From Prosopocoilus inquinatus (Eukaryota > Arthropoda > Insecta > Coleoptera > Lucanidae), in assembly GCA_036172665.1 (NCBI GenBank), contig CM069878.1:20718501-20782500 (forward strand): 64,000 bases of DNA, read 5' to 3'. The notes under the pieces are model-generated. The model did no database searches, was not told where the DNA came from, and saw nothing but the letters and a program-made list of their open reading frames with translations. A program made the translations under genes and the position numbers. This document shows positions 1 through 64,000 of the stretch, in pieces. Positions within the stretch are counted from its first letter, which is position 1, and the number at the start of each line of letters is the position of its first letter.

Positions 1-64
1 CTGACACAAAATTTGATATTTTGCCTTCAATCAAATTTGGGTTTGAGTTATTAATTAGATAATT

Positions 65-283
65 TTGTTCGAGAAAATGCCAGGGAAACATTTAAATTCA
101 CAAGCACAGAAGATTATTTTAAATGTTTTAGACTATTTTGAAAAAGACGGTGGCCCTTTAATATCTACAAACGCTGTACACGAAGTATATTTAAAAAAAT
201 ACATATTTCACAGAGATTTCAGAGCTTTTCAAATTTCCCTTCAGATAATCTACAACATTAAGCGTCGTAGAACTCAAGTTTAA
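65..283 (+). pseudogene. possible transposase N-terminal fragment
   Basis: A 72-residue open frame begins with a basic, helix-rich stretch (MPGKHLNSQAQKIILNV then DYFEK) that resembles the start of the helix-turn-helix region in insect Tc1/mariner-superfamily transposases. The similarity is lost after about residue 35, and no catalytic DDE/D region follows. I read it as the broken 5' stub of an old DNA transposon. It could equally be a chance open frame in AT-rich DNA. The resemblance is from memory of the family, not an alignment. Confidence 0.25.
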
Positions 284-2154
284 AATTTTGACCATGTTGA
301 GTAGTTTGTAAAAATTCGCTAGATGGCAGAACCGTATCGCGGACTGTCATTTTTATCAAATTCCGTAGCCGGTTCTTGTGGGGCTCTTGTTCTATACAGG
401 CTCTTGTAGTAAACACAAAAACACATTAGCAGAGATAAATAGAGGTAAACAGTACGCAACAAACTGCTTTGAGGTTAGATACTGTATTTTAAATTTTAAT
501 TATGAATTTAAAACGAAGTTGTCAGCCGTCAAAATTTTAATTTAAAGAGGGTATGTATTGGCGAATAATTTAATTCGTTTCCTAATTTAGTTACATTGCA
601 GTCAAAATAGAAAGACTTCTCAGAGTTAATTTGTATTGAAGCAAGGAGATTTTAACATAAACATGTCATCGTAAAATTGGTAGCTAACCTGGAATATCCA
701 CCAATCTAACTGGTATTAAACTGACCGACGTACTGATTAAAATGTACTCAATATAACGAGTAGATATAAACTCACAAACGTACCTATCTAGCAACATCAG
801 TTATGCATGCAAGTGACACCAAAAGTGCATAAAGTTAAAACACGTAAACGTTACGGCAGCTTGTTTCCTTCAAGTTTGATGACCTTACAAATTAATTCCA
901 TCGAAGCTGAAAATATCAAGTGTTATGTGAGAGGCACATAACCTTCTGTATATTATTTCTAATTTAATAAACATATTGTTTAATCTGATTACATCCCTTA
1001 TTCCAAGATTACCCTAAGAGAAGCACTTGTCTTCATTTGCATCACAAGTTTGAAAAAGCTGATGATGATGACCAACGCAATGAAAGTTTATTCTACGTTT
1101 CACTCTGGCTCTTTCAAAAAATAAAATGATTTATTAATCTTGAAGAAATTGACAATGAATAGTGAAGCAAATAACGTCTTCGATTCATTTGCACTGGTTG
1201 CAGTCAGAGTATTTGCATCTTGTAATAACACAAGATGAAGATACTCATTGTGCGATCAGTGCAAGAGAACGAAAACATTAGTAGATATTTAAAGTATCAT
1301 TAAATTTTCAGTTAACCAGAATAAACTGCTGTCAAACCGTTCAGTAAATTTGGGTTACAGATGTAGACTTACGATACATACCGTCAATTATGAAATATTG
1401 TTAATTATAGATTTCGGAAAGGCTTCAAGAATGAACCAAAATGCAGGTGTCACAATATTGAAGTAACATTTTGTGTGCTTGATACATTTCCAAGAAAAAT
1501 TTGTAGAAAAATCGTTATTAAGTCAGTGGAAATGAAATCATTCGAAGAACACTGACAGATGATGCTATTCCTCAACTAAATGTATGCTCCTACTAATGCT
1601 AATCTCACATCTGCCCTTTCTTCCACCACTACCAAGCAGATACAAGAAACAAATAATACCAATAGCCTCTGAAAGGTTTGTAAAAATCACAGTAAAACGT
1701 ACTTGCTCGCTATATTAGTAAATATCTTTCTACATCTGTTTGATTGCTTGCTAAATTTGAGAGTCGCTATTTATTCTTTATTTCATATACACCAACCAAA
1801 GTTTGCCATTAATACACACGTAAATACTGAACATACGTCGCCTACAACCGTACCAACAATACGTAATATAACCTACAGGAGTACATTAATGACGTTTAGT
1901 GACAGTCCTTCATACATTGGTGTCATCTAGCGGTAAAATTTAAATCATGTAACTAGGCACTACATTTGACTTCCTCGTTTTGTATGGGGAAGATAGGCAA
2001 GTGGACGTACCAGTGTTCTGTATATCGTGCATACGAGGAACACACAATGACGTGTGTAAAAAGATCCATTTAATGAACTGTATTTGCAATCACGTCAAAA
2101 ACCTAATAAAAAAAGAAAAGTCGAAACAACTAAACTGATTACCTTAATAAAATT
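284..2154. other. unassigned AT-rich DNA
   Basis: I found no coding exon, RNA gene or terminal repeat that I can support here. Short open frames such as 1703-1930 have no recognisable domain and no splice context. Confidence 0.5.
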
Positions 2155-2400
2155 ATGGATTTACTCAATGACAAAGAAACTTATTCCAATTTAAAGAAAA
2201 ATCCAACCAGCGACATTCAACAGAAAGTTAATGAGCTTGTAGAAAATTGACATAAATTAAACATGACAAGTGAAGCGAAAAAGCGATTAAAAACTTGCCT
2301 TCGGCTATACGCTATACGATCTACCAAAAATAAAGAAAGAAAATTTTCCCATGTGTATAGTATACAGTGAGAATCTTGTAACGCTGCACATAGATGAAAA
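2155..2400 (+). pseudogene. Penelope-like element RT, N-terminal fragment
   Basis: The forward frame from the ATG at 2155 reads LLNDKETYSNLKKNPTSDIQ and continues to a short RLYA block near 2305. In Penelope-like elements (PLEs) this region precedes the RT fingers: a block about a fixed number of kdtY..LkkdPT residues, then the RLYGLPKIHK motif. A TGA interrupts the frame after VNELVEN, and the motif after RLYA is degraded. The downstream RT blocks of the same orientation lie at 4581-4840 and 5590-5760, with a PIF/Harbinger element between. This is an immobile remnant. Confidence 0.55.
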
Positions 2401-2811
2401 TTACGTGATCAGATAATACATTTCTGAATCATATAAAATTACACATAGAGGTTTTAACATTACGTTACTATAGTTACCACTTAAATATCAATGCTGAATT
2501 ATTTAAAAACTGCACATAGGAAGAATTAAGGAAGGAAATAATTGATCTATCCGGAAATTTGGCGGCAAATAACGCGAAGACCTCTGTCAATGAACTTCAT
2601 CTGAAAATAATGTGCTCCTACATTTTTACTTTTTCGGCGGTTGTATGCATTTTACCGTAAATCAAGAGAACAATTTAATTCAATCTGACAATTCAAAATC
2701 AGTAGTGTCATTACTAACAACGCACGGTAACCATGGCGAAGAAAATAAATTTGGAAATAATAATGTAATAAAGCTTCCATTGACGGAATGTGCAGTCTTA
2801 TAAGATTCTCA
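2401..2811. other. unassigned spacer between PLE and Harbinger
   Basis: Contains a 63-residue open frame (2612-2803) that I do not recognise. It may be degraded transposon sequence. Nothing here can be named. Confidence 0.4.
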
Positions 2812-4046
2812 TGGCCGGTTTCATAAAGCTTTGTTAAAGCGTTGATTAACTAATCAACCGTTAAGTTTAATCAATGTCAAAAATTTGATGCTGTTTCACA
2901 AAACAAAAAAGTATTATGTTAATCTCTGATTAACTATTTGGTGTTTACGTTTGGCAACATCGAAAAATTGCCACTTTGACACCGCTTTAAAGTAATCTGT
3001 CGTCATGGCGTCAGGTCTGCAATCAGGTAGTGCGAGGTTAGAAACTCAAAATAAATAAATACATCTTAAATTCTTCGCATTAGTGCAGTTAATGACTTTT
3101 AAAAATGAAAAAGGGGGGAAGGAAACTGGTGCAGTTGAATTACTTGAACATATGTATATGGCAGACACATTTTCTGTTGTGGTACAGCTCAGCGGGATTA
3201 CCATCAGGTGAAATAATTTTAACATGGGGTACAATCTGTGCTGCGAATGACATGAGAAAAGCCTAATGTTAACTTGCGGAGCTTCTTCTATTGGCAATTT
3301 AATTAACTGTTCGCTTTGCCTTGCAATAAGATGAGTGACACGATGAATTATTCTACGTGTCGATGGTTTCTGATAGTATCAGGAATCAGCTGTTGAAATA
3401 TTTCAACTGATTTGTACCATAAAATAAATTTATTTTTGCTTGTTGCAGGTTCTAGTGTGGGACCAGAGAGTTCCATAACTCCTTTGGAAAAGCGATACGT
3501 TAAATTCATTATCATCCAAATCATTAAAAGGATTATTCCTGTCTCTTATAAAATGAATCCTACCTTAAGGACGCATTTCAGAGAAGAAAATGAGGTTGCA
3601 AACATTTTGAAATAATTTCGAATTGTTGTTTTGAAAATAATTTCCGAAATAGTGTCGTAAAAATTAATCAATAAACCAAGTGAGTAAAAAGTACAGAAAT
3701 GTCATTATTTTTCATATTTAAGGTACGTTACATCTTTAAATAAAATTGTAATTATTTTTTAGATATATGTGAGGAATTTTTATATCAAAAAAGCTTGATT
3801 TTAATCGCTGGAATTTTATCGATTAATCTAACGCCTGATTAGACAGAAGTAAACGAAGCGTTATCTCTTAATCGAGCTTTGTGAAACACTTAACGGAGCA
3901 TTAAGACTATTTGACGACCGATTAGAGAGCAAGCTGTTTAGTAATCATCGTTAAGTTAATTATCGTTAAATGTGGTTGTTTTCCTATTTAATCATTCGCA
4001 GTTAATCGGAACTTAAATATTTGACGAAGCTTTGTGAAACCGGCCA
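2812..4046 (-). mobile_element. PIF/Harbinger DNA transposon, copy 1 (1235 bp)
   Basis: Bounded by imperfect terminal inverted repeats, TGGCCGGTTTCATAAAGC at the left and GCTTTGTGAAACCGGCCA at the right. Both flanks carry the trinucleotide TCA (2809-2811 and 4047-4049), a 3-bp target-site duplication as expected for PIF/Harbinger. Subterminal sequence is also inverted-repeat rich, with many TTAATC/GATTAA motifs. The interior holds a decayed minus-strand transposase. A second copy lies at 45384-46695 in opposite orientation. It is too short and broken to be autonomous. Confidence 0.75.
3240..3575 (-). pseudogene. PIF/Harbinger transposase fragment
   Basis: Read on the minus strand, the segment gives RDRNNPFNDLDDNEF followed, after a frameshift, by GP.LEP-like sequence, then RRIIHRVTHLIARQSEQLIK and LPIEEAP. 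Harbinger (HARBI1-like) nucleases show the same order: R.R.NPF..L.D.EF, then the helix before SRIIHRVT.AIA and a short FP/LP turn. The catalytic DDE part should follow, but it is absent or unrecognisable before the element end. Frames are broken by stops and frameshifts, so this is a pseudogene. Confidence 0.65.
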
Positions 4047-4580
4047 TCAGTGTATAGCGTATAGTACATCAAATATTGATATAGTCCAACCTACAATTTA
4101 GCAAGATTCTTTAGTAAGGTTCTACAACCTCTTTCAAAAGCAATGAATTATTATACACTCTGTCCACGGATTGGGTTTGCAATAGTAAAAAGGTTTTATT
4201 TTAGAGTTTTCGTTTAATTCTTTATAAAAGTTTTTGCTTGTCCTAAAACTTCCAGAAATGTAATTGAAAATAATAAAATTTTTTTCGGTGGCTGAGAAAA
4301 ATAGAAAATTGTATTTCAATTTTTATAAAATATGTCAGTCCAAAAATTTTGAGTAAAATCATGTTAGCCGGTCCTGTCAGTTAATGTTACTAATTTATGT
4401 AAAAAACCTATTCAAGCAAAAATGTTAATTCTAGAGCGAATTGTTTGCCGTAAAATCCCAAATGAGATGTTTAATTAGAATACCGTATGCGGGTAAGTAA
4501 AGAAATTGTTTAAGAAAATTTAATTAAAATTAATTTGAATTAGTTTTTAGACGCAATTCTTAACTTTAACTGAAAATCAT

Positions 4581-4840
4581 AGACTTGTATCCTTTGACAT
4601 AGTGTCCTTGTTCACAAATGTCCCAATTGATCTTTGCATTAAATATTATTGACCAAAAATGGGATGATATAAAAGCAAGTACTGCATTCATAATTTAAGA
4701 AAGCGTTGAAATTATTATTAAACAATACTTCTTTCCAATATAATAACATTTTTTTTAATCAAAAGCACGGAAGCTATGGGATCTGTTTGGTAATGGAGCA
4801 CTTAGAAAATACTGTTCTCAAAACACACCGTTATTATACA
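4581..4840 (+). pseudogene. Penelope-like element RT, central fragment
   Basis: Contains, across frames, SFDIVSLFTNVPIDLCI (the RT A-box of PLEs, with the first catalytic Asp in FDIVSLFTNVP) and about 200 bp later an EAMGS block and MEHLENTVLK. These match the order FDV.SLFTNVP, then GTAMGSPLSP, then ..MEXLE..vL of PLE reverse transcriptases. Several frameshifts and stops disrupt it. The frame is cut after LKTH by a nested TIR element and resumes at 5590. Confidence 0.65.
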
Positions 4841-5060
4841 GGATATTAATTAAAGAAACCTATATAACGTTTGGCAGGTGATAGTAGAGAACAAAACAAG
4901 AAAAAAATTCTGATAAATCCGTGTCCAATACTCAATACAGGCTGTCCACGCTCTGTGTTCACACATGATGATTAGATTGTTGTTAGATTTCACATTTTTA
5001 TGATTTTATTAGGATGTTTAGGTTGTTTTTAGGTCTTTTTAAGTACTTTTAAGTTGGTAG

Positions 5061-5140
5061 CGTACTGAAGATGGCAGCTTAGCTGCCAAAATATGTATCT
5101 ACGGATATAAAATTATTGTGGGCGGAGATTAATTTCAATT
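5061..5140 (+). other. PLE-LTR-like segment with degenerate hammerhead-like hairpin
   Basis: CTGAAGA (5065-5071) is followed by a perfect 7-bp stem TGGCAGC/GCTGCCA with a 3-nt loop, then AAAA where a hammerhead would have GAAA. PLEs are known to carry hammerhead motifs of this layout in their terminal repeats. Here the core is degenerate, so activity is unlikely. The adjacent block ending GTGGGCGGAGATTAATTT recurs inverted at 7030-7068. Confidence 0.35.
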
Positions 5141-5319
5141 ATGACCTAATGAATGTTAAAATCCAAAATGCAATCAAAGGAGACGCTCGAATTACTTGAT
5201 TGCATTACAACGAAAATAAACGATTTATAGCATTGAAAATCAAAAAAACAAGAAAAATCGTTGTGATGGGAACCAAAATTACCAAATGATACATATTTAG
5301 TCTCACAATAATCTATAGA

Positions 5320-5500
5320 TCCCAAATATGTAAAACTACACAGGCCATTCCATTTAAAATAAAAGTTGATGTCACTTTCGGTGAAACCGGAAGTCAATGC
5401 TATGTCGGAAAATTCAGCTTTCTATTTACTTTATCGATTCCGAATTTTATGTAAAAAATAAAAATTCTGAAAGAGTGAACACAACATAGACACCTGTATT
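5320..5500. repeat. fragment of the ACTTCCGG-type MITE
   Basis: Shares GTGAAACCGGAAGT and neighbouring sequence (AAAATAAAAGTTGATGTCACT, ATTCTGAAAGAGTGA) with the right arm of the fold-back at 33927-34513. Only one arm is present. Confidence 0.55.
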
Positions 5501-5589
5501 GATATGACATGGATTTCTTAGAATTTTTCCTAGGTTTGATTTCTGCTATCACCTACCAAACGTTGTACAGGTTTTATATTAATATCCTG

Positions 5590-5760
5590 TATAAGAGATA
5601 CGTAAATGACATAATCCTTATCATAAAACACGAAGAGTTAGATCATCAATTAGAATCTTTTAACAGTTTTCATCAATGACTAGAATTTACTAGTGCAAAA
5701 GAACAAAATGGGAAATTAGATTTTGTTGATCTCAGAAAAATAAAAACACAACAAAGAAAG
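5590..5760 (+). pseudogene. Penelope-like element RT, catalytic-motif fragment
   Basis: Reads YKRYVNDIILIIKHEELDH then LESFNSFHQ, a stop, LEFTSAKEQNGKLDFVDL. This is the PLE palm region whose active-site box is normally RYVDD. Here the first Asp codon is AAT (5605-5607), giving YVND, which would abolish catalysis. It continues the RT started at 2155 and 4581. After LDFVDL the frame decays and I cannot follow it to an endonuclease domain. Confidence 0.7.
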
Positions 5761-8700
5761 CTCTCAACTAATTGATTTAGAAAAAAGACAAAAAATACTA
5801 ATAATAATAATAATGATTCAAGACTTTTATCTTTAGATAAAGAAGATAGAAGCAAAATAAGAAAATGACAATTTTTCTTTTTTTACAATTACTTCGAATA
5901 AGAGTTGACACAGAAATTTTTTCTCTTCGGATTATTAATACTCATCAAATTTAGTAACTTTGTCAAATTTAAACCTACCGTCTGTCTGTTCAAATAAGCG
6001 AGATCCTCATCATCATGGTGAGGGTCGAATTTGAAGCAGCCTGTACAGGCAATGGCGGAAATTGAATCGATTAGTCCGAAATGAAAGTTTGCAGGCTTGA
6101 AGTAAACCAAAACATATACTTCACCAAGTTCGTGTTTTCAGAAAAGTTTGACCTTAAACAACTGCTATAGAGGCAGCCACTGAAGCAAATGAATGTGACT
6201 TTTTAAGGCAATAATGTAAAGCATATTAAACTGCCTTCTTCCGGCATTAAAAATATAACAAAAGGTTACTTGCAAAGACTCGTTGAAGCCCGAAAATAAT
6301 ATTGGCAAACCAGATTATTTCGTAAATATCTCAAAGAATTTGTTGAAGTGAAACTTAACTATTACTTAACAATTTGGAAAAAGATCGATTGGGAAAAATT
6401 GAAGATTTCATCAGGAAGATGCCAAGAAACGATGAACAGAGACGGACTCTACGCCAGGACAGGGCCTGTAAAAATAAATTTCCGTGGACGAAAGACGCAA
6501 TGTCTTAAATTGAAATGAGCCCGTAACAGCGAGTCTGCTCGTATGTTGTGATGTTTGGAGAAAACTGCAAGTTAAGAAGCTTATTGTTTAGGACAATTTG
6601 CTTATTTGTATGTTAATAATTGAAGCAATTGCATTTCTGGAGCACGTCCTCTTTGAACGAGGCTACTGCAAAAGTAAATTTACTCGTAAAGCTGCCTCAG
6701 ATGTGCAAAACGTAAAAGAATTTGTGCAGCACCGAAAGTTGTGAGCACAAGTACACTCAGATATGTAAATATACGTATTTTACATTGCTGTCTCTATTTT
6801 ATACGTACAGAAGAGCCAAGATTAAAATATACAAAATTTTTGCAGAAAGATGAGAGGAGTAATACAAAAGTAATCGTGCCCGTTTATTCACAAATCTCTA
6901 TACACGTGCTGTTGTGGATTTATAAGAGACAGTCGTATAGTAAGTACGTTGTTAAATAAATTTCTGCGTCGAGTAAATACCATTCCTTATACTAAAATAG
7001 TAAAAGAGACTGTGGTTTCAAAAATAATTTAAATTAATCTCCGCCCACAATAATTTTATATCCGTAATATACGGATATAAAATGAAGAAGAGATTTAAAA
7101 AAATATGAAGTAACACTGTGTGAAATAATTTTTAGAAAATTCGCTCCCATGTCCTACTTTCATATCTCGGTACGTAAGTGACCGAACATAAGAAGTATTT
7201 GCAGTTATTATTAAAGGAGGGAAAACTTCGGATACAGATATACGATCTACACCATATAGAGAGATGTTTTTCAGAATTTTTTTAAAAACATTTACAACTT
7301 TTTCGTCTATGAATATGTTGAATTTCTGTAGACTTCTTTGAGGCAATTTTTAACGTAAAATCCATTACACTTCGCTACATTTTTCCTAGATGCATCATTT
7401 TGGAGATATAGCTGAATTCCTGATTTTTATATGGAATGTCCTGTATATTTTCACATTTCTGAAAAGATATTAAAATTACTTTTCCAGAAATATAAAACAT
7501 TTCGTATATTAATCAAATGGTTTGCGAGATAGTAAGTTTTTTAGTAATTTTTACAATATTCAAGTAGGCTACCACTGATGATTGATAAAAAATTACGTTT
7601 TTGTAAAATCTCAGTAGGCCCTTTCCTAGCTTGACACAATTTTGCCCCCTAACCCCCAAAATAAAACACCAAAATTAATTTGAAAACATAAGCAGTGCAA
7701 TAAATTGCTCCTAATGTCTTACAGAAAACTGAATTTTGCAGTCGTAGCCTACTTGAATGTTGTAAAAACTAAGAAAATCTCCATATGACCCAAATATTTT
7801 GATTAATTACCCACTCAGTATATCCATAAGTGTTGACAGCAACGGTATTTTAAAAATTGTATTCCGACGATATCTACACCAAGTAACTTGTAACTTTCGA
7901 TCCACTACTTGGAGAAACCGATTTTATTATTAGTTATTAATTACCTTGATTAATTACAATCAATTTGTAGCAGTTTTCATAAGTTCCCATAGTACCAGGT
8001 GATCAATGGAATTCATAATTAGAGGAGGCTGTGTTTGGTACTATTTTATGCTGTGTGGTTGGATACAATGAGATATAAATAATAAGTTGACAGTTGTCAT
8101 ATTTGAGGTTATGCTCGTGCCTTATACAATCTTTATTTTGTTATTTTATTTTGTATTGATGCTGGTTTAAACTCTTTTTTAGAATATTAGGGGGCGTTCC
8201 AAAAGATAAATCCGTTTATTATCAATCATTAAAAAAAATTAATATCACAATTCTGACAATTTTTAATTTAATATTATAGTTAATATTACAGCCTGCTCTA
8301 TTTATAAATTCCGTTGATCGCATAGTACCAATGTCTATCTAATCGAATGCACATACTGATTTCTTCGTTAGTTACAAAACAAGTGATTCTGTGGTGATTA
8401 TTTTTTGTTTTTACCATTATACGATATTTATATCCTGCTATCAAATGAATTTCAGATTAGAGTGGGCTGACGAAAACACTGTGTTGCCAATTGTAACAAT
8501 TTTGTAAATATAGTTCAGTGGAAATAATTATTGTTTTTGTATTATCTATAAAGAAAAGTATTTCACTTCCTAACTTACAACACATGCACCATTCTTGCAA
8601 ATTATAAAATGTTTTGTGCTTTGAATGTTTATTTAAAAATAGATTTTAGAATACAAGAAAGGTTTCTGTTGTTATGCCATTTTATAAATGAGTCGTTTGG

Positions 8701-8938
8701 AAGAATATTTTGAAGAGTTTTCCGCAAATATCTTTGATTATAAGCAGTGTTATATTAAACTAACGACACCCTCTCTCAATCCACAACAGAGATCCGTACA
8801 AGTTCCATAGCTTTTTGCTATTCCAAGTATAGACTCGATTTTTTTCTTTGTGTAAAAGGAACGCTTCCACTGCACATTGAATTTTACACTAAATTCTGCT
8901 TTAAATTTATTAGAGTCATTTTTACGTATCAATCATAC
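5761..8938. other. mostly unassigned DNA with minor repeats
   Basis: No gene supported. An (AAT)n run sits near 5800-5816. A copy of the 5103-5138 block lies inverted at 7030-7068, next to a TATCCGTAATATACGGATA palindrome. Sequence at 7430-7640 is shared with the interior of the MITE at 61368-62052 (for example TATATTAATCAAA then CAATATT.AAGTAGGCT), and it is mirrored locally near 7740-7765 (GTAGCCTACTTGAAT). Confidence 0.45.
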
Positions 8939-10137
8939 TTTTTGATTTGAGTCATTTTTTTCTGGAAAATTCCGAAATGCAATGTCCCATACAAAAATTC
9001 GTAACTTCTAAACCACTAAAGATAACACAACCGATTTTTTTCAGTCAATGCCAAGGCTGTGGTCATTCTTTTGAGATTTAACAGAGTCGTAAAGAGATGT
9101 TCCATTGCTTGCTACGATTTTTTGAATATAAATAAGTATAAATAACAAAAACTCCTTTTTTTCAAATAGAACAAGCTCTATATTTTCACACCATTCCATA
9201 GCGTTTTTGACAGTCTTTTCAGTGATGTGAAATATTTAATAAAACACTGAAAGTTACAGACGTATTGAATCAAGAAGTGTGAATTTTATTGGTTTAATAT
9301 TTTATTATCTGTGCATTGTTGTCCGAGATCGATCAGTGAAACTGCGGCTTTAACTTCAAAATCATCCTTCCAGTTACTGTGAATGGGAAGTTCTCTTGAT
9401 GATTAATGAAAATTCTAACTTAGGTACTCGAGAAATCTCAAGAGAACCTGACTTATATGTCAGCTTCATATTTTAACTTTAGTACTCGGAAAATCTCAAA
9501 TGTAACTGACTTGTATGACAGTTTTTACCGGGTACTCAAGTTAGAATTTTCATGAATCATCAAGAGAACTTCCAATTCACGCAAACTGGGAGGATAATTT
9601 TGAAATGAAAGCAATCCCACTAATTGATCACGGACAATGCACAGCAAATAAAATATTAAACCAATGAAATTCGCACTTTTTGACACAATACGTCTGTAAA
9701 TGATGTAAGATTGGTTTAAAATTTTAATCGCTTTTCGTTTTGAGAACAGCCTACTACAAACTTTCAGTGTTTTATTAAATATTTACATCTAAATAATAAT
9801 ATTTTCTCAATAACTCGTCGAATGTCAGAATTGGATCCTTCCAACTGTGCGGCGCTGAAAAGTTTTCAAAAACGCTATGGTGTGAAAATATACAGGGTGT
9901 TCTATTTGAAGAAATGGAGTTCTTGTTATTTGTAGTTATTCATATTCAAAAAATCATAGCAAGCCTTGGAACATCTCTTCGCGACTCCGCTTTATCTAGG
10001 AAGATTGGCCACAGTCTAGGGCATTGCCTGACAAAAAAAATCGGTTGCGTTATCTTTAGTAGTTTAGAAGTTACGAATTTTTGAATGGAATCTTGCATCC
10101 GGGAATTTTCAAGAAAAAATTGACTCACATTAAGACG
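8939..10137. repeat. 1.2 kb fold-back (long inverted repeat)
   Basis: The left arm (about 8939-9440) and right arm (about 9530-10137) are inverted copies. For example GTAACTTCTAAACCACTAAA (from ~9001) matches the complement of TTTAGTAGTTTAGAAGTTAC near 10058, and AACTTCCCATTCAC-type sequence pairs around the centre near 9480-9530. Arms of ~500-600 bp are diverged but alignable. An internal ATACAGGGTGTTC end (about 9891) and a terminal ACACCCCGTAT suggest mobile-element ends. Transcripts would form long double-stranded RNA. No coding frame is recognised. Confidence 0.75.
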
Positions 10138-10544
10138 TATGATACTTGGACACCCCGTATAAAAACGAAAATACTTTTTAAATGTGCAATAGGAGCGCTC
10201 GTTTTATATAAAGAAAAATTCTAGTCGATATCTGGAATAACAAGAAAGTTAGAGAACTTTCACAGAACTCTGGAGCACCCTGTATGTACTCAAATCCGAA
10301 AAGATCTATTATTTCAAAAGTTTCTATTAATTAAACACTTTCGTTGTGTACCTGTAGAGTTATTCTATGTTTATAGAACTCAAGATAGAGCTGTGACAGA
10401 TACGGAAAAACCAATAAAAATGAACTTGGAAGAACTAATGTCTACTCGTATGGGTGGACGTGGCAGCGAACGAATTAATCAATCTGTTCATTTTTCAAAA
10501 TATGAAATAAAAGAATATTTATTTAGTCAACAGGGAGATATCGG

Positions 10545-10635
10545 GTAACAAGTGTTACCTGGTACCGGCAGACACCAGGTAACGAGCGTTACCTGTTACA
10601 GGGTGTAAAATATCCGGTTAACCGGATACGTGTAT
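10545..10635. other. cluster of three short palindromes
   Basis: Within about 85 bp there are GGTAACAAGTGTTACC, GGTAACGAGCGTTACC and ATCCGGTTAACCGGAT, each near-perfectly self-complementary. The first two share the GGTAAC/GTTACC half-site. I cannot tell whether this is a protein-binding cluster, a hairpin array or debris of a MITE. Confidence 0.5.
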
Positions 10636-11645
10636 TACCTGTCGATGCTACCTACCCACTTGCTGTACTCTGGTGTAAACAATCGTGGTGGTCCAACACT
10701 CTACTGATGATTTTTTTTTATTTTTGAATGTATGGTCTCCTAATTGTTATAGTTTCCTACTTGTCTCTTTATCTATCCTCTGTAAAAAATTCGTTAATAA
10801 ATAATATTGATGGCAGGGTATTGATTTTATAATGCAGACAATATATTATAATCTACAAAAAGAGGAAGAGGACTGGAAAAAAAGATGAGAAAGCTTCTCC
10901 TCAGTGAAAATTTAAATTTCTCAGCTTCTCTGCTTGCTTGCGTTAAATAATTCCCATTGCGCGGCTGCATGTGTGCATTTGAGGATAGAAATACTTACTC
11001 TCGACGGTAAATATTCATAAAATGTAAGCGTACCCATTCAATTCCGGTAAATGCAAAGGTAATTCACAGTAAATATCTGAAAGCGTGGCCTTCCACGTCG
11101 ATATGGGGCCAGTGAACATTTCCGCCGGAAACGACGATCGAAATTAACGCCAAAACAGGAAAAGTAGCAAAGCAGAAATGAATTTCGCCATTGTGAACTT
11201 GACAAGATTTAATTCGAACGCAAAAGGCGATTTCGAGTGGAAGTTACGGTTATAGGATTAGGCAGATATTTGCAGCGAAATAAAAATAGCGTCACACATA
11301 AATCTGTGCACAACGGATAAATTTCGGTGCTCTTCCTCTCGCTCCGCCGCCATAACTCCGTCGATGCTCCGGTTAATTTGCTTGCTTTCGTAGACGTGAT
11401 TCGCAGTTAAATCTTATCGAGTTAATTTTCTTTGTGCGTCCATTTACCTATGAAATATGTACCGGGGAATGTGTTGCGAACATAATCAACTTTGCTTTGT
11501 GAAACTCAGTTAACCGTTTCGTTTGTTGTAATAAATTAGATAATTAACCGTGTCATTTACACGCAAGCACATTTTCCTCCATTTTAGCTAACTAATAATA
11601 GAAATAAAAACGTTTACTATCTTTACCTTTTTCGCAGAAACATTT
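10636..11645. other. unassigned DNA
   Basis: Somewhat less repetitive than its surroundings. No exon, promoter or transposon terminus that I can support. Confidence 0.4.
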
Positions 11646-11649
11646 CATT

Positions 11650-12095
11650 TATACATACAGGCTGTTCATGGTTAAAAACAATTAAAAATCTCGAAAACCT
11701 GATAGTCATTTGTTTCTCCGAAGGTACCATAAAATCGAGAAAGAAGAGTCCTAAAACTTTTATAATTTAAGTTACTTCGTAAAACTACAAGTAAGAAAGT
11801 TAGCTATTGTAGTCATTTTCCGTGAACACAAAGACTTTATTACTAAATCGTTTATAAAACAGTAGGCTTCGGGAGATGAAATTTTAGAGACACGCTGAAC
11901 GAGATGCGATGATAAAAAGAAAACTAACATTCCATTCAAAAAAGTTGAAAACAATTGAAAATCTCGAAAACCTGATTGTAATTTTTTCCGACGACACCAT
12001 AAAATCAATGAGGAAAGGTCCTAAAACTTTTCTAATTTAAGTTACTTGGTAAAAGTACAAATAAGAAAGATAGCTATTATAGCGGCTTCCCATCA
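11650..12095. repeat. tandem pair of fold-back arm sequences
   Basis: The block AAAACAATTAAAAATCTCGA ... ATAAAATCGAG ... CCTAAAACTTTTATAATTTAA ... starting near 11670 is repeated from about 11945. The same block forms the arms of the fold-back at 32809-35139. It ends with GCCCTATATACAC, a degenerate version of that family's terminus. Confidence 0.6.
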
Positions 12096-13150
12096 ACGCC
12101 CTATATACACTGCTATCTGTAGATAAGAGACCAATGTATATAAGTTTTCAAAATTCGGTCCCTTACGTGCAGTGGTGTACGTGGCATGTTCATCTTGAAT
12201 TCTTGATCGTAATGCATTTGAATTGCCAGTTGCTTTGTCTTGTTCATTCGTAGTCGGAAGAGCGAAATTTAATAAAGACACTTAGACAGGGGCAATAAAT
12301 GTGAGATGTATCTGATATTGCCGGTCGTTATAATCACGTCGAGGAGTAGTACAAATAAAAGCTCGCAAGCTGCGGCGAGTCTGAGGGAGTCATTAAACAT
12401 GACTTATGGCAGCGCCCGTTGTTATCAACACTACGCCGACTGCACATTGCCACTGCACGCTCCTAACTCGTACATTTATCACTGTAAATATATCTTCTAG
12501 GACTGTTCCAGTTATGGCCATTAGAATAGCGCAATTAAATTCATGAAGCATCACGACGTTTTCGAAGGAGAAGATCCTACGATCAACAATAGTGTTTCAT
12601 GTGTATGTGCAAACCGAAAATATCAAATGAAGAGCATTCACGTATAAATTGATAAGTCACTTTTTTAGGAGTACAATTTTCAGAAATTACGTTTTTCTTG
12701 TAAACCATGTAACAGCTATACTACCTTTTTTTAACTAGAATTTATAAATATTATATTGCCCTAGTATACCATTTCTTTAAGTCAGATTAAAAATTAGTGA
12801 AGAACTTACCTTAAAAATCAAAATTTGTTTTGCACATATTGAGTTTTGTTTGAACACAGTCAACTTATAAAGTTTTGAATCAAACAGAGCATGAGAGATA
12901 TTGAGTTTTGATTAAAAGTGACTAGGAATTTGTGTACCGTACCTACCGATACATCGACTTCATTATTCGTCTGCATGACTATAACCCCTTGCTACTTTTA
13001 AAATAACGAAAGAAACAAGTAAACAATAACAGCAAAATAATAGGAGTAAAACATAATAATTTGCACGTGTGTATTTGCGCGATGTGTTTATGAGCTCTCC
13101 TAGAAACTTGCACAAAATTTTATCACATATCTGCTTGCAGATTTCTAATA
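12096..13150. other. unassigned DNA
   Basis: No recognisable gene. A short imperfect duplication around TATTGAGTTTTG occurs near 12838 and 12900. Confidence 0.4.
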
Positions 13151-13151
13151 T

Positions 13152-13810
13152 ACAGGGTGAGTTTTTTATCTTTAAACAACGCAATATCTTGAAAACTATG
13201 CTTCGGATCAAAAAACTCTGTGAATATAATTTGTTCGGGCCTATCTAATGATACCAATCGCGACCCGCCACTCCCAAAGATAGTATATGAAAGGTTATCT
13301 CATCCACTTGAATTTACATTCATAAAGCCGAACTCCTGGTCGGTCTGGTAGAGATGTCCGTGCGGTCTATGGTGACCGCAGACTATTCTACGGCGATTTT
13401 AATAGGTCACGATCCACGTCGCATGCAGTCGGTGCCGTTACTATAACAACGCAACTATTTTGATGATTTTAAATGGAGCTTCAACTTAAACGAATGACAC
13501 ACACCTGAGACCCATACGACAAATTTCGAAATCGTCCGATATTGTATGAAACAACTTCCCATATACCAATTTTGCCCCACACCCATCCCCCGTGGTTAGG
13601 GATGGGGGCAACTTTCAAATCACAAATAGGAGCCATCATTTTTTATTGGAGATTCGGATTCTAAGCCTCAAACTACGTAACGTCTGTACGAATCTGTGTT
13701 TTGGATTCCTGGCCGATGGCGTTGAATTTTTGCGAAATTTTGTCGCACACCCACCGCCCGTGGTTAGGGATGGGGGCAACTTTCAAATCGCAAATAGAAA
13801 CCACTATTTT
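13152..13810. repeat. ACAGGGTG-ended repeat with internal duplication
   Basis: Starts at TACAGGGTGAGTTTTTTATC. Inside, a ~60 bp block containing CCCGTGGTTAGGGATGGGGG occurs at about 13565-13625 and again at 13740-13800, so about 175 bp has been tandemly duplicated. The right end is unclear. Confidence 0.5.
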
Positions 13811-13924
13811 TGATTTTGATTGGTGCCTTTCACCATCGGAGTATTTATTTCTAATATCCTAAATGTGCTGTAAAAATTGCTCGCAGAGCAGTCAGCGGGT
13901 AGAGGAGAGCGAACTCTGACCAAC

Positions 13925-14390
13925 GAATGTCAGGATGTCAAAGTCGCAAATCAAGACGGTGTTTATTTCTTTCGTTGATATCGGAAGCGTGATCCATCAT
14001 GATTTCAGTGCCAATCGATCAGACTGTCAATTCTGAATTTTATTTCAAGGTAATGAAGCATTTGATATCTGTTCCAGAAGTGACTGTTGCATCACCAGAA
14101 CAACGTATCGTCGCATTCACCGTTGATTGTTACTACTAAAGGCCTTCCTGTGGTCTCTAACCCCCGTACAGCCCTGATCTCATCCTCTGCGACTTCTTCC
14201 TTTTCCCCAAAAGATTAAAGGGTCTTGTTTCATAGATGTTGAGGACATCCGAAGGACCATGACGCTTGATCTTAAGAAGATAAGAAGCTCCAGACTGCTT
14301 TTCGGTAGAGAACGGCGTTGGAAGCGTTAGGAAGAAGAAAGTTAGGAAGGAATTATTGTTGAGGCCCATAATATTAATTTTATTGAACAG
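13925..14390 (+). pseudogene. mariner-family transposase remnant
   Basis: Forward frames give SKSRRCLFLSLISE, SIMISVPIDQTVNSEFYFKV and, after stops, PPYSPDLILCDFFLFPKRLKG. In mariner transposases the order is VFFDxxGIVHHEFLP.GQTVN..YY..V and later QPPYSPDLAPCDFFLFPKLK. The second block carries the final catalytic Asp (CDFF). The HDNAPAH block between is unrecognisable. Sequence ends shortly before the retrozyme cluster at 14395, so the retrozyme may have inserted into its C-terminal end. Confidence 0.65.
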
Positions 14391-14509
14391 ATAAAACAGC
14401 GACATCCTACGATCGCTTTTTAACCTGACATTGCAGTAGGATAGACAAATTGAAGCGAATTTGCTACCTAATAAGTCTCCAGTGCCATGTTTTTGATTGC
14501 TGTGAAAAT

Positions 14510-14575
14510 CTCGAGCAGACTCTGTACAGCTATTCAGTCGTGTTTGGGACTTCGTCAGCAGAGACGTAGCTCGAA
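14510..14575 (-). ncRNA. hammerhead ribozyme, degraded (unit A)
   Basis: Minus-strand reading: CTGACGA, AGTC/GACT stem, then GAAT instead of GAAA, then AGCTGTA and CAGA. Loss of the third A of GAAA and shortening of stem II should abolish cleavage. Layout is otherwise that of a type I hammerhead with very short stem III. Confidence 0.55.
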
Positions 14576-14767
14576 ATTCCCACTGCAAACCAAAAACGAC
14601 TTGTCCAATTTATTCGCAATTGCGATGTAATAGTGATAAACAGACAAAACAGCGACATCGGTTTGCTACCTAATAAGTCCTCCAAGCAAGGCGGTTATGC
14701 TTGCTGTCAAATCATAATGAAAGTTTTAAAAACTTTGTTGCAAATCGTTTTTGACTACAGTGAAAAC

Positions 14768-14826
14768 CTCGAGCAGCGTCTGTACAGCTGTTTCACCCCT
14801 GTTTGGGGCTTCGTCAGCGGAGACGT
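14768..14826 (-). ncRNA. hammerhead ribozyme, degraded (unit B)
   Basis: Minus-strand reading: CTGACGA, AGCCC/GGGGT with one G-G mismatch, GAAA, ACAGCTGT, A, then CAGAC. The catalytic core is intact, but stem I and stem II each have mismatches. Cleavage would fall after GTA. Confidence 0.6.
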
Positions 14827-15050
14827 GCAAATCCGCTTCGATTTGTCTAACCTACTGCAATCTCTGGTCAAAAAGCGATCGTAGGATGCCGCTGACAAAT
14901 TGAAGCGGATTTGCTACCTATTAAGTAAGGACTTATTACGTAGCAATCCGTAGCAATTAAATCCGCTTCAACATGTCTTATCTGTTCATAACCATTCCAT
15001 CGCAATTGCGAATAAATTGGACAAGTCGTTTTTAGTTTGCAATGGGAATG

Positions 15051-15118
15051 TCAAGCTACGTCTCTGCTGACGAAGTCCCATACAGGGCTGAAACAGCTGC
15101 ACAGAGACTGCTCGAGGT
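15051..15118 (+). ncRNA. hammerhead ribozyme, cleavage-site mutant
   Basis: Plus-strand reading: CTCTG (15062-15066), CTGACGA (15067-15073), stem II AGTCC/GGGCT with one wobble, GAAA, ACAGCTG, then CA|CAGAG. The U before the cleaved nucleotide is C (GCA instead of GUA), so the A15.1-U16.1 pair is lost and cleavage is unlikely. Stem I CTCTG/CAGAG is perfect. Confidence 0.65.
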
Positions 15119-15280
15119 TTTTGCAATCAAAAACAATTTGCAACAAAATTTTTAAAATTTTCATTATGTTTTGTCAGCAAGCATGGTCGCCTTGCATGGG
15201 GGACTTATTAGGTAGCAAATCCGCTTCAATTTGTCCGTACTACTGCAATGTCAGATCAAAAAGTGATGTGTTTTATTACA

Positions 15281-15790
15281 TTATCGTATAACAAGCTCTA
15301 AATAGCAAGATGAATGGCTTATGCCCGGTTTCTAGAAAGTTTGTCTATGAGTTCAATAACTATTGGTTCGATAAAATTATCGAACCGATAAAATCGTTGA
15401 CTGTTTCTGAAAGCAAGCTCCTCATAAGTTAACAATTCTATAGTTATCAGGAGATACAATAGTTACACCAGTTGCCAATAGATGGATCTTTCGTTGCAAA
15501 CTTCCCTTTGAATATTAGTGCCGGAAAAGTGGCTTTTGATTCAATTTGATTTTGATCCTCCTTCGAATTGTGATTTATCATGTGCACTCCAATTGTCGCG
15601 AAAAGTAAAAAATTAAAACCAAGATCGCGGAACTTAGCCAAACTCAAACAGAATCAAATATTTCATCTGAAGAACTTAACGAATCGTTATTATCCAAGTC
15701 CACGATAATCTAAAATGTTATTAGACGTTTAGGTTTTTACGAAAATAATTATTAGGGTTACTTTGATCACTTGAGTACTTACATATCTAA
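15281..15790. other. unassigned DNA, possible MITE fragment
   Basis: Starts with a GCCCGGTTTCTAGAAAG motif near 15327 resembling the PIF/Harbinger-type ends elsewhere in the window, and contains the palindrome GGTTCGATAAAATTATCGAACC. No second terminus was located. Confidence 0.35.
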
Positions 15791-15791
15791 G

Positions 15792-15917
15792 GTCCAGTTT
15801 TACAAATGGGGCTCAACTTTGAGCTGAGGCTTAAACCCTTAGCAACGATTATTTCAACAATTGTTGTGAAGGATTTAAGCTTGGGCTCAAAGTTAAACCG
15901 TCATTGTAAAACTGGGC
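15792..15917. mobile_element. 126-bp palindromic MITE
   Basis: Ends GTCCAGTTTTACAAATG and CATTGTAAAACTGGGCC are inverted repeats, with a second inverted block GGCTCAACTTTGAGC / GGGCTCAAAGTTAAAC. The whole unit folds into a hairpin. Superfamily unknown. Confidence 0.65.
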
Positions 15918-16077
15918 CTAAGTAGTAATAGGTTATTAATAAGACCTCGAATCTGAAGGTCCAAACTCAGAGGCGTTGTATTCCGCGCGCGGAGGGGATC
16001 GATTTCTCGCTGCATTTCCGATGGACACGGGGAAATTTCTAGAAAATGTGGATTTCCGCCACCATAATATTGTAAAT

Positions 16078-16116
16078 TCTGTTTGTTAGGAATTTCTTTA
16101 TTCCTAATAAACAGAA
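16078..16116. other. short hairpin beside the gypsy insertion
   Basis: TTCTGTTTGTTAGGAA and TTCCTAATAAACAGAA form a 16-bp stem with one G-T wobble around a 7-nt loop. Role unknown. Confidence 0.5.
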
Positions 16117-16159
16117 TGGAAAGTTTTTAATCCAACAAGTTAATGGATATTAAATGCTT

Positions 16160-16453
16160 TGTGGTTCTTTTCGTAAGTTACTTTATTTACAACTATTTAC
16201 ATTCTATTTACAAATTACATGGGAATATGGGCATCGCTGTTGCGGCAGGTATTAGACCGATTCCCGAGAGCCTTTGTTGTCGACTGCCTTTGCTTCCTTC
16301 CTCCAGGTTGTTAGAAATTACGCTTAACGTGGTGGTCCCGTATTTAGGATTGTCTCTCGGAATTCTAGAAGGAACATCGGGCGTTGCGTGATCGGTGTAC
16401 CTGGAACGAGGCGAGTCACCGAGTCCAAGAATGGTCTGTTTTGTGCCGCCACA
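16160..16453 (-). repeat. gypsy 3' LTR
   Basis: 294 bp, TGTGGTTCTT ... GCCGCCACA in plus orientation, matching the LTR at 20368-20664 apart from about 13 substitutions and a missing 3-bp AGG-type repeat near 16350. This is the downstream LTR because the element reads on the minus strand. Confidence 0.95.
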
Positions 16454-16470
16454 TCAACCCCTTGCCAGCG
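16454..16470 (-). other. polypurine tract of the gypsy element
   Basis: On the minus strand the bases next to the 3' LTR read GGCAAGGGGTTGA. This purine-rich stretch is in the right place to prime plus-strand synthesis. It is short, and no other candidate is adjacent. Confidence 0.5.
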
Positions 16471-16518
16471 TAAACGCTATCTATATAAAAATAAACAGAG
16501 AAAAAAATAAATAATTTT

Positions 16519-16734
16519 TTAATATCCAGCTTGATATCTGTCGGTGAATCGAACACGACGGCCGGATCTTGTTGAAAGTTTGTTTGGCGGCTCCTCTAAG
16601 TCTGGTACGTTCGAGTCACTGCCTGCTGTCTTTGAACTGGTAGCTGCGGGGTCTAATCTATCGGCCTCAATATAGGCTGGTTTTAAACGGTCAATGGAGA
16701 CTCGCATTTCCTTATCATTTATCTGTAAAATCAT
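16519..16734 (-). pseudogene. gypsy integrase C-terminal tail
   Basis: Continues the integrase reading frame after a single in-frame TAA at 16735-16737. It begins with QINDKEMRVSIDRLKPAYIE, the typical end of the C-terminal integrase region of gypsy elements (vsiDRLKPA), then a low-complexity polar tail ending near RSGRRVRF. The stop lies in a ~15-bp near-perfect tandem duplication (TTATCTGTAAAATCA-type), which probably created it. Confidence 0.75.
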
Positions 16735-17646
16735 TTATCTGTAAACATTTCGCTCAATAACTTTGTACGGTCCGTCATACGAGGGTTGCAGCGGTCGTCG
16801 CACAGCATCGTGTCGAACAAAGACATGCGATGTAGTACGCAAGTCTTTAAAAAAATATATTTTTCTATTTTCGTGACGTGTTCCGGGTGTTGGTCGTAGA
16901 GAACGTAAGCGGTTTCTAAATTGGTGTCCGTAGTCTGCCGTCAACTGTGCGGACTCAGAGCCGAAAAATTTACCAGGAAGTCGTATCGTCGATCCATACA
17001 CCAACTCCGTCGTAGAAGCATTCAGGTCTTCTTTATGAGCTGATCTGATGCCGCGTAAAATAATGGGTAACACGTCGACCCGTGTTTGTGTCTCGCGGCA
17101 TTTTATGGCGGTTTTGAGTTGGCGGTGAACTCTTTCTACTATTCCGTTTGCTGCCGGATGGTACGCTGTCGTTCGTATGTGAGTCGCGCCTATTAATTCA
17201 TTTAATTCTTTAAATAAACGTGATTCGAATTGACGACCCTGATCTGTTGTAATTCGCAGGGGTACGCCGAATCTGGCTACCCATTGTTCCACGAAGGCTC
17301 GCGCCACCGTTGCGGCTTCGATGTCAGGGAGCGGTATTGCTTCAGGCCATCTTGTAGAACGGTCTAGGCACGTTAGCATGTAGCGAAAACCACTGGAAGA
17401 AGGGAGCAGTCCCACGATGTCGACATGGACGTGCTCGAAACGACCTGCGTCGTTCGTAAGTGAACCGATCGGCGCAACAAGATGGCGAGAGATTTTCGCT
17501 TGTTGGCACTGTAAACAGGATCGTGCCCATATGCGGCAATCCAGGTTCATCTTTGGCCATACATATCGCTGAGTCACTAGCTTCTGGGAAGCTCGTACTC
17601 CAGGGTGCGATAAACAGTGCAAGCTGTTGAAAACCTGTCTTCGCAA
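16735..17646 (-). pseudogene. gypsy integrase
   Basis: 303 residues. An HHCC zinc-binding N-terminus is visible (H and H in LHCLSHPGV, then C..C in SCLQCQ), followed by the DDE catalytic core: Asp in VHVDIVG, Asp in ITTDQG and Glu in NGIVERVHR, with the usual spacing between the last two. It then runs into LVYGSTIRLPG and YDGPYKVIER, the GPY-type C-terminal domain. All catalytic and zinc residues appear present. The frame is interrupted upstream of this segment (RNase H ends at 17683) and downstream by the TAA at 16735. Integrase inserts the cDNA into the host genome and accounts for the 4-bp target duplication. Confidence 0.9.
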
Positions 17647-17682
17647 AGCTTCGACAACGTAAGGTCGAGCTGTACCGAGCTG

Positions 17683-18390
17683 TTACTGTAGTAGCTGCTT
17701 CAGCTCCAGGTCGTTGCGCTGAGCTGCGGCTAACACCTTGCTGTTAACGGCGGTTGAGATTTCTTCGATTCGGGAGAGGGTGTCAGCTGCATCATTTTCA
17801 TTCCCTTTTACATGACGAATATCCGTTGTAAATTGGCCTATGAAATCTAGGTATCGGAACTGCCTTGGTGTGCACTTGTTTGGCTTTTGTTGAAATGCGA
17901 ATGTTAGTGGTTTATGGTCAGTATAAACCGTGATCGGTCTTCCTTCGATAGCGTATCGAAACCGTTTGATCGCGGCGTACACAGCCAGAAGTTCACGATC
18001 ATAAGCACTATATTTCTTCTCAGCCGAATTTAAAGTCTTTGTAAAATATGCCAACGGTTGCCACGCGCTACCATTAAGTTGCTGAAGCGTTCCTCCGATT
18101 GCGTAATCGGACGTATCCACCATCATCGATAATTGTGCTCCAGAGACCAGAGGGTGTGCCAATAAAGCGGCGTTGGCTAGACTGTCTTTGACGGTCGTAA
18201 ACGCGTTTTGTGCTTCTATTGTCCATAATACCGGCGCGTCTTTTCTTAGCGACCCGTCTAATAACACGTTAAGTGGCTGTTGTAATCGCGCAGTTTCCGG
18301 AATGAAATGACGGTAAAAATTTATCATTCCTAGGAAACCACGAAGTTCTTTCACTGTCTTTGGTTGCGAAAATTTGGAAATAGCTTCCAC
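17683..18390 (-). pseudogene. gypsy RT C-terminus and RNase H
   Basis: 235 residues. The first 40 (VKELRGFLGMINFYRHFIP) are the RT thumb/connection block of gypsy elements. The RNase H domain follows, with acidic residues in MMVDTSDYAIGG, YDRELLAVY, VYTDHKPL and NDAADTLSRI, in the expected order. RNase H removes the RNA strand after minus-strand cDNA synthesis. A frameshift separates it from integrase at about 17650-17685 and from the RT palm at about 18400. Confidence 0.9.
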
Positions 18391-19256
18391 CCAATCGGGT
18401 ACGGTTTCGTACCATTTCTATTTACTAAATATCCTAAGAAACATTTCTTTTCGCCCGAATACACATTTGTCCGTGTTAATCACAACACCGTACTCAGTGA
18501 GACGCTGAAATAACTGACGTAAATGTTGTTTATGTTCCTCAGCGTTTTGCGATGTCACTAAAATATCGTCTAAGTACGCTTAAGAAAAATCTAGTCCCCG
18601 CAACGTTTCGTCCATAAACCGCTGAAAAGTTTGTGCTGCGTTTCTTAAACCGAACGGCATACGTGGAATTCGTACAGTCCAAAGGACGTCGTGATGGCTG
18701 TCTTTTCTACATCTTCGCTTGCTACCGGTATTTGATTATAAGCTCGCACTAAGTCGATAGTGCTAAAAATTCATCCTTGCAAATCTATGCGAAAAATCTT
18801 CGACATATGGAATAGGATATCTATCGGGAATTTTCCGGTTATTAAGCGCACGATAATCACCACACGGTCGCATTTCGTTGTTTTTCTTCGGCACCAGGTG
18901 TAGCCCAAGAACTTTTAAATGGTTGTATGACACCTTCGTGCAGAATCATTTTAAATTCTTATTTCGCTGATGTCATATTTATGTGATGCACGACATTGTG
19001 CTTCACCGTATTTCCAGCACCTGGTGGGCGTGTGATTTCAGGAAAGTCGAGCAGAATACTTTCATACTCCGATTCTACTCTAATTGTTCTTGTTAATCGT
19101 AGTTCTTACTTCGGCGCCACGCGTTGCCCAGTGGGTGGTATTGTCGAGTATTCGCTTATTGCGAACGTCCACTAACAATCCAAAATATGAAAGAAAGTCT
19201 ACGCCGATGATGGGTATGTCCACGTCTGCCACTGCGAAACGCCACACAAAATCATG
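18391..19256 (-). pseudogene. gypsy RT fingers/palm, degraded
   Basis: No long frame survives, but minus-strand reading near 18480-18580 gives AYLDDILVTSQNAEEH and later NTDKCVFGRKEMFL. The YLDD active-site box is at 18565-18576. An in-frame stop lies just upstream of it. Further 5', fragments around 18640-18900 fit the RT fingers. This is where the element is most decayed, with several frameshifts. Confidence 0.8.
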
Positions 19257-19481
19257 TCACAATCCTAAATTTAAATTTAATACAGTTGTCCCGTAAGTCG
19301 TAATCACGGATTTATTTGCCGCATATAACTTATAATTAGTTTTAGTCCTATTGCCGTGTGTCTCTAACCGAGGAAATACGCACAGATCAGCACCAGTGTT
19401 TACTAGAAACGCAATTTTTGTTTTCTTGTCGGTGATATAAAGGCGGCGTGGTTTCGGGCCATCACTGTCTACCGCCATCAA
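19257..19481 (-). pseudogene. gypsy aspartic protease, active site mutated
   Basis: 74-residue frame containing IAFLVNTGADLCVFPR. In retroviral-type proteases this box is hydrophobic-x-DTGA. Here the catalytic Asp is Asn (codon 28, 19398-19400), which would inactivate maturation of Gag-Pol. Upstream in another frame a C..H-type string (CWYYQ.FGD.ATRC..PC) near 19500-19580 fits the linker seen in insect gypsy elements before the protease. Confidence 0.8.
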
Positions 19482-19609
19482 CGTGCGACCCGGGTGTTTT
19501 CCGCAGACCGGCTACAAGGGGACCGACATCGCGTTGCAGTATCGCCGAATCTCTGATAATACCAGCATTCGTCCCCATTGTTTTCTGCCCGTGTACTAGA
19601 CCTGAAGGG

Positions 19610-19888
19610 TTACCTTTGGCGATGAGATGCGTGACGACTTCGTTCAGACTCCATCTGCGCCGGCGAAGGTCTACGCGATTCTAGTTTATCTAAACGTTTA
19701 ATTATTTCTTGCAGCGTAGAATGCAAACCTTGATCGCCCTTCGAGACTGCTGAGCATTGGCTTACCGGAGAAAGCATTTCGTGAATTTTGTCCGCTGATT
19801 CTGCCATTGTACTTAGCGTAGCGTATGATTGCACGACAAGAATGGCGCGCGTATTTTCGGGTAGGCGTCGCAACCATATCGCTTTCAC
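19610..19888 (-). pseudogene. gypsy gag, C-terminal part
   Basis: 92 residues: LWLRRLP-type motif (IWLRRLPENTRAILV), then a helical stretch with SADKIHEML and a coiled LDKLES segment. It continues gag from 19885-20331 in another frame, so one frameshift lies near 19888. Confidence 0.75.
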
Positions 19889-20331
19889 AAAATCTTAGTA
19901 GAACCCGCTAACCTTCTAATATGTCGCAAGAATCGAGAAGATGTACGGTCTCCGATCTCTGCACGTTCTAGCAATTGTTGGATTCGCTGGTCTTGCGATG
20001 CTGAGAGACGGTCAATTAGCGCTTTCTTAATGCCGTTGTACTTATTTTCTACCGGCGGATTTGTGAGTATGTCCTCCACCTCTTCTAGCTGCGCAGGATT
20101 CAAGGCTCCGATGATATGGAAGTATTTTGTATAATCTGCGGTTATTCTGGCTTGTGCGAATTGTGCTTCCAATTGAATGAACCACAGATCCGGTTTAGCG
20201 GTCCAAAGTGGAGGAATGCGAACAAGTACGCGCGCGATATCACTGCCTATCATTCCCGGTTGCTCTTCTGTATTGTTAGAGAGCGACATCGTTATAAAAA
20301 TCGAAGACGCGTTAAAAATTTTTGAACACAC
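19885..20331 (-). pseudogene. gypsy gag, N-terminal part
   Basis: Coding probably starts at the MSLSNN Met near 20289 rather than the first Met of the 148-residue frame. It contains VRIPPLWTAKPDLWFIQLEAQF, ITADYTKYFHIIGAL, NPPVENKYNGIKKALIDRLS and SRFLRHIRRLAG, the conserved Gag domain of many arthropod gypsy elements. Gag forms the particle in which reverse transcription occurs. The frame breaks at its 3' end, so no Gag-Pol can be made from this copy. Confidence 0.85.
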
Positions 20332-20346
20332 TAATTCACGGCATAT

Positions 20347-20364
20347 ATCACGTCGGGGTCACCA
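20347..20364 (-). other. gypsy primer-binding site
   Basis: On the minus strand, 3 nt after the 5' LTR, the sequence is TGGTGACCCCGACGTGAT. It starts TGG, the complement of a tRNA CCA end. The implied tRNA 3' end has an acceptor strand CGGGGTC plus discriminator A and a T-stem CACGT. I cannot name the tRNA species with certainty. Confidence 0.8.
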
Positions 20365-20367
20365 ATT

Positions 20368-20664
20368 TGTGATTCTTTTCGTAAGTTAATTTATTTACAA
20401 CTATTTACATTCTATTTACAAATTACACGTGAATATGGGCATCGCTGTTGCGGCAGGTATTATACCGAATCCCGAGAGCCTTCGTTGTCGACTGCCTTTG
20501 CTTACTTCCTCCAGGTTGTTAGAAACTACGCTTAACGTGGTGGTCCCGTATTTAGAAGGATTGTCTCTCGGAATTCTAGAAGGAACTTCGGGCGTTGCGT
20601 GATCGGTGTACCTGGAACGAGGCGAGTCTCCGAGTCCAGGAATGGTCTATTTTGTGCCGCCACA
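20368..20664 (-). repeat. gypsy 5' LTR
   Basis: 297 bp, the upstream LTR of the minus-strand element, beginning TG and ending CA in plus orientation. It should hold the promoter and polyadenylation signals. I did not identify a TATA box with confidence. Confidence 0.95.
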
Positions 20665-20777
20665 GCTTGTTAAAATACTACAGAAGATCTAACTTCATTA
20701 CAAGTTGAAATTTATGCCAGTAGATACGCAAGAAAATCAATTTTGTTTATTAAATTACAATTACAACTCAGATTTTA

Positions 20778-20944
20778 AACAGATAAAATAGCGACATCTT
20801 ACCATCGCTTGTTGACCTGACATTGCAGTAGGATAGACAAATTGAAGCGGGATTTGCTCCTAATAAGTCCCCCGTGCAAGGCGGCCATGCTTGCTGTCAA
20901 AGCATAATGAAAGTTTTTAGAAAAAAATTGTGCAAATCGTTTTT
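20778..20944 (-). repeat. retrozyme fragment, 3' part, abutting a PLE
   Basis: Begins at the common family boundary (AACAGATAAAATAGCGACA) and runs through GCAAGGCGGCCATGC to CAAATCGTTTTT, where similarity stops before the hammerhead. RNA sense is minus. PLE reverse-transcriptase coding on the plus strand starts within a few bases, giving a head-to-head junction of two truncated retroelements. Confidence 0.75.
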
Positions 20945-20949
20945 AGACA

Positions 20950-21698
20950 TTAGACATCGACATTTATCGTAAAGATACAAATACAAGCCGGTTTATAATT
21001 AATGAATCTTAACATTCTGTCCAACATAAACTCGTGACTCTTAATTTTTTAGTAAATAGATTACTGGCTTTTCCACTCACTAAACCCCGATATGATAAAG
21101 AACTTAATTGTATTACAAATGTTGCGGTTCATAACGGTTATACCCCCAAATAGTACATAATGTAATTAGAAAGATTAGCTATAGGAAACAGGTCCAAAAT
21201 TCTAGCACTTTAACGGAAACCTCATCTCTAGGAAAATTTGTTAAAATGCCTTTCGATCCGCTTTGCACCAAAGGTTTAAAACATACTTTTAAAACCCAAA
21301 ACTTACGATTAGGTTTTTCAACTAACAATACCATAAAGAATTTATTGGGAAACCCGAAAGATAAAGTTGATGTTGAACAGAAATCTGGAATTTATGAAAT
21401 TAACTGTAACGAATGTACTAGTAAATACATTGGACAAACAAAAAGAAATATATTAACACGCTGTATAGAACATTTAAGTCACTACAGGTATAATAGGTTT
21501 GAGAAATCAAGTGTTGCACAACATATTTAAAATACAGGACATAGTATTATTAAGGATAATTTAAAACTCATTAAGGAAGTGTCAAATAATAGGGAATTAA
21601 ATGCTTACGAAAGTATTTTTATTCGGAAAAATAAAAACAATTTAATGAATTCAGACAACGGACCAACACCTAATTCTGTATTATTTGATTTACTCTGA
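20950..21698 (+). pseudogene. Penelope-like element: RT C-terminus and GIY-YIG endonuclease
   Basis: Starts in the RT C-terminal region (LDIDIYRKDTNTS near 20950, then LVNRLLAFPLTKPRYDKEL near 21050). Several stops follow, then the endonuclease frame from 21246. In that frame GIY is at residues 48-50, a C..C pair at 54 and 57, YIG at 61-63, and TRCIEH around 71-76. This is the cysteine-containing GIY-YIG nuclease typical of PLEs, which nicks DNA for target-primed reverse transcription. One TAA at 21528-21530 interrupts it, after which the same frame continues (NTGHSI, ESIFIRKNKNN) to a TGA at 21696-21698. The copy is 5'-truncated and dead, though less decayed than the one at 2-6 kb. Confidence 0.85.
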
Positions 21699-21910
21699 TA
21701 TGTAGGTTGTTATTTGATGGTTCGTATTTAGATATATATATCTTAAGTCAAAAATTGGCCGCTAGATGTCGTACATGTATGTCAGAAATCATCCGCTAGA
21801 TGTCGGTATCTGAATCATATATAAAGTGGTGTGAGAGACAGTTAAGCGCATTTGTACTAGATGTTTGATAAGGAGAAGATTCTCCGAGATAAAATTTTCC
21901 TAAAGTGCCT
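21699..21910 (+). other. PLE 3' region with hammerhead-like hairpin
   Basis: Non-coding stretch after the endonuclease stop. TTGATAA (near 21865) is followed by a 6-bp stem GGAGAA/TTCTCC and GAGA, resembling a mutated hammerhead (CUGANGA, stem II, GAAA). Two CCGCTAGATGTCG-type repeats occur at about 21760 and 21793. PLEs often carry hammerheads in terminal repeats, but this one departs at core positions. Confidence 0.35.
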
Positions 21911-23439
21911 TTAACTTGGGGTGTGTGGGTGTGATTTGCTCTCGTCTATAGGTTATTTTTTGACTATTTATACCTAATATATATATTTTAATTTATTTTT
22001 CAGGATTTTTAGGTTTTTAGGTATCAAGTAGAAGGGAATTATATACTTATTTATACGTTAGAATAAGAAGTTTTCTCGGGGTCTTTGGACTATTAATTTT
22101 CGCATTTCCGTGTTGTTTGGTTAGCTCTTATTTGTAAGGTTTTCTGACAGTTAATTTTAGGTGTTCACATATTTTTTTTCCGAACATATATAGTTTATTT
22201 TAGATTTTCACATATTAGTTAATATTTTAAACGTTATGTATGTTATTGCATACACAGATTTCAAAAATATTCAATAGTAGCGCCACAATCCGCCCACGCT
22301 CTGTTAGGTCACCCTGTATTGTTTTACACTCCTGTATTATACTGTAAAACGTAAAATACAGTATTAAATAATATTTTATACGTCAATATTATATACAGCA
22401 TTATACCTACGTATTGTACTACATTAGGCAAAAAGTATGAAACTCTAACATCCCGGGCTTTGGCCAATAAATTATGTGGATTGTAAATTATGCATATTGA
22501 AATATTCAATTCAATATATAATAGCTCGAAAACATACAAGGGTGACTTGTGGCCATTTGTTCCAAACTCTTAAGATCCGTTTAACTTTAAGCGCCGCTTA
22601 GATTACTACACTAATGTTATGTAATCGCAAAAGTCGCAATAAAAGCAATACTTAAATTTAAACACGGTTTAAGTGTTTGGTGCAATTACCATTAGCTACC
22701 TTTCGCACTGACCCCTTCAATTGTTTAAGGAATAAGGCGAAGCTTAAAGTTAAATTCTGATTGAAAAACTTGCGTTACATGAGATAAAGTATATAAACTC
22801 ATTTATAAATCGACAGTGACTTCAGAGTGAAGTTTATGAACACAACCCTGTTGTTGCAGTTCAGTATCTTTTTTATCAAATATGTGCATAAATGAAGGAC
22901 TAAATTATTTCGTCTCTTTGACTTTGTAACAGGATATATATGTATGTATATACAAGAAAATACATAGGAATGATCTGTCTGATATGGATCCTTAATATTC
23001 ATATCTACAATATAATGCATCATCTGTTATCAAAGACATTGTGATGTATAGTACTTAGCTGGTGCAAGATAGTGTGAATTTAATGTTCCTATCATTGTTG
23101 CATACGTGAAACTGTCAGCTCGCAATTGGATCAATAAAACAATGAAGTCACATGAGAGGATCTGTAATTTGTTATATAACTTAGAGTCGAAAATTAATAA
23201 TTACTTTCTAAGACTGTAAATATGACTTAATATTGCAGAGTACCAAAACGAGGTAATTAAATGTGTCGTAAATTGTATGTTTACATAAAAATTTTTGGAT
23301 GCTTTTATGGATTTTAAATTCTTAAACTTGGTAATTGTATTGAATGTTTGTACAATTCTTTGTTTATTTTGAGTTAACAAACCTGTGAATCGTCAAGATA
23401 AACGAGTCACAATTACACAAGATGAAGGAATGAAGATGA
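21911..23439. other. unassigned AT-rich DNA
   Basis: A CACCCTGTATTG MITE-type end lies at about 22313. The 3' end of the PLE may lie before 22320 but cannot be fixed. No gene supported. Confidence 0.4.
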
Positions 23440-23801
23440 CTGCAATGTCAGGTCAAAAGACGATCGTAGGATGTCGTTGTTTTGTCTGTTCATCACTATT
23501 GCATCACAATTGCGAATAAATTGGACAAGTCATTTTTGGTTTGCAGTGGGAATTTCGAGCTACGTTTCTGCTGAAGAAGCCCCAAACAGGGCTGAAACAG
23601 CAGTACAAAGGCTGCTCTAAGTTTTCACTGCAATCAAAAACGATTTGCAACAAAGTTTTTAAAACTTTCATTATGCTTTGACAGCAATCATGGCTGCCTT
23701 GCATGGGGACTTATTGGGTAACAAAATCCGGTTCAGTTTGTATATCCTACTGCAATGTCAGGTCAAAAAGCGATCGTAGGATGTCGCTGTTTTATCTGTT
23801 C
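23440..23801 (+). repeat. retrozyme, 1.17 units, hammerhead strand is plus
   Basis: Starts CTGCAATGTCAGG (23440) and the same block recurs at 23750, giving a 310-bp period with the first ~50 bp repeated. It ends CTGTTTTATCTGTTC at 23801, which is the common family boundary in the other orientation. One full hammerhead is included. No target-site duplication was found. Confidence 0.85.
23556..23617 (+). ncRNA. hammerhead ribozyme, core intact
   Basis: CTGAAGA at 23571-23577, stem II AGCCC/GGGCT with loop CAAACA, GAAA, ACAGCAGT, A, then CAAAG. All invariant core positions fit a hammerhead (position 7 is variable). Stem I near the core is weakened (TTCTG against CAAAG), so activity may be reduced. 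Predicted cleavage is after the A of AGTA. Confidence 0.7.
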
Positions 23802-24353
23802 TTAAGGCTTTAGTAAAACTTGTTAATTCATCTTTGATCAACACCATCTTGAGAAAGAATCATGTACTTAGTGTATTCGACACGAGTACCAAACGAAATG
23901 GAACTGGTCGTAATGTTAAAGCCGGTGGCGAAATACGAGCAATTCTTGTAATTTTGAACGCACAAGACAATTATTGATGTTAGAGGTGTGTGGAAGATAG
24001 GAGCAAGACTTGTGAGCATATGTTGTAAAATAATCTGAAATTCGTTTGTTTTGATGATTCACAGTTCTTTTAACTCAGAATAAACAAAAAACGAAATAAA
24101 CACAGTCTAAATTAAAATTTGACGGAAAATTCGACCAAATCAGCACCTTTTGGAATTTAAAATCCGCAAGAAACATCAAAAAAGTGTCTATAAACAAATT
24201 CCGAGAATTTTAAGGATACCCTGTATAATAAAAATAATAATCAATTAATTACATCGTTTCGGTATGCTAATAATTTCTTTAGTTTCTGCAGTATTAAGTC
24301 ATTTTTACAACGTTAAAAAATAATTATTAATTTCCGAACCTAAGTTATACATA
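23802..24353. other. unassigned DNA
   Basis: An ATACCCTGTATAA repeat-end motif is near 24222. Nothing else recognised. Confidence 0.35.
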
Positions 24354-24644
24354 CAGTGTCTTTCAAAAAGTGTGCTTACAAATGGGATTTTTTTTAATAA
24401 CAATTTTTATAAAAATTTATTGATGCAGAACGCTTCTGCATCTCTAAAAATCAATTTGGAAAATATCAAATGAAATTTTTTTTGAACGGTATATAGCGTA
24501 GACACCGCGAAATGAACACCGCTTAAGAGTAGAACACCCTTATTTCATAAGATATAGGAAAATGTCTGAAGAAGAAGTTGTTCAGAATGAAAAGTTATAG
24601 CCAGATATGAAATTATAGCCTCCTACCTTAAAAATAAAAAAATC

Positions 24645-24959
24645 ACAATTTATTGTGAACCACTCTTTATACACACTACATTAGGAAATACAGGTGCTGT
24701 TAAAGTATCCGCTAAAACACGAAATTTGCTCTTATTTTTCAATTATTTCTTTTTTCTGAGTGATTATTTCAATGAATTCCGAAACGTTATGCTTTTTTGT
24801 AGCATGATAGTAAATGATTGAAAAAATCACTTAGAATGAAATAATTGGAAAATAACAACGAATTTCGTGTTTTCCTTTTCAAATTATTTTGGTGGACGTT
24901 TTAATCCCACTAGTACTTTTTAATGTAGTATGAATAAAGCGTGGTTCACAATAAATTGT
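24645..24959. mobile_element. 315-bp fold-back MITE nested in the TIR element
   Basis: ACAATTTATTGTGAACCAC at the left and its exact inverse at the right, with arms that pair almost to the centre near 24800 (ACACGAAATTTG / CGAATTTCGTGT). Transcription would give a ~150-bp imperfect hairpin. Confidence 0.8.
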
Positions 24960-24962
24960 TGG

Positions 24963-26482
24963 AATGGGACGTTTCGCCGCGGCCATTTCATCGAGGGCGT
25001 TTCGCCATTGAACCCTTTCGCCGCTGGCCTTTTCGTCGCTGGGTTATTTCACCACCGGTTATAGTTATTTGGGAAAAGGTGAACTTAGTTTGGTTTTTGG
25101 TATGCTAGTTTTAAGTACGCATTTAACATCGCATTCGAGTATATACTAAGCATTAACCACGACTCGTTTTCTGTACATGGGAATATTCGACCTAGAATCT
25201 AGTACGCATCGGCTTGTCAAATGAACATTTGGCAACTAGTGCCAAATTAATTGTTTCCTGTAACTATTACGAAAGGGTGTATTTTCGTAAAAATAGAATA
25301 TCAAATATTAAGTAAGCGTGGTTTTCAAAAGTTTTCACACAATGGATTTGTGTACTTTTCGATGAAGTCCCAAAGATGACAACTTGAAATTCTGGCGCTA
25401 TGAAGAAAGGGGTCGGATGAGAGTTGGGACATGTGGACCCAATATCAAAAACCACTTGATTTTTTAAATGTGTTTCTCCATGGTTTCTCCTGTCATACGC
25501 TTATCCTCCTTTATTAAACTAATGGCTGACGTGTGGCAAACTAATCAATCATATTTGGTGTTATTTAGGAAATTATATTTTCAGTTCATAATAAAGAAGA
25601 ACGTGAAATGTAAATGTAATACAATATATTTAAAAAAGATAAAATCAACCAATTTTAAAAGCTAGTTTAAATTGACGTAACGTAATGCAATGCTTAATGT
25701 TTTACCAGTGCATGTACTTAAGGATTCCTTTCAAGATTTCAGATTGCACTACAAATAGTGCTGGAATTATGTCCTCTTTGAGAATTCTTCTTTTAATTCA
25801 AACAACCATTACTATGTCTTATTATGTCTTAGCCAAATACCTGTTAATATGTAATGTTTCTGAAAACATATAAAACGAAGAAACTGTACTTGTTGACTTT
25901 TTACAATTAAATACCGAAATATCTATGAAATATCTAATCTTAATGTCAAAAATTAATTGCCAAATTGTATAAAATCATATACTCCTTGAAAATTGGTCCA
26001 ATCAATCAAAATGGATATCACACATGGCTCAACTCTTATCCTAAATTATATACTGGAACTATAAGGGGTCGGTGCAAAGCTCGAATCCATACTTTCAATG
26101 GAGAAGTGACTAAAAAATTAAGTGTTCACTCTCATGACGCTTCGGCGGGGTAAAGTCGGTCGTAACTAAAATAAAAATTCGATCAGAGAAAACTGTCGAA
26201 CCTACCAACCAAGTGATTAATGAGTGCATAACTGCTATGACGCAAGCCTCTCAAGCTACATTACCGAATAATACAGCTTTGAGAAAAATAATTAGAAGAA
26301 AACGCACAATTATCAATTTTACCAATACAAACTTAGATAACAATGTGTTTTTTTCCGGCGGCGAAATGGGTTAGCGGCGAAATGGGCTAGTGGCGAATTT
26401 TCCCAAAGGCGAAACGGCTGGCGGCGAAACGGCCGCGGCAAAATGATCGCGGCGAAGCGGCTGCGGTGGAACGTCAAAGACC
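24963..26482 (+). mobile_element. nested element with GC-rich TTTCGCC repeats and FLYWCH remnant
   Basis: Left flank is an array of (TT)TCGCCGC-type words (24968-25065). The right flank (26355-26470) is the same array inverted as GGCGAAA words. This GC-rich signature is unlike the surrounding AT-rich DNA. The interior from about 25965 reads IGPINQNGYHTW, GRCKARIHTFNGEV, KKLSVHSHDA and, after a stop, VTKIKIRSEKTVEPTN and QASQATLPNNTALRKIIRRKR. This is the layout of FLYWCH zinc fingers (C..C..H.H) plus the following helical region found in many insect DNA transposons, often MULE-like. Class not certain. Confidence 0.55.
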
Positions 26483-26711
26483 CAGAAACTGTATATCTTT
26501 TGTTTTTGAGATAGGAAGCTATAATTTCACATCTAGCTATAACTTAATTCTGAACGACTTATTCTTATGACCTTTTTCTGTATCTTGTGAAATAAGGACT
26601 TTTTACAGTTCGATTTTAGGGGATGCAGAAGTATTCTGACTCAATAAATTTAAATAGAAATCAATAATTAAAAAAAGTCCCCAATTGTAGCAAACTTTTT
26701 GAAAGACACTG

Positions 26712-28689
26712 TATAACAAAAAAGTCTTATTTTTGCCTCCTTTACTTGCCCTAGAAATTTTGCAAAGGAATTTTTCAACACCCTGTATACATGTTGATTG
26801 AAAAAATGCATATTAAAATTATATTGTGACGTAAGACTCCGTGTTCTCTCTTTCTCATCTTTTTTCCCCGCCATTACAGATCCTGGAAACTTGATTTACT
26901 TTACTGGATACAGTATTTCGATTATCACTGTAAACAAACAAGTCATCAATCACGTACGCCTGCAACAAATTTTACTGTGCCGATTTCTTTCGTATATTTA
27001 CGAGCTCGGAATCATGAGCACTCTCTGAATTATTGGACGCAATTATTGTCCGTACAATTGATATGAGAACCCCTGTTTTATAAAAGTAAATGCACCATTG
27101 TTGTCACTTAGGATTAATGAAAAATTTGTTTCATTTTTGTGAAGATCTTTCTGCCGCCCCTACACGACCAGTTCAAAATTAGACGTACATTTACTTCTTA
27201 TTTCACTGATTATGATGATCTGAAAGAATTATTTTCGAATCATTAATGTAGAGTAAAACAAAAAACGATCTTTCTAAGTGTAAACAAGTAATGATTCTGT
27301 TGACCTTTCGTGCAATGTTTCTGCTGCACACAATATGTAGCTGTTGCAAGTAAAGCCGGAGCAAAGCATTTTTCCGAGACAACGGCGCGGGTTTTTAATT
27401 TAATTTAGAAGAATAAAGAGCTTTTGTGACTCGAAGTTTATCATTTCGTTGGGAACTTTTATTTGGGACGTCGCATAATAAAATCGAGCCGGCTCATTTG
27501 TAAAACAAATTCGTGTTTTGTTTAATTTATTGACGATTAATTGCGACGCTAAAAAGTTGTTTCCTCTCCACTGCGGGCTTTAATCAGGACCGTTTACTTA
27601 ATCAGGAGCCTTTTTATTACCCAACCAAAAACGAAATGTAGTTGTTGCATTACTATCTAGATTTAAAGAAATAAAAGGTTTTTTCTTCGTATAAATTATA
27701 GGAGGCTACTAATTACTTTGGAACGTTCCCGTTTCATTGGGTTAAAGTATTCTTACTTGAAAACTTACAACCAACGCTCGACGTTGATTACAAAAGTAAA
27801 TGTTGGAAAGCAGCCGCCTTTGTTTTAATTTTTAAAAGTTGCAGAATCGCCTCCAAGTCTTATTATCTTCATCTCGCTCTTTCTAGAAGATCTGAAATGT
27901 AGTTCAAATTAAATGAGCTCGAAACTTTTTCAATTTTCTAGTTTGTTTATATAACGTAATAAGGTTTTTGCTTATAAAACGCAATGTGTTACGGTAAATA
28001 AGACGAGAAGAGAAAGCAAGGTATTTAACATCGCTAATTGGATTTTCGTATGCTTCCCAACTGTTTCCCAGTTCTAGTCTGTAAGAAAAACTTTGATACG
28101 AAATTAGCGAGGTATCATTAACTACAATTTATTTATTCAGCCCGTACAGGATGATTCAAAGTAAGTGTCTGATCCATTAATCACAGGTAGTGCACGAAAT
28201 AAAAAAAATGTAGGCACACATGATAAAATGTGGGCTCGATTTAAAATGAAATGCATTGACGATTTTGTTGGTAAGCATTAGGATAGCTTTACTGCGTCTC
28301 AAAAGAAATAAACCCTCGGGAAGTAAAACGAAACGCGAACGTTTAGCTTGGACTGCAACGATACAATATTGTTGTTTTTTTTTTACACAAAGATTAAATA
28401 ACGCGTAGTCAATTCATTTTTTACGGAAATCAAATAGCGTACGTGCATTTTTCAACTATTTCACGATAATACTCAGTCGTGGCGTAACGAGCGTCCGTGA
28501 GATTCATTGCTAACTTTGGATTATTCCGCATATGTCTAATCGAATGTATCGTGGCGAGCTTTCGCCAACTTCACGCCGCAAGTTTTGGAAAGCTTCCCCG
28601 AAGTCCTGAGAAACTCCTGAAATACTCCGGTGTGTATTGTCTAAAAATACTCTACCGCCTATGAATTCTGCTGTGGTCCGGCGTTCGTA
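26712..28689. other. unassigned DNA
   Basis: A CACCCTGTATACATG repeat-end motif is at about 26780. The remainder, including a moderately GC-balanced stretch at 27.3-28.0 kb, shows no exon or element boundary that I can support. Confidence 0.4.
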
Positions 28690-29486
28690 TACGTGGGCTG
28701 CTGGAAAATTTTCTGCAATCTAGTAGACGTACCTCTTTCAGTGACGAATTTCGTGAAGGTCGTCCATCAACTTCTGTTGTTGCCACTAATGCTGTGCGTG
28801 AAATGCTTGAGCGAGATCGACATGTGACATACCGAGAGATTCAAGCATCCTTACGCATTGACATGAAAGCAATACACCGGATTTTGCATGATCATTTGAA
28901 CGTATGAAAGCTTTGCAGTCGTTGGATCCCACACAATTTAACAGAAGCGCAAAAGCAGGGTCATGTCAAATGGTGCGAAGCCAGAAAGTAAACAAAGTTG
29001 TCCGTCACGCAGCGCTGCGAAGCAAATGATTGCTTGTTTCTTTGGTTTAACTGGACATGTGGCAACCGTGGCTTTAGAGGATCGAAAAACTGTGAATGCT
29101 GATTGGTATACTACAATTTGTTTGCCGGAAGTCATCGATCAAATAAGAAGAAACAATCGAAATCGACGAAGTATTCTCCAACATGACTACTCCAGTTCTC
29201 ACTCAGCCCGTCAAACAGTTGATTTTTTGTCCAATATGTTGAATTAATGACTCATTGTCCAAATTAACTTGATTTATCACCTAATGATTTCTTTTTGTTC
29301 CCAATTATTAAAAATAAAATGCGTGGTGAACGATTTTCGTCGGCTGAAGCAGCGGTTGAAACATTCCGCACACTGGTTTCTGAGGTACCGTCTTTAGAGT
29401 GGAAAACGTGCTTTAGAAATTGGTTCGAGCGATTTCATATGCGTTTTTTCGTACCGTTTCCAGAAATTTTTCCAGCAGCCCACGTA
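28690..29486 (+). mobile_element. mariner element with internal deletion (797 bp)
   Basis: Perfect or near-perfect inverted ends TACGTGGGCTGCTGGAAAA / TTTTCCAGCAGCCCACGTA, each flanked by TA (28688-28689, 29487-29488), the mariner target site. Length is well below a full mariner (~1.3 kb). The 5' untranslated region and first coding part are missing, and another gap lies in mid-gene. Confidence 0.9.
28732..29470 (+). pseudogene. mariner transposase, deleted and frameshifted
   Basis: Starts within the DNA-binding domain: RTSFSDEFREGRPST and MLERDRHVTYREIQASL, IHRILHDHLNV, then WIPHNLTEAQKQ. After a deletion near 28985 it resumes in the catalytic domain: TGHVATVALEDRKTVNADWY, then QHDYSSSHSARQTV with the second catalytic Asp, and DLSPNDFFLFP with the third Asp, spaced as in DD34D mariners. 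It ends near the right inverted repeat. The first catalytic Asp region is deleted, so the protein cannot be active. A frameshift or stop follows LNV. Confidence 0.85.
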
Positions 29487-29546
29487 TAACCAAACCGAAA
29501 GTAAAGCGTGCAAGTTCTAGTCTGTACTCGACATCAGTAAAATGTA

Positions 29547-30389
29547 CAAGGCAGAGTCAAATTAAAACCTTGAAAACGTTCGTAAACAAATTTATTAAAG
29601 CAATGTCAAAAAGAAGTACTCTCATGTCATTTTTCAACGTAGTCCCCAATACGCTCTATGCGCCTCCTCCGTCGTTTTTAATATGCTTGAATACACGAAA
29701 AAAAAATCCTTTGGTCGTGTGCGCAGCCGCTCCTGCACGGTCTAAATCACTTCATCATACTCTGAAAATTCTTTCCACCTAGTGCCTCTTTAATAATCAC
29801 TTGGGGCGAGGTCAGGGGAATAAGAATGATATGGTAGACACTCAAACTTCAAATTTTGGATAGTCGCCACTGTACAGTATTTGGGCGCGTATTGTCGTGT
29901 TGCAAAAGAATACCATCACTCAGAGATCCTTTTGGTTCTGACGGCAAACTTTAGGCGGTTCTTCAGAAATTCATACACAACATTTCCGCGATTTCATCAG
30001 GGATAATCGACAGTTTTCTTTCAGTAAGGCTTTTCAACTGCCGGAATCTACTCAGACGTCAGAACACGATTTGCTCGATACTTACGGAAACCACACGTTT
30101 TTGAATTTGTTGCGGGAACGACAAGTATGAATTTCATATTGTGCTTTCCATCTACGATGAATATCAATGGGTTTCATTCCTTCAGTGTGCAAGAAATGAA
30201 TAACAGAACGCTGTCCTTCCGTAGTGCACCGCCCTAGTGGAGATGCCATTCAGTCACTGCGTTAATACTTTCAATCGTTCCTAAGATTGTCATTATCAAG
30301 GTATTCTGCCTCCCAAAAATAACTTTTCTATCAATTTGTTCGGTGCATTTTTTAGGATACTTTTAAGGTTTTTATTTGACTCTGTCTCG
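29547..30389 (-). mobile_element. second mariner-like element (843 bp)
   Basis: Ends CAAGGCAGAGTCAAATTAAA (left) and the inverse ATTTGACTCTGTCTCG (right) are flanked by TA (29545-29546, 30390-30391). The interior encodes a decayed transposase on the minus strand. It lies only 60 bp from the first mariner. Confidence 0.8.
29600..30245 (-). pseudogene. mariner-like transposase remnant
   Basis: Starts MASPLGRCTTEGQRSVIHFL at 30245 with an EGMKPIDIHRR-type helix. After many stops, FCNTTIRAQILYSGD (equivalent to the HDNARPH box, near 29900) and FLFP..RPK-like sequence near 29810, then VFKHIKNDGGGA near 29690. This is the standard mariner order. An internal deletion of several hundred bases removed most of the catalytic domain. 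Confidence 0.65.
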
Positions 30390-30418
30390 TATTAATTATT
30401 AATAATAAACCAGTAGTG

Positions 30419-30867
30419 CAGTGTTTTCCAAACTTTCAGGTTTGACGACCCCCTTTTGAGCATTGTTGTGAATCACGCCCTCCCCCCTCGCGCCCCGTCG
30501 AACCATGAACTTGAAGACTGATATACTGGTACTGATCAAATGTTTTCATAGTATTCTTTAAAAATTTGAAACTCACATTATAGTTCATAACTGACTTTAA
30601 CAGCACATTTGTTCAAAGTAAGAATATATCACATATATATCATGGTATAAGTAATAAATAAATTAAATATTTAAGAGACTATTCCCAGCATTCAAAATTA
30701 AGAATCTCCTTAGTTTCAATAAAAATACAAGTTCGGTGACAACCTTTGACAATTAATGACGACCAAAATTTATTGTTCGCGACTGTGTGTATATGCAATC
30801 TCTTGTAAAAAAATAATATGATAATTTTTTTAATTTATTCTGCTGCGCCCCCCTTGAGGAAACGCTG
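30419..30867. mobile_element. hAT-type MITE (449 bp) with 8-bp TSD
   Basis: Flanked on both sides by CAGTAGTG (30411-30418 and 30868-30875), an 8-bp target-site duplication characteristic of hAT transposons. Ends CAGTGTTTTCCAAAC and GAGGAAACGCTG are short imperfect inverted repeats beginning CAG. No coding sequence. The perfect duplication suggests a fairly recent insertion. Confidence 0.85.
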
Positions 30868-31011
30868 CAGTAGTGCGTTGTGTAAGACTCTACCTCTACA
30901 AGACCATGCAAGGGACAAATGTTTGTTTATTAACATTAATATATGTAATATTCGGTCAAGCGCCATGGCTTTACCGTAACAATATACCATTATTTCGACT
31001 ATAAGCATTAG

Positions 31012-31574
31012 AACATATAAAATAGCGACATCTTACTATCGCTTTTTGACCTAACATTGCAGTAGGATAGACAAATTGAAGCGGGATTTGCTCCTAATGA
31101 GTCCCCCTTGCAAGGCGGCCATGCTTGCTGTCAAAGCATAATGAAAGATTTTAGAAAAATTTTGTGCAAATCGTTTTTGATTGCAGTGAGAACCTCGAGC
31201 AGCCTCTGGACAGCTGTTTCAGCCCTGCTTGGGGCTTCTTCAGCAGAAACGTAGCTCGACATTCCCACTGCAGACCAAAAACGACTTGCCCAATTTATTC
31301 GCAAATGCGATGTAAGAATGATGAACATATAAAATAGCGACATCTTACTATCGCTTTTTGACCTAACATTGCAGTAGGGTAGACAAATTGAAGCGGGATT
31401 TGCTCCTAATGAGTCCCCCATGCAAGACGGCCATGCTTGCTGTCAAAGCATAATGAAAGATTTTAGAAAAATTTTGTGCAAATCGTTTTTGATTGCAGTG
31501 AGAACCTCGAGCAGCCTCTGGAGGCTGCTCGAGGTTCTCACTGCAATCAAAAACGATTTGCACAAAATTTTTCT
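31012..31574 (-). mobile_element. retrozyme insertion, 1.6 units with fold-back end and 11-bp TSD
   Basis: The 563-bp insertion is flanked by ATAAGCATTAG on both sides (31001-31011, 31575-31585). One 312-bp unit (31012-31323) is followed in tandem by a second that stops exactly at 31520. The sequence then reverses, and 31521-31574 is the inverted copy of 31465-31518 with a 2-base centre. RNA sense is minus, so the 3' end of the RNA lies at 31012. Position 31520 is exactly one period from the predicted ribozyme cut in the first unit (31208/31209). This fits reverse transcription of a self-cleaved RNA to its 5' end. Confidence 0.85.
31194..31259 (-). ncRNA. hammerhead ribozyme, best-preserved copy
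   Basis: Minus-strand reading: GTCGAG, internal loop, TTTCTG, then CTGAAGA, stem II AGCCC/GGGCT with loop CAAGCA, GAAA, ACAGCTGT, C, then CAGAGG, internal loop CTG, CTCGA. All core residues (CUGANGA, GAAA, U16.1, H17=C) are present. Stem I is CAGAG/TTCTG with one wobble, then CTCGA/TCGAG. Stem III is A-C..G-T with an AGCT loop, or can pair between two molecules because ACAGCTGT is self-complementary. Predicted cleavage lies between 31209 and 31208 on the minus strand. The A10.1-U11.1 pair is less usual than G-C. Type I hammerheads with tiny stem III are known from newt and schistosome repeats and from PLEs and retrozymes. Confidence 0.85.
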
Positions 31575-31585
31575 ATAAGCATTAG

Positions 31586-32092
31586 CTTGCGACCAACAAA
31601 TACTAGTTCCATTTCACTTAAACCTTTGCATTATCCGTCTATCACCTATTAACAACTCCGCTTCGTTTTCTTACCTTATGCGATTTGCGGCTTTATTAGT
31701 TTGGCGTCATTCTTAGTTCTGTAATGCATATTGTTTTAACGTTAAGGCTGTGTTGAGTCACAAAATAATTTTTCCCATTTCCTAGGCTCAATTTTTATTA
31801 AAATTTTCCGAAATATACTTGAAATTTTTTTTAATAAATCCTGTTGTCATTATCAAATCTTCAATGTAGTTGAGTTATGTATTAATAGTGTGCCATGAAG
31901 GGCTTGGAAGGCTATTGAAGCTCAAAATCAGTGTGGATAACAGAAGTCCTTTTTCTTGGTTGACTTTAAACACTTGTTTCTAAAGATCATCCAGGCCTTT
32001 TAGGGCTAGGTGTCTCACTCAAGCTAGGCTTCCTACAATTTTTGTCGATAATCAGAAATAAGATTATTATCAGTAATACCGTAAAATATGTA
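31586..32092. other. unassigned DNA
   Basis: No repeat end or coding exon recognised. Confidence 0.4.
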
Positions 32093-32658
32093 CAGGTTGC
32101 TGCGTTTTGTAACGCAACATAGGAAATCCCATGTTAATTTAAAGGTGTTCTAATATTAGCTTCCCTATTTATTTTACAGCAAAATTCCATCTAGGTTTTT
32201 TAAAGCACTCTTTAAGGCGAACCTGTCTCTGAAGTTTGAGAATTTTTCATTCGCTCAGTTGCAAGTTATTTAAAAATGACCGGTATCGAAATTCAATTTA
32301 TACCAAACTATCAGCACGGCCTTGATTAATAAATATTATAATAAATTACTGGAAAAGCTTTGCCTATCAATCTTTTTAAAAAACGAACTAGATTTATTAT
32401 CTCTTCAGTTTTCACTATCACTGATCAGAGTTGTGCTTAGTAATTTGTATAAATTGAACTTAGTTACAGAAGTATTTTTTAAACATCTTAAAACTCAGTG
32501 TATGAAAAATTCTCAAACTTCACAGACAGATTCATCGCAGAGTACTTTAAAAAACCTAAACGGAATTTTGCTGTAAAATAATTAGGGGAGTCAATAATTT
32601 GAGCACCTGTAAATTAACAGGGAATTTCCTATGTTGCGTTTCAAACTGCAGCACCCTG
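32093..32658. mobile_element. 566-bp fold-back MITE
   Basis: Ends CAGGTTGCTGCGTTTTGTAA and the inverse TTTCAAACTGCAGCACCCTG flanked by TA. The arms (about 250 bp each) share CGCAACATAGGAAAT, TTTTACAGCAAAATTCC and GAAGTTTGAGAATTTTTCAT. The open frame in the right arm (32322-32576) is a by-product of the repeat. Confidence 0.8.
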
Positions 32659-33690
32659 TATATAAAGAGTAAAACATGTGAAAAAATTAATGCCGAATTC
32701 TTTAGAAATTAGAGGTGATAGTATCTCGAAGAAAACAGATCCTAGATCCTTTCTTCTAATTTGAGAAAGTATCTAAGATCTCTTTCCTTCAAGATACTAA
32801 TACTTATACAGGGTGTAACAAAACTTCAGGCCGCTACTTTAGGGACGTATTCTACAAATCATAATAAAGAAAAAGTTGATATAAACATGTATACAGGTGT
32901 TCACGGGAAGCAGCAACAACAATTAACTCTCTTATTTGAATTTTTACGAAGTAACTTATATTGGAAATGTTTCAGGACCTGTCCTGCCCAATTTTACAGC
33001 AATATCGGAAAAACAAATCACTATCAGTTTTTTGAAATTTTCAATTGTTTTAAACTTTTTAAAATAAAACAATATTTTTTATCATCGCATCGCGTTCAAA
33101 ACGTCATACTAATTATGTCTTTAAATATTTAAATATTTTCTTCCAAACCTTACTATTTTTTTTTATTATTTGGTAAATAAATCTTGGTGTTCAAGAAAAA
33201 TGTGTACAATAGCTAACGTTCTTATTTGAAATATCCCGGGTTAACTTAAATTAGGAAAGTTACAGGAACTTTTCCGCTCGATTTTATGGCGACATCAAAA
33301 AAGCGAATTACTCTTTGGTTTTCGAGATTTTCAATTGTTTTAAATTTTTTTAACGGATATCAGCTTTCTATCATCTCAGCGCGTTCAGGATATCTAATTA
33401 TGTATGTTTCTAAAAAAGTATTTTCTAACTACGATACAGTTTCCCGCGAACACCCTACATACATACTTTTTTTTCTTTACTTTAATCTGTAAGATATATC
33501 ATTGAAGTAGCTGCTACTTCTGAGACATTGTACTGACCAAAACGAAGAAAAAGTTCAAATAAACGTATATCCAAAAATTCAGCTGTTTTATGTTACAGTT
33601 AAATCATTAAAATTATGAAAATTAAAATCAGATATTTAATTTTAATTAAAATATTAAAGTAACTGTAGAAAAAGAATCATTTAAACATAT

Positions 33691-33925
33691 ACCGGGTGTC
33701 CCGCGCTATGTGCTCACCCTTCTAGAATCTTTATTTATTAATCGATTAACCTGAATTTTGGAGACGATAAACTAAACAAAAAATGGAATTTTTCGACATA
33801 TTGATAGTCGTCATAGGACTTCCGGTTTCGCCGGAAGTGATATCAACTTTCTTGAAAATGAAATAGAAATTCAAAAGGAAAATCTGGAAACTTTTAACGA
33901 ATGGATTCGTGATCACCCTGTAGGT
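33691..33925. repeat. partial copy of the ACCGGGTGTCCC MITE
   Basis: Starts ATACCGGGTGTCCCGCG and shares the next ~170 bp with the left arm of the element that follows (33927 on), including ACTTCCGGTTTCGCCGGAAG. It ends at GATCACCCTGTAG. Confidence 0.7.
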
Positions 33926-33926
33926 A

Positions 33927-34513
33927 TACCGGGTGTCCCGCGTGCTTACCCTTCTAGAATCTTTACTTATTAAACTGTTAACCTCAATTTTGGTGAAAAT
34001 AAATTAAACAAAAAAATGGAAATTTTCGACATACTGCTAGTCGTCATAGGACTTCCGGTTTCGCCGGAAGTGATTTCAACTTTCTTATTTTAAATAGAAC
34101 ACCCTATATATTTTTACATATTTAAAATCTACGGAGCATTACGAGTCCGACTACGTATCAGTTGTTAATTTTGGTTTCCATGACAACGAAAAATAAACTT
34201 TTTTATTTTTCAATCTAGAAAGCTATGAATCGCATTTTTTTGAACTAATGCGATCAAGTGTTTCGAGAAAATCACTCCTTTGATGGTATTTTGATTTTTA
34301 ACATTTTTACAGTATTTGAAATTTTCATTAGCTCTTCCATTTAAAATAAGGAGGTTGATATCACTTCCGGCGAAACCGGAAGTCTTATGACGACTAGCAG
34401 TATGTGGAAAAGTCTCATTTTTTGTTTAATTTATTGTATCCGAAATTCAGGTTAATCGATTAATAAATAAAGATTCTAGAAGGGTGAGCACATGGCGCGG
34501 AACACCCGGTGTA
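33927..34513. mobile_element. 587-bp ACCGGGTGTCCC fold-back MITE
   Basis: Left arm 33927-34100 and right arm 34340-34513 are inverted: ACCGGGTGTCCCGCG ... CTTCCGGTTTCGCCGGAAGT against ACTTCCGGCGAAACCGGAAG ... GCGGAACACCCGGTG. The CCGGTTTCGCCGG core is itself palindromic. Related arms occur at 5320-5500 and, more distantly, near 35930-36060. Confidence 0.8.
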
Positions 34514-35139
34514 GAGAGTGTTCGTGGGAAACCTTATGGATAGCTAGAAAGTATTTTTTTAGATACGTACTTAGTTAGGCATTCTCAACAGGATGCTGTG
34601 ATAAAAAAGCTGATATTCCGTAAGAAAATATAAAAACAATTGAAAACCTCGAAAACCAAACAGTCCTTTGTTTTTCCGATATTGTCATAAAATCTAGCAG
34701 AAAAGGTCCTAAGAATTTTCTATTTTAAGTTATCTCGTAAAAGTTCAAATAGTTAGGTATTAAAGGCATTTTCCTTTATCATCAAGATTTATTTGCCAAA
34801 TAATAAAAAAAATATTAGACTTTGGAAGAAAATATTTTAGAGACATAATTAATATGACGTTCTGAATGCGATGCGTTGATAAAAAATATTATGTTTTATT
34901 TAAAAATTTAAAAACAATTGAAAATTTCAAAAAACTGATAGTCATTTGCTTTTCCGATATTGCTATAAAATTTGGCAGGGCAGGTCCTGAAACTTTTCCA
35001 GTATAAGTTACTTCGTAAAAATTCAAATAAGAGAGTTAACTGTTATTGCACCTTCCCGTGAACACCCTATATACACGTTTATATAAACTTTTTTCTTTCT
35101 TTTGATCTGCAGTAGAGGCCTGTATTTTTGTTACACTTT

Positions 35140-35553
35140 ATACGATTGTATTAAAAAACATTTTTTCAACCATAAGTGTCTGCTAAGTAAAGGTATTTTC
35201 GTATCTTATGGTAATAAGGTATTTTAAATTCTTAAAATTATTTAAGGTATTTAAAAGCATTTAAGATACTAACAATATGTATGTACTTCGAATATCTATC
35301 GACTATTATGAAATAATGTTTAAGATAAAAGGAAATATCTCTTTTTCAAAGCATTTTAGACACTAGAGCATCGTATACCTCGAATATCTCTTCATGTTGA
35401 GTATCTTTTTGAAAAATCTCTGTTAGAAATGATATCAACAGGAATGCATATGTTGAAACAGACGTAAATGGTTAGGACAGGAATCTTCACATTCAAGACG
35501 AATGTTTTTAGTGAAGAGGAGTTACTAATATCGTTATAATTATTATTATTAGC
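35140..35553. other. unassigned AT-rich DNA
   Basis: Rich in AGGTATTT/GATATCTTTT-type words but with no defined repeat unit. Confidence 0.35.
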
Positions 35554-35737
35554 CGAGAATCCAGTTGAACGTCAGGTTGAACCTCCCGAACTGTCCCGAA
35601 CAGCACAACCTGCACCGACTTCTCTAGATAAAATAGCAAAACCAGGACCTACTGGAATACAAAGTAAAAGAAAGCGAAAAACTCGTCAGCATCAGCATCA
35701 GAATGCTCTTGAGATGAAGTTTCAGAGATTAATCTAA
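35554..35737 (+). pseudogene. possible coding remnant after a splice-acceptor-like site
   Basis: After a TTATTATTATTAG that could be a 3' splice site, a forward frame of about 60 codons reads VERQVEPPELSRTAQPAPTS, then KRKRKTRQHQHQNALEMKFQ and a stop. The compositional bias (Pro/Ser, then a Lys/Arg cluster and Gln-His run) looks more protein-like than the surrounding DNA. The ALEMKFQ tail vaguely recalls MADF/BESS-type proteins, common in insects and Harbinger-associated genes. No conserved domain is certain. Confidence 0.25.
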
Positions 35738-37040
35738 GCAACGATGAAGATAAAGCAAGTGAACAAATAAAAGAAGTAATCTTATACAAATTTGAAACCT
35801 TCATTGCTTCCGTTTTTCAGATAACTGATGTCGCGATTCTCTTATAGTCATTAGGTTCACCCCTCTGGCCTATTAAGAGTTTTCGGGGAAAGGAACTTAC
35901 AACATGCTGAAAATTAACACACCGCCGTGGGACGAAGTGATCTTTCTGACTAAAATATTTTCACTTTTATGTCACTTCCGGTTGCACCGTAAGTCGGCAT
36001 TAACTTTCTTATTTTAAATTGAATACTGTATTTTTTATTGCAAATTCCGATTTTACACATTACTCTAAGTAAAAATTGTTAAAGCTTCTAAATGTAACGG
36101 TTTTTGAGATATCTTTGAATTTCTGAAAAAAATTATTTCGGTAGCCTTTCATTTAAGAAAATTTATTTACGACACTTTCAAATTTCATGATTCAAGTTGC
36201 ATGTCGTTTGAAAGAATAAAGTTCAGCCTTTCAAATCATATCCTAGTTATCATTGAATAATTCGCAGGGTGTTCAAAATATGGTGTCGAACGTTGTTCTT
36301 ATATTTTTGCATCATGAGACGCAGAATCAAATTCTGCATCGATTAGTAGTAGCACTCCCTGTACCTATTTCCATTAGTTTTCTTGTTATCAATTATTGTT
36401 TATTTTATTGTGTTAATTAATGGCATTAATAAATTTATTCGTATCTGACTTTAAAAGAAAAGAAACAGATATTGAATTCCTATTTTTTTAAGAAACAAAT
36501 AATTGCTAATCATAACATTATTTTGCCGTACATCTTGGAATAATACCAATAGCAATACCAAATACCTATAGTCATACTTACATTTTTCATAAACAAGAGT
36601 CTTAAAGAAATAACAATTTTCTTTGTCGGGCTGATATTTTTGTTAAAAAAGCAAGAACAAAACTTACAATTGGTAAAGTGGTAAAAGTAATTAAACAGTT
36701 TTGCTTGTTATTCTAGAGTCCGTATGACACGGACGTAAATAAATACTGTATAAAATTTGCAAATAACAGACGAGAGTCAATCCAACTAATAAATATTTAC
36801 AATGGTGAGCTATCTCTCTCACTTTGTAGAAATTTTTACAAAAAAATACCATCCTGTTGTAGTTCTCGACTATTAAACATTAAGGTTACTTTTTATTTGT
36901 TTTGTTAATTTTGTCAATTTCATTGTTTCTTATTTGTACATATCTATTAATATAGCTTATAACTTAATAAATATTTTTGTTTTGGCGATCCTTACTGCGA
37001 AAAATTACCATAATTTTACCAAAATATGCCATTATAAGAA
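35738..37040. other. unassigned DNA with MITE fragments
   Basis: A degraded relative of the ACTTCCGG MITE is at about 35930-36060 (TCACTTCCGGTTGCACC). A CAGGGTGTTCAAAATATGG end is near 36268. Confidence 0.4.
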
Positions 37041-37049
37041 ACAATAAAA

Positions 37050-37260
37050 TTGATAACAAGAAAACTAGTGGAACTTGATTCTGCATCTCATGATGTAAAA
37101 TTATACAGGGTGTTCCATTTACGAAAACTGAGTTTTGAGCAGTTCAACAGAACACCATATTTTGACCACCCAACGAATTTTTCAATGATAACTATGATAC
37201 GACTTGAAAGGCTAAACATTATTCTTTCAAACGACGGGCATCTTGTGTCGTAAATACATA
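37050..37260. repeat. ACAGGGTGTTCC-type MITE fragment
   Basis: Contains TATACAGGGTGTTCCATTTAC, the commonest terminal motif of this window's fold-back families, and later TTGAAAGGCTAAACATTATTC, which is inverted relative to sequence at 36215-36235. One end only. Confidence 0.4.
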
Positions 37261-38990
37261 CCTTTAACGGTTGCACATTCAACATCTCTTACATATTCAA
37301 CGTTTTACCGATCATAAGTGTCTAGATTGTAAGACTTTTGAAACGTACACGTACATTATTAAGAATAGCAGGTCCCTTTGTGAATTCGCATCTACACATC
37401 TCACGTTCAGTATAAAACTCTATTATTTTTTTTATGGTGTGGCTTGATACATTTTTCGTTTATCTTCATAATGCTACATATGTATTTACGCACGTAATTT
37501 TATGTTATCTTTCGAAAATAGAATTTTTGTAAAGCAAACCGCTCGGTCGGGAAATATAATAGGTTTGAAGCGGCGCGACATAAGTGATAAGTAAATAGTT
37601 AAACCCAATTTTATAAACACCGCATGCATCACATTCCGATGGTCATCAGTGTTATTCAAACAGTTTCAATTTACGTTTCACAAGAAGTTGACTTTTGAAA
37701 TGCTCCTGACAAATTGAATGTCAGTAAATTATACAAAATTCGGTCAAGAATTGGTCACGCGATGACGCGGCGTAAAATTGATCTTCGTGTATAACTCATT
37801 TAGATCACCTTGTAATTAAAAAGGAATGCCATTTAATCGATGAAGTTTACTACCATGATACACAATGCAAGAAAAGCTCAAATTATTTGAGCTATGCGAT
37901 ATGAGTTCCGACTATATATTCCCAAAATATTTAAACTGTTTTAAACAAAGTTTCAAACTGCGGTCCAAAATAAGCCACACAAACGCCATTAAAACTTTGT
38001 TCGAATTAGCACAAAGGCCTCGCTCTTCAATACTCCAGTGAATCATAAATATTGTCTCAGCTTCCATGCCGCTGTCTGCTACATTAATTGTGCTATTTGC
38101 ATGTTGCGCAGACGTTTGCCAAATTGCCATCACGTTCTAAGTAACTTCGCTCCGTAAGAGCGCTTTTGCCAGCGGCAGAGGGGTTCGCCTCCCTCCCATC
38201 CACCTTTGTTTTACTAAGATTAAATTCCACGTTTCTGTTTACCCTTACATATTTATCTAACTTAAAGTGTTAAGGGCTACTGAAAACACTGTTTCATTTA
38301 TATAACTTTATACGTTTGTCTGGCGGAAAATCTAATCAGTAAAGGGCTTATGTTAGTTGGATTCGAGCCACTTTTGCAAATAATTAAAATAAAAGAGTGC
38401 ACATCATTAATTCGAAAATGTATAAAAAGCGACCGACTCTTTTATAAATTACAAAAATGAAAAATGAATAAATAACGAGCGTTTAGCGGTCGTCGCTTAT
38501 TTGCGGCACTTGTTAGATTTTACAGTGTCACGTGCAGATAATTTAATGTTTTTTTTTTATCGGACGCAAATGATTTCGGCAATTTGGTTTTGCACTAAAT
38601 AAAATTTATTTATTGGGCATATGTAGTCGGCGCCGCGGCATTTAAAATGCGCTTTTATTGACGTGGGGGGGGGGGGGTATAGTGAAGAGTCGAGTTTGTC
38701 TAATGACGCTCTGCATTGTGTCCAGTACCTCGAAGATCGAAGCCCTAAGAAAGTTAGGTCTAAATACAATATTTTTCCTTGAAATTAACCTGGGCCTGAG
38801 CAATGATGACAAAACCTTTTGTTTTTCTTTCTTCAAGCAGTTTTTCTTAATTCGCTTTTAATTTGTTGCGGGCTGCGAGAAATTGATTCACGTGTTTCAG
38901 TGAGCTTGCAGGTTCTCCTTATCATGACACGTTTCAAAATAGATGCGTTTCCACATCATGAGAATAAATAAATAAATAAATACAGGATAG
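37261..38990. other. unassigned DNA
   Basis: A run of 13 G lies at 38665-38677 and an (AATA)n tract near 38965-38981, possibly the tail of an old SINE. No gene supported. Confidence 0.4.
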
Positions 38991-39009
38991 GATGTCGTCA
39001 CTCATATTG

Positions 39010-39370
39010 CGTGACCACGTTGAGGACTGTAGCTTAGCGGTTAGCCTAGCCGACCCTGGGGGTCGTGTCACGTAGCAAGGTGAGTTCAAATCCAGGGCCA
39101 AGGATGTTTGTTCTGTCCGTTGGTTGGCCTAGCTCAGTTTGCACATGGTAAATGCCTGGAACTGGAATGGTTAACACCAATAGCACAGACAACAACTAAA
39201 GCTGACGTTCCACCTATATGGACTTTTATGCACCCCATCAAATCGAAAATTGTCTACAACTAAACTAGGTGTCACTGGCGTCAGTTGTAGATACAGTAAG
39301 TCTGTGAAGTAGTCAACAGGTCTTTTATTTTTCTGGTCTACACAACCCACCATTACAGTTCAATTTCCGT
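39010..39370 (+). mobile_element. tRNA-derived SINE
   Basis: A tRNA-like head with A box TAGCTTAGCGG (39030-39040) and B box GAGTTCAAATCC (39082-39093) at the spacing expected for an internal RNA polymerase III promoter. A non-tRNA body follows. I see no clear simple 3' tail, so the right boundary is approximate. It is not a functional tRNA, because the acceptor ends do not pair. Confidence 0.6.
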
Positions 39371-40508
39371 CAAGCAATGACGACTTGTTCCGAATAGGCA
39401 CGATCACTGTATTTTTGTAGTATTTGTAAACATTACATTTCACACATCTCGACATTTGCAACCTGAGAACGAGAATCATAAGATTGTAAATAATTTTAGC
39501 AAATTTTGCATAATCATATTTAATGCATACGCTGAAGGAAATTTAAATTGAGTTGCAACTATATAGAAGTTAGAACTTAAAAATATACTTCTGCATAATG
39601 TACATGTGAGAGGTGTGACATAAACAATGATCTGGTATGGGGTGGATGGGATGTAGAGTGAGAGGTATCGCGACGAACGTCAGAGAGAGAGAGAGAGAAA
39701 ACTAGCCTCGATCAGCTGAGTCGGGGCAAAACGTGAAAACATTCGTTGTCTGCGCGTGACTTATCAAGTTTTTGTTTATTATCTAACATCCATTGATTTA
39801 GCTCCTAGTTTTTACGGGATGTTTTAAATTGATTTTGAATGTCATTTTATTAGATATTTAGTTTTATGTGAGTGACTATTTTACTCTAAAAAGATAAGCA
39901 GGTTTCTTTATTATTTTTTATTATAATATTTCAATAATCGCGTTAATAAAATGGAGAATAGCTACTTGTTTCGCTGATGATTGCATAAATATGCAACAAA
40001 AAGATGTAAATATATCCATCCACAGAGAGGGTAGACACATTTTAAAATTACTTAAAATATTGAATATATTTCATGTTACACGCATGTGCAAATTGTAAAA
40101 ATAGATAGTCTAATTTAAAATTGGAATATGAACTATAAATTACGAAGTTCATTAAGGCCGAGTTAAATGAGTGGTCAAATTGCACAGAATGGTCAAGTCA
40201 ACGGTCCGACTAAACCCTCTGACCAATCAGCAATTGAAAAAAGTGATCACGTGATTTGGTCTGACCACTTCGACCGTTCACTAACCGCAGCCTTCATTTT
40301 GACAATTCGCTACCGCTTGCTCGCCATGGCAACGGTGTTTGCAAACGCATTAAGCAGATGCATTCCGAATCATAGATAAAAGATATATTAGATATCAAAG
40401 CCAACGTTGTATATGTGGAGCAACAAAATGCGCGCCTCGCGCGGCCTGGGGGGAATTAAAATAAGAAAGGCGCGTTAAAAATATTTCTGCGTTAACGGTT
40501 TAAGCATT
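39371..40508. other. unassigned DNA
   Basis: Includes an (AG)8 microsatellite at 39682-39698. No gene supported. Confidence 0.4.
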
Positions 40509-40775
40509 GAACAAATAAAACAGCGACATCCTACATTTTTTGACCTGATATTGCAGTAGGATAGACAAACTAAAGCGGATTTGCCTCTAATAAGTCCCCC
40601 ATGCAAGGCGGCCATGCTTGCTGTCAAAGCATGATGAAAGTTTTAAAAAATTTTGTTGCAAATCGTTTTTGATTGCAGTGAAAACCTTCAGCAGCCTTTG
40701 TACAGCTTTTTCAGCCCTGTTTGGGGCTTCATCAGCGGAGACGTAGCTCAACATTCTCACTGCAAAACAAAAACT
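40509..40775 (-). repeat. retrozyme, single partial unit
   Basis: Starts at the common boundary (GAACAAATAAAACAGCGACA) and runs through one hammerhead to CTGCAAAACAAAAAC, where it stops. RNA sense is minus. No target duplication was seen. Confidence 0.8.
40686..40750 (-). ncRNA. hammerhead ribozyme, core intact
   Basis: Minus-strand reading: CTGATGA (canonical U at position 7), AGCCC/GGGCT with loop CAAACA, GAAA, AAGCTGT, A, then CAAAGG. Stem III has lost a pair and stem I near the core is mismatched (CTCCG with CAAAG), so efficient folding is doubtful. Confidence 0.65.
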
Positions 40776-40812
40776 TTGGGGCTATTCCCCTGGGCTATTC
40801 CAGAAGAATAAA

Positions 40813-40976
40813 CGGACAATTTGTGATTTTCTTTCTATAAATTACGACCACGTTTGCTTGGATCGTTTTTCGCTCCGGCGCTTAATAAGGCCGCGCGGCC
40901 ATGATAGCCGAAAAAGTGCACTCTTCGCTTAGCATTCTCTCTTACCTTATTTTTATCACAAATTGTCCTGTTCGTT
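40813..40976. mobile_element. small MITE with GGACAATTTGTGAT ends
   Basis: GGACAATTTGTGAT near 40814 and ATCACAAATTGTCC near 40956 are exact inverted repeats enclosing ~140 bp that is more GC-rich than the flanks. Class unknown. Confidence 0.55.
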
Positions 40977-42200
40977 CGCCTGGGATGGCCGCAAATGAAA
41001 TTTAAACGTTTAATTAAATAAGAAATCGAATTAATACTTTGGCTTCTGACATCCGATCGAACCAAACTTTCCAAAATCAATAAAAGGTAACTATGATAAT
41101 TTAAAAATATGCTAAGGATTACAGCTTACTGTAAATACAGTGCCATCACTGCCATCCCAGCGACCTGGGGGCAATTATAATTGCGTTTAAAACTGTGGCA
41201 ATAGACATAAACCCCTGTGATTCCGAATATGCAAAATATTTATTGGGATTTGTTTTTGATTGGCTAGTTTTTTGCGTATCCGGATGCATCTGAACTAAGC
41301 TTTCATTTGCCCCAAACCACGTGGTATCGGCCATTTCTGATCTTTGTTACTCTTAGGGAATGCTCATATTATCTTTCTCTCTGTAATGTTAAAACTTATT
41401 CAAAATGACGCTAGACTCCGTCTAACCTTATGACATCATTGGACATAAACGACATATGATTGTTTTATTCACGACCTACTAGATTTCACGAGACGACGTC
41501 CCTATACGGCCTGGGCAATTTGTTAGTTCAAGTGTTTCTGCGTTGACGCCACTTCGCCAAAAAACCGCTCAGTAAAGTTGTGTTTCTTTGCTCAGGTTGG
41601 CTCAGGTATAGTTTTCTGGCGGTATCGGTAGACAGTACTAATTCTAAAAATGATTTAATTACGGCCAAATCTTAATTTAAGGGTAAAGTAGTTTGAAATT
41701 TTACACGGTAGGTACAAAATAAAAAAATCGTTTTCTTAACTTTCCTTACTCAAACTTCTTTAGTCTTCTTTCTTCTTTGGTTGTTGTGGCACAAGGAGGA
41801 ACACTATAATGTAACGTAAAAATTACTTGCCTGTTTGACAAATTTATTCTGATCCTGGCTTGCGAAGCTTTATAATGTAATTTCGTGCTCCATTACGTTA
41901 TTCCTTTCAATAAAAATAATTTAATAATTATAACAAAGTAGTTTTAATTAATTCGCACCGTTGCACTGTCATAAATGTGCATTTGACGTTTGCGACGTTT
42001 AAGTGTCAGAAAACGTTGAAATGTCGACTTTAAATTTATTTTATGTGGGAAATATTTTCTTTAGCCTTGTTCATTTTTTATATCAAATGTAATATTTAAA
42101 AAATTTTATTAACGCTTGCCATAAAATTTGGCAGCTTAACTAAAAATTTCCCATCCCATTAAAGTGTGTACAATTTTCATATTAACACCCGATGTTCCCT
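40977..42200. other. unassigned DNA
   Basis: No exon, RNA gene or repeat end that I can support. Confidence 0.4.
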
Positions 42201-42202
42201 AG

Positions 42203-42450
42203 GGTCGATAATAGGTGCTTTCTTTCGCTCACAAAATCGTGATCCAAACGTGTTTTGATTCAAAAACAGACGTTCTTTTCTACGAATCTCTCTATTTTTA
42301 AAACTTGTTTCAATTGAATTATTGTTATTTACAAATGAACTGTCAATCAAAAATTCAAGTCAGGCGTTTTATTGCAACAATTACGAATTTCAGGTCCAAA
42401 CAATTCGAAACACGATTCAAACTTTTAAGCGAGAAAAAGCAGCTAATGAT
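42203..42450. repeat. larger copy of the GGTGCTTTCTTTCGC MITE
   Basis: Shares TAGGTGCTTTCTTTCGCTCA and ATTTCAGGTCCAAAC with the compact copy at 48707-48826, but has about 130 extra bp in the middle. Confidence 0.65.
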
Positions 42451-43450
42451 TACTTTTACACACATCTGACAACAATACTAATTAATGTCGTGTGCGTTCA
42501 AAATTTCATCATTCGCTTGTTAATTTCTTGTTTGATTTGGCAATATTACTTTTTTGGCTTTTATAGTCTTATGCAATAATTAATTTCAAACCCCAGGTTA
42601 AATGAAAGTGGCTTATTTTGTTGTCATTTGGTCTCACCTTAAAAATTTGGCAAACGAATTTTTCAACACAGTATTTATAATAATAAAATGCACAATATTC
42701 TTATTTATTATTACTTTATTTTTTCTTTGTAGCTTGCTCATTCGTTTTGCGCCAATGTTATATTTATTTTTTTCATATTTAGTTTGAAGAGATTACTAAT
42801 CAACACAGGAACAATTGATTTCTTTTATATCTAGGAACGCCTCCAGTATTTTTCTTTATGTTTTTCAACATCAAACGCTATAATCTTAGTAAAAGAACAC
42901 CTTGAATTTCAGAAACCAGGTATTTAGTACTTCAAATATTTTTATATTAATTTTAAAAAATTTAAAACATCCGCGCAGAAGGGGAGGAAGATATTTTTAA
43001 GTCCTCCGGTCTTAGTTCTCGGTTGCACTACGCTCAAAATTAATTTCCGAAGTACAACCAGCTAAGTGTATGCGATCTCGCGGTAAAATTTTATTACATA
43101 AATCTGGTGTAAAATTTCGACAGGGCTGACAGGTCTGCTTTAGTTGTTGTCTGTGCCAATAGGCAAAGTGAGGGTACTGTGCAAAGCAAAGCAGACAAGA
43201 CGACATTTCAATGGCGTATTCGTAAATTTTTATGTGAGCAAAACTTATCTTTCTGCTTCAGAAATAATAATAATAATGAGGTGAGTTTATTGGATCGAAT
43301 GTTAAAGATGTATGCCATCAGTTGCAAAAACAGCTAAGTGTTGAACCTAACTTCCTTAGAAACCAAATCTAAAAAAAAAAAAAACAAATAAATATGTACA
43401 GCTTAAAGCGCATCGTCAGGCAGCTAGGGATTTGACTTAAAGTGCGAAGT
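42451..43450. other. unassigned AT-rich DNA
   Basis: No supported gene. The open frames at 42322-42787 are low-complexity AT-rich and have no recognisable domain. Confidence 0.4.
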
Positions 43451-43580
43451 TTGCGTTCAGATTGCGTTGGAGTTTCTCGAAGTACTCTTCTGCTGATAAG
43501 GCCCCAATGAAAGCCGAAATAGCTGTACAAACAGTGGTAGAGGACCTCACTGCAATCTGAGCTGACTTGCTACAATCTTA
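43451..43580 (+). repeat. old, diverged retrozyme copy
   Basis: Only the ribozyme region is alignable: TTTCTCGAAGTACTCTTCTG, then GCTGTACAAACAG and CTCACTGCAATC. It is much more diverged than the other copies, so the family has a long history in this genome. Confidence 0.65.
43473..43555 (+). ncRNA. hammerhead ribozyme, decayed ancient copy
   Basis: CTGATAA at the CUGANGA position (invariant G8 replaced by A), stem GGC/GCC with an enlarged loop, GAAA, TAGCTGT, A, then CAAACAG. Outer stem I TCTCGA is no longer well paired. The G8 change should inactivate it. Confidence 0.55.
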
Positions 43581-43605
43581 GAAATAAATAAATACTTTTA
43601 AATTT

Positions 43606-43917
43606 AATGCCTGAACGGTTCAGTGGTTGTAGGATCGCTCGTGTGAGCGCAAAGTCGTGGATTCCAATCACATTCGAGTCCTAGTTCGAATCGCGCTCGA
43701 AATTTTTCTCTGTAGTGATCGATACTCACTGCAGGTATCCTTTAGTGTCGAGGAGAGAGAAATCAACACTGCTTTCCCCGGGCAACGGCAAGGAGGTTTG
43801 AAAATATCAAAGCCTTATAACAATTTACACACACGAAAAATATACTTACGCTCCTGTGGTTTACACAAGTCCCCGTTGGACACCACCACATATCAAGAAG
43901 GAAAAATAAATAAATAA
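43606..43917 (+). mobile_element. tRNA-derived SINE with (AAAT)n tail
   Basis: A-box-like CGGTTCAGTGG (43616-43626) and B box GTTCGAATC (43684-43692) in a tRNA-like head, a ~200-bp body, and an AAAAATAAATAAATAA tail at about 43903-43917. Not the same family as the SINE at 39010. The 86-codon frame across it is not a gene. Confidence 0.7.
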
Positions 43918-44224
43918 CATTCCCGGCAGAAATAGAAAATAAAATGTGTGTAAATTAAAATTGGTTGCATGTAACCAATAACATCAATAATCACGTATGA
44001 ACGGCTTACCCTCCATATTGCGTTTTAATTTTCCTTTAAATAATCCCGGCGATCACGTTTTCAAATCCGTATCTATAGAGTTTATGCAGTGCTGCCAAAT
44101 TAGTCCAAATTGTTTTCCTCTCCGAGCTACTAAAAATTCCCCACAAATCTGAAATTTTCTCAAAATGAATTCATTCCAAGTTTTCATAAAATCTGTTTCA
44201 TCAAGATTTATTGATTTGTTTTTC
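43918..44224. other. unassigned DNA
   Basis: Nothing recognised. Confidence 0.35.
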
Positions 44225-44425
44225 AAAAAGTGTGCTGCAAATTGGATTTTTTTTTAATTATCGATTATATAAAAGTTTATTGATGCAGGACGATTCTGCA
44301 TCTCTTGAAATCAAATTGGCAAATGTAAGATGAAATTTTTCTTGTGGTATACAGCATGGGCACCAAGAAATGAAGACCGCTTAAGATTAAAATGCCCGTA
44401 TTTTATAAGATACAGGAAAATATCA
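44225..44425. repeat. partial copy of the 24354-26711 TIR element
   Basis: TTTCAAAAAGTGTGCTGCAA ... TTATTGATGCAGGACGATTC ... ATACAGGAAAATATC matches the left arm of the 2.36 kb element throughout. The very end (CAGTGTC) is replaced. Confidence 0.75.
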
Positions 44426-44447
44426 TAAAAATAAATTATTCCGAATC

Positions 44448-44478
44448 TGTTCACCACTATTACATCGCAATTGCGAAG
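44448..44478 (+). repeat. short retrozyme fragment
   Basis: About 30 bp, CTGTTCACCACTATTACATC and CGCAATTGCGA, spanning the unit junction seen in tandem copies. It sits directly after the TIR-element fragment. Confidence 0.55.
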
Positions 44479-45383
44479 CTTTTGTTTCGTGTTGCTATGT
44501 GGTCAGTTGCAAAATAATTTCCTTCGAACAGGACATCGTCCTCGAGAAGTTCGAGGATTTAAACGAGTGGATAATAGTATCGATAGCTGCGCGTCTGCAC
44601 GTTCCTTACGGAGGTTAGGACGTTCCTTGATGACAGGTCACTGGGGCGGACAGCTGGCACGAGGTAGAAATTTATTGTTTATTTAATTCTTAATTTTATA
44701 TGATTATTAGTGTTTATTTTCAAAATCTTTAAGTGCTCCTTGTAAAAGACTTAGTAACTGCATTTCTAACCACCACAGTTGTTCACATTTGAGTTTACAA
44801 TTGGAAGTCGCAACATTTGAACGGGAAACTTATTCTCGTACATATATTTTCCAGAATTAATTACCAAACGTTGGTAAAAGCAAAAATCACAGGGCATAAA
44901 ACTAATTGAAAATGGGATGATTCATATAATTACCTCATTCAAATTTATACAATAATTTGTCGGCCTACATATTATGCATAATATTTGTTGTATTACAGAT
45001 ATCAGCAGCGACAGTTGTGCACTCACAATTATTAAAATATGTGACCAGAATAATTAATACGAACTATAATTTAATGCTATATCGCAACGACAATGAATTT
45101 AATCGTAAATTGTAAAATATGTGCACACACCGTTGAAATATCAAACAGACTATTAAAGCGCAAATTTATGCGTTATATTTTTATTATTTAGTTGCGGGAA
45201 TTTTCGAACGCGATGCAAACTACGGGGTTCCCGTGAATTATTACGCTCCTTGCCCCGGATAACCGGACTTAGCCGCACACGTGATAATGCTAAGGATAAA
45301 TACGCGCTCCGAGAAATGCAACGGGCTTGCACGTTTTGGTTTTTCTATTTTCAAACTAAAAAAAAAAAAAAACAACAAAATGA
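44479..45383. other. unassigned DNA
   Basis: No supported feature. A poly-A run of about 14 bases lies at 45359-45372. Confidence 0.4.
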
Positions 45384-46695
45384 TGGCCGGTTTCGCAAAG
45401 CTTCGTTAAATATTTAAGTTCTGATTAACTCTGTAACGAATGATTAAATAGGAAAACGACTGCATTTAACGATGATTAAATTAACGATGATTACTAAACT
45501 GCTCGATCTCTAATCGGTCGTCAAATAGTCTTAATGCTCCGTTAAGTGTTTCACAAAGCTCGATTAAGAGATAACGCTTCGTTTACTTATGTCTAATCAG
45601 GTGTTAGATTAATCGATAGAATTCCAGCGATTAAAAAGTAACGAGTGAATTTTCCATAGTTATTATAAAGCTTTTTTGATATAAAAATTCCACACATATT
45701 TCTATAAAATAATTATAATTTTATTTAAAAATGTAACGTACCTTAAATATGAAAAATAATGACATTTCTGTACTTTTTACTCACTTGGTTTATTGATTAA
45801 TTTTTACGACACTATTTCAGAAATTATTTTCAACAACAAACAATTCAAAATTATTTCAAAATGTCTACAACCTCACTTTCTTCTCTGACGATAAAGAAAT
45901 GCCTCCTTAAGTTATAATTCATTTTATAAGAGACAGAAATAATCCTTTTAATGATTTGGATGATAATGAATTTAACGTTTCGCTTTTCCAACGGAGTTAT
46001 GGAACTCTTTGGTCCCACACTAAAACCTGCAGTAAGCAAAAATAAATTTATTTTATGGTACAAATCAGTTGCTGATAAACTTACATTATTATCCACTGAA
46101 ATACTTCAACAGCTGATTCCTGATACTTTCAGAAACCATCGATACGTAGAATAATTCATCGTGTCACTCATCTTATTGTAAGGCGAAGCAAACAGTTAAT
46201 TAAATTGCCCATAGAAGTTCCGCAAGTTAACATTAGGCTTTTCTCGTGTCATTGGCACCACATATTGTACCCCACGTTAAAATTATTTCACCTGGTGGTA
46301 ATCCTGCTGAGCTGTACCACAACAGAAAATGTGTCTTTGCCACATATGTTCAAGTAATTCAACTGCACTAAAGTTTCCTTCCTCCCTTTCTTTTTTCCTT
46401 TTTCATTTTTAAAAATCATTAACTGCACTAATGCGAAGAATTTAAGATGCATTTATTTATTTTGAGTTTCTAACCTCACACTACCTGACTACAGACCTTA
46501 CCCCATGACGGACAGATTACTAGCGGTATCAAAGTGGCAATTTTTCGATGTTACCAAACGTAAACTCCAATTAGTTAATCAGAGCTTAACATAATAGTTT
46601 TTTGTTTTGTGAAACAGCATCAAATTTTTAACACTGATTAAAGTTAACGGTTGATTAGTTAATCAACGCTTAAACAAAGCTTTGCGAAACCTGCA
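45384..46695 (+). mobile_element. PIF/Harbinger DNA transposon, copy 2 (1312 bp)
   Basis: Inverted relative to copy 1 at 2812-4046 and similar to it along its length. Ends TGGCCGGTTTCGCAAAGC and GCTTTGCGAAACCTGCA. The right end has mutated, and no target duplication is now visible (flanks TGA and CTT). The transposase remnant is on the plus strand. Confidence 0.75.
45925..46265 (+). pseudogene. PIF/Harbinger transposase fragment (copy 2)
   Basis: Plus-strand frames give RDRNNPFNDLDDNEF, then NGVMELFGPTLKPAVSKNKF and, after a stop, the IVSLILL and LPIE-type region, homologous to copy 1. The same frameshift between NEF and NGVMELF occurs in both copies, so they probably derive from an already dead master copy. 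Confidence 0.65.
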
Positions 46696-46939
46696 CTTAA
46701 TCAGGTAGAGAAATGTCACTGCAACATGAACCAGAGAGTACGTTTCGTATCATAAATCGAAAAGCGAAAACAGTATGTAGTTTAATGTATATATTTTTAA
46801 ACAACGTTAGAGGGAGCATATTGTATTTTGCTATTTCTCTATTTCTCTTAAAAGTTGCAGACAATTTGTGGCGAAAATTAAGAGGCGTTACTTAAATAAT
46901 TAATCGTATTGAAATATTTTTGTTCGGAGGAAATAATTA
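46696..46939. other. unassigned DNA
   Basis: Short spacer before the Tc1-like remnant. It may be part of that element's degraded body. Confidence 0.3.
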
Positions 46940-46974
46940 TAAATTATAAACTTCATTATCTAAAACTTTGGAAT

Positions 46975-47140
46975 AACACACAATTGGAATCGATACCCGG
47001 GATCGCCAGAAATGAACTTAGACCTGCTGCAAAAGAAAAATGGGAATCGATTCCCAAAGAAAGAATCCAAAACCTTCCTTTCAGCCTACACAGAAGAATG
47101 CGGGCAGCCACTCAAACTCGAGGAGGAAACACGTGCAACA
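46975..47140 (+). pseudogene. Tc1-like transposase C-terminus
   Basis: The frame reads EKWESIPKERIQNLPFSLHR, RMRAATQTRGGNT. The C-terminal end of Tc1 transposases has the pattern W..IP.E.iq.Li.SMP.Rm.AVi.arGG.T. The catalytic DDE region upstream is not recognisable. Confidence 0.6.
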
Positions 47141-47187
47141 GAAATTCATTTGTTTTGGTATAGACACGTTTTTTTTTTAACTGCTTA

Positions 47188-47763
47188 GGGGATCATTCAC
47201 GAGACACGATAAGCGTCTGCAATCGTTTGCAAATTCAAGTAACTTAATTTATTAAACTCTCAGAGAGCAATATTAGTGTAATCATGGAAACAAAATAAAC
47301 ACCGATAAGGTAATTCTTCAAAAAGATTTGCAAAGTGTCGTTATCAGTTTGTAAATTGCACCTGATCTTGACGTCCTGTAACATTTGTATGACATAGAAA
47401 TAGGCCATATTCTATTTAATTTTATTTGAAAAGTATTTTTATATAATAATTAACACTAGTAAATCTGGTAAGGGTTAATTTGCGTCCAAATTTTTATACA
47501 TACAAAAATATTTTTTAAAGAAAATTAAACAGAATAACGATTTTATAGCAAAAGGTTTGATTGAAAACGATGTGACAAGAAGCGCAAGACTTTGGAAACC
47601 TATTAACGTCGATACTCCTTAATATTCAGCTCTTCCCCTTCAGTCTGATTTGCAAAGACTGTTTTGACCGTGTAGTTACTATGACAACGTCACTGCATTG
47701 CAAAGAATTTGCAATTTGCATCGTCGGTAACGACTTGCAAGTCCTTTTTCGTGAATGACCTCC
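47188..47763. mobile_element. Harbinger-type MITE (576 bp) with TTA TSD
   Basis: Ends GGGGATCATTCACGA and TCGTGAATGACCTCC are inverted. TTA flanks both sides (47185-47187, 47764-47766), the preferred PIF/Harbinger target. The interior has several TTTGCAAATT-type words and no coding sequence. Confidence 0.8.
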
Positions 47764-47990
47764 TTAGTTTTTAGTCATGTGTTATTATTCTGCTAAAGTT
47801 CATTGTTCAATAAAGTGCGTTGTCAATTTTATACACCAAGACTTATTTATTTCCTTGACAGATACATTAATTTAAGCTTAAAACCAACGATTCAGCACAG
47901 TTATATCCTTATTATTTCTTAAACAGAAGAACAAATAAACAACTTAAAAATATGCAATATTTTTGTCCGTGAGTGTATATGCCTCTAATA

Positions 47991-48420
47991 CCCGGTTTCT
48001 GAAACGATACATAACTTTAGGTAAACGTACAGTCGGAAGCAAAGAAAAGTAGACAAACTACAGTTTCCTGTAATCATCCTTTCTGAAAATGGTAGTGATT
48101 AAAGAAGACTTCACAGATAACATTTAAAAAACTTAAAAGCTTTCAAAATTAACAAGTTTAAAACTGTGGCAAAGTCTGTGAATTCGGTTTTAATCTATGG
48201 CATTTTGAGAAAGAATAATTACAGAAAACTGTAGTTTGTCTACTTTTTTTGCTTTCAACTGTAAATTTTTCTTGTCAGAACTTTATGAAAAGTATAAATT
48301 GTTTAAGTGACTACGTTTTATTGACACATATAATTTCGAGAAACAGTTTTTAGAAGTTATGGTGAGTTTATCTTGAGTTTGTCTCTGCATAAAGTTATGT
48401 AACGTTGCCGAAACCGGGCA
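47991..48420. mobile_element. CCCGGTTTC-ended MITE carrying a nested MITE, inserted in a LINE
   Basis: Ends ACCCGGTTTCTGAAACGATA and the inverse CGTTGCCGAAACCGGGCA, with ACATAACTTTA on the inside of each. It interrupts the LINE ORF2 start at 48436. It encloses the palindromic MITE 48031-48258. Confidence 0.75.
48031..48258. mobile_element. nested palindromic MITE (228 bp)
   Basis: Ends CAGTCGGAAGCAAAGAAAAG and the inverse TTTTTTTGCTTTCAACTG next to TA on both sides. The next block, GTAGACAAACTACAGTTT / AAACTGTAGTTTGTCTAC, is perfectly inverted. Confidence 0.75.
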
Positions 48421-48435
48421 CAAGTCAGGTAATTT

Positions 48436-48489
48436 AGGCAACAATGATCTTACATTTAAATGAGCTATTTTAATAAAATTATTTTTCAT
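48436..48489 (-). pseudogene. LINE ORF2 start (endonuclease N-terminus)
   Basis: Reads MKNNFIKIAHLNVRSLLPKL, then PDL, the very start of a LINE endonuclease/RT protein (the l.i.HlNvRSL..K motif at the beginning of the AP-endonuclease domain). It is cut after about 23 codons by the MITE 47991-48420, and I do not see its continuation on the other side. The ORF1 of probably the same element lies upstream on the minus strand. Confidence 0.7.
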
Positions 48490-48706
48490 TTATTTATAAC
48501 GAAAACATTTTTAACATATCTGAACAACGATTGTTTCAGCATTGAAATAAATGAGATTAAATAAAATGTATTTAAACAAACGCTCGGCAAAACAAACAGA
48601 CCAAAAAACGATTTAAAATGCGAAGCTACTCTCTAGACTTTATAAAATTCTTGTAATCGTTTACAGATTTAATTTTACTCATGTCCCTCTCGTTCTTGAC
48701 AAAAAT

Positions 48707-48826
48707 AGGTGCTTTCTTTCGCTCACAAAATCCTGATCCAAACGTGTTTTGTTGCAACAGCTACGAAATTCAGGTCCAAACTATTCGAAACATGATTCAA
48801 ACTTTTACGCGAAAGAAAACACCTTA
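48707..48826. mobile_element. 120-bp MITE with GGTGCTTTCTTTCGC ends
   Basis: AGGTGCTTTCTTTCGC and GCGAAAGAAAACACCT are near-perfect inverted ends of a palindromic unit. Copy at 42203-42450. Confidence 0.7.
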
Positions 48827-48849
48827 AATTACCATTGTAGTGAATAGAT

Positions 48850-48921
48850 AAAACAGAGACATCCTACGATCGCTTTTTGACTTGACATTGCAGTGGGATA
48901 GACAAATTTAAGCGGATTTGT
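48850..48921 (-). repeat. retrozyme 3' fragment
   Basis: About 72 bp, from AGATAAAACAGAGACATCCT through GACAAATTTAAGCGGATTTG. Starts near the common boundary and is strongly truncated, ending before the hammerhead. Flanks TTGTAGTGAA and TTGTAGGTGAA may be a damaged target-site duplication. Confidence 0.7.
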
Positions 48922-48959
48922 AGGTGAAAACATTTTTATTTCCGTAACGCTTCATTAAG

Positions 48960-49522
48960 TCCTTTATCATAAAAACAAGATGCTTGTAAGATCGTCTCTC
49001 AATACAATACCTGTCCCTTTTAGTTTTTTCTTCGCACTATAAACACCATCTCGTACACTTCGTTTACAGAATTTAATGATAACTGGTTTACATTTTCCCT
49101 CCGTACTTGTTAATCTGTGACAGCAGTCGATTTCCTTGCTGTCCAAAGTAAAATCGAGTTTCTCCTTGCAAAATTTCATTATAACTTCAAAATTGTTTTC
49201 TTTAGGCTTTTCTTCTGACCCAAATATTCTTATACTATTTCTTGCGAGAGTGTTGTTCTTGCAACTCAAACTGATTGTCGGACTGATTAGCTGATTCCTA
49301 TAGCTTTACCTCAGCATCATGAAGTTTTTTTTCTCAAGGGTTTCAATCTTCCGGTCGTATTCTTTAAATTTATTTTCAAATTCTTGCTTAATGTTTTCAC
49401 TTAGGACGGATACCATTCTGTCAATAATTTTATCATTACACAAAATTCTTTCGACTACTTTTTGCACTAATATTTCTTCTTGTCGCTATTCGAACGAAGT
49501 GACCTTTCTGGTTTTGTAGCCA
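48960..49522 (-). pseudogene. LINE ORF1 remnant
   Basis: Minus-strand coding from an ATG near 49522 (MATKPERSLRSNSDKKKY, then stops). A Glu/Lys-rich coiled-coil region (KIETLEKKLHDAEV) follows, and from 49269 an intact 100-residue frame with IRIFGSEEKPKENNFEVI, FCKEKLDFTLDSKEIDCCHR, KPVIIKFCKRSVRDGV and KKLKGTGIVLRDDL. This order matches the ORF1 protein of CR1/Jockey-type and related insect LINEs (coiled coil, then an RRM-like domain). ORF1p binds the LINE RNA. At least two stops or frameshifts lie in the N-terminal half. Confidence 0.65.
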
Positions 49523-51485
49523 TTATTCAAAAATACAATATTATAAACGATTTTAAGAACAAAATTTTTGCAGCAACGCAACTAGAACACGTCTATTCGT
49601 CACGAGCGCACAACATATTGCATAAACAATATATTTTTCTATCCTGATTCAATTTTCAAGATTGTGAAAATAAACTGCCAAAAATGTAATTTCAAAATTA
49701 TTTTTATAACTTAATTTAAATAAATATTTTTCTTATAACTAGTGAATTAACTTCATCTATTACTCATTAAGGAGTAAGTAATAATTTGTAATTGTTGTTA
49801 TAAAATATTAATGTAATTTTTTCTGTAGAATCCTTGTAAAAGGAAATAAAAAATTTCCGAAAGCTCGGTTAAACTTTAAAAGAGTATTATTATTAACATT
49901 TTTGAGTGCAGCTCAGTTACAGAATTTATTCCTTAACTGATCAGTCCTGATCATACTTCGCGTTAATACGCATCTCTCTTCAGTTGGGGGTCGGCAATCG
50001 ACTTGAATTGTTATGAGTTAGTGTTAAGTTCTCTTCATTTATTAAAGACCATAACAATTGATATGCATATCAATATTACAGAATAGCCCTGGTTAACTGG
50101 ATATCACACTTGATATCAATTGCAGGTTGTTACGAAACTGTTTACAGAATAATGATTTTGCGAGGTCACTTGATTCATAGCAATAATTGTTACGTATCAA
50201 CTCCATATCAATGCTGCACACACATTCACACACGTTACATTTTGCTTTCTATATCGCAACAAATTGACATTTATGCCCAGTTGCACTGCCTTTGATTAAG
50301 GTTAATCTCGCATTAAAGCATAGAAAATTCCATGTATATCAAGGATTAACAACGACGTCGGTGCAACTCAGCCTTAGTTTCCTTAATTTTGATCGATTAA
50401 TAAATTTTTCTCTCTATATAATTTTGGTTTCTTACAATTACATAGTTCTAAATCACTAGAATTTAGATTGGTATCAAATATTAAATAGAAAGACATGAAG
50501 TTTTGCGGTGTACCTAATTTTGAAGTCGAGCTTATCGTCGAGTTGTTATTCAAAATTCATTTTGATGCAATGTTACTTTTAAAATTGAAATATGGGTCAC
50601 GTTCTGATGTTAAACACATTTGCATGTGTCCCTCGTTTTTTTCGGATACTGTGCATGTTAATTAATGCCGGGTGCCTTAATTAAGGCATGTTGAAATGGT
50701 TACAATTATCCTCAGATTTTATTAGTCCTCTGGGCTAGCAATCTCAAACCAGGAGCAAGGTCGAATACTTTGAACAATGCAATTTATAGCGCGGTAGTTA
50801 TCTAAGGACTCTAGACCGTACGTATTATCGTGGATATTAGGCATTATCCTGATTTAGCTTTCGGCCGGCGTGAAATTTTAGACAAATTTACAGTCGTGCC
50901 CGTGCACACGAGAAGCTTCCAACGATTTCGCCCATGATACTACCACCACTCGATGGCGCATGACCGTGCTTCTGCTACTATTAATCATACTACTCCGGCC
51001 TGCATTTACATATCCCGCTATCAATTTTTATCCCGTGACGTCATAAATCGTGGCCATAACAATCGCGCGCTGTATGTGAATAGAAAACACGGACCGCTTC
51101 GTACTATATTTCCATTGTTTTACGGACGAAACTACTACCCCTTCCCTACTAATTTTACGATACGTCGTAAAAAGAAATTATTTAATATAAAATTGAAACG
51201 CCAGGACTTTTTTAAAAGTAATCTTTTTTGTTATTAATAAAATTACATTTGGATCTCTGAAGTGGTTGGGAACAAAATTTCCAATACTTAAAGTCCCAAA
51301 ATTGAATTCTTTCGGATAAAAGGGCTCTCCCACAAGTCGTCAAGAGATCTTTCAGAGACTGGAGTTTTCCCACAACAGTTTGGGTTACTCGATGAAAATG
51401 TATTTTGGGGGTAAACTTGCCAACAATTAAATCACCGAATGCTAGATTATGCGAAAAATCTACTTAACCTCTCAAATTGTCCGAT
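49523..51485. other. unassigned DNA
   Basis: No repeat terminus or domain recognised. The open frame at 50953-51237 has no homology that I recognise and no typical splice context. Confidence 0.4.
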
Positions 51486-52180
51486 TATATACAGTGTGTC
51501 CCACTTAAGGCGGATTCTTTCATACCTCTCTATTAATTTTACGATAAAATATTTCAAATGAAAGTTTCACTGTATCATGTAGAGCATATTTTAAAATTAG
51601 TTTGACGTATACTGAGTGTTCATCCTATATATTCTTACATTTTACATTCTTACATTTTTGGGTTCTGGACTGAATTTTAATGTAACTTTGTGTACCATGT
51701 ATAGGGTTTAATCTAAACCGTTTTCGGGTTATTCAACTTTTTAAAAAAAATACTGGTCTTGTAGTACCGCAAACAAATGCAAAAATCTTCGGAATAAATG
51801 ACGTTAGAGACTTTTGTTTTTTTGCAAAAGGATCGTCTTGAAACGTTTTTTCAGCTGTACCGTCAAGAAAAAATCCCGGCAACATAAGTTCTTACAACAA
51901 ATTAATACACTTGAAAATATTCAAACTACGATAACTAATTCTTTTTAAATGGAATACCCTATAACTTTTACCATTATTAGATGCGCTATTTAATTCTGTT
52001 TTCAATGATATAGAGTTGTCGATATCTATCGTTAAGAATTTTTTCAGTATTATGATTACAGAGCAAACAAACTGTTTGTTTATCTTACCATAAGATTACT
52101 ATTATTCGACTTACAAAAAATTAAACTTAATCTTTAAGGTCTCTTATGTAAGAAAACATGATGGGTACGGATTTTACTCT
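51486..52180. repeat. possible MITE beginning ACAGTGTGTCCC
   Basis: ATACAGTGTGTCCCACTTAA at 51489 is the same style of terminus as the other fold-back families, and TATAGGGTTTAATC lies near 51701. I could not find a matching inverted end. Confidence 0.3.
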
Positions 52181-52186
52181 TACCAT

Positions 52187-52462
52187 GGATAATCAAGCTA
52201 ACAAACCCCAAGAAGAAACTTCTATTGCTGTTAATAGATGCATGTGGAGACAACAAGACGTATTTCAGCAGTTGAAATATTTTTTTAACGAATAAGTGGA
52301 TTGGTGGAGGAGGACCAGTCAGTTGATAACCTGCTTAGTATCTTAATTTGACCGCATTTTAGGGCTTCATAAAACAACGAATTCGTTTTAAAATGTTCCA
52401 ACTGCTGAAACACGTCTTATTGTATCCACATGCATCTACTGACAAAATAGAAGATTAGCTTG
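52187..52462. repeat. inverted repeat (~80-bp arms)
   Basis: AGATGCATGTGGAGACAACA ... TTTCAGCAGTTG on the left and CAACTGCTGAAACACGTCTT ... CACATGCATCTACTG on the right pair across a ~110-bp centre. Outer parts (AAGCTAA / TTAGCTT) also match. Possibly a MITE without clear termini. Confidence 0.65.
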
Positions 52463-54359
52463 AAGGCTTCCGCGGCCGTCATCCATGGTTCAATTCCTGG
52501 CTTCCAGAAGGAGAGCCAAAATGCTTCCCAAGGGAACCTGGAATTTGAAGCAGAAATCAAAGAGGAGAAGTAGAGAGATAATTTGGACCAGAAAGTGTTT
52601 CTAGTATTTCCATGGGTTAATTTAGTTTCTTCTATTAGGTGACTTACAATCCTTTCAAGTTATAAGTTTTAGACAAGAATTTTAAAAATAAGGAAGTTGG
52701 GTTACGGGAAGTAATTTAGTTCAGGAAACTGATACTTTTTCTTTGCAAAATATCCCGCTGCATTATCTGTTCCTCTGAAGAATTATAAAATCCAATTTAC
52801 GAATATTTTGAAATTGTTGGTGTCAACTTTAAAATATGTCGGACACTTAATTTATTCTTTAAAAATTATCTCTTCTTATTAATATAGCTGTCAATATTAA
52901 TGTCTAATTACTTTTGGAAGAAAATTGATGTGGAAGAAATATGTATTTATTTCTTCTTAAAAATCATGTTTGTTTGCCGTGCACTTTCTAACAAAATTAA
53001 AAACACATTAAGAATTTCTGGGTAATTGATTATGCCGATTACTTTCTTTAAAATCGTAATTTGCTAAGATCTGGACAGCAGTCTTAAAAATTGAATTCTT
53101 AATGTGTGGTCACAGGAGAAAATCGAAAGTTGCCAGATCACAATATCGAGAAGGACAAATGTGGAAGTATTCCACATTGCTAATAAATCTATCGCCAAAA
53201 AGTTCGAAGCTTGAATGAAGTTGAAGTTTTGATAACGTATGGAAGCGAATCTCCTATTTTCACAGAAATTTCAGTTCGTTGATAAATTTATTTTATTGGG
53301 ATGTTTTTTCCGTGCAAACTCTGGATCTTCCATTACTTTTTCTTTGCTGTTCTTACCTGTGTCTCGAAAATTTGACGAAACTCTTTTTAAAACATTTTAA
53401 TTTCAAAAGCGCACCAATTTTTGTCGCATTCTGATTTGTTTTGTACGGGGAAAGCCACAAAAAATACGGTTCAAGTTCTTTTATCAGCTGAAATTTCGAT
53501 TACTTGTTTTTTCTAAGACTAACTTAAAATATTTAGTGTTGAAAATTCGATGTGAACATATCTGTAGATTTTGTTGATAACCGTAAAGGAATTTTTTCCA
53601 TACACGTAGGTACATACTAGTGAGATGCAAAGAAACCTATTTAGGTCCGTTGACCAAAGTTATCAATTTCTGGGTGGCATAACTTGACGGTATTTTCGAA
53701 CGTAATCTTAGAAGAGCAAAGCAACTCCATACAACGAGTATATTTGAATATAAATAGAGCAAAGGTGAGGGTAAAAAATTGTGAGCGGAAAGAAGACCAA
53801 AGGCACTAAAGCAAATTATCTAACAGAATGTTTTATTAAATTGTATCGAATTCTAAGCTTGTAGTCGTCTACTTCTGACGCTTTTGTAACAAATTACTTA
53901 CTTTGCATAAATCTGTGTTTCTTTTCTATTCCACCAGCATAATCCATAAAATGTTTCGAAAAATGATTATTGGTCAATCTTTTTGCGGAACAGTTAACTT
54001 TTAGTGGAAAGAGATCCAATTCGTGAACTTTTTCTGAAATTCCAATATCCTAATGTAAGAAAAAATAATTTTATCATGTTTAAACTTGTTCAAATCCTTT
54101 TCAAAAATGATTTGTGGATTAAGCGGTCGCAAAGCAGAGAGTCCTTTTTTCTTCCTTAATCATAACGGAGCATTTTGAAAATGGTTATGCCCTTGATGCT
54201 TTTTCCAACCACAGACTGTTTCTTTCATTGATGAGTCAATATTAGTTGGCCTACTTACCATGAATCTCTTCAAACTTCATTGGTCTTCTATTTTGTGGTT
54301 CCTCTTCAATTCTTCATCTTTGTCTACTTAGTCCACTTATTTATTAGATTTTAGATAAA
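52463..54359. other. unassigned AT-rich DNA
   Basis: No supported gene or repeat. Confidence 0.4.
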
Positions 54360-54780
54360 AAAATGTCTCCTTTGTACTTTTGTAAAGGTACTTTGCCTAG
54401 AAAAATACTGCTTCACCTTATTTGTTATAAATAACTAACTTTTGTCAAGGCGGGAAAATATTCAAATTCTTCGACCCGGATTACTTAAAAGTCACTTTAG
54501 AGAAAATTATATTTTTTCGAATGGAAGTATAATTTTATTATCTTTGAACTTTTTAGTAGTATTTTATTGAAAATTAATTGGCCTATTACTGTAGAACCTT
54601 TTAAAACATGGTGTTCCATTTTGTGATTCGTTATGTACTTTCGTGAAGGTCATTTCTCGCCCTTGGAAAGAGCAGAAAAAACCCAAAAAAAATCTTTTTT
54701 GTTATAACCAACTCCTGTCAAGACCAAAGAATATTCAAATTCTCTGACTGGGTAGATTACTTAAAAAGTCACCCTCATAA
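54360..54780 (+). repeat. old tandem duplication, ~270-bp period
   Basis: TGTTATAAATAACTAACTTTTGTCAAG ... AATATTCAAATTCTTCGAC ... GATTACTTAAAAGTCAC at about 54420-54496 recurs, diverged, at about 54693-54772, with similar upstream sequence (TTGTACTTTTGTAAAGG / ATGTACTTTCGTGAAGG). Confidence 0.55.
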
Positions 54781-56460
54781 CTTAAAGGCGAATCTAATAA
54801 AACTCCCGGCGAAGGCGGTATCTTTATTTCGCAAGCCGCGGGTAGTTTCTGCCAATTTCCTCGTTATTTATTTAAAGTCGAAACGCTTGCCGTCTAATAT
54901 TTCCAAAATATATTGCGCCAGTGGTAAATTTACGGATGAATCCAATTTAGAATTTGTCACGATAAGGACGGGTGCGATTTTTTAAAGTCGTTATCGCGAC
55001 CAACATTATTCTTTCTCAGGGATAGTGAGTGGGTGACCTTAACTTTAGGCCGTTTTATTCTTCTGTGAAATCTATACTCGTACTGCGAGTTTTCTTTTTA
55101 TTGTTGGCACTCGAAGGTAACATTTAGTTTAGTAGTTCATTTGATAATTTACTTTGTAAACTAATAATTATGGTTATAGTTAGGTATTTGTCTTCATATA
55201 AGGTGTAAAAGACAGATAAAAGCAGTGACATAATATCAAGATTGTTGATGGCAAATTGCAGCAATTCCCGAAGCTAAGCAGCCGGAAGTGGGTCCATAGA
55301 CTATGTATTGATCCGCTACTTATTTCTATACTGTTTATCCTCCACACTTCCTTCCGAGATAGTTTGTAGGGATAGCGAGTAAGCTTTTGCCGATGGTATT
55401 CGTTTTGAGATGCGGAGACGGATCGTTGGCGCGCCTCGAGATAAATAAGCATGTCGAAACTTCAATATGTTATCAAATACTGTTAGATTTGTGGACGACC
55501 TATGCATATCGTGACGGTTTTATGCGACAGATTTGTCTAAATTACGATATTTATTGAGAGTCTGCGAGCGCCTACCTCCTCGAATTTTAAAACGTTTCTA
55601 TCGGAAAATATGTATGTTTAATCAGGAAACTTTTTTCCAGTTATCCTCTTTATCTTATCTTGTCGGTTGTAACACAGTGCTGATTACATCTGAACAAATT
55701 CAGCGTGGAAGTTTTTATTTTCTTTTCCTATTGAAGCCGGGGTGATGTTAACGAATTTCGTCGTAAAGTATCAGAGATGGTATAGGTTTTTCGCAGTATT
55801 TGCGAGAGCCGAGTTATTCACGTGCCCTTTATGGGCCCCTCATCATAACTGTGTAACTGCAGGCCCGAGCTAAGCGGAAGTTTTGCATAACTGCTCCCAG
55901 GAGTCATATTTCAGCCTTCTCATTTCAAGCTATCGAAACACACATCTCTTATCTCGCTCCTCCGACCGCGTTAACTCAACCCTTTATTTCTTTATTATTG
56001 TAAAGCGGACATTGTTAAGTCGCTCTCAACCGACTCGCCATGTACAGTTTGATGTCGTGTTTATGGTCCCAACTGATAAACGGCAGCACGAATAAAATAA
56101 TGTACAGCGATTATTCGTTTTACTGTCCGCCGTAATTAGTTTTCCATTGTTTCAATGGTTGCATGCAATAAAGGGTGCTCATCATATTTATTTTACGATT
56201 CTATTTAAATCACATTAATTCTCTTGAGTAAGCTACGGAGAGTGCTTCAGATATGCATGAAGCCGATAACTAATCGAAATAGTTATAACCTAATTTTAAA
56301 ATTTATTTGATCAATTTCCTTTATATACCGCAACTGTTTTATCGAGAATGACCGTAGGTTGTAGATGCAACTCTATTTATACATCGGCTTTCGTCCTGCA
56401 ACGACTGGAAACGTATCATTGGTCGGACGTCACACCCCATCAGTATAATCACAGCACGAC
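54781..56460. other. unassigned, less AT-rich DNA
   Basis: Base composition is closer to balanced than in the transposon-dense parts, and I see no repeats. It could be upstream regulatory DNA of a gene using the candidate promoter at 56471, but no conserved site can be shown from one sequence. Confidence 0.3.
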
Positions 56461-56470
56461 CCGCCCACCT

Positions 56471-56527
56471 TATAAATAGAGCTGCAGCGAATTCAGTCTC
56501 TTCACTCTCAATGTTGTAGCAGTAAGC
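56471..56527 (+). promoter_or_regulatory. candidate RNA polymerase II core promoter with downstream splice donor
   Basis: A consensus TATA box TATAAATAG (56471-56479) is followed by an arthropod-type initiator TTCAGTC with its A at 56495. The spacing of 24 from the first T is slightly short of the usual ~30. A GTAAGC splice-donor-like site lies at 56522-56527. This would give a ~27-nt non-coding first exon. No downstream coding exon is identified in this window, so this is inference from motifs alone. Confidence 0.35.
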
Positions 56528-58699
56528 GTGGAACTAGTTTTCTTCTATTTTGCACTTGATCTCTTAGGGTTCGCACTTTTAAAAGCTAAAATACGTCAGC
56601 GTTTTCAATTTTTATTAAAATATATTTAAATGTGGTTTATTCCTGTAGAAAAGAGAATCCTTTTAACGCGTTCGTTGATAACATTTCTCGTTCATGCTGC
56701 TACACATTCGCAAACTTCTTGGACGGTTATTTCAAGGAGACTAAACCGCCAAAGCCAAGTATGCGGTAAACTTGAAACAACAGCTCTTGAAAACGGATGA
56801 ATTCGCACGTTTCGGAAATTAAACTTTTGCCAAAACAAAAATTTTAGCGCCGCCGCCGCCGAGTGTTTTTCGAATTTATACATTCAAAATGACGCCGACG
56901 GTAATTTATTATCGATCACGTAACGTTCTGCAATCTATCAATAAATATGAATGGATTAATGAACTAGATATATTAGGAATGCAGACATGGTGAATGGGAA
57001 TGTAAATTGCATCTGCGCCATTTCCACCAGCTCGCATGTATAATATTAGTTAAATTAAATGAAAACTCGCTGACTGCCGGTCTGAATGCTCGTCTATGTT
57101 TCAATGAATTGTGCTAATGCCTTTCACATACGTGTTTTGGTTTGATTTTGGGAGCGCACTGTTTTCTCTTTTTTTTGCTCTCAAATTTTTTTTTCTATCG
57201 AAAAGGAGGAAATGTAAAATGAAACAGTGTTTTTAAAATAACGCACCAAGTAGAAACTTTATTACATTTTTAGGGCAAGCTGGTTGTGGTGTTCCTTCAA
57301 GGATTCTGTACAGGGGCCACTGGTGTTTTTGCTATTTATGTACGACTTACAGATGTGATATGAATGTAGTAACATTTTTTACACTGTCCTATCCACATTA
57401 TGGTCATAAATGTAACAATAAAATTATTAATATTGTAAAAAAATAGTAAAAAGTTTAAAAAAGTAACGTATTCATAAATTCAATAAATTACTGATAATTT
57501 TTAAAGGTCTCACGCGCGACCGGATTTAACTTTTAAACGTATTCACATGAAAGAGCCCCGAGAATGTCGCAAAAGACCAAACGCGAAAGTCATATAATCT
57601 TATATAGGCCCCGGATAAAAATGCTTTCTCATCGTCAATGCGGCGGACTTATGAGGAAAATTCCTGGTGCCCACAAAGCCTAGTAAAACAAATTTAAACC
57701 TGACAAGGGGCAATGGAACGGAAGCAGCTTTCTGTGTGCAAAATTTACATGCATGATATTGCGAAAACGGGAAAAATGAGTGCTTGTGTTGTACATGAAT
57801 ATAGAAAGGGGAACAACTAGGGAACGAACTGATATAACACCAGGTTAGAGCTGCTGAATTTATCATAACTAAGTGGAAATTGTCTTAAAACAGGAGATGA
57901 TTTATAAAACACTATAAGTTTTGACTTGCATGCATTACGTACTAGTGCTTCTGCACTGCATATTTTTAAAATGACATTTGATTAAGAACCACCGAAGAAG
58001 CTTTTTGAAAAAGCATTATAATATAGAAAATAAGATTAAACGGGTTTGGAAAATTTAGAAATGAAGGGCCTAAGGACAAAATGAAAGATAGCCGAAGAAG
58101 TTAAGGTAGTCAATCATAGTAGTGTTCATGAAAATATCCATCTCATGAATAACATCCGATTACCAAAAAAGAGCGTTTACACTACTCACCAAGCGGAAAA
58201 CTGACTTTGATCGCCAGTAAACGCAGTAAAAAGGAAGAAAAAAGAAAGTGAAAAATGATGTGGATGGAAGAATTATGCCAGGCGACGAGTTCCAGAAAAT
58301 TCAAGTAATACTTAAACAATGATGTACAATAGAAGGTAAACAAAAAGTAAAAGAAGATCGACTTAATCGTTTAAATTTTCTTTTTTTTATTAACAAACTG
58401 GTTTTTTAAATTTACGATTTGCAAATACTTCAGTAGAGAAAAATTTTCAATTTTTTTAATTTTGTTCTTTCTATTTCGTTGTTATTTCATTTTTTCATTT
58501 CATTTCATAATTGTCTTCTTTTTGACTAATGTGATTTTGAAATCTTAAGATGTTTGATATCCTGCAGTTGACATTCGTATTGTGACCATTCTGTATGTGG
58601 GACCATGCGGTAAAAACTCGTCCCTATCTATGAACAATGCCTAGTATTTTCGCATTGAGTCATTTGGCGTTTACTGTAAACCCTGAAACGATGAGTCCC
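56528..58699. other. unassigned DNA (possible intron)
   Basis: No coding exon recognised. If the promoter at 56471 is real, this would be intronic. Confidence 0.35.
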
Positions 58700-58935
58700 A
58701 GCGGATCAATTGACATGGAAGATAATACGCTTCGTTTTGACGCACTCTTTTGCTTTGTGCACAGAAAATTGCAATGTACCAGTACTTGAATTCCATTGAA
58801 GTTCTAGTGTCTTGATAGTTTCCAATTTTTCGCTTTCAGTAATTGTATCATTACCGGTTGTATTTAAATCTTCCTTCGGCAAAAGATCATTGCAAGTAGA
58901 GCCCCATTTTCTTAAATGAAATTTTCCCATTAAAA
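58700..58935 (-). pseudogene. BEL/Pao RT-RNase H fragment
   Basis: Minus-strand frame: LLMGKFHLRKWGSTCNDLL, ETIKTLELQWNSSTGTLQFS and CVKTKRIIFHVN before a stop. BEL/Pao polyproteins have GGF.LRKW.SN...LL, then KTLGL.W....D.F.F and KR.iLS.iA..FDPLG. The expected FDPLG block is lost at the stop. A remnant of ~75 codons with no LTRs in view. Confidence 0.7.
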
Positions 58936-58977
58936 GCAATTGAATGACGTCATCTCGAACGGCTGTTCCTGTTCCTC

Positions 58978-59050
58978 TAAGGCACAGGTTCCCAAACTTT
59001 TTGATATTGCCGCCCGCTTTGCAAGACAAAAATTGTCCCCCCACACCTTT
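58978..59050 (-). repeat. hAT-type terminal fragment
   Basis: CACAGGTTCCCAAACTTTTTG followed by CCGCCC resembles the inverted end common to many hAT elements (CAG.GGTTCCCAAACTTTTT). It sits inside the BEL/Pao open frame. A second end was not found. Confidence 0.5.
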
Positions 59051-60621
59051 GTAACAATTAAATAGTAAGTGTATGTATAGTGATACATTACACATGAGGT
59101 CTGGTTGTTATCCTCCATTAGTGCAGACTCAATAAATATTCATCTCAGATTAATATATGCGGTTGGAACAAGATACAAATACTTTAGTGTATAGGGTGTC
59201 CCATTTTCGATGGTATTCTATAGGTAACTCCGTTAATAATGGAAATATAAAAAAAAAAACTAAGCACGCAATATTGGGTCAACATTCTATGCCAATTTTA
59301 ATGGTGAAATCAAAAATTTGCTGTTTCTTATTGTTTTCATGGTACAGTCGAAAAACGAAAAATTCACCAAATCTTCAAATGCAAATAACTTTTTTATTTT
59401 TTTTAAAGATATTAAAAAATGATAATTACACTTTTTATTCGACTTTTAACGCAGATCATGGTTTCTTAATTAAATTACATATCATATTATATTATTATTA
59501 TTACATGAGAAGTTATGTATAATAGTCGAGATACGAACCCGACCTTTGTTTTTTTAAGTTATAGTTGGCTTTGACATCGTTAAAAAGAGTATTTTTTAAG
59601 CTTTCTTTTACTGTGTGGAAATATTTAAACCTGCAATATATCACCATAAATGGCAAGGATTGGACTCGTTCTTAACATAAACGTAATAGTTTTCGAGAAA
59701 AATGCAGTGGCAGATTTTCACTAAACCGTTCGAGAACTGCTGACGTAGCTAAAAGTGGAATGCGGGCGTCTCTTCAATTACGAACCGCAACCGAAGTAGG
59801 CCACGGTCAGTGCCTTCCTGGATCTCATGGAGGAATGACGTAACTCAGAGCCGCTCCGATCAGCTGGTCCGTCGAACCGTTTATAATTCAAATTAACTTC
59901 ACTGCAAGTGATTACAAGTTTAAGTATTGAATTAAAATCTAGTGCAATTCAAAAAGCGGCGTTTCGTAATCGCCGATCAAATTAAAAGCGAGATACAAAT
60001 TGTAATTTCTCATTCCATATTATTTTCAAAAGACATAAAAATTTTACATTTACTTTGTTTCCAAGGACCGTAAGTAGTAATACTTTCATAGCTAGCACCG
60101 AGATTGCAACAAAAGTTTATTTACGTAAAAGGGTGAAGAAGGAACATTTTTAACGCGCTTGCCTAATTAGTGCATAAATTTTCGGATTTATTCGTCGATA
60201 GTTGATATCATAAAACATATTAATTCGCTCAGTGAATTAAAATTTTAAATAAAATAATTAATAAACGATATCACAGAATTAGCACTAAAGAGCTAGAAAC
60301 AATTTTAAACAGTAATATACTTGTATACATAAGCAATTTTAAAGATAAACTTTTGAACAATAATATAAACTAACTCGGTTCACAACGAATTAATTCCAAA
60401 AAAATTAAAATAAGTAAAAAAAAAAACTAACTGAAAGAAGTAAACAACACTATAAAAATGTTAATAAAGGTGCTCCATATGACCACCATTTTGGGCTAAC
60501 AAGAAAGTCAACTTTTACTTACTGAAGATAAGGCATTAGAAATTTGAAAAGGTCTAAATGTATGTTAAACATTATCTCTCTAAGTTCATCCATAGTACTA
60601 TAATTTTTTTATAAATTTTAT

Positions 60622-60735
60622 ATAAAAAAAACGTTTCTGCTGAAGAAACCCCAAGCAGGGCTGAAACAGCTGTCCAGAGGCTGCTCGAGGTTCTCACTGC
60701 AATCAAAAACGATTTGCACAAAATTTTTCTAAAAT
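60622..60735 (+). mobile_element. short retrozyme insertion with 12-bp TSD
   Basis: A 113-bp piece of the retrozyme, containing the hammerhead and 54 bp beyond it, lies between two copies of TATAAATTTTAT (60610-60621 and 60735-60746, with 1-bp overlap of ambiguity). It starts with an extra ATAAAAAAA before the matching sequence ACGTTTCTG. It splits a mariner-family transposase. The right end CAAAATTTTTCT is the same internal point at which the inverted arm of the 31-kb copy ends. Confidence 0.85.
60631..60692 (+). ncRNA. hammerhead ribozyme, truncated stem I
   Basis: TTTCTG, CTGAAGA (60640-60646), stem II AACCC/GGGCT with one mismatch, GAAA (60663-60666), ACAGCTGT, C, then CAGAGG. Core intact, cleavage predicted after C60674. 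The upstream strand of outer stem I is missing because the insertion starts there, so only the inner 5 bp can form. Confidence 0.75.
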
Positions 60736-61367
60736 ATAAATTTTATGTTTCATATGTCCCCAAAGGAAATAATCTAAAGACGACAGGTCAGGAGACCTTG
60801 GTGGTCACTTTATTAGTTCTAAAGTTCCTAACCTCTCAAAAGGAAATTTTTGATTTAGATAATCTATAACTTAAGGCATTGTGCGCTGGCGCTCCGTCTT
60901 AGAAACAGAACAGATCTTCTTTGATCCAGTGGCATGATATCCAAAAATTGTTCAATTTGATTTTCTAATATTTCTGAATAACGGACGGCAATTAGATTTC
61001 CATCAAATATGTAATAAAAGATTGCATTATTTTTTAACCAATACCACACATTGAAACCAAATTTTGGTTACGTCTGGCAACTGAGTTAGTTTATGTTATT
61101 GTTCAAAACCCATTATATAGTTTATGTTTAAAATTGCTTATATTTATAATATCTGTTATATGCCGTGAAAGTTTAGGGAAAAAGTGGTACTTACGCAAGT
61201 AACAAAACTTTGACAATGAAAGTCATTTTGATTTTAAGTTTAAGGTTACTGCGAATGAAGCAACATTGCAATATTTTCTTCGTCTTCTTTCTACGTCCAA
61301 ACTAACTTACTTAATATTTTTCATTGGGGAAATTGAGAGTTGAAAACACCGGTTGATCTGTCTGATA

Positions 61368-62052
61368 CAGTTGTGTCGTTCACAAACGATTCAGTTGTTT
61401 CGAATGAATCTTTTGAGTAAAGATTCGTTCATTTCGCTCGTTCGTGAACGAATGAATCTTTTCGAAGGATTTGATTCAGATGAACGTAATGAACGAATCA
61501 CGCTCCACCTAGCTTCCAATTTTATTCGTGCATTTTTTACCTCTTGTTTTCATGTATTTCAATAATGAAAATATATTAAATGATTCATCCTATACATTTT
61601 TACGTTTTTGGAGAAAGGATAAAATTACTTTATCAATAACATAGCACAGTATATTAATCAAAAAGTTTGTGAGACGTACGGCTTTCAATGACATTTACAA
61701 TATTTAGGTAGGCTGTGAGTGAAGATTTTTAAACAATTAAAATTTTCTGTCAAATCTCAGTCAGATTATTTGAAAATTATATTTGAGCATAAAAGAAGTA
61801 TTGGTTTCAAATAATTTACTGTTTTTAATATAAATAAAGGAAAATGTAATTATTGTTTGAAAGAAGTGTATACGGCGGGAATCCATATAACAAGTACGGC
61901 GAGCGATCCAGTCCATTCATTTCGTTCATCTCGTTCATTTCGTTCATATCGTTCACCGACTCAAAGATTCGTTCGTTCGTTTTTTCAAGAACGAATCATT
62001 TGAGTCGTTCATACTAATAATATGAACGATTCGTTCGTGAACGACACAACTC
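61368..62052. mobile_element. MITE with TCGTTCATTCGTTC arrays, TA target
   Basis: Ends CAGTTGTGTCGTTCACAAAC and the inverse GTTCGTGAACGACACAACTC, next to TA (61366-61367, 62053-62054). Subterminal regions are arrays of GTTCATTTCGTTC / GAACGAATGAA words in opposite orientation. The middle (61560-61740) is shared with 7430-7640. The frame 61353-61565 is not a gene. Confidence 0.75.
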
Positions 62053-62377
62053 TACTATTTGATTTGAAGTGTCACATTTTGGCTTATGTTATAATGACTG
62101 AAATTAATTTATTTAATTTTACTGCAATAGCCAACCTAATAAAATAAAATCATAACCAATTTGATGGTAAATAAATAAAAACAGATATAATATATTATTA
62201 TTACTGTTTAAAATTGTTTCCTGCTCTTTACTATTACTAATTCTGTCGGTGTACTAATTTGTCATTTATTTAAAAATTACAGTTTAATGAAAATTTTATT
62301 GTTTTGCATGAATCAAGGCCTACTATAACTCACATAAAAGTAACAAATAGAATAATTTATAACATATATAACATATT
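62053..62377. other. unassigned AT-rich DNA
   Basis: Spacer between two inverted-repeat elements. Nothing recognised. Confidence 0.35.
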
Positions 62378-63817
62378 ATACAGTGATCGCCTTTTTATTT
62401 ATGATTTTTCGAAAAAACTTTTTACGGTAATAACTTCTGCTTGTCTGAAAACCTATTTAGCTCCTATCAAATATACCCAGTGAATTTTACTAGAAAATGG
62501 AGTTTTTCGAAATTGTCAAAATCGTAAAACTATTATTACTCTGAAACTAATCAAGATTTCAATAAGATTTCTTTAACCTGGGTTAGTTTCACCTTACTGC
62601 ATAATATCAAGGCCAGAAAATAGCTTAATTTTCTTTCATTCTCCGAAAAATTGAATTTTTCAATTTTTAAGACATTCTCAAAATTACACGTACTCAAACT
62701 TAATTTCAGAATTAAATTTTGTTTGGGTGAAAACTTTAAAGATTTATAATTGGAAAAAATAATAAAGATTAATTACTGCTTGAGCTTGATATATTGTATT
62801 ATTTAGCGAAAGGTAATATTTCTACCTAATTTTTACGTTTCTGATGCAAGGTCCTTTTTAAGAGAAATGTTTTAAATTAATTCCTAATATGCATTTAAAC
62901 GACTTTCAACAGCTCTAATTTACCCTTGTAAGTGACTTACTTTCACAAGAACCCTATAAATATTCTTTTACAGCTACCTAAATTAGGAGTTTCTTCTTAT
63001 TTAGTTTACGTATTTAGTCAATTAAGAAGGCCGAATATGAGATGGTCATCAACTGAAATTACTAAAACCTTTTTCATAGAAGGAATAAAGAAGACTTTAA
63101 ATCACATTATAATATAATATGAAAGGTGGTTTTACATTTTAAAGTAATTTAAAGTCAAGTCTTATTACTAAAATAGCCCTTCAGTAATTTGATTTGACAA
63201 TAAAAAATCCACAGCCGTCTCATATTCTGCTACTGACTTGAACATGCAAGCACGCACTGTGAACGAATATTTACAGGCTCTTTGTGAAAATGATTCATTA
63301 ACAGAAATAGATTAGAGTTTTTAGAAGTTGTTTAAATACGTTTTAATTATCTTTGAAAAATATTTCTCTTGAAAGGCACCTTGCATCAAAAACGTAAATA
63401 TTAGGAACAAATATTACTCTCTAAATAATATAACATTTCACGCGGTAATTAATCTTCTTTATTACTTTTCCCAATTATAATTATTTAAAGTTTTAACCCC
63501 AAAAAAATGTTTTTAAATTATGTTTAAATACGTGAAATTTTGAGAGTATTCTAAAAATTGAAAAAATCAATTTCTCGGAAGATTAAAGAAAATTAATCTT
63601 CTAGCCTTGATATTATGCAATAAGGTGAAACTAACCCAGGTTAAAGAAACCTGATTGAAATCTTGATTTTCTATCTAAGTAAAATTCTTTCGGTATATTT
63701 GATAGAGGCTAAATAGGTTTTCAAACAAGCAGAAATTCTTACCGTAAAAAGTTTTTTCGAAAAATCAAAAATAAAGATTTTTCCCATTTGATGCAGACTT
63801 TTTGGTGATCATTGTAT
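62378..63817. mobile_element. 1.44 kb fold-back element with ~550-bp arms
   Basis: Ends TATACAGTGATCGCC and GGTGATCATTGTATA are inverted. Arms share TTTTTCGAAAAAACTTTTTACGG, AACCTATTTAGC, AACCTGGGTTAGTTTCACC and GCATAATATCAAGG and extend inward to about 62930 and 63265. The loop of about 330 bp has no recognisable coding sequence. Confidence 0.8.
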
Positions 63818-64000
63818 ATTTTTGAAAAGCTTGAAAAATACTCTTTTTAACGATGTCAAAGCCAACTATAACTTCTGTTTAAAAAAACAAAGGTTGGGTT
63901 AATATCTCGACTATTATGAACTTCTCATTTAATTTAATTAAGAAACCATGATCTGCGTTAAAAGTCGAATAAAGCGTGTAATTATCATTGTTTAATATCT

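What the first reader, a model, noticed from the sequence alone, without database searches (positions are those of the whole stretch)
31012..31574. Hammerhead-ribozyme retroelement (retrozyme) family with a ~310-bp unit, dispersed across the window
Seen: at least nine copies of one unit, with two tandem arrangements giving periods of 310 bp (23440 to 23750) and 312 bp (31011 to 31323). In one orientation each copy that includes the region has CTGA(C/A/T)GA, a stem AGCCC/GGGCT, GAAA, ACAGCTGT, A or C, and CAGAG pairing back to CTCTG or TTCTG, with a second helix TCGAG/CTCGA beyond an internal loop. Known: this is the secondary structure of a type I hammerhead with very short stem III, as in PLEs, amphibian and schistosome repeats, and metazoan retrozymes. 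Inference: a small non-autonomous element whose multimeric RNA self-cleaves, may circularise, and is reverse-transcribed.
Basis: partly seen in the sequence, partly recalled or inferred. Interest (0 to 1): 0.93.

Follow-up and report, generated by a model that had tools for sequence, protein, structure and literature searches.

The report
Ribozyme repeat hitch-hiking on Penelope elements
A 312-base repeat with a predicted self-cutting (hammerhead) ribozyme is scattered in many copies through this unidentified, probably insect, genome, and many of its insertions carry the same mirror-image, two-ended scars as the genome's own Penelope-like retrotransposons, so it is likely copied and pasted by their enzyme, which would answer how such animal ribozyme elements move.

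Summary
The repeat is real. The unit (31011-31322, ribozyme on the minus strand) occurs at eight loci of the window; a genome search gave 98 matches (40 of 130 candidates scored), and an older subfamily has 3354 candidates. Its core matches Rfam Hammerhead_1 over the full model but below threshold (23.8 vs 34 bits). A strict descriptor is intact in 34 of 42 full-length units, with some compensatory changes in stems I and II. 'Retrozyme' is right in kind; cleavage and circles are untested.

The new result is insertion anatomy. The 31012-31572 copy has a 13-bp target-site duplication, an inverted arm and two different 3' ends. Of 24 classifiable head-to-head insertions, 21 have one arm starting at unit position ~175 and the other at ~313; 16 of 24 have significant 10-14-bp duplications. 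Young Penelope-like elements of the same genome show the same asymmetry in 14 of 16 loci. One window insertion appears to fuse a unit arm to a Penelope arm. Likely mechanism: a Penelope-like enzyme primes cDNA on both target strands from two fixed RNA sites. Inner 5' ends do not cluster at the ribozyme cut site, and unit and Penelope ends share no significant sequence.

The parts
30999..31011 (.). 13-bp target-site duplication CTATAAGCATTAG, copy 1
31573..31585 (.). target-site duplication, copy 2
31011..31322 (-). full 312-bp unit (A2), ends at 3' site 2 (31011)
31323..31522 (-). 5'-truncated tandem copy of the unit (A1); starts within 2 nt of the predicted ribozyme cut site
31521..31572 (+). 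inverted (head-to-head) arm, outer end at 3' site 1 (unit position ~173-175)
31203..31249 (-). predicted type I hammerhead: stem I 31244-31249 with 31203-31208, CTGAAGA 31237-31243, GAAA 31217-31220, palindromic stem III ACAGCTGT 31210-31217, predicted cut between 31209 and 31208
31159..31290 (-). extended stem I: long interrupted hairpin arms enclosing the hammerhead
31011..31052 (-). stem-loop next to 3' site 2
   Evidence: pairing kept in 93.7% of cells, but no covariation beyond shuffles
23439..23801 (+). copy B: 53 bp of tail plus one full unit, older subfamily, ends at site 2
14385..15270 (.). head-to-head cluster of copies F1, F2 (-) and C (+), decayed
40509..40774 (-). copy D, 5'-truncated, ends at site 2
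20778..20946 (-). copy E: unit arm ending at site 2, abutting head to head the Penelope fragment
20947..22227 (+). 5'-truncated Penelope-like fragment (end of RT, GIY-YIG endonuclease, part of the 3' region); with E it looks like one composite insertion, candidate 9-bp duplication ATTTTAAAC at 20772-20780 and 22224-22232
60622..60734 (+). copy G: 113-bp insertion with a hammerhead (one stem II mismatch), ends at site 1, 12-bp duplication TATAAATTTTAT at 60610-60621 and 60735-60746
48842..48920 (-). copy H, tail fragment ending at site 2
43477..43557 (+). copy I, 73% identical relative of the hammerhead region (core CTGATAA, predicted dead)
   Evidence: a CUGANAA core did not cleave in PMC8490949 (passage)

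Best explanation
The 31012-31572 feature is one insertion of a short dispersed repeat (312-bp unit) that carries a predicted type I hammerhead ribozyme, and it was likely written into the genome by the reverse transcriptase/endonuclease of a resident Penelope-like element, which would prime one cDNA from each cut target strand at two different fixed sites of the repeat's RNA. SHOWN by sequence: the unit, its tandem and head-to-head arrangement, two recurrent 3' ends (site 1 at unit ~175, site 2 at unit ~313), 10-14-bp duplications, the same kind of anatomy in near-identical (so young) Penelope elements of this genome, and in both a hammerhead motif with an 8-nt palindromic stem III. INFERRED: transcription through tandem copies; self-cleavage, perhaps as a double hammerhead through the palindrome or with protein help; use of the RNA in trans by the Penelope enzyme; staggered cutting of both target strands, giving the duplication; head-to-head joining of two truncated cDNAs. 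NOT TESTED: RNA circles.
For: (1) Hammerhead: RF00163 Hammerhead_1 over model positions 1-45, 23.8 bits, E 3.6e-4 for the 91 bases searched; 21.4 bits in copy G, 13 in copy C. Strict descriptor intact in 34 of 42 full-length units at 25 loci. 7 of 19 pairs with both sides changed against 2.1 in shuffles, 0 of 500. Catalytic core plus stem II less variable than the rest, 0.52 against 1.53 variant loci per position, P 0.013, shifted mask 0.006 (this set was chosen). (2) Anatomy: 21 of 24 classifiable head-to-head events have one arm at site 1 and one at site 2 (binomial P 1.4e-4 against one half); 16 of 24 have a duplication above the 99% null, all 16 among the asymmetric ones. (3) Filled site: L066 has a unit array with outer ends at ~U313 and U176 inside a Penelope copy, flanked by the 16-bp repeat GATAATAAGATTGTGA; the relative L067, without the array, has the stretch with one mismatch. 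(4) Penelope here: 12 of 57 scored matches have uninterrupted 784-788-aa frames from query residue 1 or 11; 14 of 16 fetched loci have one short and one ~40-bp longer 3' end, head to head, with 12-18-bp direct repeats at the ends. (5) Two Penelope families carry hammerhead motifs with palindrome ATACGTAT (L050, L067). (6) Composite of a unit arm and a Penelope arm at 20778-22227. (7) Published Penelope anatomy agrees: inverted pLTRs with an optional 'tail' on one of them and 8-10-bp duplications (PMC3846280, passages); two RT start sites, extension on both strands (PMC11167929, main text).
Against: No Rfam match reaches the gathering score; copy D gives no hammerhead match at all. The hammerhead fold of the isolated core is ~10 kcal/mol less stable than an alternative fold in a model without tertiary contacts or dimers (-8.5 against -18.3). 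Inner 5' ends do not cluster at the cut site (3 of 64 within 3 nt, 1.4 expected); the match in the window insertion is a single case. The core alone is not significantly conserved (P 0.08), nor is the palindrome. Slid-structure controls show up to 6 pairs with double changes and the alignment was fitted to the structure, so covariation is moderate. Unit and Penelope pLTR share no significant sequence; their two 3' sites lie ~40 bp apart in Penelope and ~138 in the unit. Two events have equal ends at site 1 (L017, L031) and one at site 2 (L026); 6 head-to-head events could not be classified and 16 clusters have one arm only. No Penelope coding sequence lies within the 39 loci fetched by the unit search. 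The site windows (160-190; 305 or more) were set after seeing the data. In the anole, ribozyme mutants still insert in vitro (PMC11167929).
Confidence: 0.78

Rival explanations
1. The unit is the pseudo-LTR region of an autonomous Penelope family that was not found, and the copies are solo pLTRs or internal-deletion derivatives of it.
For: Same anatomy as Penelope insertions. The stretch from an ATG inside the unit reads MSSYVSAEEAPSRAETAVQRLLEVLTAIKN, with third codon positions the most variable (0.173 against 0.088 and 0.111 per compared site; 12, 7 and 9 of 30 columns); in the anole the hammerhead overlaps the ORF start (PMC11167929). E abuts a Penelope fragment.
Against: The peptide found no relative (X-padded query, 17 candidates) and no similarity to the fetched Penelope proteins. 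An array of seven full units in a row has no ORF between them (L012). Neither Penelope family examined has unit sequence as its pLTR.
Confidence: 0.15
2. A different reverse transcriptase (LINE type) moves the unit as an ordinary SINE.
For: 3'-anchored copies with a stem-loop near site 2; duplications of 10-14 bp are also made by LINE machinery (general knowledge).
Against: Head-to-head arms with two alternative 3' ends, one each, are what the Penelope elements of this genome show. LINEs of this genome were not examined.
Confidence: 0.1
3. The hammerhead is a relic: the repeat moves as a Penelope satellite without ribozyme activity.
For: Alternative fold more stable; inner 5' ends ignore the cut site; ribozyme mutants of the anole element still insert in vitro (PMC11167929).
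Against: Core plus stem II less variable than the rest, compensatory changes, descriptor intact in 34 of 42 full-length units.
Confidence: 0.2
4. The match to a hammerhead is chance in an unrelated repeat.
For: No Rfam hit above the gathering score.
Against: 0.0 strict hits per shuffle; full-length model match; conservation and covariation.
Confidence: 0.03

Closest known systems
Metazoan non-LTR retrozymes (PMC7229834: abstract, results parts 1-2 of 3, discussion read)
   Same: Size within 170-400 nt, GC below 50% (43.5%), tandem and dispersed copies, type I hammerhead with a weak stem III and palindromic tetraloop, duplications longer than 4 bp, Penelope elements in the same genome
   Different: Two fixed 3' ends used one per arm, and head-to-head arms like Penelope insertions, are not described in the parts read; RNA circles not tested here
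Penelope-like elements (PMC3846280 passages; PMC11167929 main text)
   Same: Head-to-head inverted arms, a longer 'tail' end on one arm, short duplications, hammerhead near the RT start sites
   Different: No RT-endonuclease ORF; no significant sequence similarity to the two Penelope families examined; ~138 instead of ~40 bp between the two ends
Amphibian hammerhead repeats / axolotl retrozymes (PMC7229834 passages)
   Same: ~330-350-bp unit, stem III of one or two pairs with a palindromic or tetraloop cap, more active as dimers
   Different: Different sequence and host; activity and circles were measured there, not here
Schistosoma W elements (PMC8490949 passages)
   Same: Short repeats with type I hammerheads, putatively mobile
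   Different: Different sequence; no helper named in the passages read
Plant LTR retrozymes (PMC4918200 in search listing only; features from PMC7229834 and PMC7761336 passages)
   Same: Hammerhead in a non-autonomous retroelement
   Different: Type III hammerhead, LTRs, 4-bp duplications, Gypsy-family helper proposed

Membership tests
Metazoan non-LTR retrozyme | small (170-400 bp), non-autonomous, no long ORF | tested here: met
   312-bp unit; longest stop-free stretch over it 103 aa, spanning two units, no Pfam family at E up to 10
Metazoan non-LTR retrozyme | type I hammerhead | tested here: met
   by descriptor, conservation and full-length model match, though below the Rfam gathering score
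Metazoan non-LTR retrozyme | tandem and dispersed copies, target-site duplication over 4 bp, no LTR | tested here: met
Metazoan non-LTR retrozyme | RNA present as self-cleaved linear and circular molecules | not testable with these tools
   no RNA data
Penelope-like element | RT plus GIY-YIG ORF | tested here: not met
   no such ORF in the unit; no Penelope coding sequence in the 39 loci fetched by the unit search, +-1 kb
Penelope-like element | head-to-head arms with a longer end on one arm, short duplications | tested here: met
   21 of 24; compare 14 of 16 Penelope loci of the same genome
Rfam Hammerhead_1 (RF00163) | score at or above the gathering cut-off | tested here: not met
   0 matches in the window; best 23.8 of 34 bits
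Rfam Hammerhead_1 (RF00163) | conserved core and three helices | tested here: met
   model positions 1-45 matched; 34 of 42 full-length units intact
Viroid-like or delta-like RNA agent | RNA-only replication | not testable with these tools
   genomic copies only

The most novel reading that the evidence does not exclude
Penelope-type enzymes and the retrozymes they carry insert by an obligate two-site, two-strand scheme: each cut target strand primes cDNA from a different one of two fixed sites on the RNA, and the two cDNAs are joined head to head. The retrozyme copies this two-site geometry without sharing its helper's sequence, and its ribozyme frees units from tandem RNA rather than setting cDNA ends.
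Probability: 0.45. Interest if true: 0.8.

Novelty: new variant of a known kind. Interest (0 to 1): 0.62.

Why it matters
Which enzyme moves animal retrozymes is left open in PMC7229834 (discussion read), with Penelope elements called a strong candidate. Here the insertion scars themselves point to Penelope, in a genome whose Penelope copies are near-identical and have uninterrupted ORFs, and the one-short, one-long rule gives a sharp prediction for how this little-understood class of retroelement integrates. In the listings of searches, and in the parts of papers I read, I saw no description of such ends for retrozymes; most listed papers were not opened, and key papers on Penelope hammerheads and Terminons are not held.

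Tried and rejected
Cut site as cDNA end: the inverted junction of the 31012-31572 insertion falls within 2 nt of the predicted cut, which looked like a fossil of cleaved RNA; over 64 inner ends it is not a rule, so rejected.

Unit as the start of a Penelope ORF: attractive from PMC11167929, but the peptide found no relative and no similarity to the fetched Penelope proteins; kept only as a rival.

Hammerhead in the window's own Penelope 3' region (21780-21960): no hammerhead match. Relatives carry one further downstream (L067; in L066 its palindrome reads ATACGTAC), beyond where the window fragment ends.

Other collections: no exact match to two unit patterns in viral contigs nor to one in bacterial and archaeal genomes, as expected for animal DNA. 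Rows dropped before counts: L028 (same insertion as L027), clusters within 5 bp of a locus end, HSPs at least half covered by a longer one.

Full report
What was checked. The finding claims a dispersed ~310-bp hammerhead repeat at 31012-31574. The unit, its copies and both periods are there. The ribozyme strand is the minus strand. The feature is one insertion, 31012-31572: a ~200-bp partial unit and a full 312-bp unit in tandem, plus a ~52-bp inverted arm, inside a 13-bp direct repeat.

The hammerhead. Rfam at gathering thresholds finds nothing in the window. With the copy searched alone, Hammerhead_1 (type I) is the best match among 4227 families, full model length, 23.8 bits against a cut-off of 34. 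Other copies: G 21.4 bits, C 13, B only HH9 at 15 bits, D none. A strict descriptor gives one hit in 64 kb and 0.0 per shuffle. Among 42 full-length units from 25 loci, 34 are intact. On 108 model-fitted matches (69 distinct) 94.6% of pair cells pair, against 22-48% for slid partners; 7 of 19 pairs have changes on both sides (three in core stem I, two in its distal part, two in stem II) against 2.1 in shuffles, 0 of 500; slid controls reach 6, so this is moderate support. On the seven window copies alone it was weak (2 pairs, 35 of 500). Catalytic core plus stem II vary less than the rest (P 0.013 and 0.006), a set chosen after the core alone gave P 0.08. Stem III is an 8-nt palindrome; small Penelope hammerheads are reported to cleave as dimers (review passages; the original paper is not held). 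As a lone molecule the core prefers another fold. The whole unit is strongly self-paired, z -6.9.

Genome-wide copies. The own genome (649.6 Mb, 173 contigs) gives 130 candidates for this subfamily, 40 scored, the best 99-100% identical, and 3354 candidates for the copy-B subfamily, 40 scored, about 90% identical to B apart from itself. The search tool says such counts are lower bounds; the two sets may overlap. I fetched 39 places with 1-kb flanks.

Anatomy. After dropping one duplicate and clusters cut by locus ends, 30 head-to-head events remain, the window's included. In 21 one arm ends at unit 166-186 and the other at 308-313; 3 have equal ends (L017 and L031 at site 1, L026 at site 2); 6 are unclassifiable; 16 further clusters have one arm only. 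16 of the 24 classifiable events have duplications of 10-14 bp above the 99% null, and all 16 are asymmetric. Copy G (60622-60734) is a one-armed 113-bp insertion ending at site 1 with a 12-bp duplication. L066 against L067 shows a filled and an unfilled site. Inner 5' ends are scattered.

The helper. A Penelope-like fragment lies in the window (20947-22227): GIY-YIG just under the Pfam cut-off (19.3 of 22.6 bits), 103 relatives at E up to 0.001, the named ones from beetles and a hoverfly; a second search adds a leafhopper and a lacewing. Hence the guess of an insect host, although the common insect telomere repeat was not found. The genome gives 6318 candidates for the Penelope query, 57 scored, 12 with uninterrupted 784-788-aa frames. 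In 16 fetched loci, 14 have one arm ending about 44 nt before the ORF start (three of them 4-8 nt later) and the other about 40 nt further on, head to head, with 12-18-bp direct repeats at the ends; no null was computed for these repeats. The other two are a copy without inverted arm (L054) and one with ends elsewhere (L055) (classified by eye). Published work reports a tail on one of the inverted pLTRs (PMC3846280, passages) and two RT start sites with extension on both strands, without a strand difference in start site in vitro (PMC11167929, main text). Hammerhead motifs with palindrome ATACGTAT stand in both Penelope families looked at (L050 and L067).

The composite. Copy E's unit arm ends at site 2 on the outside and on the inside lies within about 5 bp of the first Penelope codons. 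Beyond E, tblastn gives only two weak hits (E 0.009 and 0.014) and blastn none against the fetched Penelope loci, so E does not look nested in the Penelope copy. A 9-bp repeat flanks the pair at 20772-20780 and 22224-22232, close to where homology to other family members stops (22227). A random 9-mer has a 4% chance of a match in that 1.8 kb, and another 9-mer of the same flank matches at 23310; suggestive, not proof. The Penelope arm here ends before its pLTR hammerhead, which is not the usual end.

Reading. The repeat is a retrozyme in kind and its insertions follow the Penelope pattern. That Penelope protein does the work is an inference from shared anatomy, co-residence and one composite; no significant sequence similarity between unit and pLTR was found.

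Noticed in passing
window 16158-20664: LTR retrotransposon: two ~297-bp repeats 94.6% alike around RNase H, integrase and DUF7041 frames. Described only.
   Followed up: no
window 28665-29244 (+): Fragments that look like a mariner transposase (recalled resemblance; Pfam gave only a sub-threshold HTH hit).
   Followed up: no
window 2814-4049 and 45381-46694: A 1.3-kb repeat in inverted orientation, 87% identical.
   Followed up: no
window 4560-4646 and 5587-5820: Further degraded Penelope RT fragments by tblastn, E about 1e-5 to 1e-6.
   Followed up: no
unit copy A2, about 31134-31262 (-): ATG-started reading MSSYVSAEEAPSRAETAVQRLLEVLTAIKN over the hammerhead, most variable at third codon positions; a similar reading with a stop in copy I, by eye. 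No relative found.
   Followed up: partly
unit U126-139 and Penelope pLTR about -69 to -52 (L050): Shared short motif TCGAGG..TTCTCACT just downstream of both hammerheads, seen by eye; not tested for chance. Could be a common protein-binding element.
   Followed up: no
L012: Array of seven full and two partial head-to-tail units, 98-100% identical to the window unit, running off the fetched stretch.
   Followed up: no
L027/L028; C15 and C6 places: Apparently the same insertion on two contigs (C13 and C11; C15 and C6): probably duplicated contigs in the assembly.
   Followed up: no
own genome: No (TTAGG)6 match in 650 Mb, so the common insect telomere repeat seems absent; the control pattern read backwards matched once per strand.
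   Followed up: partly
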